Source: a virus
IMG/VR virus record: IMGVR_UViG_3300006929_000041
Span: 1 to 38,256 of that record
DNA length: 38,256 bases
Direction: 5' to 3' (one strand)
The notes beneath the pieces are model-generated. The model was not told the DNA's origin. It was given only the letters and a program-made list of their open reading frames with translations, and ran no database searches. Shown piece by piece: positions 1 to 38,256 of this stretch (position 1 is its first letter; each line of letters opens with the position of its first letter). The position numbers and the translations under genes are program-made.

Positions 1-38
1 GATAATCCTGCACCTGTATATACTTCGTTTAATACCAT
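1..38 (-). CDS. Start of next late gene (tail tube candidate), truncated by window edge
   Basis: An ATG at 38 opens a reading frame that runs off the window after 12 codons (MVLNEVYTGAGL). It follows the stop of the tail-completion candidate by 15 bases and has a GTGATA ribosome-binding-like sequence just upstream. In HK97-like tailed viruses the gene after the tail-completion protein is usually the major tail (tube) protein. That identity is inferred from position only; the visible residues are too few to recognise a family. Confidence 0.5.
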   Translation of the reverse strand, partial: MVLNEVYTGAGL

Positions 39-53
39 TATATCACTTACTTA

Positions 54-590
54 CTATATGGTTCTTCCAAACCTTTTCATGGTAACAGGAATCCTATAAC
101 CCAATAATTTCTTTCCTCTATCATTGGCTTCACTTCTTCCTGTAATTTCAATTAATTCCGCGCTTGCTTCTAAAGTGTCTGAATCATCATAAACTTTTGG
201 CCTAAGCCCGTTCTTCTCTAAGATGTGGCGAGCCATTTGATATAAAACTTGCAGTAGTCTGCGTGAATATGTTAGTTCAGTGTAGTCTCTACGGTGCAAT
301 ACTCTCAAATGAAGGGTAAATCCATACTCTTCATTTCTCACGGCTCTATCAATTGTTGGGTGTGAAACAGAGGCATTATCTTCTGATACAATAATAACTG
401 CCTTTTCATCTACATCAAGCCTCTTACCTCTTCCTGGTTCTAATGTGCGAATGTCTACAAATAAAGGAGTAGGAGTATATGTCCATGCATTACCATTGGA
501 CTGTTTTACATTCTTTTTTCCTGCCGCTATAGTGCTGGCATTAGACCAATTATCACTAAGCAGGCGAATAATGAACTCAACTTCATCCAC
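54..590 (-). CDS. Putative tail completion/terminator (neck) protein
   Basis: This 178-residue protein starts with an ATG that overlaps the stop of the preceding 66-residue gene (GATGA). It has mixed alpha/beta character: an N-terminal helix (MDEVEFIIRLL), several strands, a central helix rich in R, L and Q (about residues 108-126), and a C-terminal strand ending YRIPVTMKRFG. Size, fold pattern and position after the adaptor candidate fit the tail-completion or terminator proteins that cap tail tubes in HK97-like viruses. There is no catalytic motif. The assignment rests on context and general look, so another neck protein is equally possible. Confidence 0.45.
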   Translation of the reverse strand: MDEVEFIIRLLSDNWSNASTIAAGKKNVKQSNGNAWTYTPTPLFVDIRTLEPGRGKRLDVDEKAVIIVSEDNASVSHPTIDRAVRNEEYGFTLHLRVLHRRDYTELTYSRRLLQVLYQMARHILEKNGLRPKVYDDSDTLEASAELIEITGRSEANDRGKKLLGYRIPVTMKRFGRTI

Positions 591-783
591 GCAAAAATGC
601 CTCCACTTTCTCGTCTATATTTTTATCTAAATATCTTTCCACACTTTCAATATATCTTTGTGATGCCTGTTCTCTTATTGCTTTGGTGCTAAAACCAAAT
701 TTATGGATTCTAGAATCACTCACTATTTCTTCCATTTCTGCTATATCTTGCAGAAACTTCTTGAAAGTAACTAATTTATCCAT
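583..783 (-). CDS. Small alpha-helical protein of the neck region
   Basis: This 66-residue protein lies between the adaptor candidate and the tail-completion candidate. It has a GGTGG ribosome-binding sequence just upstream, and its stop overlaps the next start. It is highly charged and predicted almost wholly helical: an N-terminal helix with acidic face (DIAEMEEIV) and a C-terminal helix beginning around residue 43. I do not recognise a family. Position suggests a small neck or head-closure component, but nothing in the sequence proves that. Confidence 0.5.
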   Translation of the reverse strand: MDKLVTFKKFLQDIAEMEEIVSDSRIHKFGFSTKAIREQASQRYIESVERYLDKNIDEKVEAFLRG

Positions 784-791
784 ATAACCAC

Positions 792-1916
792 CTAATCAAT
801 TAAATGTAATAGGTTTTGTTTACCCTTAATTAAATCATTTGCTTCTTGTATTAGAATATCATGTTTAGTTTTCAAATCTATATTAGCACCTGTTTCTGCA
901 ATCAAGATACTATTATCATCATGAACCAATATCTCAGCAGCAACCATTTTAGTTGCAGCATCATGTATTTCTGCAGGAACTCTGGATGCTCCAGTAATAT
1001 AGGTTACTCTAATAGAATTGTTCTTTAGATACGGCCATTGCTTCTTAAGGTAAATTTTACCTTCTTCTGCTATCTTCCACCAATCGCCTTCTCTGCCGGA
1101 ATCTTCATTGTCTGTGAAATTAGTAGTTACTGCTGTTCCATCAATGGTTTCAATAATTGAGCAAATACTTCCAGCATCAGACGGTAATAGAGAAGAAATT
1201 TCGACTGATTTTCCATCATTAGCAGGAGAGGCGTAAAAGAAATCTGAGACATTTCTTGTTGTGCCGCCATCTTCTGTTGTTATTTTTGGAGAAGTTTCTC
1301 CTGTAAATTGTGCAGTATCGTGAGGAAATACCTCATTTATTGCATCGCATATTTGAGAAACAGTTGTTTTTTGTCCATAAACATCATAGAACCCATTAGA
1401 ATTTCCCTTAGTTAAGGTGAAAGTGTAGCCTGCGACTAATAATTTAAGTGTAAATGCTGGTGTAGTAGCAGAAGTAGGTGGAGTATATTTAACACTAGAA
1501 GAAGCGATATTCTTCCAAGAATCACCTTCATATATTTCTAATTTTACAACCTTGCGTAATTTCGGATATATTAGTTGAATGAACCCAATATAATCTTTCC
1601 AATGAGTTGCTGGATATATTACTAGTCTCCCTGATTCAAAATTATGAATTTCATTTTCAATTATTTCTGGCCTATAAGATTGTTTAATCCAGCCATCTAT
1701 TTTGCCTTCCACTGTTTTTATTATTTTACCCACCATTGCTTTAGATGGGGTAGAAGAAGTAGTGAAGTATGAATAATCACCATCTCCGTCTGCATCTGTT
1801 GATGGGCTAATCTGAAGTAAATCAGATACATCAACATGGGTTGTATAATAACCCTTTCCGTTTGTGTAATTTGGGTTAATACCAGTAAAATCACTGGCTG
1901 ACTTTAATCTAGACAT
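792..1916 (-). CDS. Putative head-tail adaptor (HK97 gp6-like) with a beta-rich insertion
   Basis: This 374-residue protein starts with an ATG inside the last codons of the upstream gene, behind a GGTGATGCC ribosome-binding stretch. The N-terminal part has the layout of gp6-like adaptors: a helix that makes a tandem 'GKIDGWIKQSYRP' turn near residues 71-83. The C-terminal part has a strand (SIRVTYITGA), then a long helix starting VPAEIHDAATKMVAAEIL and a final helix. These helices are typical of proteins that sit under the portal. About 200 residues between the two parts are Ser/Thr/Gly-rich and beta-like, much larger than in usual adaptors of 100-200 residues. Family assignment is by pattern recognition and gene order. 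Confidence 0.5.
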   Translation of the reverse strand: MSRLKSASDFTGINPNYTNGKGYYTTHVDVSDLLQISPSTDADGDGDYSYFTTSSTPSKAMVGKIIKTVEGKIDGWIKQSYRPEIIENEIHNFESGRLVIYPATHWKDYIGFIQLIYPKLRKVVKLEIYEGDSWKNIASSSVKYTPPTSATTPAFTLKLLVAGYTFTLTKGNSNGFYDVYGQKTTVSQICDAINEVFPHDTAQFTGETSPKITTEDGGTTRNVSDFFYASPANDGKSVEISSLLPSDAGSICSIIETIDGTAVTTNFTDNEDSGREGDWWKIAEEGKIYLKKQWPYLKNNSIRVTYITGASRVPAEIHDAATKMVAAEILVHDDNSILIAETGANIDLKTKHDILIQEANDLIKGKQNLLHLID

Positions 1917-3816
1917 GTGGCATCACCATTTTTTGTAATCGTTGTAATTGCTTCTTTAGATAGAATAAGAATGTTATTGCATTAGGTATTCCTTCATACC
2001 ACATAGTCTGTCCTCCTCTTTCTGATAATGAATGCTGTCTTTGTTTTTTTCCGGTTCTTTTATTCTCCCTGTCTAAATAAACCTCTGGTCGTATATTTGT
2101 TGGTATCAATTTTTGACTACCGGATTTAGAATAGGTTTTTGTTTGCATATCTGCGTATGCTCCTTTTACTTTAGGAGTAAATTTTATATCTAATAGAACA
2201 TGTCCTCCATGTGATTTTTTACCAAGAATACCAATACTAAATTTTAACTTCCCTTCATCGCCTGGAGTAATTGCTTTAATGAATTCTTCTCGGAATTCAC
2301 TAATATGGCCTGCTGCATTTCTTAAGTCCATAGTGTTAAGGTCGATTTTTCCTATATCATCAAATAATTTACGGTCAGCAAATTGTCCTCCAGGAAATCC
2401 TTGAATAAGTATTTTATTTTGTTTTCTTTTTGAATCTCTTTCTTTTTCAGTAATTTTAGATATTCCATGAATTTTATATTGTTGAAGTAATTCTCTTTCC
2501 TTTTGGTTATCTGGGCCATCATCAGTATCTAATAGTTTCCCTATTACTTGATATTCCTTCTCATTAATTTCATATCCTTTATCATTATATTTACCATGAT
2601 TAAAATAACTACTCATTTTATCCCTATTTATAATTCTATATTGATATAATCTAACTATTAATTCTTCGTCTACTTCATCTTTATTCAATTGTGAATCATA
2701 TTCTAATTTCAAATTGATTCTTCTTACATACCACTTTTCTTCATCAGATAATTCTATATCATGATTGAAATGATTTAAATATCTATCCTTTAATTTAGTT
2801 GTGTATTCGTCTAGTTCTAATACACCTTTTCCATATTGTTTCTTAGGGAGACCTTCTGCATCTAATTCAATATGACCGGCATCTGGAGAAGATATTAAGT
2901 CTTCCTTTTCTATTGTTCCATTATCATTAGACATAGTTTCTATTTCTGCAGAACCAATACTTTCCATTTTCATAGGCATGCCATATTCTTCACGAAGAAC
3001 TGCAAATGCTCTATCAAAATGAATAGTAATTTCTTTCATGTCTAATACTTGAAGTCCGTCTTCAATGTATTTGGGCTTGGGATGCTCTTTTAATTCTATT
3101 ATTACCTTATTGTTTATTTTAGCCGTAGATTCATTTGCCGATGTAGAAACATCAGCATTTTTTAGAATATCTAAAATGGGATAAAAGGGCTTTTTATTAC
3201 CTGCTGCATCAAATAATTTAGCAGACCGTTGGCCTTTTCTATAGCCCATTATTTTTTGTTGTCCGATTCTACCTATTTGTGGTTTTCCTGTTGCATCTAC
3301 TGTATCTAATATGTCATTAAATGGTGCTTTTTTCCCACTCTCAGGCATCTGTCTAATCATAGAATTAATTATTTTTTTCTCTTCCGGTTGAACCCATGAT
3401 TGATTACTTAATATATATAAAAGTCCTATTTCTTTAGTTGCTGGCGTTCCATCATCATTTGATAATTTATTGCCCTCTTCATCAAATGTTTCAATATTAT
3501 CATGCATGACCGATTCGCTTAATTCTTCCCATGCATGTTTAATATGTTTTTTGTATTCTTCTGCATCCACTTCCATATCATGTGTATATCCTGATGCCTT
3601 TTCTAAAACCTCTGGTTTCAATAGTATTTTCATACTATTTGAAATATCAGATAATTCTCCATCCATAGGAGACATAAGATATTTCAGCATATATACAAAT
3701 AATGAATGATTAGAGGGAGACCCCTCTAAATTCTCTCTTTGTAATTCTACGCCAGCATCACCTAAATTATAGGTTCTATTATGAACCTTGAAATTTTTAG
3801 GTATAATTATATCCAT
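1909..3816 (-). CDS. Large virion-region protein of unknown function
   Basis: This 635-residue protein lies between the Met/Gln/Pro-rich protein and the adaptor candidate. I do not recognise a domain. It is acidic and rich in helix-forming residues through residues 60-470. Its last 130 residues are more basic and include a glycine/histidine strand region (GILGKKSHGGHVLLDI), then a Lys/Arg/Gln-rich stretch around 575-600 and a hydrophobic segment (AITFLFYL) close to the C terminus. There is no signal peptide or clear membrane span. Its place in the head-neck block suggests a structural or ejected protein. It lacks the N-terminal MxWxxIxK signature found in proteins further upstream. Confidence 0.6.
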   Translation of the reverse strand: MDIIIPKNFKVHNRTYNLGDAGVELQRENLEGSPSNHSLFVYMLKYLMSPMDGELSDISNSMKILLKPEVLEKASGYTHDMEVDAEEYKKHIKHAWEELSESVMHDNIETFDEEGNKLSNDDGTPATKEIGLLYILSNQSWVQPEEKKIINSMIRQMPESGKKAPFNDILDTVDATGKPQIGRIGQQKIMGYRKGQRSAKLFDAAGNKKPFYPILDILKNADVSTSANESTAKINNKVIIELKEHPKPKYIEDGLQVLDMKEITIHFDRAFAVLREEYGMPMKMESIGSAEIETMSNDNGTIEKEDLISSPDAGHIELDAEGLPKKQYGKGVLELDEYTTKLKDRYLNHFNHDIELSDEEKWYVRRINLKLEYDSQLNKDEVDEELIVRLYQYRIINRDKMSSYFNHGKYNDKGYEINEKEYQVIGKLLDTDDGPDNQKERELLQQYKIHGISKITEKERDSKRKQNKILIQGFPGGQFADRKLFDDIGKIDLNTMDLRNAAGHISEFREEFIKAITPGDEGKLKFSIGILGKKSHGGHVLLDIKFTPKVKGAYADMQTKTYSKSGSQKLIPTNIRPEVYLDRENKRTGKKQRQHSLSERGGQTMWYEGIPNAITFLFYLKKQLQRLQKMVMPHV

Positions 3817-3826
3817 ATCATTCCAC

Positions 3827-4561
3827 TCATGCTAACCAAGAAGCCCAAGCCAAACCTTTACTTATGGCGTTTCCTAGGCCCAATCCGCTAGATGGTGGTG
3901 TATATGTGGGTTGTCCGGTCATAGGGTCAATCCAATATGGGTTATTCATTTGGTCATAACCTGACGGCGGAACAGGGAAGCCACTTTGATTATTGAATGC
4001 CTGTTGCTGTTGCATCATAGCATTATTCATTGCAACTCCAGCATTACTTCCTTGAATCTGTGATGGGGCTAAACCTTGAGGATTACCTCCAGGCATACCT
4101 TGTTGTGGCATACCTTGTTGTGGCATACCTTGAGGCATACTTTGTTGCGGCATTGAACTAGTTGAGAATCCTTGCGATTCTAAATATTGTTGTTTAGCCA
4201 TCTTTCTTTGCATAATAACTTCCGTATTTAATGCAGAAGCCAAGAGAGTTTGTAAATCTAATGTAATATTTTCAGCAGTTATTGATTCATATTCTCTTAG
4301 AGCATCTGAATGAACTGATATTTCTCCATTAGAATTACTGACAAATTTTAGTTTAACTAGCATTTGACTTACTACTCTTTCTATTACATCTTCCATTAAT
4401 TTTTCAAAAGACGTTAAAAATGATTCTCCATGATATTGGAAAAACTCTTCCACATGATTATCCTGTAAGGTTAAAAGGTTGTTCATCACCTTAAAATCTG
4501 ACTGTCCTTGATTCGTTATCTGATTAGATAGCGAACTATTACTTGTTCCAAATAAACCCAT
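3827..4561 (-). CDS. Helical protein with Met/Gln/Pro repeat tail
   Basis: This 244-residue protein is preceded by a strong ribosome-binding sequence (GGAGGTAGAATAAAATG). Residues 1-130 are predicted helical, with an amphipathic segment (EEFFQYHGESFLTSFEKLMEDVIERVVSQML). Residues 135-160 are a low-complexity tract with near-perfect PQQGM pentapeptide repeats. The rest is Gln/Asn/Pro/Gly-rich and ends in a short hydrophobic segment (ISKGLAWASWLA). Such flexible tails are common in virion proteins that bridge layers or attach to membranes. Its position, directly after a zinc protein and the GTPase gene, puts it in the head accessory block. The function is unknown. Confidence 0.55.
   Translation of the reverse strand: MGLFGTSNSSLSNQITNQGQSDFKVMNNLLTLQDNHVEEFFQYHGESFLTSFEKLMEDVIERVVSQMLVKLKFVSNSNGEISVHSDALREYESITAENITLDLQTLLASALNTEVIMQRKMAKQQYLESQGFSTSSMPQQSMPQGMPQQGMPQQGMPGGNPQGLAPSQIQGSNAGVAMNNAMMQQQQAFNNQSGFPVPPSGYDQMNNPYWIDPMTGQPTYTPPSSGLGLGNAISKGLAWASWLA
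4092..4153 (-). repeat. 15-bp in-frame tandem repeat encoding GMPQQ units
   Basis: The plus-strand unit GGCATACCTTGTTGT occurs twice perfectly (4092-4106 and 4107-4121), followed by diverged copies to about 4153. On the minus strand it encodes the Gly-Met-Pro-Gln-Gln repeats of the overlapping gene. It preserves frame, so it is a coding repeat that can change length by slippage rather than a regulatory element. Confidence 0.8.
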
Positions 4562-4562
4562 T

Positions 4563-5231
4563 TTATTCTACCTCCTCTATTACTTGAGGAATTACTTGTG
4601 CGCCACCAGAGATTAATTTCAATACTCTCTTATTAATTGCTTGGCTTTCTATTGTTAATCTAAACATTTCATCTTCTAATGTTTCTGATTGCATTTGCGG
4701 GGGTCTTATTGTCCAGCCAACCTCACTCAATGCCTCGATGTCGGTCTGCCTTAATGAAGTTAGCGGTGCAGATTGTAAGATTTTAGGAACTTTCGGTGTA
4801 GGAACAAACCTTTTAAATTCTAAGCCATGTTCATCGGCTATTATTTGTTGCTCTAACATTTCATATTGTTTGTGTAATCTAGCATGTTTATCACAATAAG
4901 TGCCTCTCATTGGATAACCCTTCCTAACTTTATGAAGAGGTAATGGTGGTCTTGTTTGGTCAGATGCTTCCCAAACTTTGTGAGTTCCACAAACAACGCA
5001 TCTATCTCTTGTATTGAATTGAAAACTATAGGGAATCTTAAGGAATGTCTTTTTCTGCGGCCAAAGAATTTTAATCATTTCCTTTAATTGTTTCTTCGGT
5101 TTAGAACTTTTATAGTCATAGTTCATTATTCCTCCAGCAGCGCGAGCATACTTTATAGGAGGTAAAAAGGCATTAGCAACTTGAGCATTAGTTGCTCCAA
5201 TTAATGAAGGAGGATTATATTGCATGCTCAT
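4563..5231 (-). CDS. Zinc-knuckle protein of the head accessory block
   Basis: This 222-residue protein most likely starts at the ATG at 5231, because AAGGAGTG lies six bases upstream; a GTG three codons earlier is less well placed. Cysteines 78 and 81 (CVVC) with Cys113 and His116 (CDKH) form a plausible four-ligand zinc site around a basic loop. The C-terminal third is helical and acidic. The start overlaps the stop of the 20-codon cysteine-rich microgene (ATGA), so the two are likely translationally coupled. I know no family for it. Its N terminus (QYNPPSLIGATNAQVANAF) could be an extended arm. Confidence 0.55.
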   Translation of the reverse strand: MSMQYNPPSLIGATNAQVANAFLPPIKYARAAGGIMNYDYKSSKPKKQLKEMIKILWPQKKTFLKIPYSFQFNTRDRCVVCGTHKVWEASDQTRPPLPLHKVRKGYPMRGTYCDKHARLHKQYEMLEQQIIADEHGLEFKRFVPTPKVPKILQSAPLTSLRQTDIEALSEVGWTIRPPQMQSETLEDEMFRLTIESQAINKRVLKLISGGAQVIPQVIEEVE

Positions 5232-5290
5232 TCTAAACACTCCTTACAATAGCAATCAAGGCCCATAGAACAATTGTTAGTTATTACCAT
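5228..5290 (-). CDS. 20-residue cysteine-rich microprotein
   Basis: The short frame MVITNNCSMGLDCYCKECLE fills the otherwise empty interval between the GTPase and the zinc-knuckle gene. Three features argue that it is translated. A strong GGAGGAT ribosome-binding sequence lies six bases before its ATG. Its start overlaps the GTPase stop (TAATG), and its stop overlaps the next start (ATGA). Its four cysteines are arranged C-x5-C-x-C-x2-C, which could bind one zinc ion. Alternatively, it is only a leader peptide that couples translation of the downstream gene. Confidence 0.5.
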   Translation of the reverse strand: MVITNNCSMGLDCYCKECLE

Positions 5291-5958
5291 TAATAATCCT
5301 CCATCATTGTTACTAATCCTCTATATACCATTTCTGAATCTGATTTTGCACTTACTATGTATTTGAAGCAGGGTATTCCTCTATCATTTAATTTAGCCAT
5401 ACCGTCTTTAAATGAATCGAATATTGGGTGTTTTTGTATATCATCATAAGGATATTTGTCTTTCCATAAATCGAATTTATTTGCCCATAGTCCTATTGCA
5501 ATTGGATAGTCATGTGCTTTTTTTCTTTTCCTTTTATTTATTACATCCCAATAAGGAGAACATACTGTATCAACTAAAAAACTCCAACATAACTGTTGTT
5601 CTATATCATAATGTTTATCCATGTGTCTATCATCTATCATGAATATAATGTATTTTACTTTACGGGTTCTCATATCTTTAAGCCATTCGCCCCAATAAAG
5701 TGTTTCTCCTCCTACATCTGCTGCTTTGATTGTATGTTGGTCTCCATCAATTTTAATAGTCTTTCTGGTAGCCCTGCCTCTTCCAACGGTTCTATCCTTA
5801 ATATCTGGAACTTCTCCTCTTGTTCTCATTTGATGATGCAATGTTGTTTTTCCTACTTTTGTTGCGCCATATACTCCAAAAGGAATAGCGTGAACTTTTC
5901 TCCAAAAATGACCCAATTTTTCAGCCATGATGATAACAAAGCCTGTCATTACAGACAT
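5290..5958 (-). CDS. Arf/Ras-like small GTPase
   Basis: This 222-residue protein carries all the signature boxes of a small GTPase in the right order. G1/Walker A is GATKVGKT at residues 31-38. A threonine-containing switch I region lies near 57-67. G3 is DVGGE at 81-85, with the double glycine typical of the Arf/Sar branch. G4 is NKFD at 160-163, and G5 is SAK at 203-205. It should bind and probably hydrolyse GTP. The extra basic segment at 141-148 is unusual. A start at Met11 (MAEKLGHF) is possible, but GGATGAT directly before codon 1 supports the longer form. It sits next to two membrane proteins. The box set is seen directly; a role in membrane or assembly control is inference. Confidence 0.85.
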   Translation of the reverse strand: MSVMTGFVIIMAEKLGHFWRKVHAIPFGVYGATKVGKTTLHHQMRTRGEVPDIKDRTVGRGRATRKTIKIDGDQHTIKAADVGGETLYWGEWLKDMRTRKVKYIIFMIDDRHMDKHYDIEQQLCWSFLVDTVCSPYWDVINKRKRKKAHDYPIAIGLWANKFDLWKDKYPYDDIQKHPIFDSFKDGMAKLNDRGIPCFKYIVSAKSDSEMVYRGLVTMMEDY

Positions 5959-5962
5959 AATA

Positions 5963-6190
5963 TCATCCTACTAAATGGTGCCAAAAATTCCAGAAGCCCT
6001 CCCATGTTTCTTTATACACATTTACCCCAAATAAGGGTAATGCGTGTCCAACAAGAAAGCCTACAATTGTAGATACTGTCCCCCAAAAGAAATATCTAGC
6101 CCTAAGAAACCATACATCAGCCGAATGTGCTCTTTGTAAGTCATACGCTAATGTGGTTTCATCAAAGCCCATTGTAATTGCTTCAAGCAT
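5963..6190 (-). CDS. Small membrane protein next to the GTPase
   Basis: This 75-residue protein has one clear hydrophobic segment (about residues 30-54: ARYFFWGTVSTIVGFLVGHA and onward) flanked by a charged N-terminal third and an aromatic tail (ETWEGFWNFWHHL). It starts at an ATG behind GAGGTAA. Its stop forms part of the GTPase ribosome-binding region, so the two are coupled. I do not recognise a family. It may anchor a partner, perhaps the GTPase, to the host membrane, or it may belong to a virion membrane-contact device; both are inferences from adjacency. Confidence 0.6.
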   Translation of the reverse strand: MLEAITMGFDETTLAYDLQRAHSADVWFLRARYFFWGTVSTIVGFLVGHALPLFGVNVYKETWEGFWNFWHHLVG

Positions 6191-6198
6191 TTACCTCA

Positions 6199-6597
6199 CT
6201 ACTCAATTTGAGCCAAGAATGAAGTAGGAACTCTTGGTTCCTCTTGTCTTGGTAATGGAGGAACAGGCATATATTGTGTTTGCATAGGGTTATATGAACT
6301 CATACTTTGACGAATTTTTTCCCTCTGTTCAGCATCTCTTTGCTTTTTAGCCCAATATGCTCCTATTCTTCTATCTACTAAAAACATTTCAATTTTATCA
6401 TTTAATGCTAAATCAAATATTGCTTTCATTGCTAATATTGCTCCAATAGTCATTAGCCCAAATATCAAAGCATGGGCATATTCATTAAAAGCAATCATAC
6501 TACCATATTTACCATAAAAGTAAACATTGGTTCCGCTAATCGCACCAACGAATAATATCGTCATTACGAGTTTTGTGTCTCTTTCTAGTGCTGGCAT
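6199..6597 (-). CDS. Two-span membrane protein
   Basis: This protein has about 132 residues counted from the ATG at 6597, which has GAGGGAT just upstream; a TTG four codons earlier is less likely. Two hydrophobic stretches, about residues 10-28 (LVMTILFVGAISGTNVYFY) and 40-62 (ALIFGLMTIGAILAMKAIF), look like a helical hairpin. They are followed by a charged helical region and a Pro/Gln-rich tail (PVPPLPRQEEPRVP). The overall shape recalls small membrane proteins that sit next to structural genes in archaeal viruses, but I can name no family. It is one of two membrane proteins directly before the GTPase. Confidence 0.6.
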   Translation of the reverse strand: MPALERDTKLVMTILFVGAISGTNVYFYGKYGSMIAFNEYAHALIFGLMTIGAILAMKAIFDLALNDKIEMFLVDRRIGAYWAKKQRDAEQREKIRQSMSSYNPMQTQYMPVPPLPRQEEPRVPTSFLAQIE

Positions 6598-6605
6598 TTT
6601 ATCCC

Positions 6606-6917
6606 TCAAAAGTATTGAACCGAGAAACTTACCCCACTATTACTTCCACTACCTGAAACTTCAACAAAAACACCATTAATAGCAATTGCACCATGCATGT
6701 CGAAATCAATATTCTGATTTACTGCACCTACATGGACTTCTGCTATCTTTGTTGCACTATTTGCTGTTCCATCATAGAAAGTTACTGTTTTGTCTACTGC
6801 TGCATCATTACTAACCTTAATAGATTGTATTCTAATACGGCCAGTAATGGCTTGAGTTGATGCTGTTCCGCTTCCTGAAACAGTTAAAACTCCTGTATTA
6901 TTGCATCCACCAGACAT
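6606..6917 (-). CDS. Small beta-rich virion protein, decoration/fibre candidate
   Basis: This protein has about 103 residues starting MSGGCNN at 6917. The ATG is supported by AAGGAGGACTTAGTT directly upstream. The sequence is almost entirely short strands rich in Ser, Gly, Val and Thr, with alternating hydrophobics (IRIQSIKVSND, KTVTFYDG, GVSFSVQYF), as in jelly-roll or immunoglobulin-like capsid decoration proteins. Two cysteines are absent from most such proteins, but one lies near the N terminus here. Placed shortly after the capsid genes, it is probably a surface protein. The fold is inferred from strand pattern, not from a recognised family. Confidence 0.5.
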   Translation of the reverse strand: MSGGCNNTGVLTVSGSGTASTQAITGRIRIQSIKVSNDAAVDKTVTFYDGTANSATKIAEVHVGAVNQNIDFDMHGAIAINGVFVEVSGSGSNSGVSFSVQYF

Positions 6918-6959
6918 AACTAAGTCCTCCTTCGGTTGCTCCAAGATGGGCTACACATA

Positions 6960-7328
6960 TTAACCCGCCGTTTCCTTCTTAGGTTCTTTGGCAATCTTAG
7001 GCTTTTTTGATTCTTCTGTCCTTTCTTTTAATACAGGTTTCATAACCTTTTTCATTACATTAACTTCTGGGAACATTTTCCTTAACACTTTATCAATATC
7101 ACCATTTACTTTGAATTCTTTACGAAGCCATGCTGTCTGATGTTCATTGCAAGTCTTAAGGATTTTCCTATCTGAAGCATCAAAAGTTATTTTGAACCTA
7201 TTATCGCCTAAATAAACTAATGCTTCTTTTGGGTCAATCTCAATCTTCTCGCCAAAAACCACCTTTGAGTGAGATTTTGTTGATAATACTATTGGAAAGC
7301 CCTTTTTGCTTAATTCTATTTTACTCAT
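6960..7328 (-). CDS. Lysine-rich hypothetical protein after the capsid module
   Basis: This protein has about 122 residues; the ATG at 7328 is preceded by AGTGATTAAG and is a better start than the GTG three codons earlier. The N-terminal half contains strands (FPIVLSTKSHSKVVFGEKIEID) and a compact domain with one cysteine. The C-terminal 35 residues are a Lys/Glu/Pro-rich tail (KPKIAKEPKKE), likely disordered and possibly nucleic-acid- or capsid-binding. It is the first gene after a hairpin cluster that follows the capsid/decoration genes, so it may begin a less abundant transcript segment. No family recognised. Confidence 0.5.
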   Translation of the reverse strand: MSKIELSKKGFPIVLSTKSHSKVVFGEKIEIDPKEALVYLGDNRFKITFDASDRKILKTCNEHQTAWLRKEFKVNGDIDKVLRKMFPEVNVMKKVMKPVLKERTEESKKPKIAKEPKKETAG

Positions 7329-7346
7329 CTTAATCACTTATGTTAA

Positions 7347-7389
7347 CACTATTTAGTGACCAATGACCCCCGTTAAGGGGCCAAAGGCC
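7347..7389 (-). terminator. Hairpin cluster after the capsid/decoration genes
   Basis: The 63-base gap between the 118-residue gene and the next gene is one of the longest in the window and holds three short inverted repeats: GGCC/GGCC with a 3-base loop (7379-7389), CCCC/GGGG around GTTAA (7368-7380), and CACT/AGTG around ATTT (7347-7358). The first two share bases, so they are alternatives. A partial terminator or an RNA 3' end protecting the abundant capsid message is plausible. No long T run follows, so it may be only a processing site. Confidence 0.35.
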
Positions 7390-7400
7390 ACATATAACAA

Positions 7401-7757
7401 TCAAAGGTTGCCCCAAAGTCTAACTCTTACAGCACAAGTTACATCGCCGTCATCGGCTATTGTAGCGTTTGTCCCATCTAATGATGTGAACATTAATGCT
7501 ATTGATGTAGAGGACTCATAAGCCCCCGCTGCTGTCGTTTCAATATTAGGATAACGATGATTTGCACCTTCATGTCCTGTAATACACGCTGCATGGATAG
7601 TTGAAAGCCCAAATTGCGTAGCAGGTATTACTGCGCCTGCCGCAACATGGGAAGTTACATCAATTACCGCATCAACCACATATTCATCACCAACTGCTTT
7701 AGGAGCAGTAATGCCTTTGTGGTCAGCCAGCGTTGTTACCGTATATGCTAATGCCAT
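7401..7757 (-). CDS. Probable capsid decoration protein
   Basis: This 118-residue protein lies immediately after the major capsid gene, with a near-ideal GAGGTGATT ribosome-binding sequence before its ATG, as expected for an abundant virion protein. It is rich in Ala, Thr, Val and Gly, and its strands alternate with loops (YTVTTLADHKG, YVVDAVIDVTSHVAAGAVIPATQFGLS, TCAVRVRLWGNL). Size, composition and location match head-stabilising or decoration proteins of HK97-like viruses. No specific family motif is seen, so a cement protein versus a tail-related protein cannot be separated by eye. Confidence 0.6.
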   Translation of the reverse strand: MALAYTVTTLADHKGITAPKAVGDEYVVDAVIDVTSHVAAGAVIPATQFGLSTIHAACITGHEGANHRYPNIETTAAGAYESSTSIALMFTSLDGTNATIADDGDVTCAVRVRLWGNL

Positions 7758-7768
7758 ACTTAATCACC

Positions 7769-9142
7769 TCATGCACTTGTTAGGTTGGTTATTTTACCTT
7801 GTCCCTTGAAGAAAGAACACCCGGTTTCGGCAATTGTTCGATACATTGCCTGATTACCTAGTGTTCCTACACCAAATGGATTTCCGTGGTCTATTCCATC
7901 CTCAAAGTATTGGGTTGGCTTTAACACACTCATCCAAAGGTGGTCTGTATCAAGAATAAGCATATCACTTAACTTGTTAGAACCATTTCCAGTCTTAGGC
8001 ATATCCTTACATGGAATAATTGGTATATCGTAGTAGGTAGCAACTCTAAAGCCGACTTCCTTACCCTTTACACCGCGCACTCCATTATGAGTAGGGATAA
8101 CTTCCTTTCTATCCATAAACCTTTCTTGTGCTTGTAATAGGTCACCTAAATGCTGAATAGTATCATACCCAGTTAAGATAACCTTTGGCGAACCACCATT
8201 CTCTCGTAGCCTTCGTAGCATGTCGTTAATGACTGTTAGCGTTAGAACGCGAGCATCACCTGCTGCATATCCACTACCAAAATCTACTTCAGCATCAAGG
8301 AATGATGCGTTAAATGCGTTGCTGACTAATTGCCTGTCTGTTGCTCCATATATGGTGCTTAGAGTAGCAGTTAAACCACCAGTGCTAGATGTAGAATCAT
8401 CCAGCATTGACGCATCAACCATTGCTTCCATTTCTTTACTAGATGCAACAACCTTCATCAACGAAGTGTAATTCTTGTTGATATTTACTCGGTTATCGCT
8501 ACCAGTGATTACTTGGTCATAGGCTTCTAATGGCATAAGAAGCATCTTATTCTGAACTTCAGCATGATGCTTTCCCATATCTTCACGGACTAAAGCGCGT
8601 AAATCGCCTACTCCGTCATCAATCTTAGCCATCTCAAGAGCCAATTCTGAGAACTCAAACAAATGAGCCACAGTCTTTGGACTGGTGAATAACTTTGTGT
8701 ATTCTGGCGTAATGGCCGGAATATCATTACCAGTTCCTAAAGATGCGTTCTCAGCGACACCACCGATATTATCAGCAGATGGAGCATCAACACCGCGAGA
8801 TGTTGCTGCGCCACTTAATGTAACATCGAAGGTTGAACCTGAACCACCTTCTGCTCTCTTCTTTAATACTCGCCAGCCACTTGTTGTATATGGCCTCTTA
8901 GCGAGCATAGCCAAAGCATTAACCTCTTGGTTAAGCATAGACCATACTTTCTGTCCATAAGCCCTGTTATACAAGTCAGCAAGTCCTGAAGCACCGGATA
9001 AACCAGCAACATCAGTATCATGGCCTGTTCCTGAAGAACCCCACGATACAACTCCTGCACTCTTTAACAAAGCATTACCGCTTCCCCCACGAACTCCGTA
9101 GGTAGCGGCTTCTAAGTCTTTCATTGTCTTAATGTAACTCAT
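7769..9142 (-). CDS. HK97-fold major capsid protein
   Basis: This protein has 457 residues from the ATG at 9142, which is preceded by GAGGAGTGA; a GTG three codons earlier is less likely. It builds the icosahedral shell. It follows the protease/scaffold gene and has the expected composition. A Gly/Ser-rich N terminus of about 60 residues is short for a delta domain. A helix-rich region (LFEFSELALEMAKIDDG) resembles the spine helix. A C-terminal stretch (DTDHLWMSVLKPTQYFE, then ALGNQAMYRTIAETG-like sequence) is typical of capsid proteins of archaeal and bacterial tailed viruses. Function is assigned from these features and gene order. Whether the N terminus is cleaved by the protease cannot be seen. 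Confidence 0.85.
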   Translation of the reverse strand: MSYIKTMKDLEAATYGVRGGSGNALLKSAGVVSWGSSGTGHDTDVAGLSGASGLADLYNRAYGQKVWSMLNQEVNALAMLAKRPYTTSGWRVLKKRAEGGSGSTFDVTLSGAATSRGVDAPSADNIGGVAENASLGTGNDIPAITPEYTKLFTSPKTVAHLFEFSELALEMAKIDDGVGDLRALVREDMGKHHAEVQNKMLLMPLEAYDQVITGSDNRVNINKNYTSLMKVVASSKEMEAMVDASMLDDSTSSTGGLTATLSTIYGATDRQLVSNAFNASFLDAEVDFGSGYAAGDARVLTLTVINDMLRRLRENGGSPKVILTGYDTIQHLGDLLQAQERFMDRKEVIPTHNGVRGVKGKEVGFRVATYYDIPIIPCKDMPKTGNGSNKLSDMLILDTDHLWMSVLKPTQYFEDGIDHGNPFGVGTLGNQAMYRTIAETGCSFFKGQGKITNLTSA

Positions 9143-9147
9143 CTTAT

Positions 9148-9834
9148 TCACTCCTCAAATTTTGCTATGACATTATGAATGTCTCCCCAAGACATTTCAT
9201 TAACATCAAAATCGGGAACCTCTATTGTTTGTGCCTTAACAATCTCATTCGACTGTTCTGTTAGGCTCTTACGAAGAGAAGCAAACTCTTCCTTTAGGGT
9301 TTCAACCTCATTCTTAGCATCATATTCGCTTCGTGCAACATCAGCCTTTCGGACAGATTGCTCACTAGCAAACCTTTCAGCAAACTTGGATTTCAAGGTA
9401 TCGTAAGCCATCTTTTCAAGTTGTTCTGCCTTGAAAGCGTCATACGCCTTTTCTACATTCTCAACAGATAGGTCTAAAGTAGCGAAATCATCATTAGTCC
9501 ACTCCTTGTATAGTTGTCCTACTTGTCCTGCTTGTGAATGCTTTTTCCCTGCGGCTAAATCTTCACCATATCCGTGTTCTACTGGGCCTTCAGGCCCATT
9601 TCTCATCTTTGTTTCTGCATCGTAGTTATTCATGGATTCTACAGATTCTTCATCTGCATCTGATGAATCTTCATCAGTGTCCATTGCTTCTACGGAAGCA
9701 GCATCTGAATCTTCTGATAATAGTTCTGCATTACCATCCAAATCAGGGTCTGCCCCTTCATCTTTCTTAAGGTCATTAACTTCCTTCATGAGGTCGTTAA
9801 GTTCCTCTAACGCTTTTTCCAATCTTTCGGTCAT
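9148..9834 (-). CDS. Nested in-frame scaffold protein (lambda Nu3-like internal start)
   Basis: Inside the protease gene an ATG at 9834 (Met176, MTERLEKALEELND) is preceded by AAGGAGGATAACGAT, a textbook ribosome-binding site at good spacing. It coincides exactly with the junction between protease domain and coiled-coil scaffold. Initiation here would yield a free scaffold of 228 residues sharing the C terminus of the protease. Lambda C/Nu3 uses the same layout. The site and spacing are seen; expression is inferred. Confidence 0.65.
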   Translation of the reverse strand: MTERLEKALEELNDLMKEVNDLKKDEGADPDLDGNAELLSEDSDAASVEAMDTDEDSSDADEESVESMNNYDAETKMRNGPEGPVEHGYGEDLAAGKKHSQAGQVGQLYKEWTNDDFATLDLSVENVEKAYDAFKAEQLEKMAYDTLKSKFAERFASEQSVRKADVARSEYDAKNEVETLKEEFASLRKSLTEQSNEIVKAQTIEVPDFDVNEMSWGDIHNVIAKFEE

Positions 9835-10359
9835 ATCGTTATCCTCCTTCAGAATGTCAAACTTTGCTTCCGGGTTTATTCCTTTTTCACAAATTGTGAC
9901 TTCATGGAGTTCTAATTTATCTATTTCATTATACTCGCCAATATCAGGGCTAGTTTTCTTTCTTTTTGATAGTGCTTGTCCACCTATACTAAATGAGCGT
10001 AATGTTCCTTTTCTAATTCCTCTAGAAATTTCTTTTGCTTTTTCTATGTCATCTCTTAATTTAATAACAACATAAAATCCTACATCATCTACTTGTGTTT
10101 TATGAACTTGTCCATTTTTATCTCGATATTTTTCTATAACATCTCCGACTTGAACATTTGAATGATTAGACATTACATTTCTATATTTCTTGACTTCCAT
10201 ATATTTCTTAACTGCTTCATTAAGTGCGCTCAGTGTAATTAAGTCATTTTGTTTATCTACAATTTCAATAGAAGCATATCCACCAATTATTAATTCATCT
10301 GATTTTAGTATATTAAAGTCGCCATTTGTGTCGCTTTTCACTAATCCTAGTTCGGACAT
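9148..10359 (-). CDS. HK97-type prohead protease fused to a C-terminal scaffold
   Basis: This 403-residue protein has its ATG behind GGAGAGTGA. Residues 22-170 form the protease: strand IIGGYASIEIVDKQNDLI, the His66 region (MSNHSNV), the Ser region RSFSIGG (Ser122/Ser124), and the closing EVTICEKGINPEA stretch. This is the usual order in HK97 prohead proteases (peptidase family U35), which cut scaffold and capsid N termini. Residues about 175-403 are acidic, coiled-coil-prone and alanine-rich, typical of a scaffold that is digested during maturation. A strong internal start allows the scaffold to be made alone. The stop overlaps the capsid gene region, which fits the canonical protease-capsid order. 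Confidence 0.85.
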   Translation of the reverse strand: MSELGLVKSDTNGDFNILKSDELIIGGYASIEIVDKQNDLITLSALNEAVKKYMEVKKYRNVMSNHSNVQVGDVIEKYRDKNGQVHKTQVDDVGFYVVIKLRDDIEKAKEISRGIRKGTLRSFSIGGQALSKRKKTSPDIGEYNEIDKLELHEVTICEKGINPEAKFDILKEDNDMTERLEKALEELNDLMKEVNDLKKDEGADPDLDGNAELLSEDSDAASVEAMDTDEDSSDADEESVESMNNYDAETKMRNGPEGPVEHGYGEDLAAGKKHSQAGQVGQLYKEWTNDDFATLDLSVENVEKAYDAFKAEQLEKMAYDTLKSKFAERFASEQSVRKADVARSEYDAKNEVETLKEEFASLRKSLTEQSNEIVKAQTIEVPDFDVNEMSWGDIHNVIAKFEE

Positions 10360-10398
10360 GATTTCACTCTCCTTTTTGACTATATGAAGTCAGCGACA

Positions 10399-12912
10399 TT
10401 AGGCAATTTGCATGGCTAACTTTTTATGCCTATCGTTTGCAATATCCCATATGCCTTCGTCTTCTTTTGAATCTAACATTGTTTGTTTAAATCCAGTCCA
10501 TACAATCCATTTATCTTCATCCTTTATAGGAACTACTCTAAAGTGAAGTCTAGTCTTGAATTTATTTCCATTAATTTTATATTCATGATAACCATGCTTT
10601 TGAACACCTAATATTACTTCTCCCTTATCTAATAATTTATCAGGTTGACTCTTCTTTCCAACTTGTGCCGGAAACTTACCTGCCTTTCCAAATAAATTAT
10701 ATATGTCTTCTGCATCTTCAATATCAATTATCCAAATCATATCCTTATCTTTGTAATTAATAATAAATTCTATATTATTATCTTTTCTAACATACATTCT
10801 ATATGAACCAGAATCACCCGTTGATTCTTCATCTTTTATTACTTTCAAATCATTGTCTATGTAAGTAGTTGGAGACACTTGAATAAAATCATCATAATCA
10901 TCTATCCACTTTGAAAACTTAGTAAATAATCCATCCCATAATTTTTCAGTTAATTCTGGTTCGTTTTTAACCATAAACTCAAATATATCCTTTACTTCTG
11001 TTGGTTTTCCTTCTTTATGTAAGAAATTCTTAATTGCTACTCTTGAGTCAGAAGTATAAGACTTAATCATCTCAGTTATTTGCTCCTTCCACATATCCAT
11101 ATCAGCCAAAGCATTTTTCTGCATTAACTCATCTCCTTCAAAACCATAGATAGTAAATCCTTCATAATCAGATTTCATTATAATGTCTGCTTTACCATGA
11201 ATACCATCAGTTATTGTATATTTAAGTAGAGCGTCTTGAACATCATATTTAAGGGACTTTCTTCCTTCTTTAGATAAAAGTTCTAAAGTTATCAGTTTCT
11301 CTGGGGATTCCACTTCAGGTATTTCAATTACCTTTGCAGAATAAAGACTATAGCCTGTTCCCTTCCTTCTAACTTCATCTACTTTAACTCTAATGATTGA
11401 ACCAATACTAACTGATTGTTTTGTATTAAGAGCCTTACCTACAGGTAAATATGTTTTCCCTTCAAATTCTGTTCCATTGTGTTCCCTACTTTGTTCTCCA
11501 TCGAGAGGGCCAACTCCAACAGTATAAGAATATAAATTAGATTTTGTCTTTTTCTTATCTAAAACAATAACATCTAAATCTACAAATTTCTTCCACTTAA
11601 TCCATTTTGGGTTCTTTTTGTTCCCAAGATAATATGTTGATTCTATATCTTTTATTACTACTCCTTCTGCTGTTTTAGAAGACATTATATCTTTACCATA
11701 TTTTTCTATGTCTTTAATTGAATCTGCAATTCTAGAATTTTTCTTTGAGGGGAAATTGAATAGGTCTGATGAACCAGGAGATAATTGATAAAACAATATA
11801 TTTATTCTTTCTCTAAGTGGTGAATCTGCAAGGTCTTTACCATCATGATTCATTATATCAAACACCCTTGCTTTAAGTGTGGCATCTTTATATTTACCCT
11901 TAAATAGATGGGCTATAGTATCTGCTCTATGTAATGGTTCATCACCATCATATAAAATTAATTCCGCATCTAAAATCATATCACCGAATCTTTTTTGTTC
12001 TACTTTTTCGACAATATCTTTACACTTATCTGTAATATCCTTTTCATTGTAAGTATAGATTTTAGCCTTATTATCTGATTTATGGATTTGTATTCTGATT
12101 CCATCAAATTTTTCTTGAACTAAATATTCACCACTAAATCCTTTTAGTTCTTTAATATCATCTATTTCAAATATTCTATACATTGGTTTATTTGGAACGA
12201 TAAAATTAATTTCGGATTTCTCTTCTTTTTCATCCTCGTCTTTATCATCCTTCTTTATTTGAACATCAATTAATTCATCCCATTTATCTGAATCATTCGA
12301 TTCAAGGAAGACTTGTTCTAATAGATTTAATGCTCCCTTAAACTTACTTTTAACTCTAGTGGTGTCTGCATTATCACCATAATGTTCAATGATATAAAGA
12401 GGAATATCATCTAATTTGAGGTCTAACCCCTTAGCCCCTTGTGTAATCTCATCAGGCTTTAAGTCGTGGGCCTTCCAAGATTTCTCTTTAATGCTATGCG
12501 TATGTGCGCGTAGAGCGTAGTGTAAGAACATAGCATAAATAGAAGGAGTCTTAATTAATGTTTCAACTACCTTATCCCCCATTTGTTTAGCAAAGGGGTC
12601 GTTCATTTCATCTGATTTGAAGCGCATTTTCTTTACTGAATTGTATAATTTTTCAGCAGCATTTGATTGAGGATTATTAACCTCGTCATTAAATACATTG
12701 TCTTCGTCAAGGTATTTTTTTAATTCCGCGCTAAAATCTCCAAGTGAATCAAAATCAGTTCTTATCCTCTTAACTGCTGCCTTCCATTCATTACCATATT
12801 CTTTAGGGTCTTCTAAAGCAGACAAGTATTTATAGCGCATATCCTCATAAAAGTCAAGGACACGCTTCGCCATAGCACCAGTCTTTTTTCCGAATACCCC
12901 AGATTCTACCAT
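10399..12912 (-). CDS. ATP-dependent DNA ligase core in a large virion-region protein
   Basis: This 837-residue protein carries a clear nucleotidyltransferase core. Motif I is EKFDGIR with adenylated Lys268, then DAELILYDGDEP (motif III region, 315-326), FDIMNHDG (351-358), EGVVIK (motif IV, 416-421) and WIKWKK (motif V, 437-442). An OB-fold-like segment follows to about 560. It would seal nicks in duplex DNA using ATP. Residues 1-260 are helical and acidic, and 560-837 carry an extra strand-rich region ending near HEYKINGNKFKTRLHFRVVP. Both extensions are unlike compact phage ligases of 300-500 residues. It lies between small unknown genes and the prohead protease, which is odd for a replication enzyme. 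Confidence 0.9.
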   Translation of the reverse strand: MVESGVFGKKTGAMAKRVLDFYEDMRYKYLSALEDPKEYGNEWKAAVKRIRTDFDSLGDFSAELKKYLDEDNVFNDEVNNPQSNAAEKLYNSVKKMRFKSDEMNDPFAKQMGDKVVETLIKTPSIYAMFLHYALRAHTHSIKEKSWKAHDLKPDEITQGAKGLDLKLDDIPLYIIEHYGDNADTTRVKSKFKGALNLLEQVFLESNDSDKWDELIDVQIKKDDKDEDEKEEKSEINFIVPNKPMYRIFEIDDIKELKGFSGEYLVQEKFDGIRIQIHKSDNKAKIYTYNEKDITDKCKDIVEKVEQKRFGDMILDAELILYDGDEPLHRADTIAHLFKGKYKDATLKARVFDIMNHDGKDLADSPLRERINILFYQLSPGSSDLFNFPSKKNSRIADSIKDIEKYGKDIMSSKTAEGVVIKDIESTYYLGNKKNPKWIKWKKFVDLDVIVLDKKKTKSNLYSYTVGVGPLDGEQSREHNGTEFEGKTYLPVGKALNTKQSVSIGSIIRVKVDEVRRKGTGYSLYSAKVIEIPEVESPEKLITLELLSKEGRKSLKYDVQDALLKYTITDGIHGKADIIMKSDYEGFTIYGFEGDELMQKNALADMDMWKEQITEMIKSYTSDSRVAIKNFLHKEGKPTEVKDIFEFMVKNEPELTEKLWDGLFTKFSKWIDDYDDFIQVSPTTYIDNDLKVIKDEESTGDSGSYRMYVRKDNNIEFIINYKDKDMIWIIDIEDAEDIYNLFGKAGKFPAQVGKKSQPDKLLDKGEVILGVQKHGYHEYKINGNKFKTRLHFRVVPIKDEDKWIVWTGFKQTMLDSKEDEGIWDIANDRHKKLAMQIA

Positions 12913-12916
12913 CTAA

Positions 12917-13132
12917 TCACTCTTTAGTGTCTCTGCTGGTTCTGTTGTCTGCTTGTTCATCTCCGCCTTTAGCATCAGAAACCTTTTCTGCTTTCGGCTT
13001 AGTTACTTTAACTTCTTCACCAGACAAATCATCTTCATTGAAGTCATTAGCATTCAATATCTCTATTGCCTTTTCTGCTGCCTGCTTCATTAATGTTGCC
13101 ATTCTTTCTTCTCTTGTTACTTTTTCTACCAT
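12917..13132 (-). CDS. Small acidic/basic hypothetical protein
   Basis: This protein has about 71 residues starting at the ATG at 13132, which overlaps the upstream stop (TGATG). The N-terminal half is a basic/hydrophobic helix (VTREERMATLMKQAAEKAIEIL). The second half is a Lys/Asp/Glu-rich, probably disordered tail. It sits directly before the ligase gene and could be a small assembly partner, but I recognise no family. Confidence 0.5.
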   Translation of the reverse strand: MVEKVTREERMATLMKQAAEKAIEILNANDFNEDDLSGEEVKVTKPKAEKVSDAKGGDEQADNRTSRDTKE

Positions 13133-13371
13133 CAATAACCACCTTCTATTCTAGAAACCATATCATTTATTTGTTCCCATTCCATCTTTGCAATCTTATC
13201 GGTTTCGACATTAACTTCTCCACCAGAAATACTAGGTGTAGGAGAATTGACTACTACATACCCAGATTTCATTAAAAGATTGTCTTTATCATAAACAGCC
13301 TGTTCTAACTGTTTTACCTTGTTTACTAACTCTTTCAAGAGTAGCATCATTTCACTATCTTTTTCACTCAT
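13132..13371 (-). CDS. Small coiled-coil protein
   Basis: This protein has about 79 residues from the ATG at 13371 (MSEKDSEMM), which has GGAGATGAGA just upstream; a start three codons earlier would place the ribosome-binding sequence inside the gene. The first 35 residues form a heptad-like helix (MLLLKELVNKVKQLEQAVYD), suggesting oligomerisation. A Pro/Ser/Gly linker and a second short helix follow. The start overlaps the upstream stop region and the stop overlaps the next start, so it is translationally coupled. Function unknown. Confidence 0.5.
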   Translation of the reverse strand: MSEKDSEMMLLLKELVNKVKQLEQAVYDKDNLLMKSGYVVVNSPTPSISGGEVNVETDKIAKMEWEQINDMVSRIEGGY

Positions 13372-13711
13372 TGTTCTCATCTCCTAAGTCGCCTTTACTC
13401 TTTGGATATACCATCCCTCGTAATTGACGATATAGAATCTCATATTCTTTTCTTAATTCAGATGCAGCCGCAACCATATCTAAATTTGCTTCTTCAAAAG
13501 TATCAAATCTCTTCTGCATTTTCTTAGATGATTTATTCACACCTATTCCTTTTAATTCTTCTAATAGGTCTCCTAACTTTGTAAAGTCTTGACCCATATA
13601 TTCAGTTGGTTGAGTTGATTGTAATAACTTCTTCAACTTTTTCTTTTGTTTTGGGGTAGCCTTATCAAAAATATCACTATCCTCTTTTCTAAGTTCATAT
13701 GTCCATCTCAT
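13364..13711 (-). CDS. Helical hypothetical protein with degenerate tag-like N terminus
   Basis: This 115-residue protein begins MRWTYELRK; the tryptophan at position 3 and basic residues near 8-9 recall the MxWxxIxK signature, but the hydrophobic pair is weak. It is charged and helical throughout, with a Lys-rich segment (KQKKKLKKLLQS) that could bind nucleic acid. The C-terminal region is also helical (EEANLDMVAAASELRKEYEILYRQL). Its start overlaps the stop of the 520-residue gene. No family recognised. Confidence 0.5.
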   Translation of the reverse strand: MRWTYELRKEDSDIFDKATPKQKKKLKKLLQSTQPTEYMGQDFTKLGDLLEELKGIGVNKSSKKMQKRFDTFEEANLDMVAAASELRKEYEILYRQLRGMVYPKSKGDLGDENNE

Positions 13712-15270
13712 TCTTCTTCCTCCTTAAATGTTATATCAGGATATTTGTCTTCTAATGCATCTAGGCTTCTACTCATTCTATCAATTTTAGATTTAGTCTT
13801 CTCCATCTTTTCCTTCAACTTAGATGCATGTGATTTGTAATCTGGATTTAATTTTAACTGTTCTTTATCATAAGTTCGACTTAACTCTGTATCATTTTCT
13901 TCAAGTTCTTCTTTGAGTCCTTTTAATTCTTGGCGTTCCTTCCAAATAGCCTTTCTATAATCTTTATATGCATTATAAATTTGTTGTTGTTGAAAATTCA
14001 CAGGGCTTGTTTTCTTTGGCTTTGTTTGTTCTAATTTGCCGGGAGCACTATCATCTGTTTTTCTTTGTGCTTCATCCATGTGTCTATCAAAATAATATGT
14101 TTGTTTTAGAACTTTAATACTTGCCATTGTTGAATCATAATCATCACTATTTATTGTGCCGCTCTTTCCATTAGATTGACCTATTTCTATTAATTTTACT
14201 TTAGCCTTTTGAGCGCGTTTTAAATCTTCTATATCCTCTAATACTTCCTTTATTAATTTAACTATTTCCTTTCCTTCAAATTCTTCTATAGTCAAATTAC
14301 TATTAGAATTATATTTATCTCTTATTGTATTCAAAAAGTCTGTCCAATTCCATTGATTATCAATCTTTATTGGTTGTGTTGTATTATCAAAATTTTCTAT
14401 ATTTTTCTTTATGAATGAATTAATAGTTTTAAGGTGATTATCATATATATCTTCACTAAATCTATATTCCTCTGGTCTATTCAATAAAACATCAAGAATT
14501 CTTTTTCCTCCGGCTTTCTTGCCTGATAATACCTTAAGTGCGCCACGCATAGTAGAAGTTTTAGGTAAGTTTTTTCCATTGGATTTTAGATATTCCATAA
14601 ATGCTTTAAATGTATTAGGTTGTTTTAATTTTTCTATTAATCTAGGATGGACTTTTTTAGTATCACTAGAACTGAATAAATCATAAGAAACAATTGATAA
14701 ATAACTACTGCTTAAGACTTTATTTTCGATAAGTTCTCTCAATAATTTATTATTCTTTTTGTAATTATATCCTTTTTCTATATCATTTAATAAACTGGCT
14801 AACGCTGATTCCTGTGCAGTATATTCTCTAATTTCTGCACCGCCCTTCTTACCACTTTGAGTATATTCATCTCTATCCCTTTCAGATATTATTTTTTCTC
14901 TGCCGGTTTTTTCTTTAATTATTAAATCAACTAATTTCTCTATAATTACTTTATTATCCGATGTTTTTATCTGAATTAATGCATGTTTCATAAATGACTT
15001 ATCTTTTATTTTTGGTGTTTTTCTTGTGTGAGGAATTGAATCTTTTGGGCGACTTCCCATTAATAAGTTTGGTTTTTCTATATCTTTATCAGTCCAAAAT
15101 ATCATTGCGTTTTCCCCATATTCTTTGCCCCAATTTGTTAATGCCTCCTTTAAGTCAACTTTACTCATACCAAGATTTGTCTGCCAATAAGCCATTATCT
15201 CATCTAAAGTAGTCGTTGCTTTCGCTATGGTCATACCATGTTCTTTCCATAATATTTCCATAAAGTTCAT
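13708..15270 (-). CDS. 520-residue hypothetical protein with degenerate tag-like start
   Basis: This large, lysine-rich, mainly helical protein opens MNFMEILWKEHG. The start resembles the shared tag with Phe in place of Trp and a shifted basic residue. The last 100 residues are a strong coiled-coil candidate (repeated K/E with leucine spacing, KEELEENDTELSRTYDKEQL and onward). I see no catalytic motif. It lies between the portal and ligase genes, where capsid-interior or packaging accessory proteins would be expected, but this is positional inference only. Confidence 0.55.
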   Translation of the reverse strand: MNFMEILWKEHGMTIAKATTTLDEIMAYWQTNLGMSKVDLKEALTNWGKEYGENAMIFWTDKDIEKPNLLMGSRPKDSIPHTRKTPKIKDKSFMKHALIQIKTSDNKVIIEKLVDLIIKEKTGREKIISERDRDEYTQSGKKGGAEIREYTAQESALASLLNDIEKGYNYKKNNKLLRELIENKVLSSSYLSIVSYDLFSSSDTKKVHPRLIEKLKQPNTFKAFMEYLKSNGKNLPKTSTMRGALKVLSGKKAGGKRILDVLLNRPEEYRFSEDIYDNHLKTINSFIKKNIENFDNTTQPIKIDNQWNWTDFLNTIRDKYNSNSNLTIEEFEGKEIVKLIKEVLEDIEDLKRAQKAKVKLIEIGQSNGKSGTINSDDYDSTMASIKVLKQTYYFDRHMDEAQRKTDDSAPGKLEQTKPKKTSPVNFQQQQIYNAYKDYRKAIWKERQELKGLKEELEENDTELSRTYDKEQLKLNPDYKSHASKLKEKMEKTKSKIDRMSRSLDALEDKYPDITFKEEEE

Positions 15271-15278
15271 TAAATCAC

Positions 15279-15476
15279 CTAGATGGCTTTTCCTTTCTTT
15301 TTGCTAGGAAGAGCAATATAATCAGGAGTATCTCCTGAAGTTGGTCTTTCTTTTCTAACTGCTTTAGATTCAATTAATCCAAAGTCTCTATTCACATGGT
15401 CTTTTCTGTTTTCCATGCGTTCCTTCTTTTTTGCAATAGAAAGTTCCCTTTCTAATTCTCTTACTGTTTTTGTCAT
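15279..15476 (-). CDS. Small basic helical protein
   Basis: This 65-residue protein is highly charged. It has an N-terminal helix of about 25 residues (VRELERELSIAKKKERMENR) and a basic C terminus (SKKKGKAI). A tight spacing on both sides indicates cotranscription. It lacks the MxWxxIxK signature. Coiled-coil dimerisation or nucleic acid contact is possible; no family recognised. Confidence 0.5.
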   Translation of the reverse strand: MTKTVRELERELSIAKKKERMENRKDHVNRDFGLIESKAVRKERPTSGDTPDYIALPSKKKGKAI

Positions 15477-15480
15477 TTTA

Positions 15481-15918
15481 TCATCTCCTTTCTAAATATA
15501 CTTCAATGAGTCTATGAGAATTTCTTTGAACCCAACTAGAATTATGATAACCACTCACATCTTTACCTTCTGCTTGAGTCGCCTTTCTCCACTCTTCAAA
15601 CATTTGTTTATTTACTACTGGATTATTTATATCACTAAAATCTACAGATATTCCAGCAATCCAATTGCTTCTCCAACCTTTATGGTCACCATCCTCTTTT
15701 AGTCTATCATCATCCATCTTTTGAAAATGTTCCATAATCGCAGTTTTATCATCCAAATCAAGTTCATCCCAACCCAATCTTTTCTTTAAATATTTTGGTG
15801 TATGTTGAGAGGCAGGTCTAAATACTCTTGTTAAGTAATGATAAAATTGAGGAATACTCCCATAATATCCTGGGTTATAATTCTGCCTATATCCTTTAAG
15901 TGTATTAAACCAACTCAT
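15481..15918 (-). CDS. Tag-bearing hypothetical protein (MSWFNTLK start)
   Basis: This 145-residue protein opens MSWFNTLKGYRQ and thus carries the shared N-terminal signature closest to the head module of the window. The rest is compact, rich in Tyr, Trp, His and Arg: a Tyr/Pro region (RQNYNPGYYGSIPQFYHYLT), a helical middle around DKTAIMEHFQKMDDD, and a C-terminal helix after SSWVQRNSHRLIEVYLERR. Such small aromatic proteins occur as structural or ejected proteins, but I recognise no family. It directly follows the portal gene. Confidence 0.55.
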   Translation of the reverse strand: MSWFNTLKGYRQNYNPGYYGSIPQFYHYLTRVFRPASQHTPKYLKKRLGWDELDLDDKTAIMEHFQKMDDDRLKEDGDHKGWRSNWIAGISVDFSDINNPVVNKQMFEEWRKATQAEGKDVSGYHNSSWVQRNSHRLIEVYLERR

Positions 15919-15919
15919 A

Positions 15920-17572
15920 TTAACCTACTCTCCTTTCGGTTCTTTTATCCACATTTTGATTGCCTGCATCAACAGGTAATCCACTAAATCTCTTATCTGG
16001 GCCTGTTGCACTAGAAGGTTTGTTTCTTGTAGCCTTAACCTTTGCAGGTTGCCCTGCTTCTTCCATTGTTGGTTTACCTGCTCCACCTTCCATCATTTCA
16101 CCTATATGTGATTGGTCTATATTTGTTCCAGCATAAGGGTCTCGCTCAATTTGTTCTTCTTCACCTTTAGGCCTATCTTTTACTTCTGGTGGCGGCTTCT
16201 TATATGAAAATCTACCTTCATCATCCATATCAACTTCAAATCCTAAATTCTTAATTGATGCTGCTATTTGAACTTGTATTTCTCTCTTTCTTAATTTAGC
16301 AACTTCATCTTCTTCCTCAGATGGTGGGAGTTTTAATTCCCAATCAGTTACTCCAAATTCTTGAGTTATAAATGGTAATACATAATTATTCCATATTGTT
16401 TGTGCCATCTCTACTGCACGATTAGTAACAAGTATTTGCATGCCCTCATTATTCAATCCACCACTAGCAGAATTGTCTGACATGAATACTTTGCTAACTC
16501 CATAAAATCCTGATATTCTATCTCTAAGGTCATCCTTAACAGATATGTAATCCATTTCTTTTAGGCTATCCAAGAACTTAATCCACTCAATAGACCCCTT
16601 TCCATTTTCTGCTTCAATTCCCATGACAGGTATGAAGTGTGGGTCTTGTTCCATCTTCTCTTTGACACCACGCCAAAAGGATTTCATTGAATCAATATTT
16701 CTAGTTTGAACTGCTAACAATCCTCTCGGCATTCTAGCCTTAGAGTAAGAAGAGTTTACATAATTCTCCATAGCAATTAAAGTAGTAATGTGATTCCATA
16801 ATGTTAGCACCGGAGATAACCCATAAAGTCTACTTGGATTATATTTACTGAAGTGTAATACTTCACCCTTTAGGTAATACTGTTCTTCTCCATGCGCCCT
16901 ATTAACATAATACACCGGATATAATTTACTAGCACAATATTCACAGGTGCTACCATCTTCTTGTGAAATCATATCTCTATGTTTAATACAAGTAAATCCG
17001 GCTGTTCCTTTAGTTCCATCTTCATCAGTATATAGAGCCATAGTAACTGGGTCTCCACGATATATTTCTTTAATCTTATGCATACGAATATCTCCATTAG
17101 CATCTAAGAAATACTCCTTAACTATTATGATATAGGCATCATCCATAATATTCAAATCGTCTTCTAATTCTTTTAGCACATCTATAAACATTTGTTCTGA
17201 TTTATTCACATATTTATCTAAGAATTTATTTGCATACTTTAATTGATTTGCATCTGGTTTTACCAAATTCATTTGACCGCAATCTTTGCATCTTTCTACG
17301 GGGGCTTTATGTTCTGCTCCACAACTCTTACACTTAGAAACAAACTTTTCTTCCCAAATATATCCTCTTCGGAAAATTTCATTCTTTAACTGTGTAGTGC
17401 AAGTTCTTACGATTACTGATTGTTGTGCTACATGATACAATATAGGTGATGTAATCATATAAGCATTATTCTTTTCCTGAATACCAGGATTAAATACTTC
17501 TTTGTCTTTCGGTTTAGGTGTTTGCCTTCTAAACAAATTACCTAATGAGAATCTTCTCTTTTCTTCTACCAT
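15920..17572 (-). CDS. Portal protein with zinc-ligand insertions
   Basis: This 550-residue protein is preceded by GGAGG seven bases before its ATG. It forms the dodecameric ring through which DNA enters and leaves the head. A typical portal stretch is seen around residues 235-290, LHFSKYNPSRLYGLSPV followed by a long helix, as well as the later helical region and a long, low-complexity, charged C-terminal tail. Two zinc-like sites are unusual: C81, C84, C95, C98 (CKSC...CKDC) and C195, H198, C210, C213. These lie in the wing/clip part of the expected fold. Its position after TerL supports the assignment. Confidence 0.85.
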   Translation of the reverse strand: MVEEKRRFSLGNLFRRQTPKPKDKEVFNPGIQEKNNAYMITSPILYHVAQQSVIVRTCTTQLKNEIFRRGYIWEEKFVSKCKSCGAEHKAPVERCKDCGQMNLVKPDANQLKYANKFLDKYVNKSEQMFIDVLKELEDDLNIMDDAYIIIVKEYFLDANGDIRMHKIKEIYRGDPVTMALYTDEDGTKGTAGFTCIKHRDMISQEDGSTCEYCASKLYPVYYVNRAHGEEQYYLKGEVLHFSKYNPSRLYGLSPVLTLWNHITTLIAMENYVNSSYSKARMPRGLLAVQTRNIDSMKSFWRGVKEKMEQDPHFIPVMGIEAENGKGSIEWIKFLDSLKEMDYISVKDDLRDRISGFYGVSKVFMSDNSASGGLNNEGMQILVTNRAVEMAQTIWNNYVLPFITQEFGVTDWELKLPPSEEEDEVAKLRKREIQVQIAASIKNLGFEVDMDDEGRFSYKKPPPEVKDRPKGEEEQIERDPYAGTNIDQSHIGEMMEGGAGKPTMEEAGQPAKVKATRNKPSSATGPDKRFSGLPVDAGNQNVDKRTERRVG

Positions 17573-17574
17573 GT

Positions 17575-18897
17575 TTATGCCTCCATTTTATTATTGTCTA
17601 TGAGTTTATTTATGTTATTAATATCAATATCCCATTCTTTCCAATCGAATCTAGTGTTGTCACTATGATTATGATATTTCATTAATTTGAATAATTCTTC
17701 CTTTCTATCTTTATACCAATCTTTCTTTTTATCGTTCTTCTTTATTTTAATTAATTCTAGAAGGACATCTGCATTTGGCCCCTTCATCTTAAAATGTGGT
17801 CTGCATTTAGTAAGTAATTTTTTAACTTCTGCTGCTGAATAAAAGTTTAATCTGTTAACTGGTCTAGTATCTTGTGGTGATTTTTGGTCTAAGTGCAATC
17901 TTCCCATACCTAATGATTTATGCATTTCCATCATAAATGCTTTGCCTCTATTTCCTGTTGCTACTAATCCTACTCTTGGATTATGATTTTTATCCATTGT
18001 AATATATCCATCTGAGTCAATAAATGCTGCTGTATATGCCCAGATATTTTTCTTAATGTCATCATTTATTTTGTAATATGCACCATCAACATTAGTTATA
18101 TTTTGGTCTTTAGCAAGTTTAGATATAATCATAGGAGAGGTTCTATTGTATAATTTCTTAGGAAGTGAATCATGTATTTGCCTAGAAGAAATACCCGGAC
18201 TTTCACAAACTGCCTTTAGTATACTCTTACGAATTTCCTCTTTAGGTGAGTTGCCTATAACTGTATCTTTCAAAGCCTTCTTATATGCCTTTTTAGTTAT
18301 ACTCATCTTTTTAGTAAGTAGAGCATATTCAGGCCCATAATCCAAATGTCTTCTATTTAAATCCATTTCCCAATGTTTACATAATAAATTAACTATATCC
18401 CTCTTATCTTCTTCCTTTGTTATAGTGCTTAACTTTCTAAGATGATATTCACTATTATTCATTTTATTTAATGGAATCTTATATTTTCTAATCCAATAAA
18501 TGCTATCCATACATTTGTCTAAATGGTCAGAATATCCACTTATTACATTGTCTATTGAGTTAGTGAATTGAATTTTATTTTCTCCCTTTAATGTTCTTCT
18601 GTATTTTCTCATTTCCTTAATGACAGTAGGTATATCATTTCCTTGAATTTCATATTTATCGGGAAAATTAAATAATTGCTTTTTTGCGTCAGTTAAATTA
18701 ATATCAAACCTTTCCGCATATTCTTTTGCTATTAATTCATTATCTCTAATAGGTTTATTATCTAACCATCCTCTATGTAACTCTTCTGACAATGCTTCTA
18801 ACTGTTGGACTTTAGGCTTAAGTGTTTCTAATATCTCTGTCTCTTCCTCATTCTCTTCAATTTCCTCATTAAGAGACTCTTCATTTAAATTTACCAT
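17575..18897 (-). CDS. LAGLIDADG-type protein between TerL and portal
   Basis: This protein has about 440 residues from the ATG at 18897, which follows GGTGATGATT. It has three parts: an acidic N terminus (1-30), a long helical region, and a winged-helix-like segment around 225-280 (SPGISSRQIHDSLPKKLYN). Then comes one LAGLIDADG-like motif (AYTAAFIDSDGYI, about 287-299) with the usual following strand pattern (RVGLVATGNRGKAFMMEMHK). A single motif suggests it acts as a dimer. It may be a free-standing homing endonuclease that cuts near its own site, or a LAGLIDADG domain adapted as a DNA-binding packaging factor. It lies in a conserved spot between two essential genes without interrupting either. 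Confidence 0.7.
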   Translation of the reverse strand: MVNLNEESLNEEIEENEEETEILETLKPKVQQLEALSEELHRGWLDNKPIRDNELIAKEYAERFDINLTDAKKQLFNFPDKYEIQGNDIPTVIKEMRKYRRTLKGENKIQFTNSIDNVISGYSDHLDKCMDSIYWIRKYKIPLNKMNNSEYHLRKLSTITKEEDKRDIVNLLCKHWEMDLNRRHLDYGPEYALLTKKMSITKKAYKKALKDTVIGNSPKEEIRKSILKAVCESPGISSRQIHDSLPKKLYNRTSPMIISKLAKDQNITNVDGAYYKINDDIKKNIWAYTAAFIDSDGYITMDKNHNPRVGLVATGNRGKAFMMEMHKSLGMGRLHLDQKSPQDTRPVNRLNFYSAAEVKKLLTKCRPHFKMKGPNADVLLELIKIKKNDKKKDWYKDRKEELFKLMKYHNHSDNTRFDWKEWDIDINNINKLIDNNKMEA

Positions 18898-18911
18898 AAT
18901 CATCACCTGTC

Positions 18912-20348
18912 TTAAAAATTCAGTCCCATAATACCCTGTGGAAGCCCCATTTGAGGCAAATTGGGAGCATCAAATATCTCCATGTCGTCAAGGAGCATAA
19001 ATGCTTCTGTCGGAGTCTGTGTGGCCGCATTTGCTAATGCAAGACCCATAACTAAATCGTCATGCGCCCCCACTCCTTCAAATTTGCCCGATTCTGTGAT
19101 AGAGAACATAGAAAGTTCTTCAATAAGAGCATTAGTTAGTTTTTTGCTGTTATTATCAGCATAAGGCAAGTGAATTTTTCCATTTTCAAAGTTCATTTGG
19201 AGATTTAGGATGATTTCTTGCTTTTTTCTCCTAGTAGTGTTAAAATCTCTAACATTTATGTCCGAAACAGAGCGTAATTCTTGAGTGAAGGCTTTAGCAA
19301 AGGTATTTGTTTCATATAATACTACTTCTGGCTCAAAAATCTTCGCAATTAGACGCAATTTGACAATATTTTCTCTAAATTGAACATTCTTGGCTCTATC
19401 TACATGAACAACAGTCTTATTTTGATTATCATCTACTTCTAATACCATAATTACATTGTAATCTCCATCTGTAGATATAGCAGGGTCTACACCGACATAA
19501 TATCTATACCCTTTTTCTTTTCTATGGCCTAATTTAAGCACAGCATGTTCATTCTTAGCATTTTGCATATGTTCTGGAGCAAATAGTGCTGTGCCTGTTG
19601 AAACTGGTATACATAAATACTCTCTTGTAAATTTTAGTGAACCAATCTCTGCTTTTCTTTGCAATAAAGAATCTAAGTCCCATCTTTCAGGCCAAAGAGG
19701 TTCATTCATTGAATCTAAACAAGGATATTTTCTAAGAGTATATGCTGGATTTTCTTCTAACTGTGAGAAAATATCAGTGTATGTAAAAGGAGTTCCTATC
19801 ATCCTTAAACTAGCAGTATGGTGAAGTGTAGGTATCATATCACCAAAGAACCAATCAGTAACTCTTTGAATACCAACCAAACTAAACTCCTTCAAAGGGT
19901 CATCAATAATAATTTCTTGAGGGTGAAGTCCACGAATCTGAGAACCTACTGACCTTTCAAGAACAGAATTACCATTAGTTAATGTTATATTTCCAATAGC
20001 CCATCCTCTTGACGGTTTGAATTTCTTTAATTGAGGAATATTAAACATTCTATCTATTTCTCTCATGTGAACTAATGTCTGCTTTTGGTTAGATGAAATG
20101 TATAGCATTTGAAATGGAGGTTCTTGGAATACTAGATTCCAAACTACCCATGAATGCATAAACACAGATTTTCCGTGGTCTCGACTACAGACTATTACTG
20201 TTCTATCTGTATTTTCCATTGTATCTAACCATTCTTCCATATATTTAGGATACATCATACCCAATACATTTTTAAAGAAATATGGAAAAGAGTTTTTGGA
20301 TAACTCCATATCCATATTATGAGCAAAATTTATACCTTCTAATTCCAT
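18912..20348 (-). CDS. terL: Terminase large subunit (ATPase and nuclease)
   Basis: This 478-residue protein has a strong ribosome-binding sequence, GGGAGGATTAAT, before its ATG. It packages DNA into the head. The ATPase part has Walker A-like CSRDHGKS (54-61), Walker B IIIDDP (146-151) and the coupling motif MIGTPF (183-188). The nuclease part begins at GVDPA with Asp288 and ends with GAHDDLVMGLALAN, whose acidic pair is a metal site. All are in the expected order for a complete enzyme. No tag is present at its N terminus. It is followed by a LAGLIDADG gene and the portal, and is separated by about 8.6 kb from the small-terminase-like gene. Confidence 0.95.
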   Translation of the reverse strand: MELEGINFAHNMDMELSKNSFPYFFKNVLGMMYPKYMEEWLDTMENTDRTVIVCSRDHGKSVFMHSWVVWNLVFQEPPFQMLYISSNQKQTLVHMREIDRMFNIPQLKKFKPSRGWAIGNITLTNGNSVLERSVGSQIRGLHPQEIIIDDPLKEFSLVGIQRVTDWFFGDMIPTLHHTASLRMIGTPFTYTDIFSQLEENPAYTLRKYPCLDSMNEPLWPERWDLDSLLQRKAEIGSLKFTREYLCIPVSTGTALFAPEHMQNAKNEHAVLKLGHRKEKGYRYYVGVDPAISTDGDYNVIMVLEVDDNQNKTVVHVDRAKNVQFRENIVKLRLIAKIFEPEVVLYETNTFAKAFTQELRSVSDINVRDFNTTRRKKQEIILNLQMNFENGKIHLPYADNNSKKLTNALIEELSMFSITESGKFEGVGAHDDLVMGLALANAATQTPTEAFMLLDDMEIFDAPNLPQMGLPQGIMGLNF

Positions 20349-20349
20349 A

Positions 20350-20643
20350 TTAATCCTCCCAAATATATGTCTTTTTTTGTTTAGTATATCCTGGTATTGC
20401 CTTTATATTAGGATGCACTTTAAGCATATGAGGTAATGCTAATCTAGTAGGTATTCCTCTAGTAGATAATAGTCTTTCTCCTATTTTCTTTCTTTCTTGA
20501 TTTATGTCATAAATTCCGTCAGCAAGAATACCGATAATTTGATTAGCACTCATTGGAGTAATTAATTTTTCTTCAAGTATTTTTTCCATTGTAGGGTGAA
20601 ATTTTTTACCTCTTACTGATTTAATTACTGTAAACCATTCCAT
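20350..20643 (-). CDS. Tag-bearing small protein with winged-helix look (MEWFTVIK)
   Basis: This protein has about 97 residues from the ATG at 20643. GAGGGATTAAC lies just before this ATG, so a start five codons earlier would bury the ribosome-binding site and is rejected. The protein opens with the shared signature MEWFTVIKS. A helical segment (PMSANQIIGILADGIYD), a second helix and a basic region (TRGIPTRLALPHMLKVHPN) then a strand pair give a winged-helix appearance, so DNA contact is possible. It is directly upstream of TerL and coupled to it. Function unknown. Confidence 0.55.
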   Translation of the reverse strand: MEWFTVIKSVRGKKFHPTMEKILEEKLITPMSANQIIGILADGIYDINQERKKIGERLLSTRGIPTRLALPHMLKVHPNIKAIPGYTKQKKTYIWED

Positions 20644-20654
20644 GTTAATCCCTC

Positions 20655-21002
20655 TCATCTAAATCTATGGTCAAGCATTGTTGTATCTTCTAAACATGAT
20701 TCATATTCTCTATAGATTTCTCTTAATTTCAAATACAAATCTCCCTCTTCCCCGCTAGTTAATTCAACATTTAAAAACTTCTCTTTGAAATAATCAATTC
20801 CTTCGTTTTCTGTTCGGCTTAATACTTGTTCTACTTCTTCACACTCACCATTAAGTGTGGAATTCGTAACAAACATTAACCATTTATTCCATTCTGTAGT
20901 TCCTGTATTGCTAAAATTTGCTATGACGCTACTTCGTAAATCTGCGCAACAATCTTCAACAAAGTTAATATCAAGATTCTTTAATATATCCATCCAATTC
21001 AT
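20655..21002 (-). CDS. Tag-bearing acidic protein (MNWMDILK)
   Basis: This 115-residue protein opens MNWMDILKN, a near-consensus copy of the shared signature. The start overlaps the stop of the 50-residue upstream gene (ATGA). The remainder is acidic and mainly helical, with two adjacent cysteines (DCCADL) near residue 18 and a C-terminal helix ending TMLDHRFR. I see no enzyme motif. It is one of several tagged small proteins directly before TerL. Confidence 0.6.
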   Translation of the reverse strand: MNWMDILKNLDINFVEDCCADLRSSVIANFSNTGTTEWNKWLMFVTNSTLNGECEEVEQVLSRTENEGIDYFKEKFLNVELTSGEEGDLYLKLREIYREYESCLEDTTMLDHRFR

Positions 21003-21151
21003 TCTTCCTCACTCCAATACCATTCATAAAGAGAATCTATTAATTCCTTTGTTTCATTCCTATGGTCTCGCCAAATTTTCTTTTTCTTTTTAAGTTGCTT
21101 AAACCCTTCAAGTTGTGCGTTCCAGTAATCCCAATCAATATCCCAATTCAT
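20999..21151 (-). CDS. 50-residue tryptophan-rich protein
   Basis: Read directly from the sequence, this frame fills the gap between its neighbours. It starts MNWDIDWDYWNAQLEG and has a central lysine run (KKKKK) and an aromatic/acidic end (LYEWYWSEEE). Both boundaries are ATGA overlaps, with the upstream stop and with the start of the next gene, which strongly suggests that it is translated. The start keeps the M-N-W of the shared signature but has Asp where the hydrophobic residues and lysine are expected, so it is a degenerate copy or a chance match. Confidence 0.6.
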   Translation of the reverse strand: MNWDIDWDYWNAQLEGFKQLKKKKKIWRDHRNETKELIDSLYEWYWSEEE

Positions 21152-21408
21152 TTCTTTCCCAATATATTTCTAGCGGTTTGGCAACAAAATCTAATTTTTT
21201 GTGTTGATTGAAGTAACCAAAATGAATCTTTTTCTAAATCAAATTTCTTTTCAATATGTCTACACAATTCATATCTAGACATTGCTTCAAAATCATCATC
21301 AATCTCTAAACCCATTATTGGGCCTGTTTCGTGCGTTATTCTTTTATCTAACCATACATAGGCATTGCCCATAAACGCAATTAACTTTCTAATTATCCAT
21401 TGTTTCAT
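21148..21408 (-). CDS. Small helical protein with degenerate tag-like start (MKQWIIRKL)
   Basis: This protein has about 86 residues from the ATG at 21408, which has AAGGAGTG upstream; a GTG three codons earlier is less likely. It opens MKQWIIRKLIAFMG: a tryptophan at position 4 followed by hydrophobics and basic residues, like a shifted version of the shared signature. An acidic middle and a cysteine pair (RFCCQTARNILGKK) at the C terminus follow. Its stop overlaps the 50-residue gene. Family unknown. Confidence 0.5.
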   Translation of the reverse strand: MKQWIIRKLIAFMGNAYVWLDKRITHETGPIMGLEIDDDFEAMSRYELCRHIEKKFDLEKDSFWLLQSTQKIRFCCQTARNILGKK

Positions 21409-21421
21409 TATGCCCACTCCT

Positions 21422-22258
21422 TCAAAAGAATCTTGTCCCCTGTTTTGTGCTATCTATGTATTCTCTAAACTCAGGATTTTCTTCATACATTTTCCAATAC
21501 TTATTTCCTTGCCAATTCTTATCTAAGTTATTATCTATTATGTGTTTAATCATCTTAGAGATTTCTCCCACACCACCTAAATTACTCGCTCCCACACCAT
21601 CTAAATTCCTTCTTATACGATTTGCACGGTGGCCCTTGTTTTGCCACTCTTGGTCTTCAAACATCTCTTCTAAATTGAGTTTAAGCATTTCATCTACCAT
21701 CTTACTGTATGTGTAATCTATGGGGTGTGGGCCATCACCCCAAATAGCAACTCCTGCTTTATTACTCAAAGTAGTATCATAAACCCAATAATCTTTAGGA
21801 ATAGGAACAGCAGTTACCATATTGTTAAATCCATTTCCTTGAACCATGCCTATTTCCCACCAATTCTTATGTAAATTCTCTCTCCAAGAGGAACTAGGCC
21901 CAATATAAATAAAACCTATACCTTCCTTTTCTACCTTCTCCATAAATTCCAATACGCTTTTACTCCTTAACATATTTTCCTTCATTTCTTTAGGTAACTG
22001 TTTTTCTAGTTTTTTCTCTATGGCCGCTATATGGTCTGCTACTGGGGGTGAATTATCGCTTCCTCCAAACCCACTAACATTAATTGGAATCCATTTTTTT
22101 ACCCTACTGCCAACCCAACCACTAGACTTACTAACATGAATCGGATGATGTTTTTCCATTAGTGCTTCAGGTTCACTATTTCTAGGGTCATAAAGTAACA
22201 GTATACCGTTATGATTACCCTGCTTTAAAATATCAAACCAACTCATACTTTGTTTCAC
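21422..22258 (-). CDS. Tag-bearing 278-residue protein (MSWFDILK near the start)
   Basis: A GTG start at 22258 follows GGGAGGT at ideal spacing and gives MKQSMSWFDILKQG; the ATG four codons later would put the shared signature exactly at the N terminus. Both are possible. The rest contains a glycine-rich aromatic region (SGWVGSRVKKW), a strand-turn region (EGIGFIYIGPSSSWRENLHKN), another strand region (MVTAVPIPKDYWVYD) and a helical C-terminal part. It looks like a folded, possibly enzymatic domain, but I can name none. The upstream gap is one of the longer spaces in this cluster. Confidence 0.55.
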   Translation of the reverse strand: MKQSMSWFDILKQGNHNGILLLYDPRNSEPEALMEKHHPIHVSKSSGWVGSRVKKWIPINVSGFGGSDNSPPVADHIAAIEKKLEKQLPKEMKENMLRSKSVLEFMEKVEKEGIGFIYIGPSSSWRENLHKNWWEIGMVQGNGFNNMVTAVPIPKDYWVYDTTLSNKAGVAIWGDGPHPIDYTYSKMVDEMLKLNLEEMFEDQEWQNKGHRANRIRRNLDGVGASNLGGVGEISKMIKHIIDNNLDKNWQGNKYWKMYEENPEFREYIDSTKQGTRFF

Positions 22259-22323
22259 GGTCTAAACCTCCCTAAGCACCATATCCCATATAGTAAATCC
22301 CATATAAATCTAATCATCCTTAT
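22259..22323 (-). promoter_or_regulatory. Possible internal promoter in a longer intergenic gap
   Basis: This 65-base gap is unusually long here. Read on the minus strand it contains two AT-rich boxes with similar flanks (TTTATATGGGAT and ACTATATGGGAT) before a strong GGGAGGT ribosome-binding site. The first resembles an archaeal TATA element. There is no experimental or sequence proof of a start site, and the boxes could be chance in AT-rich DNA. Confidence 0.25.
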
Positions 22324-22698
22324 TCATTCTACCTTTTTATAGTCTCCTGCTGCTGGAGATTTACCTTTAACTATCCAATTAGGGTGCTTCATCAATACAT
22401 TAAACATTGTTATATCATATTTTGACCTTTCTGCCATTTTTAATCCTCTAAAGTGTGCATTTATAAATATTGTAGTTGCGTGTCCAGTTCTTCGTTCAGG
22501 ATGCTCTGTTTTTAGTAGTGCTTTAATTTTAGGTTCTAAGAAAGGAATAATGCCTTCACGAATATTATGTGTGAAAAAATGACTACCAATAGGAACTGTA
22601 TCTGCCCATTCTCTAGTGGCTTCTCTAACTAATTTTGATACATTGAATACATTTAAAATGTTAACATTCCTCTTTCTTAATATGCCTATCCAACTCAT
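22324..22698 (-). CDS. Tag-bearing 124-residue protein (MSWIGILRK)
   Basis: The start overlaps the stop of the 841-residue gene (ATGA). The opening MSWIGILRKR is a shared-signature copy with Arg before Lys. The rest is basic and folded-looking: a helix (NVSKLVREATREWAD), a His-containing loop (SHFFTHNIREGIIPF), an alternating strand (HATTIFINAHFRGLKMAERS) and a C-terminal PNWIVKGKSPAAGDYKKVE. I see no known domain. It resembles small virion-associated proteins only by context. Confidence 0.55.
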   Translation of the reverse strand: MSWIGILRKRNVNILNVFNVSKLVREATREWADTVPIGSHFFTHNIREGIIPFLEPKIKALLKTEHPERRTGHATTIFINAHFRGLKMAERSKYDITMFNVLMKHPNWIVKGKSPAAGDYKKVE

Positions 22699-25220
22699 CT
22701 ATACAACCCCTTAATATGATATACTAATTCTTCTCCTAATCCATATTTCTTTGATATAGAATTAAAACTATCTAATTCTATTACTATTGAAGTTATGTCT
22801 GTTGCTGTTACATCTTGTTTATATTTAGATTTAACTATATCTATAGTATCAACAATATCATCATAATCCTCTAAACTTTTGTATGCATAATGTATTGGTC
22901 TATTATTCATTTTTCGTATCTCATCATGAGCGATTAATATATCCCTCTGATATGATAATAATAATGGATTTCTAGTTCCTTCTAATAATTCATAAAATTC
23001 TGTCATTTCCTTTTTCTTTTTGGGGTCTTTCAAGAATAGCATTTTATAGTGTCTAAGTAATTTTATTAACAAGAAATATGAAGAAGTATGTTTGCTTCTT
23101 TTATAGCCTTTGGCCAGAGAATCAATGGATTCTCCATCTAATGTAATATCTTTTGAATCAACATTATTTTTATTTGCTATTCCCAAAAGAACCTTAGCCA
23201 ATAATTTCTTATCGTTTTCTCTAAATCTCTCATCGAATATATCATCTAAAACATCTAATAAATTTTCTGTTATTTGAATAGCATCAGTTATATTAACTTC
23301 TGTTGGGTTTTTCATTGTTTCTAGATATTTATTTATGTGATTCATTTCATGTCTATCTATCATTTGACCTTGCAAACTATAGAATCCAAATTCTAATAAT
23401 TGATATAAACTATCTGGCCCTATTATTTTAATTTGGGATAAAAATTTAGTATCTAAATGTGCAGGGATAGTTTCAAACGGTAAATAATGACTGTCTGCTG
23501 GAATAACATAATACTCATTAACTACCCTTAATAACTCTGTAATAGATTCTGCATATTTACCTAATGCTCTTGGCATACCTGTTTTTCCTAGTTGGAATCT
23601 AGCCATTCTAGGAGTAGTTTCTGAATCTGCATCAGATTGGCTATATTCACTAGATACACTTTGTTTCGTGTCAATAAATTCTGTAATCCAAGGAGCCATA
23701 CTTTTATCATCTTCTACTTCTACTATATCTTGAATGTTTTCTAGTAGTTCTTTATGAAAACTATCTATGTCGCTTAAATTACCTATGCTTTCCTCTTTAG
23801 ACTTATTTAATATATTAACCATTTCTGAAGCAAGAGGAACATAATAATTATCTTCTGATACATCAACTAATTCTTCTGCTGCATCATTTAAATCTTCCAT
23901 TAATTCCCATAATTGGTCTATCATGTCAGGGTCAGCAGAACGAAGTTCTTTCATTTGGTTTTCCATTTGAGCCATAAATTTTTGATAAGTTCTTGAAGTA
24001 AATGCGCCTCTCTTAAATTTGTTTTTAAATTGAGTTAATGCGGTAAGTGGGTCTACTTGATATGTTGTTTTATAGAGACTTGCGGCTCTTTTTATTTCTT
24101 CTAATGTATGTGCATTATATGCTTCTGGGTCTCTTGGGTCAAAATCTGCTACTCCCTCTGGATTTGTGGTTTTAGATTCCTCTCCTTCTCCATCATAAGC
24201 ATCAAAATAATCCGACTGTTCAGGTTTATATTCTTCTTCTCCTGTATCTGCTCCAGTAGTAGCATCAATTTGATTAAATGCAGGTAAACTTAATATTTCA
24301 TCTTTTATCATTTCAATTACATTATCATGTATTTCATCATCATGTCTGCTATGTAATTTAAAGGTCAACGGTTCTGTTGCAATGACATAATTCATATTAT
24401 CTGACATTTTAGTGAATAGTTTTGCTAGAGTTATCATTTCCTTTTCTAACTCAACAAATTGTTCACTTTCCTTGAAGACTTCAGGCAAATCTAATGTTTC
24501 TTTGTATTGCCCATGTAATTCTTTATTTTCTTCACTCTTATCATATATATCTTTAGATACATCTTGCCAATCTCTTAATACTTCTTCGATGGCTTTTTTC
24601 AGTTCATCATATAAAGGATGAATTTCTTCCCAAAAATCATAAAACTCTTTTCTGTCACTTGTCTTGACTGGGTTTATTGTGTCTATAATATCTGATGGTG
24701 AATATTTAATACTTACTTTAGTTTTTGGTTTATCCAATCCATCAAGTAATTGTTCTACAGCCCCTTGATATTTTTCATCAATATCTAAGGTTTTAATTGT
24801 TTGTCTTATTGTATCTTCCATGCCGTCAGGAATAACTAACTTATTAGTATTTAATTCCCCTTCTAAATCATTTGCCTTTAAAGGCTTTCCATAATAAGTA
24901 ATATCAAAAGATTCTATTAAATCTCTGAATCCTTCTACCTTTGGCCCCTTTAATGCAGAAATATATCTTATAATAAATTCTTCACTGAATGCTTTTCTTT
25001 TTAGGATTCTCCTAATGTTCTTATCAGCATTTTGTTCACTAGCCCCTTCTGCAATTAATCTTTCTCTTTGCTCTCTCATTATAGGGATGACTAAAGAAGC
25101 ATTATAATTAGTTTTTCTTGCTAACTCTTTAGTTTCATCAAAAGATTCTTCGCCATATTTTTGCTCAAAGTCATCGGTGCTCAATGCAATATAATCTTTT
25201 AGTCTACTCAATTTCATCAT
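22695..25220 (-). CDS. 841-residue acidic helical protein of unknown function
   Basis: This very large, mainly alpha-helical protein opens MMKLSRLKDYIALST; it has no tryptophan signature. Acidic and lysine-rich segments alternate, with a low-complexity region around residues 305-370 (Glu/Asp/Thr/Gly-rich). A His/Asn-containing segment (DRHEMNHINKYLETM) occurs near residue 630 but is not a clean metalloprotease motif. It overlaps the end of the 672-residue tagged protein upstream. Large helical proteins in this position may be ejected core proteins or tape-like proteins, but no motif supports a choice. Confidence 0.55.
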   Translation of the reverse strand: MMKLSRLKDYIALSTDDFEQKYGEESFDETKELARKTNYNASLVIPIMREQRERLIAEGASEQNADKNIRRILKRKAFSEEFIIRYISALKGPKVEGFRDLIESFDITYYGKPLKANDLEGELNTNKLVIPDGMEDTIRQTIKTLDIDEKYQGAVEQLLDGLDKPKTKVSIKYSPSDIIDTINPVKTSDRKEFYDFWEEIHPLYDELKKAIEEVLRDWQDVSKDIYDKSEENKELHGQYKETLDLPEVFKESEQFVELEKEMITLAKLFTKMSDNMNYVIATEPLTFKLHSRHDDEIHDNVIEMIKDEILSLPAFNQIDATTGADTGEEEYKPEQSDYFDAYDGEGEESKTTNPEGVADFDPRDPEAYNAHTLEEIKRAASLYKTTYQVDPLTALTQFKNKFKRGAFTSRTYQKFMAQMENQMKELRSADPDMIDQLWELMEDLNDAAEELVDVSEDNYYVPLASEMVNILNKSKEESIGNLSDIDSFHKELLENIQDIVEVEDDKSMAPWITEFIDTKQSVSSEYSQSDADSETTPRMARFQLGKTGMPRALGKYAESITELLRVVNEYYVIPADSHYLPFETIPAHLDTKFLSQIKIIGPDSLYQLLEFGFYSLQGQMIDRHEMNHINKYLETMKNPTEVNITDAIQITENLLDVLDDIFDERFRENDKKLLAKVLLGIANKNNVDSKDITLDGESIDSLAKGYKRSKHTSSYFLLIKLLRHYKMLFLKDPKKKKEMTEFYELLEGTRNPLLLSYQRDILIAHDEIRKMNNRPIHYAYKSLEDYDDIVDTIDIVKSKYKQDVTATDITSIVIELDSFNSISKKYGLGEELVYHIKGLYR

Positions 25221-27222
25221 CCCCTATTTTAACTATAAGATTCTTTTCTAGTAATTTATTTAATATCCCATATCTCTGATTTTTCTTTCTTTTTATTTTG
25301 AGTTTCATTGCTTTAATATAGTCTTCTCTATTATCTATGATAAGTTTCATTTTATTATCTGTTGCATCAATTAATGCTTGTATTATATTGGGATATTCTT
25401 TTTGGATAGTAGGTAATAATTCTACCCACATTTCTTCTTGTCTATCTTCATCTTCTTCATCTAATATATCATTATAATCTTCAACTAATTTTCTATAGTA
25501 ATAAAAATCTATATCCATAATTAATTCTAATATTCCTGTGTTTTTAATATTTTTAATGCCTCCAATCTCAGACTCTTCTGAAATATCAATTGAATATTTG
25601 TTTTGTCTAAATGTTCTAAATACTCTAGTAAATGTATCTCTATCTCTATAGGCATGGTCGCTATCTAATTTGAATCCAGCAGGTGTTTTAGTAAATATAT
25701 TATTTGCCCTTAATATTCTTCTAGTTGGAACTGTAACTTCACTGTCTAATACTACATCTTCATCTACATTATAAAATTCAGCAATACTATCTTCTACTTC
25801 ATCTTCAGATTTACCCTTTAATCCTTCAAAGAATTTTACTTCGTCTTCATTGAATAGATTTTCCATTACTCCTCCCATAGCATCCTGTAGTTTTTTAAAT
25901 GATTGATTAAGAGTTTGATTGTTGCGAGACCTTATTAGTTTCTGAAATTTAGGCCAATCTATATATTTGTCTGGGCCTGTTGTTTGAGCCTTATCTCTTA
26001 ATTCTTTAAGTTCATCAGTTGTTATCCCTGCTCTTTTGATTAATTCCTTAGTTTCTTCAGATAAGTCATCTCCTGCAATTAAGGTTCTCAATTGTAATGG
26101 TATCATTAATTTTTCTGATTCTGAAATTTCAGCCATTTTTGCTGGGTCAAAAGTAGGAGATTGTAATACTGTTTTTAATTCATTTGAAATTGTTGATTTT
26201 TCTCCCCATCCTCCAGTTTTGCCTCCACCAATAATAGCCTTCATTGCTTGTGAATCTTTCTTTTGATTAAGAATACTATCCGGCATAAACATAGGTTTAT
26301 TTCCCCATCCTTTTTTTGTTAATAACTCAAAGTAATCTAATACTTGTTTTGCTGTTGTTACATTACTTCTGTATGCTACTTTACCGTCTACTTCAAATTG
26401 TTCTTTTGCTCTAGTTTCATCAGAAGATAATTTATCGCCAGTTACACTCCATAAAATTGATGGAACCTTTTTTCCCTTTAGTTTGTATACAGATTTATTA
26501 TCTGCTTTTAATTTCTCTATTGCATTCTCAAATTTATCATATTCAGATTTACTCATTTTTTGTGGTGGAAATATTGTTACTCCTGGTAATTGATTGAATG
26601 GGTCATTTTCCTTTTCTGAATCTTCCATGTCCTCTCTAAATTCTAATCCTTCTATTTCAGAGAATGCCTGTCTTGTATCATCTATATCAATGCTAGGTTC
26701 TGTTACATACATTGTGCCTTTTTTGAATGTTACATAGAATAAGTCATCATCATCTTGTGGTAATCTTCTAATTGCTTCTCTATTATTCTTAAGAATCTTT
26801 TGTTTCTTTTTAGAATGTCTATCCCTATTATTTTCGCCTAGCCAATCAATTAGTTTTTCTTTTTTACCATCACTATATTCAGATATGGCTTCGGCTAATA
26901 ATTCATCAGTAATTTTTGGTGTAGTTCTAGGGCCAGGTTCTTTTCCTTGAGTATCTCTACCTTTAAACATTTCATCTAATATGACTTTAAGTTTCTTAGC
27001 ATGCTCATTAACCTTTTCTGCTATTTCAGGAGGTAAATCTCCTGTTTCTCCAGCAGCAAATTCTTCAATTTTCTTCTTTGAACTTCTAAGATTTTTTGTT
27101 TCTCCAGATTCTAATGCCCTTTCAAATTCTAATGCAAGTCTATCTATGCCTTCTTTAGTCATTAAATATCCTTCAATTTCTGCTGTTGCAGGAATTGCTT
27201 TAAGAACTACTAGCCAACTCAT
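25204..27222 (-). CDS. 672-residue tag-bearing protein (MSWLVVLK)
   Basis: The ATG at 27222 follows the upstream stop by one base and has GATGAT before it; a far upstream start would add 21 residues without support. The protein opens MSWLVVLKAIP, so even a large protein carries the shared signature. The body is acidic and mainly helical, with a Gly/Lys linker (GGGKTGGWGEKSTI) around 350 that resembles a nucleotide loop but lacks a clear Walker B partner. The C-terminal 200 residues are helical with acidic runs (DILDEEDEDRQEEM). Function unknown. Confidence 0.6.
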   Translation of the reverse strand: MSWLVVLKAIPATAEIEGYLMTKEGIDRLALEFERALESGETKNLRSSKKKIEEFAAGETGDLPPEIAEKVNEHAKKLKVILDEMFKGRDTQGKEPGPRTTPKITDELLAEAISEYSDGKKEKLIDWLGENNRDRHSKKKQKILKNNREAIRRLPQDDDDLFYVTFKKGTMYVTEPSIDIDDTRQAFSEIEGLEFREDMEDSEKENDPFNQLPGVTIFPPQKMSKSEYDKFENAIEKLKADNKSVYKLKGKKVPSILWSVTGDKLSSDETRAKEQFEVDGKVAYRSNVTTAKQVLDYFELLTKKGWGNKPMFMPDSILNQKKDSQAMKAIIGGGKTGGWGEKSTISNELKTVLQSPTFDPAKMAEISESEKLMIPLQLRTLIAGDDLSEETKELIKRAGITTDELKELRDKAQTTGPDKYIDWPKFQKLIRSRNNQTLNQSFKKLQDAMGGVMENLFNEDEVKFFEGLKGKSEDEVEDSIAEFYNVDEDVVLDSEVTVPTRRILRANNIFTKTPAGFKLDSDHAYRDRDTFTRVFRTFRQNKYSIDISEESEIGGIKNIKNTGILELIMDIDFYYYRKLVEDYNDILDEEDEDRQEEMWVELLPTIQKEYPNIIQALIDATDNKMKLIIDNREDYIKAMKLKIKRKKNQRYGILNKLLEKNLIVKIGDDEIE

Positions 27223-27223
27223 C

Positions 27224-28258
27224 TTAATCATCGAACCTTCTGAAATAATCTGGTCGTCTATCTTTCTGTTCTTCTGCAACATCAAATCCTTCTTCTGGAT
27301 TAACCCAGTGTCCGTGGTCTTTTAGAATCAAAGGTTCATCAGGCTCACTTAACACATATGCTCTAAATTCTTGAAAGAACTCACTTCTATCCATTTCAGG
27401 AGCGTGAGCCTTGCCCTTATCATTTATTATAGGTAATGCTCTAATTCTTTGACCGCCTTCATATTGGTCTCTCCCAGATTCTCTAAAGAATCCCTTATTT
27501 GTTAATTCCTTTAACCTTGGATTTTGTTCCATATCATTACTACCTAAATTAAAATCATCCAAAGTTTTCTTCTTTTCTTTCAAATTTTTAATGTTCGCAT
27601 ATATCCACAATATAGCCCCTTCTGCATTAGTTAATTGCTGGATTCCTCCTTGCATTCTGTCTGGGCCTGTTTCTCCATGTTGCGGGTCTTTTCCATATTT
27701 GGCTGCATCTCTTGCCCTTCCTTCACCAAACCAAGTAGAACTCTTTGGATAAAATAAATCTACTTCCATGCTGGCTTTAGCCCATTCAACTTTTTCTGTT
27801 TCTTTATTTGTAGGGGCAGTTTGAGAAACCATAATTCCTATTTCATCAGGCTCTAATGGTATAGTATTTGCACCAGTAAATGAACCATGCATTTCTGCAC
27901 CATACTCAGGGTCGTCAGAACTTAACTGCATAAGTTCCCATTCTGGATTGACCATATCTTCTTCTCTCCAATTAAATACATTAAATGCACCAACCCTGCC
28001 TTCTTCTAAATATTGTCGTGGTTGCCAACTATTACTCGGAAGGTCATGTGGTGGCTCAAAAGTAGGGTCGGTTAATTTATTACTGAAAAGAGACATTCCT
28101 TCATAACCTTGCTGTGGAAGGAAAGAAGATGCTCCATATTCATGGCTCATTACATGAACTTTAATCGCTTCAGGATTAGCCGCCCAATAAGTTGGTTTCT
28201 TCCAACCTCTCCTTCTAGCATCCCAAGGTGCTTTTAATATAGAAAACCAATGTGTCAT
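27224..28258 (-). CDS. 344-residue tag-bearing protein (MTHWFSILK)
   Basis: This protein opens MTHWFSILKAPWD: the shared signature with one extra residue before tryptophan. Residues 40-130 are rich in Pro, Gly, Trp and Tyr, and the middle part (PLEPDEIGIMVSQTAP) looks strand-like. A helix (AEGAILWIYANIKNLKEKKK) lies around 215-234. The C terminus is acidic and ends RPDYFRRFDD. Its start overlaps the stop of a 46-residue gene. No family recognised. Confidence 0.55.
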   Translation of the reverse strand: MTHWFSILKAPWDARRRGWKKPTYWAANPEAIKVHVMSHEYGASSFLPQQGYEGMSLFSNKLTDPTFEPPHDLPSNSWQPRQYLEEGRVGAFNVFNWREEDMVNPEWELMQLSSDDPEYGAEMHGSFTGANTIPLEPDEIGIMVSQTAPTNKETEKVEWAKASMEVDLFYPKSSTWFGEGRARDAAKYGKDPQHGETGPDRMQGGIQQLTNAEGAILWIYANIKNLKEKKKTLDDFNLGSNDMEQNPRLKELTNKGFFRESGRDQYEGGQRIRALPIINDKGKAHAPEMDRSEFFQEFRAYVLSEPDEPLILKDHGHWVNPEEGFDVAEEQKDRRPDYFRRFDD

Positions 28259-28395
28259 TTATAACTCACCAACTTATTCAATTTCTTTTTTCTAGCAGCA
28301 CAAGGTTTACATTCTTTTATACCTAGTTTCTTAGTTACTCTGGAAACAGTGTCTCCTAAGCCTTCATCTTCTTTTAATATTGTTCTCCAACTCAT
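28255..28395 (-). CDS. 46-residue tag-bearing microprotein with GLGDT and Cys motif
   Basis: This frame is read from the gap between its neighbours. It starts MSWRTILKEDEGLGDTVSR and continues with a TKKLGIKECKPCAARKKKLNKL stretch. The start directly abuts the upstream stop and the stop overlaps the next start, so the frame is exact. A short GLGDT...TK.LGIK...C..C..R...LN.. pattern is one I associate from memory with small phage proteins of unknown function. Here it is fused to the shared MxWxxIxK signature. It probably binds zinc if dimeric, but this is a guess. Confidence 0.65.
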   Translation of the reverse strand: MSWRTILKEDEGLGDTVSRVTKKLGIKECKPCAARKKKLNKLVSYK

Positions 28396-28740
28396 TTAAT
28401 CCCACACCCATTCTGCTCCATCACATGTTCCTTTGGCAAAATTATGAATCTCATCGGCTGGTCTTCCATGAACACCCACCTTTCTATCTGTTACTTGACT
28501 TTTATGATACTGACATAGTTTAGCAGAACAATAATGACAAGCCCACTTAGCCCTTCTTCGACATAAAGGCCAATTACATTTGCACCTTTCATCTAAGGCT
28601 TCACCAAAATCATCATCAGGCGAATTATCTGGTGGGCTTCCTATTTTTGGTTGAACTTTGGGTTTAGGTTTAACCTTTATACTTGGTGGCTTCGGCTTTA
28701 ATATAGCCTTTTTCATAGTTTCTTCCCATATATTAGTCAT
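28396..28740 (-). CDS. B-box-like zinc protein with degenerate tag-like start
   Basis: This protein has about 114 residues from the ATG at 28740, which overlaps the upstream stop (ATGA); a GTG three codons earlier is less likely. It opens MTNIWEETMKKAILK, a loose variant of the shared signature. A Pro/Lys linker follows (KPKPPSIKVKPKPKVQ). Cysteines 53, 55, 60, 68, 71 and 76 with His79, His91 and His99 make a cross-brace zinc domain of the type C-x4-C-x7-C-x2-C-x4-C-x2-H. The 132-residue protein at 36 kb has the same spacing, so they look paralogous. Role probably protein binding. Confidence 0.6.
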   Translation of the reverse strand: MTNIWEETMKKAILKPKPPSIKVKPKPKVQPKIGSPPDNSPDDDFGEALDERCKCNWPLCRRRAKWACHYCSAKLCQYHKSQVTDRKVGVHGRPADEIHNFAKGTCDGAEWVWD

Positions 28741-28991
28741 TCTGGCCACTCCCTTTTTAACGCTGACTTTCTTATTTCAACAGCCCAAAATGGCATATAG
28801 TCTTCATAGAAAGGGTATTTCATGGCTAATCTTTTGAACTCTATTAGGTTAGCCTTACTTGCATGATTAAAAACATATTCTTGAAACAATTCATTATCTT
28901 CTTCCGAGATTTTATCTTTATGGGTAGTCACCCAATCTCTTACATCATCTAAAAACTGTGTATCAAACTTTAATATATCTTCCCAACTCAT
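28737..28991 (-). CDS. Tag-bearing 84-residue protein (MSWEDILK)
   Basis: This small acidic helical protein opens MSWEDILKFDTQFLDD, one of the cleanest examples of the shared signature. Beyond it come three helices with aromatic residues (ELFQEYVFNHASKANLIEF, and MKYPFYEDYMPFWAVEI). The start overlaps the stop of the small-terminase-like gene. There is no catalytic motif. If the N-terminal signature is a cargo tag, this is a small passenger. Confidence 0.65.
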   Translation of the reverse strand: MSWEDILKFDTQFLDDVRDWVTTHKDKISEEDNELFQEYVFNHASKANLIEFKRLAMKYPFYEDYMPFWAVEIRKSALKREWPE

Positions 28992-29644
28992 TGCAATTTC
29001 TCCTCCATTTTACTTTTAACATCTAACCAAACTTGTGGATGATTCTGTGCTAATACCTCTTGAACTATTTGCATCTGTGCAATAATAACTGTGTCCTGTC
29101 TCTTGTGTATGAGTTTTCCTTTGAACTCCATAAGGTATCGTAGGCTTTCTCGTATCTCTTTTGCAAGTTTAGTCAAACTATCAACATATTTAGGATGCAT
29201 TTCCTCTTGGTCGAAGAGAACATCAATTTTATCTTCTAGTCTCGTTATGTTTCTCGATAGCGACTCAATTTCGTCTACCTCTTTCCTCGCTATAAGATTT
29301 GCTGCCGATTTCTGCACAAGTGGTTGAAGATGCTTAGTCATATGTCGCTTTACTTGTTCTTCGCTGCATTCTACCATCAATGCTACTGCATTAGGAGTAA
29401 CATCTCCCTCTCTTAATTTTTCCTCTAACATAGGTCTTAATTCGTGGGTGCATAGATTACATCTAGGATTAGACGCATCTACATAATCTCCCATGTGATT
29501 CCTTTGATGTCTAGCAGAAGTTCCACTAGACCAATTCATCTGCTTATCTAAGTCATCGGCTGCAATAGCCAATGTTTCTAATTGTGCTTCTAAATCGTCA
29601 CGATTATCATGATTGCACAACTTACATCTCTTTCTCTTTACCAT
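28988..29644 (-). CDS. Probable small-terminase-like zinc DNA-binding protein
   Basis: This protein has about 218 residues; the ATG at 29644 follows AAGGATTGG. It has two similar N-terminal units, each with C-x2-C and, about 35-40 residues later, H-x3-H: C7, C10, H46, H50 and C62, C65, H101, H105. Small phage and archaeal-virus proteins with this layout bind DNA. The C-terminal half is a coiled coil (ARKEVDEIESLSRNITRLED) and helix, as in small terminase subunits that oligomerise and load TerL on DNA. It lacks the N-terminal signature, unlike most of its neighbours, as do the core packaging proteins. The function is by analogy. Confidence 0.55.
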   Translation of the reverse strand: MVKRKRCKLCNHDNRDDLEAQLETLAIAADDLDKQMNWSSGTSARHQRNHMGDYVDASNPRCNLCTHELRPMLEEKLREGDVTPNAVALMVECSEEQVKRHMTKHLQPLVQKSAANLIARKEVDEIESLSRNITRLEDKIDVLFDQEEMHPKYVDSLTKLAKEIRESLRYLMEFKGKLIHKRQDTVIIAQMQIVQEVLAQNHPQVWLDVKSKMEEKLQ

Positions 29645-29646
29645 AT

Positions 29647-29883
29647 TTACCAATCCTTTAGTATATAATTTTCTGCTGCTATCTTAATTAGTTCTAACAT
29701 ATTGGGCTTATTTAAGTTTTCCTTAATTGCACTTATTACTATAGAATCTAATGTTGCGACTTCTCCTTGTCCTGTTAATTGTGATGCTTCCATCCAAAGA
29801 TGTGAATTTTGTTCTTTAAACTGTTTGTATGTTTGTTGAATCAATTGTTCTTGTTTTATTATTTTCATCCAATTCATTTTCAT
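29647..29883 (-). CDS. Tag-bearing 78-residue protein (MNWMKIIK)
   Basis: This protein opens MKMNWMKIIKQEQ; either of the two methionines could start it, the first overlapping the upstream stop as ATGA. The shared signature is at the N terminus or two residues in. The rest is helical with Gln-rich start (EQLIQQTYKQFKEQNSH) and a C-terminal helix (NMLELIKIAAENYILKDW). No family recognised. It is directly upstream of the small-terminase-like gene. Confidence 0.6.
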   Translation of the reverse strand: MKMNWMKIIKQEQLIQQTYKQFKEQNSHLWMEASQLTGQGEVATLDSIVISAIKENLNKPNMLELIKIAAENYILKDW

Positions 29884-31247
29884 TCCGCCAATACTTTAAT
29901 TGTCTCTAAATATCTTTTTGAATATTCCGGATATTTATTAAGCATAGATATTAAAGATAATGCTATTTCAAATCTATCATCCGGTAATCCCCATATTAAA
30001 TCTCCATATTTTTGGCCTTCTTCAGTAGCAAGAAAATCGTGAAGTATTTTCATTTGTTTTTCGCCTCTCTTTTTTCTCTCTTCAGCCTTTCTTTTTTCTT
30101 CTTCTTCTTTTTCAGGCCACTTCGCTTTAATTATCTCTTTCCAATCCATCTTCTTAGTATCAGAACCTTTTTCTTCTGCTACTCCTGGCATATATACAGT
30201 ATCTTTTCCTGGCCTCTTTTTACAGCCTGCAAGTATAGCAAGATTTCTCATTTGCCTTCTTGTAATAATGAATGAATAAGTAACTAAATTACCAATAACA
30301 TCTTCAAATCCTGCTAAGTCTTTAACGAATTCACTTTCTCTAATTGACTTAACAGGGAATTTAACATTAGGGAAAGCCGTCTCAGCATAATGGGAATCTC
30401 TAAAGTTTCCTGAAGTTTTATTAATACCTACTCCTGGATTATTACCATCGCCAATATTAGTTTTAATCCACTGTTGCACTTGAGGTATTGACCATAAATC
30501 TCTTGCTGTTGCACCAGACCCGCCATCTTTAACTCTTAATTTTAAGTGTTCTAACTTAACATTATCATCATCTACCATTTCTGCGGCTTCTTTTAGAACT
30601 TGTAGTAATCCCTTAGAAACAACATCTCCATCTCCATTAGCAAATAATGCTTGCCAAAGAGGGGGCTTTGCTTTGTCTTTATCTTTATCATACCAAGTAG
30701 AAGGTGCAGGAGGCATAGTTTCTTTATCAACATTTTCTCTTAACTTTGCTTTTAGGTCTCTAAATTTAATATAATCAGGAGTTCTATAATGACCATATAC
30801 TTGTTGAACATCTGATTCTTCATCATACTCTAAGGTTTTCCTATTAACTCTACCCATTATGGGTATAGTGAATAATATATTTCTAGGATTGTTTTTCTTT
30901 TCTATTTGTTCTAGTTGTTTGATTGCTGAATCTATGAATTTTTGGTCTACAGTTTCTATTTCTGCTGAATCATCTAGAATAGTAGATAATTTATTTACTA
31001 CTTCTGATGCACCAATAGCATTCTTATCCTTTGTTTGTGGTCTATGGGCTTTACCATGTTGAGAAACCATATCCAATAAAGTTCTAGTGCTTGTTTTCAT
31101 TCTAAGGTCTTCGCCTGATGCTGCACAATCATCCTTCCACTTATCAAATGATTTCTTGAACTTGGCTTGGTCAAACACTTGTTCGACTTCATTACCTTCT
31201 CTTTCAATTGTAATTCTAGATTTCCTAGTTGATTTATTCTTCGCCAT
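29880..31247 (-). CDS. 455-residue protein with an internal tag copy
   Basis: The likely start is the ATG at 31247 (MAKNKSTRKSRITIE), with GGAGGAAGAAG upstream, overlapping the end of the 42-residue gene. The N terminus is basic. The body is helix- and loop-rich with a charged region near the centre. At about residues 367-378 there is a full copy of the signature, MDWKEIIKAKWP, followed by a Glu/Lys-rich helix and a compact C-terminal unit. This looks like a fusion of two originally separate tagged proteins, or a site of internal initiation giving an 89-residue product from an ATG at 30149. No family recognised. Confidence 0.55.
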   Translation of the reverse strand: MAKNKSTRKSRITIEREGNEVEQVFDQAKFKKSFDKWKDDCAASGEDLRMKTSTRTLLDMVSQHGKAHRPQTKDKNAIGASEVVNKLSTILDDSAEIETVDQKFIDSAIKQLEQIEKKNNPRNILFTIPIMGRVNRKTLEYDEESDVQQVYGHYRTPDYIKFRDLKAKLRENVDKETMPPAPSTWYDKDKDKAKPPLWQALFANGDGDVVSKGLLQVLKEAAEMVDDDNVKLEHLKLRVKDGGSGATARDLWSIPQVQQWIKTNIGDGNNPGVGINKTSGNFRDSHYAETAFPNVKFPVKSIRESEFVKDLAGFEDVIGNLVTYSFIITRRQMRNLAILAGCKKRPGKDTVYMPGVAEEKGSDTKKMDWKEIIKAKWPEKEEEEKRKAEERKKRGEKQMKILHDFLATEEGQKYGDLIWGLPDDRFEIALSLISMLNKYPEYSKRYLETIKVLAE

Positions 31248-31362
31248 CTTCTTCTTCCTCCTTTTCTCCATAACTTACATTGAATAATGCACTTTGATTA
31301 CCGCCACCATGACCGCCGAAACTTACTGCTCCGCCTTCTTTAATTATATTCCACCAATTCAT
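31234..31362 (-). CDS. 42-residue tag-bearing microprotein (MNWWNIIK)
   Basis: This frame is read from the gap and fills it exactly. It starts MNWWNIIKEGG, with GGGGATTAA before the ATG. A glycine/histidine-rich middle (SFGGHGGGNQSALF) and an acidic end (EKEEEEDGEE) follow. The next gene starts inside its last codons. Such a short protein made almost only of the signature plus a linker is a good sign that the signature itself has a function. Confidence 0.65.
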   Translation of the reverse strand: MNWWNIIKEGGAVSFGGHGGGNQSALFNVSYGEKEEEEDGEE

Positions 31363-31364
31363 AT

Positions 31365-31721
31365 TTAATCCCCCTTTGGAAATGGATTCAACAGTTGCTT
31401 TTCTCGTTCCATTACATACTTCACATAACCTGTCGGATGATTAATGTTTTTTAATGCTGTTCCTAATAACTCCTTAAATGATGCTTTGGGATATTTATTT
31501 TTTAGATTCTCCATTTCAGGTTTTACAACCTCTAGATAATACGGCCTAAGATATCCAGTATATGAATCGGGTATAGATTTTACTTTTCTAATATAACCAG
31601 TAAATAGTCTAACACCCAAATCATCGAGTTGTTTTATATCAAATGCTCCTTTGGGTTCTACTCCCGTTGTTAGTGCAGTATGAGATATAATCTCCTTTTT
31701 TAATGAATCTTTCCAATCCAT
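31365..31721 (-). CDS. Tag-bearing 118-residue protein (MDWKDSLKK)
   Basis: The ATG at 31721 overlaps the upstream stop (TGATG) behind GGGAGGGATATTG; a start five codons earlier would be inside that ribosome-binding sequence and is rejected. The opening MDWKDSLKKEI matches the signature loosely (Ser-Leu in place of Ile-Ile). The middle is folded-looking and includes LFTGYIRKVKSIPDSYTGYLRP and a C-terminal Gly/Tyr region (NINHPTGYVKYVME). No family recognised. Confidence 0.55.
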   Translation of the reverse strand: MDWKDSLKKEIISHTALTTGVEPKGAFDIKQLDDLGVRLFTGYIRKVKSIPDSYTGYLRPYYLEVVKPEMENLKNKYPKASFKELLGTALKNINHPTGYVKYVMEREKQLLNPFPKGD

Positions 31722-32296
31722 CAATATCCCTCCCATTCTAATATATGATTTTGATAACTAGTTAGCATTGCCCAAGCCTTATTAAAGCCTGATGGGAAAT
31801 ATACATAGGTATTATCTTCCCATTCTCTATATTTTAAATATATTTCATCATCTCCTGTCCAATCTCTTAGTTTATCTTTAGTTGATTGTTCATTTAATTT
31901 AACCCATCCTGTCTTTGCCCAACTCGCTTTCCAAGCCTCTTCAAATTCTTTATTTGAAAGTCTTACTATTGAGGGTTTTCTTTTACTGCTAATTATTTCC
32001 ATTTTCTTACCTCTTAATTTCTTTGAAATCTCATTTCTCCTTTTATTTTTTACAACCCTTGAACCAGTCATTACAAATACCTTTTCTGCTTCTCTCCATC
32101 CAGAATAAGCAACGATTTTATCACCTTCAAATGCGGCATAATAAATACCCGGAAACCTAGAAACTTCTGGTAATGTTTCTCTATCTACTCTCATTCTAAA
32201 TTGATGGTAATTCTCCGGGTCTTCTGCAAATTCTTTATTCCACATTTCCATTATTTCAGATTCCTCAAAAATAGTATCGGGATATTTTATTTCCAT
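31721..32296 (-). CDS. Putative GNAT-fold protein
   Basis: This 191-residue protein has no tag. Its middle has the strand-turn pattern of GNAT acyltransferases: PGIYYAAFEGDKIVAYSGWRE is a beta-strand pair with a GD turn, followed by EKVFVMTGSRVVKNKRRNEISKKL, where a strand precedes a basic loop and helix at the expected acetyl-CoA position. A clean R/Q-x-x-G-x-G/A signature is missing, so catalysis is unsure. The C-terminal part is Trp/Tyr-rich. A protein modifying enzyme packaged or expressed late is possible; an unrelated fold is also possible. Confidence 0.4.
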   Translation of the reverse strand: MEIKYPDTIFEESEIMEMWNKEFAEDPENYHQFRMRVDRETLPEVSRFPGIYYAAFEGDKIVAYSGWREAEKVFVMTGSRVVKNKRRNEISKKLRGKKMEIISSKRKPSIVRLSNKEFEEAWKASWAKTGWVKLNEQSTKDKLRDWTGDDEIYLKYREWEDNTYVYFPSGFNKAWAMLTSYQNHILEWEGY

Positions 32297-32308
32297 GATT
32301 AAACCCCT

Positions 32309-34348
32309 CTATATATATTCATCGTAGAGTTCTTCCCAATTATCAAAGGTATAATTCCATTCAACATCAGTAAATTTCAATTCTTGCATTACTTGTGCAT
32401 CACCCCAAGGAATAGATTTTTTAATATTCAGTGAGGTAGTTGACAAGTTTAGATTACCCGTTTTTTTCCTACCATATTTCCATAGTTTTGTGAACTTTTC
32501 TTTACTTGGTTTATTTCTTTCTGCTTGTTGTTGTTCCCACCATTTTTCTTGCATTGGCTGAACCATAAGGTCTTCTTGGAATCTTGGGTCATCCATATCT
32601 TTTCTCTTTCCATGAATAATTGCTTCTCTTTGTAATTCTTTGAAAGACTTTTCATCATCAGTTAATTCTCCTGGTTTTGTATTAGTATCATAAGTAAAGC
32701 CTTCAAATTCCCTATGTTCAGGAACTTCTCTTTCTACAATTACATCTCCTGATTCAACATCTACTTTATCTTTAACAGGGTCTGTGGTTTCAGAAGGAGG
32801 TTTCTTTACTCCCCATTGAACATTATAATCTAAACAATGAACATACTTCTCATATAATACTCGATGAATGTCTCCTGATAAATCAAGGGCATCCATGAAT
32901 ACTTCTTGAGATAAGTCTCCTATTTTAATGCCAAAGAATTGTAGATTATGGAAATTATTTTGGTCTACCTCTGGTGGTTCCATATATTCACTTAATTCAG
33001 AACAATGCATACTTGCTACAGTTTGTCTAATTTTATCCTTATGTATATCCCTGTTTGTTCTCTTTATCTCCACAGTAAGTAATTTAATTAATGATTCTTT
33101 TAATTCTTGACAACAGGAATCTTCCCAGTTAGAAGTTACTCCCAATCTTTGTCCTAATGGAGTGTCTTTCCAAGTTCCTTCTGTTACTTCTTCTCCATCT
33201 ATAATAAAAGTATCTCCTGCCCTTCTATAACTTGGGTTTATTATTTTTTGTCCCCATTTATTTGTAGTGAATTTGTCTTTTACCTTCTTTGCTTCTTCTT
33301 CATCATCTTCTGGGGGCGGCGATGGGGACATTTTAGACTTTAGGATATTTTTCCAATTAACGGTTGATTTCTTAATTGGACTAAAGAATGTTTTTTGTAG
33401 GGGTAATTGTTCATCTTGGCCTAACGCTAACATCATTTGTTTATTGTTATTTGGTGGTCTAATCATCCAAAATGCCCCACCAGTTGCGCCGCCTTGACTT
33501 GGGCCTTCTTCTACAATCTTCTTGAAAATTTTATTAGTTTCAATAAGGGACTCATGACCAAATGTTATTTGTCTGTCTAAAAATTTAATTAAATTATCTG
33601 CATAATCATCAAACTTAACAAACCCATCTGCAACATATTTATCATAATGTATATTTGCATGTTTATCTTTTGGTGGGAACATTCTCAATATTATCCAATT
33701 AGTATTTCCGTATTTGCCTAATACATCTGTTTGAGTCGTATTGAATAAATTATCAGGTTGTAATTCTTCAAGTAGCAACATCAATTCCATTCTTTTTTCT
33801 TGGTCAGATATTACTAGTTCTCCTTCATTTGTTGTAGGCTTTTTGAAACTTTCCATTTCATCTTTAGCCCACGAAACTTCTTTATCATAATCTTCAAGTC
33901 TTGTTTGGTCTTCTGGAACAGGGTCAGGTTCTATATTAGGATTTACTAGTTTATATGCAGATGTTAAGTCTCTTAGTGATTTCCCTCGCTTAATTTCTTT
34001 ACCGCCTTTTTCAAGATATGACCTCATTGCTTCATTTACACCATATAAACCAGCAAGGAAAACTACCCCTTTACGAGTATCTGCTACGGTTCTAGTCATT
34101 AAAGGTAATGCTACAGTTGATTGTAAACCATCACCATAACCTAGCCATGTTTTAGTTTTAAATTCAGCATCTCCTGAAAAGAGCCTCCAAATGGTAGTTC
34201 CATCACCACCATATCTTTCACTATTTTTAGGCCAAAGTGCGTCTGCGCCTGATTTAGGGAAACCTAAGAATTTACCTATTCTATCATACCATACTTGTTG
34301 AATTTGGTCTTCAGAAAGATACTCCCATATTGTTATTTCGCCTGGCAT
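32309..34348 (-). CDS. 679-residue protein with internal tag copy
   Basis: The ATG at 34348 (MPGEITIWEYLSEDQ) lies behind GGTGTGATT and is preferred to a GTG three codons earlier. Residues 1-325 form one unit with Trp-rich and Gly-rich segments and an acidic middle. Residues about 330-337 read VNWKNILK, a tag copy without its methionine, followed by SKMSPSPPPEDDEEEAKK. The remaining 340 residues form a second unit. The layout suggests fusion of two tagged genes. No family recognised for either unit. Stop and start overlaps tie it to the neighbours. Confidence 0.6.
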   Translation of the reverse strand: MPGEITIWEYLSEDQIQQVWYDRIGKFLGFPKSGADALWPKNSERYGGDGTTIWRLFSGDAEFKTKTWLGYGDGLQSTVALPLMTRTVADTRKGVVFLAGLYGVNEAMRSYLEKGGKEIKRGKSLRDLTSAYKLVNPNIEPDPVPEDQTRLEDYDKEVSWAKDEMESFKKPTTNEGELVISDQEKRMELMLLLEELQPDNLFNTTQTDVLGKYGNTNWIILRMFPPKDKHANIHYDKYVADGFVKFDDYADNLIKFLDRQITFGHESLIETNKIFKKIVEEGPSQGGATGGAFWMIRPPNNNKQMMLALGQDEQLPLQKTFFSPIKKSTVNWKNILKSKMSPSPPPEDDEEEAKKVKDKFTTNKWGQKIINPSYRRAGDTFIIDGEEVTEGTWKDTPLGQRLGVTSNWEDSCCQELKESLIKLLTVEIKRTNRDIHKDKIRQTVASMHCSELSEYMEPPEVDQNNFHNLQFFGIKIGDLSQEVFMDALDLSGDIHRVLYEKYVHCLDYNVQWGVKKPPSETTDPVKDKVDVESGDVIVEREVPEHREFEGFTYDTNTKPGELTDDEKSFKELQREAIIHGKRKDMDDPRFQEDLMVQPMQEKWWEQQQAERNKPSKEKFTKLWKYGRKKTGNLNLSTTSLNIKKSIPWGDAQVMQELKFTDVEWNYTFDNWEELYDEYI

Positions 34349-34353
34349 AATAA

Positions 34354-34713
34354 TCACACCTTGTAATATGTTTTCCTGCCTGTTCTACCAACGCCAGGTT
34401 CTTGTTTTGTTGTAATTTCTAATCCTTCTAATTTCTTTCTTAAGAATGATTCTAAATTTTCTTCTTTATCTTTTAGACCAGGATTTTGCTCTTGGATTGA
34501 TTTTGAAATATCTTGTAATGAACACCATCTATCTTCTTCTTTGAGATACTTTACTATTTGGTCATTTAGCGCATCATAAAACTCATTGCTTCTCTTACCA
34601 TGTTTCTTTCTAAGATAGTCTAGATGAAGCATATCGCCTTTGTCTGCATACTTTTCAGCAAGCATTTCAAACTCCTTCATTTCTGAAGATTTAACTAAAT
34701 CAAACCAAGTCAT
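34354..34713 (-). CDS. Tag-bearing 119-residue winged-helix-like protein (MTWFDLVK)
   Basis: This protein opens MTWFDLVKSSEM with an ATGA overlap to the upstream gene. An acidic-basic helical stretch follows. Residues about 68-119 (WCSLQDISKSIQEQNPG, a helix ELEGLEI and a wing-like TTKQEPGVGRTGRKTYYKV) have the look of a winged helix-turn-helix. Such a domain would bind DNA, perhaps in the packaged genome. The fold is inferred by eye; no exact family is known to me. Confidence 0.55.
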   Translation of the reverse strand: MTWFDLVKSSEMKEFEMLAEKYADKGDMLHLDYLRKKHGKRSNEFYDALNDQIVKYLKEEDRWCSLQDISKSIQEQNPGLKDKEENLESFLRKKLEGLEITTKQEPGVGRTGRKTYYKV

Positions 34714-35438
34714 TGTCTATACTTCCACGGATTTCCTAAACTGCCTGCTAATTTTAATGATTTGATAAATTCCTTATGTTCTTCACCATACATATCTAAT
34801 GCTTCTTTCTTTGTCTTTGGAACATTACTTGCTCTAAGGTCTATGTGAATACCCTCAGTAGATTGAACTTTGCCATACTTCCAATGTAAGTCTAATAATT
34901 TATTTCTCATTTCATAAACTAAATCCATCCCCCATGCTCCTTTTGATGATAGGTCTCTTCTATTATAAGAATCAGGTATTACTTTGTTTAGCCATTTCTC
35001 TATTTGACCATAGACCATTTTAGAATAGTCTTTAATAAAACCATGATGTAATAATCCTTGCATTACATAATATGGTTTATCTGGAAATTGTGTTGAAAAT
35101 GCCACCCATTCTTTTTGGAATACATCTTTTGTATTAACAAACATTTTATCCCATCCTTTTGTATTATTTATAGTTGGCTTATCTATATCTTCATGAGCAG
35201 CATGTCCTGATTCATGATATAGTGTTTCTAAGAAATGTTGTTCGGCTTCTTTATTAGTTGGTTGTCGTTCCATTAACATTTCATATATCTTCTTTATTTC
35301 AGCAAGATATAATTTAATAGTTCTTCTTTCACTTTGATTTGGATGAAAACCTGGTGTAAATGAACCTGCTTCTTGACCACCGCTAGTTTGATATATTTCT
35401 ACATCTCCCCTAGCCTTTAATAGTTCTTTCCAATTCAT
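34710..35438 (-). CDS. Tag-bearing putative zinc metallopeptidase
   Basis: This 242-residue protein opens MNWKELLKARGD, a clear signature. Residues 71-83 read ETLYHESGHAAHE, including the HExxH zinc motif at 75-79 (His75, Glu76, His79), and Glu110 in KEWVAF is a candidate third ligand. This is the gluzincin/M78-like pattern of small phage metallopeptidases, which cleave proteins or peptidoglycan-linked peptides. A His-rich patch (LLHHGF) at 129-134 is near the site. The body is helical with many Tyr and Trp. Being tagged suggests that it travels with the virion. The catalytic role is from motif only. Confidence 0.65.
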   Translation of the reverse strand: MNWKELLKARGDVEIYQTSGGQEAGSFTPGFHPNQSERRTIKLYLAEIKKIYEMLMERQPTNKEAEQHFLETLYHESGHAAHEDIDKPTINNTKGWDKMFVNTKDVFQKEWVAFSTQFPDKPYYVMQGLLHHGFIKDYSKMVYGQIEKWLNKVIPDSYNRRDLSSKGAWGMDLVYEMRNKLLDLHWKYGKVQSTEGIHIDLRASNVPKTKKEALDMYGEEHKEFIKSLKLAGSLGNPWKYRQ

Positions 35439-35770
35439 TTATCACTCAACTTCCCTGATGCTTGAAACTGCTTTTGATTTTCTGTTTCTTCTTCGGTTAA
35501 GACTCTATTATGTGTTTTCCAGTCTTTCTCATCTTCACATTCTTCATGTTGTTCACACCACAAAGTTCCAGGAGGACAATCATTTTCATCTGAAACAGAA
35601 ATAGGCTTAAATTCTTTTTTTCTTTGAGTGTCTGCTCTTATCTTATTTGTCCATTTAACATCTGGAGGTAATGATGAATGTCTAGCCTCTGGCAAATTAA
35701 AATCAGTAACATCTGTATTAAACTCATCTCTATGAGCAAAACGCCCTTTAATAATGTTAAACCATTTCAT
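35435..35770 (-). CDS. Tag-bearing 111-residue protein with cysteine cluster (MKWFNIIK)
   Basis: This protein opens MKWFNIIKGRFAHRDE. The remainder is hydrophilic, charged and probably disordered, except for a small cluster of Cys and His (DCPPGTLWCEQHEECEDEKDW) near residues 78-98 with C-x7-C-x2-H and another Cys. It could bind one zinc ion or form disulphides. Start and stop overlap neighbours as ATGA. No family recognised. Confidence 0.55.
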   Translation of the reverse strand: MKWFNIIKGRFAHRDEFNTDVTDFNLPEARHSSLPPDVKWTNKIRADTQRKKEFKPISVSDENDCPPGTLWCEQHEECEDEKDWKTHNRVLTEEETENQKQFQASGKLSDK

Positions 35771-36087
35771 TCCTTCTTCCCCTTTTTCTTTTTCCTAGGA
35801 TATTCTTTATCTAAATCAAACTTATGTTCTTTTTTGAACTTATTTTTAATGTCTCTCATTTTAAGGTCATGTTTACCCCGACTCTTTGGTGATGCTGAAA
35901 TTACAATAGGGTAAATATCAAGACCACTTACAGTATCAGTAACTCTTAATTTATGATGACCGCCTTTTTTCTTTCCTTTTGGTTCTTCTTTAATTTCGAG
36001 ATTGCCATTCCATTTCTTTTTTAATGCCTTTCTTAGAGACTTTACTTCTCGGGCTTCTTTACCCTTAATAATTTTCCACCAACTCAT
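35767..36087 (-). CDS. Tag-bearing basic HicA-like protein (MSWWKIIK)
   Basis: This 106-residue, lysine-rich protein has its start ATG after GGTGATAAT. It opens MSWWKIIKGKEAREVK. From about residue 38 the pattern GKKKGGHHKLRV, a strand (YPIVISASPKSRGKHD) and a helix LKMRDIKNKFKKE recalls the HicA/YcfA dsRBD-like fold, where the GxHH histidine is catalytic in mRNA interferase toxins. The His pair is present but no HicB antitoxin lies next to it. It may be a nucleic-acid-binding virion protein using that fold. The assignment is tentative. Confidence 0.45.
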   Translation of the reverse strand: MSWWKIIKGKEAREVKSLRKALKKKWNGNLEIKEEPKGKKKGGHHKLRVTDTVSGLDIYPIVISASPKSRGKHDLKMRDIKNKFKKEHKFDLDKEYPRKKKKGKKE

Positions 36088-36091
36088 ATTA

Positions 36092-36490
36092 TCACCAATC
36101 CTTTCCTGTTGAATATTTATCTTCTTTTGGTTCTTTTACTGAACCTTTTCCTGTTACTTCGTCTATATTACAATGGTCAAAAAATGAGGGGTCGCCGTTA
36201 TATGGTGCATCAGGATGACCACCACCAAACATAGGATAACATCTATCACAGGCTTTCATGCAGCAAACTACACAATACTTAGTTGCACTGTTATTACAAT
36301 CAGGATAAGAATCACATTTATTTGGCGGTATATTTACAGTAGGAACACTTTCATCTACTCTCATAGTGCCTTTTGGTCTTTTCTTTTTAGAAAAGGGATT
36401 AGTTACTTTATCAGGCATATCCTTTTTTCTATCTCCTCTACCTTGACTTCCTCCCCAATCAACATCTTTAATTATTTTCTTCCAGTCCAT
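36092..36490 (-). CDS. Tag-bearing B-box-like zinc protein (MDWKKIIK)
   Basis: This protein has about 132 residues from the ATG at 36490, which follows GGAGAGTGATATA; starts further upstream would put that site inside the gene and are rejected. It opens MDWKKIIKDVDWGG. Cysteines 59, 65, 73, 76, 77, 81 and 84 plus His92 and His106 make a cross-brace zinc domain with the same C-x-x-C-x4-C-x2 spacing as the 114-residue protein near 28.5 kb. A flexible Pro/Lys linker precedes the domain in both. They look like paralogues and probably bind a common partner. Confidence 0.6.
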   Translation of the reverse strand: MDWKKIIKDVDWGGSQGRGDRKKDMPDKVTNPFSKKKRPKGTMRVDESVPTVNIPPNKCDSYPDCNNSATKYCVVCCMKACDRCYPMFGGGHPDAPYNGDPSFFDHCNIDEVTGKGSVKEPKEDKYSTGKDW

Positions 36491-36494
36491 TATA

Positions 36495-36953
36495 TCACTC
36501 TCCATATCTATACATTGGTAAAACATTCAATTCATTAAATGTTTGTTCATCCATAATATCTTCAACCTCAGAATAAGATTCAATCTTTTTTCCTCCCAGA
36601 TTTTCAACTGTAGTGGCTAGTCTTTTAATGTCCACTCCTTCTTTTGGATTTAATAGAGTTATTTTAGGTTTGTTTAATTGAGAATTCCTAGCATTGATTA
36701 TTTTTTTCCATGTGTCTCTTCCTCTAAATTTAGGAACTGTGTAATTATTACCAACGAAGTAGAATTTACCCATATCTTTGAAAGTAGTATATGATATCAC
36801 TTCATCATTTTCTGTTAAATCAGTTACAAAGGTTAAGTTATTTAAAATGGAAGGATAGCCCTTTTCTTGGGCGGTTTGAAAGTCCGGTATTTTATCTCTT
36901 AATTGAGTATCATCCAGATTTACTGTTCTTTTTAAGATTAGATGCCAATTCAT
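36495..36953 (-). CDS. Tag-bearing putative GNAT-like protein (MNWHLILK)
   Basis: This 152-residue protein opens MNWHLILKRTVN and follows a GGAGGAAGTGG ribosome-binding sequence. The middle shows strand-turn-strand (VISYTTFKDMGKFYFVGNNYTV) then PKFRGRDTWKKIINARN, where R-G-R-D with a helix resembles the acyl-CoA loop of GNAT enzymes. A later strand (KITLLNP) and helix (VDIKRLATTVENLGGKK) match the C-terminal GNAT pattern. Key residues are not fully conserved by eye, so it may be a non-catalytic relative. It is the furthest-upstream tagged gene that I can see here. Confidence 0.5.
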   Translation of the reverse strand: MNWHLILKRTVNLDDTQLRDKIPDFQTAQEKGYPSILNNLTFVTDLTENDEVISYTTFKDMGKFYFVGNNYTVPKFRGRDTWKKIINARNSQLNKPKITLLNPKEGVDIKRLATTVENLGGKKIESYSEVEDIMDEQTFNELNVLPMYRYGE

Positions 36954-36954
36954 T

Positions 36955-38148
36955 TTACCACTTCCTCCAATTTAATACTGATTCATCAACTAATGGATTT
37001 ACTTTCGCCTGTTGTTTTTCAGAACCTAAATTCCATGTTATCTCTAATCCTGCTATCATCACTGGTTTCTTCCCATAAAAACCAACTACTAAATTAAAAA
37101 TAACTCTTCTTTTAGATGTGATACCCGGATATGACGTTTTATCGAAATCAGCATTATGATTTTGCTCCAAATTATAACTAACAAAAGTCCAATCTTTTGT
37201 ATCAGTTATTCCTGGTTTTGTTGATTCTAATGTTTTTCTCCAACCATATTTCTTTTTGTCTTTTTCGGTTGGTGGATTTACCCATCTATTTTCGTATTCA
37301 TTAGGTGCGTTAGGAAATTCTTCTTCTCTTTCAATTTCATAACTTATTCTTTTATCAGAACCAACAGAACTACCATATTTATCCATTTTTACTTTACCAA
37401 AATCATTTCCTGTTTTAAGTAATTTTATTACTGCATTTGCTACTCCATCTGTCATAGTTTCTGACACATCTAAATAACTCGTTATTGAAACAACCTTACC
37501 CGGCCCTAATGTGCTGTCAGCAAGTTTAACCTCTATATTGTTTTTATTAAGTCTATCTACACAAAACGAGTGTAAATCCTTCCAGTCTTCTTTATTTTTA
37601 TCGCTCATAGAGATAGGAACTGATTGTTCTGTAGCAGAATTGAGCCTAATATTGTCTCTAAAGTAGCCGCTTTTACTTCTCCACGCATCAGTTCCCCATC
37701 TTCCTTTAACTCTTATTTCATGTCTAGATTTTAATGAATCTCCAAGGGTTCTTTTATCTGACGGATTATCGTGGTCTCTAACATGGATTTGATTCCTTAT
37801 TTCTCCCAAATAATTCCTTACTGTGGCTGCACCTTCTTCATCCCAAATTTCACTTAAAATAGCAAGAAGCATATAATATTGGCCTTCTTTAGTTTTATCA
37901 ACGGGCATTAATATACTATCTTCTCCTGCCCAATCTGCATATTCTCCAGATTCCACAACCTCCCATATTTCATCTTCTAATTTTTCCCATTCCTCATCAT
38001 CAAGTGCATCAGTAGTAGACAAGAGTTGGGCGAATTTACGACCTTCCCTTTGTTTTTTCCAATTATCTCTATGCACTGTTGACCTTGAATAAGGGAACCT
38101 TTCTTTCCTTCTCAATTTAAGAATTCTCATAGATGCTAACATATCCAT
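36955..38148 (-). CDS. 397-residue hypothetical protein
   Basis: The start is uncertain. The ATG at 38148 is closely preceded by AAGTGAG, but a GTG at 38157 overlaps the upstream stop as GTGA and is also possible; a TTG further upstream is unlikely. The protein is mixed charged, with a Trp/Asp/Glu-rich region around 50-90 and strands in the last third (IFNLVVGFYGKKPVMIAGLEITW). It ends SVLNWRKW, which encodes the GGAGGAAGTGG ribosome-binding sequence of the next gene. I see no known family and no clear signature at the start. Confidence 0.5.
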   Translation of the reverse strand: MDMLASMRILKLRRKERFPYSRSTVHRDNWKKQREGRKFAQLLSTTDALDDEEWEKLEDEIWEVVESGEYADWAGEDSILMPVDKTKEGQYYMLLAILSEIWDEEGAATVRNYLGEIRNQIHVRDHDNPSDKRTLGDSLKSRHEIRVKGRWGTDAWRSKSGYFRDNIRLNSATEQSVPISMSDKNKEDWKDLHSFCVDRLNKNNIEVKLADSTLGPGKVVSITSYLDVSETMTDGVANAVIKLLKTGNDFGKVKMDKYGSSVGSDKRISYEIEREEEFPNAPNEYENRWVNPPTEKDKKKYGWRKTLESTKPGITDTKDWTFVSYNLEQNHNADFDKTSYPGITSKRRVIFNLVVGFYGKKPVMIAGLEITWNLGSEKQQAKVNPLVDESVLNWRKW

Positions 38149-38153
38149 ATTAC

Positions 38154-38256
38154 TCACTTCTTTAGCCAATATTTTCTTACAGTATTGAAATGAACCTTAT
38201 TCCCCCTAGAATTCGCACTTGGAGCCCCTGTGTCTCTATCAAAAATCCCCGAATCA
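38154..38256 (-). CDS. C-terminal end of an upstream gene, truncated by window edge
   Basis: An open frame enters from the window edge and encodes 33 residues before a TGA: DSGIFDRDTGAPSANSRGNK and a TVRKYWLKK end. The stop overlaps a possible GTG start of the next gene, as at many junctions here. Only the C terminus is visible, basic and aromatic, so no function can be given. Confidence 0.55.
   Translation of the reverse strand, partial: DSGIFDRDTGAPSANSRGNKVHFNTVRKYWLKK

Follow-up and report, generated by a model that had tools for sequence, protein, structure and literature searches.

A small-GTPase system that acts on membranes has been described in euryarchaea. Its small GTPase, ArvA, has a helix at the N terminus and is required for vesicle formation, and its gene is co-operonic with those for ArvB and the Zn-ribbon protein ArvC (PMC10927574). 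Deletion of ArvC results in over-vesiculation, ArvC has been proposed to act as a GAP, and ArvABC corresponds to OapABC of Haloferax volcanii, HVO_3014-3012 (PMC10927574). We describe here a small-GTPase gene from a tailed virus that lies in an operon with genes for membrane proteins and a putative zinc protein. The window, meaning the whole stretch of DNA that was analysed, comprises 38,256 nucleotides of IMG/VR virus record IMGVR_UViG_3300006929_000041.

The GTPase gene (5290..5958) is on the minus strand, as are all of the cassette and virion genes described below, and encodes 222 amino acids from an ATG start. The earlier note on this DNA had read four GTPase motifs in order in this frame, and all of them are present: the G1/P-loop GATKVGKT (5845..5868, residues 31-38), the G3/switch II motif DVGGE (5704..5718, residues 81-85), G4 NKFD (5470..5481, residues 160-163) and G5 SAK (5344..5352, residues 203-205). 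Among 217 distinct homologs DxGG and NKxD were kept without exception, and GxxxxGKTT and the switch-I Thr57 were each kept in 216. Clades I and II of the relatives have SAK as G5, and clade III has ATR; W89, W92, R111 and Q122 are invariant. These motifs suggest that the viral protein may bind and hydrolyse GTP. At the position of Ras Gln61 most of the homologs carry Glu and, two exceptions apart, the others carry Gln, so that intrinsic hydrolysis is uncertain.

Upstream of the P-loop the protein carries an N-terminal hydrophobic helix (5893..5955, residues 2-22, MSVMxGFxIL...), a candidate membrane-binding element that is conserved in the alignment of all three clades and is predicted over residues 2-22 in the AlphaFold2 model. 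It is hydrophobic but only weakly amphipathic, with a hydrophobic moment not above that of shuffled sequences. A wrongly chosen start codon could have produced a false helix. This was rejected: codon 2 varies among relatives at its synonymous third position, and the helix is therefore true coding sequence. A GGTGAT-like element precedes the ATG or TTG start immediately in several relatives. The gene is under purifying selection, with dN/dS of ~0.10-0.12 against four relatives at measurable distance; the value against the very close L001 is 0.35, where dS is only 0.05. The reading frame is thus an intact small-GTPase gene and not a chance one.

The AlphaFold2 model of the GTPase (pLDDT 68, pTM 0.68) is weakest in the P-loop and switch regions, which fall below 50, and its predicted secondary structure comprises a six-stranded sheet and five helices in Ras order. 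The top 50 matches in a Foldseek comparison with the PDB were small GTPases, almost all Ras with one Rab33 (E ~1e-7), and the sole exception was a complex containing G-alpha. The model therefore has small-GTPase topology. The earlier note had named placement in an unrelated P-loop family as the outcome that would overturn its reading; this was not borne out, since both motifs and predicted fold are those of a small GTPase. The protein belongs to the Ras superfamily of P-loop (TRAFAC) GTPases.

Its position within the superfamily is less close to Arf than the earlier note had proposed. Scored as a single sequence, the window protein matched NCBIfam small_GTP (E 9e-5), Pfam MMR_HSR1 (E 9e-4) and Ras (0.01), all below the curated cut-offs. 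Pfam matches of single family members scatter over Roc, MMR_HSR1, SRPRB, Ras and Arf, and none exceeds the cut-off for the window protein. PF00025 (Arf) did not match the window protein at E<=1 or the window record at E<=0.001, and it gave weak sub-threshold matches in some other members. When the viral GTPase was compared by hhalign with single references, which serve as rough yardsticks, KRAS scored 96%, RAB1A 87%, ARF1 84% and SAR1 54%, and RHOA and RAN were near noise. 'Arf-like' as a family name was accordingly not sustained, PF00025 being one of several sub-threshold matches and KRAS ranking above ARF1 and SAR1; membership of Arf was rejected on these scores together with motif differences. 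At ~20% identity, phylogenies of small GTPases are not resolved. On the sequence comparisons, we regard the viral protein as forming a separate, divergent family of small GTPases.

The GTPase gene of the window is collinear with genes for virion proteins: a major capsid protein (MCP) of SU10/HK97 type (7769..9151), an S78 prohead protease (Peptidase_S78, 9148..10359), a portal protein (15920..17572) and the terminase large subunit (18912..20348) form one block with it. An ATP-dependent DNA ligase of 837 amino acids (10399-12912), with long extensions beyond the ligase core (255-441), adjoins the protease and is kept in place in all relatives with flanking sequence. A 443-aa ORF (17575-18906) lies between portal and terminase, and its C-terminal part resembles, by eye, a LAGLIDADG-type homing endonuclease.

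Magrovirales are recognised by a family B DNA polymerase (PolB), an ATP-dependent DNA ligase, genomes of 90-110 kb and halovirus-like capsid genes (PMC10768690, PMC12999244), and are presumed to be viruses of Poseidoniales (PMC12999244). Whole relatives of the window virus are ~93-102 kb, the window being a 38 kb fragment. PolB was found in 12/12 long relatives tested, and ATP-dependent ligase in the window and in relatives. In clades I and II PolB is encoded by two ORFs, one for the N-terminal part (~560 aa) and one for the C-terminal part (~305 aa), and in clade III by a single ORF (comparison of long relatives of L008, L027, L038, L078, L127, L119, L168, L171 and L176); a PolB-NTD/CTD split is labelled in the genome map of Aoguangviridae (PMC10768690). 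A chaperonin gene is present in clades II and III and not in clade I. On the split PolB, the ligase, the size of the genomes and an MCP like that of haloviruses, the window virus and its relatives fit magroviruses (Magrovirales; Aoguangviridae, Apasviridae group), and the host, taken from the virus group, is presumed to be one of the Poseidoniales. The earlier note had hinted at an Asgard host. All matches of the capsid protein are to archaeal tailed viruses, those of Haloarcula and of methanogens, and the relatives carry the magrovirus hallmarks; on this identity an Asgard origin was rejected.

Relatives of the GTPase occur in at least 97 IMG/VR contigs, the best 80 of which are full length with 66-96% identity. 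Clade II GTPases (~60-66% identity to the window protein) gave at least 188 matching stretches, which may overlap with the matches counted for the first set, and clade III GTPases (29-34% identity) at least 170. Since the first loci had been found via the GTPase itself, relatives were also chosen independently, by capsid protein alone. Fifty of the loci so chosen extend 4.5 kb or more beyond the capsid gene on its downstream side; the GTPase was present in 50/50, as was each of the four cassette neighbours. Absence of the gene from relatives, which the earlier note had set as a point against its own reading, was thus checked and not found in any relative tested. In long contigs (93-116 kb), picked through the GTPase family or its capsid neighbour, there was exactly one GTPase copy per contig in 20/20. 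The GTPase is the best-conserved member of the cassette across relatives, with a median identity of 73% vs 65% for MCP. These results show a core gene under strict conservation, which no relative tested lacks.

We also considered, and rejected, a recent acquisition of the gene from a host: a scan of genome contigs gave only two contigs, both from a Maricaulis MAG and both virus-like, and these were judged mis-binned. At least three contigs of this bacterial GTDB MAG (Maricaulis sp. isolate IN14; L159, L160 and L243) come from different magrovirus-like viruses, and we therefore regard it as contaminated. It was through this MAG that a divergent clade of the GTPase cassette was first met.

The GTPase lies in a five-gene cassette with conserved order and gaps of a few bp. 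In the direction of reading, the first gene encodes a 136-aa protein (6199..6609) that ends in a charged tail rich in Pro and has two hydrophobic segments, one above the transmembrane (TM) cut-off and the second seen by inspection. The second, directly upstream of the GTPase gene, encodes a 75-aa protein (5963..6190) with one predicted TM helix. The earlier note's two neighbouring membrane proteins were confirmed in that TM segments are predicted in both and that both were found in every relative with enough flank. The GTPase gene is followed by one for a putative zinc protein of 225 aa (4563..5240), conserved in position, which has eight invariant columns across three clades, among them C81, C116 and H119. 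Its core is predicted with high confidence, and its fold had no PDB match. Kinship of this protein with ArfGAP or ArvC was rejected, there being no Pfam or PDB support and no match to a known GAP. The last gene encodes a protein of 244 aa (3827..4561) with an N-terminal half that appears helical by eye and a Q/N/M/P/G-rich C-terminal half, a possible scaffold.

The evidence for homology between clades differs among the cassette members. The GTPases of different clades are homologous (hhalign 99.85%, E 1e-30), and so are the zinc proteins (79% and 95%, E 1.6e-5 and 5e-8). The Q-rich protein is borderline, at 72% for clade I vs III and with no significant score for II vs III. For the TM proteins of clades I and III, profile comparison detected no homology; they match in position and in hydrophobic segments or topology only. 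A small ORF that looks AbrB-like by eye lies between the GTPase and zinc protein genes throughout clade III (L246 10750-10947 and equivalents) and is absent from the cassettes of clades I and II.

The place of the cassette bears on what it does. In clades I and II it begins soon after the capsid gene, with the GTPase start 1.3-2.9 kb downstream, and stands collinear and tightly packed between capsid/decoration genes and genes that look like connector or tail genes. The divergences of GTPase and MCP are correlated (Mantel r 0.78, 143 loci, P 0.001), as for vertical inheritance. Both observations would suit the main rival to the membrane reading given below, namely a switch in morphogenesis: the GTPase would be a GTP-dependent assembly factor for the joining of head, neck or tail, and the TM proteins would be assembly-site anchors or minor virion proteins. 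Clade III (TerL identity 36%) speaks against an obligate link to head genes. There the cassette keeps its order but precedes the terminase gene by ~7-8 kb, with ~21 kb separating it from the capsid gene. Because clade III retains this order beside the terminase, the conserved unit is the cassette and not its place in the head operon. The earlier note's placement of the GTPase among virion genes thus stands for the window, and its 'head accessory block' does not stand as a defining feature. Furthermore, HCTV-1, a haloarchaeal relative with a homologous MCP, has no GTPase, and we know of no tailed virus that uses a Ras-type GTPase for assembly. We consider a morphogenesis switch rather doubtful.

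We favour, with a probability of about one half, the reading that the GTPase is the switch subunit of a virus-encoded membrane complex, formed from the five-gene cassette, that reshapes or permeabilises the host membrane late in infection. The two TM proteins, perhaps together with the N-terminal helix of the GTPase, would most likely bring the GTPase to the cytoplasmic membrane of the host, where GTP binding would switch the complex on. The zinc protein might regulate the GTPase cycle or act as an effector, and the low-complexity Q/N/M-rich protein might serve as the scaffold. Expressed with the virion genes, such a complex would reshape or permeabilise the membrane late, for virion release or for membrane-linked assembly. 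These are the likeliest stages because the genes of clades I and II are collinear with virion genes and no recognised lysis genes were seen within the window. What we infer is that GTP is hydrolysed, that the proteins form a complex, that this complex remodels the membrane and at which stage of infection it acts. The co-occurrence of the GTPase with two membrane proteins and a zinc protein suggests that magroviruses control the host membrane by a GTP switch.

The same TM and zinc partners could instead be decoys or receptors, with the GTPase mimicking or titrating a host GTPase or its regulators and so, for example, blocking vesiculation or excluding superinfection. Small GTPases occur widely among archaea, and in euryarchaea vesiculation is driven by them (PMC10927574). 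On the other side, a gene that is strictly conserved in all relatives tested and lies with virion genes is more likely to serve a core than an accessory function, and a PADLOC search gave no match, on which a defence role was rejected. We judge host manipulation of this kind to be unlikely.

Many other ORFs of the window share a feature at their N termini. A tag of the form [WF]xx[ILV][ILVM][KR] is present on 13/47 otherwise unrelated ORFs, vs 1.5% of internal windows (binomial P ~1e-13). Examples in the region 20350-36953 are 36495-36953 (MNWHLILK), 35767-36087 (MSWWKIIK), 35435-35770 (MKWFNIIK), 34710-35438 (MNWKELLK), 34354-34713 (MTWFDLVK), 28737-28991 (MSWEDILK), 22324-22698 (MSWIGILR) and 20655-21002 (MNWMDILK). 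The divergent clade has an analogous tag (L246 5207-7109, MNPFDQAWxLLK), and L311 8527-8898 seems to bear the tag at its C terminus. Since the capsid protein (..NALLK/SAG) and the prohead protease (..FNILK/SDE) contain a similar [IL]LK, the tag may be a T4-like signal for capsid targeting and protease cleavage of head-packaged proteins.

The cassette ORFs lack this tag, which argues against their being part of an entry apparatus, in which TM proteins and GTPase carried in the particle would open or fuse with the host membrane at a time set by cytoplasmic GTP. The linkage with head genes that clades I and II show, and the constant presence of two small TM proteins, would be consistent with such a role. 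Tailed virions, however, have no membrane in which to carry TM proteins, and GTP is met only after entry. This seems to us very improbable.

Returning to the membrane complex, a more far-reaching form of it is tentative, and we hold it at less than even odds: the cassette may be a GTP-switched membrane-remodelling machine of magroviruses, made up of a GTPase, its anchors in the membrane, a regulatory zinc protein and a low-complexity protein as coat or scaffold, and used for cell exit or for reshaping the cell. It would then be to viruses what vesiculation is to archaea and Arf/coat systems are to eukaryotes, and the first machine of its kind in tailed viruses. The literature that we searched contains no report of GTP-switched membrane control in tailed viruses and no paper joining magroviruses with a GTPase, though the gene may have been annotated as a GTPase in an earlier table; the ICTV profiles and open papers on Magrovirales that we consulted mention neither GTPase nor cassette. 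The earlier note had called a GTPase in the head accessory block of a tailed virus, next to two membrane proteins, unusual, and the collections agree that such a GTPase is rare. Good matches in a viral structure library came almost only from giant viruses of eukaryotes, no small-GTPase family among 38,880 PHROGs was matched by KRAS or ARF1, the annotated phages and plasmids in the collections searched held no relative of the GTPase, and the libraries of prokaryotic viruses that were searched contain no other Ras-type GTPase.

Reports place magroviruses among the most abundant viruses of the ocean, and Poseidoniales are among the commonest marine archaea. To our knowledge no magrovirus has been cultured, and we know of no description of how one leaves its host. 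A GTPase kept in every relative tested, within a cassette that is mobile and conserved in order, names five genes for expression and testing. If the cassette does remodel membranes, GTP-switched membrane control is used by archaeal viruses as well as by archaeal cells and eukaryotes, with a bearing on the origin of Arf-like vesicle systems. Should the GTPase prove to be no more than an assembly factor, it is still unusual for tailed viruses to have a Ras-type GTPase among their core genes.

Compared with known small GTPases, the viral protein has its best fold and profile scores with Ras and Rab, the copies from giant viruses included, and SAK as G5 is common to both. It differs from them in having ~20% identity and no significant family assignment, and the giant-virus copies sit in viruses of eukaryotes and not in tailed viruses. 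SRPRB (PF09439), itself a GTPase, is among the most frequent weak Pfam matches of the viral GTPases (36/37 in set A1), and the viral protein may likewise be tied to the membrane by its N terminus. The match is weak (best E 6.4e-5; 13.6 bits for the window protein vs a cut-off of 25), the viral N-terminal segment falls short of a normal TM helix in hydrophobicity, and no SR-alpha partner was found. With Arf and Sar1 the viral GTPase shares a switch II of the form DxGG[EQ] (DxGG[EQH] in Arf/Sar1) and a predicted N-terminal helix before strand 1. Unlike them, it has GA[TS]xxGKT in place of GLDxAGKT, [ST/A]xDxGG[EQ] without the tryptophan of WDVGGQ, and G4 NK[FYHA]D, not NKQD; its G5 is SAK (ATR in clade III), and the four invariant residues noted above are specific to the family.

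By analogy, the mode of action that we propose would resemble that of the vesiculating ArvA, ArvB and ArvC, and ArvA is its closest functional precedent. No Pfam match to ArvB (DUF2073) or ArvC (DUF2072) was found in the cassette proteins of the window at E<=1 or in 46 homologs of the zinc protein. As ArvB and ArvC are not present by Pfam, we do not count the viral cassette as a member of ArvABC. It also differs from that system in its two TM proteins and Q-rich protein and in a zinc protein without a match to a known fold. What the two have in common is a small Ras-superfamily GTPase with an N-terminal hydrophobic helix, weak Pfam matches that, as for ArvA, include Arf and MMR_HSR1, an operon shared with a zinc protein, and a euryarchaeal setting.
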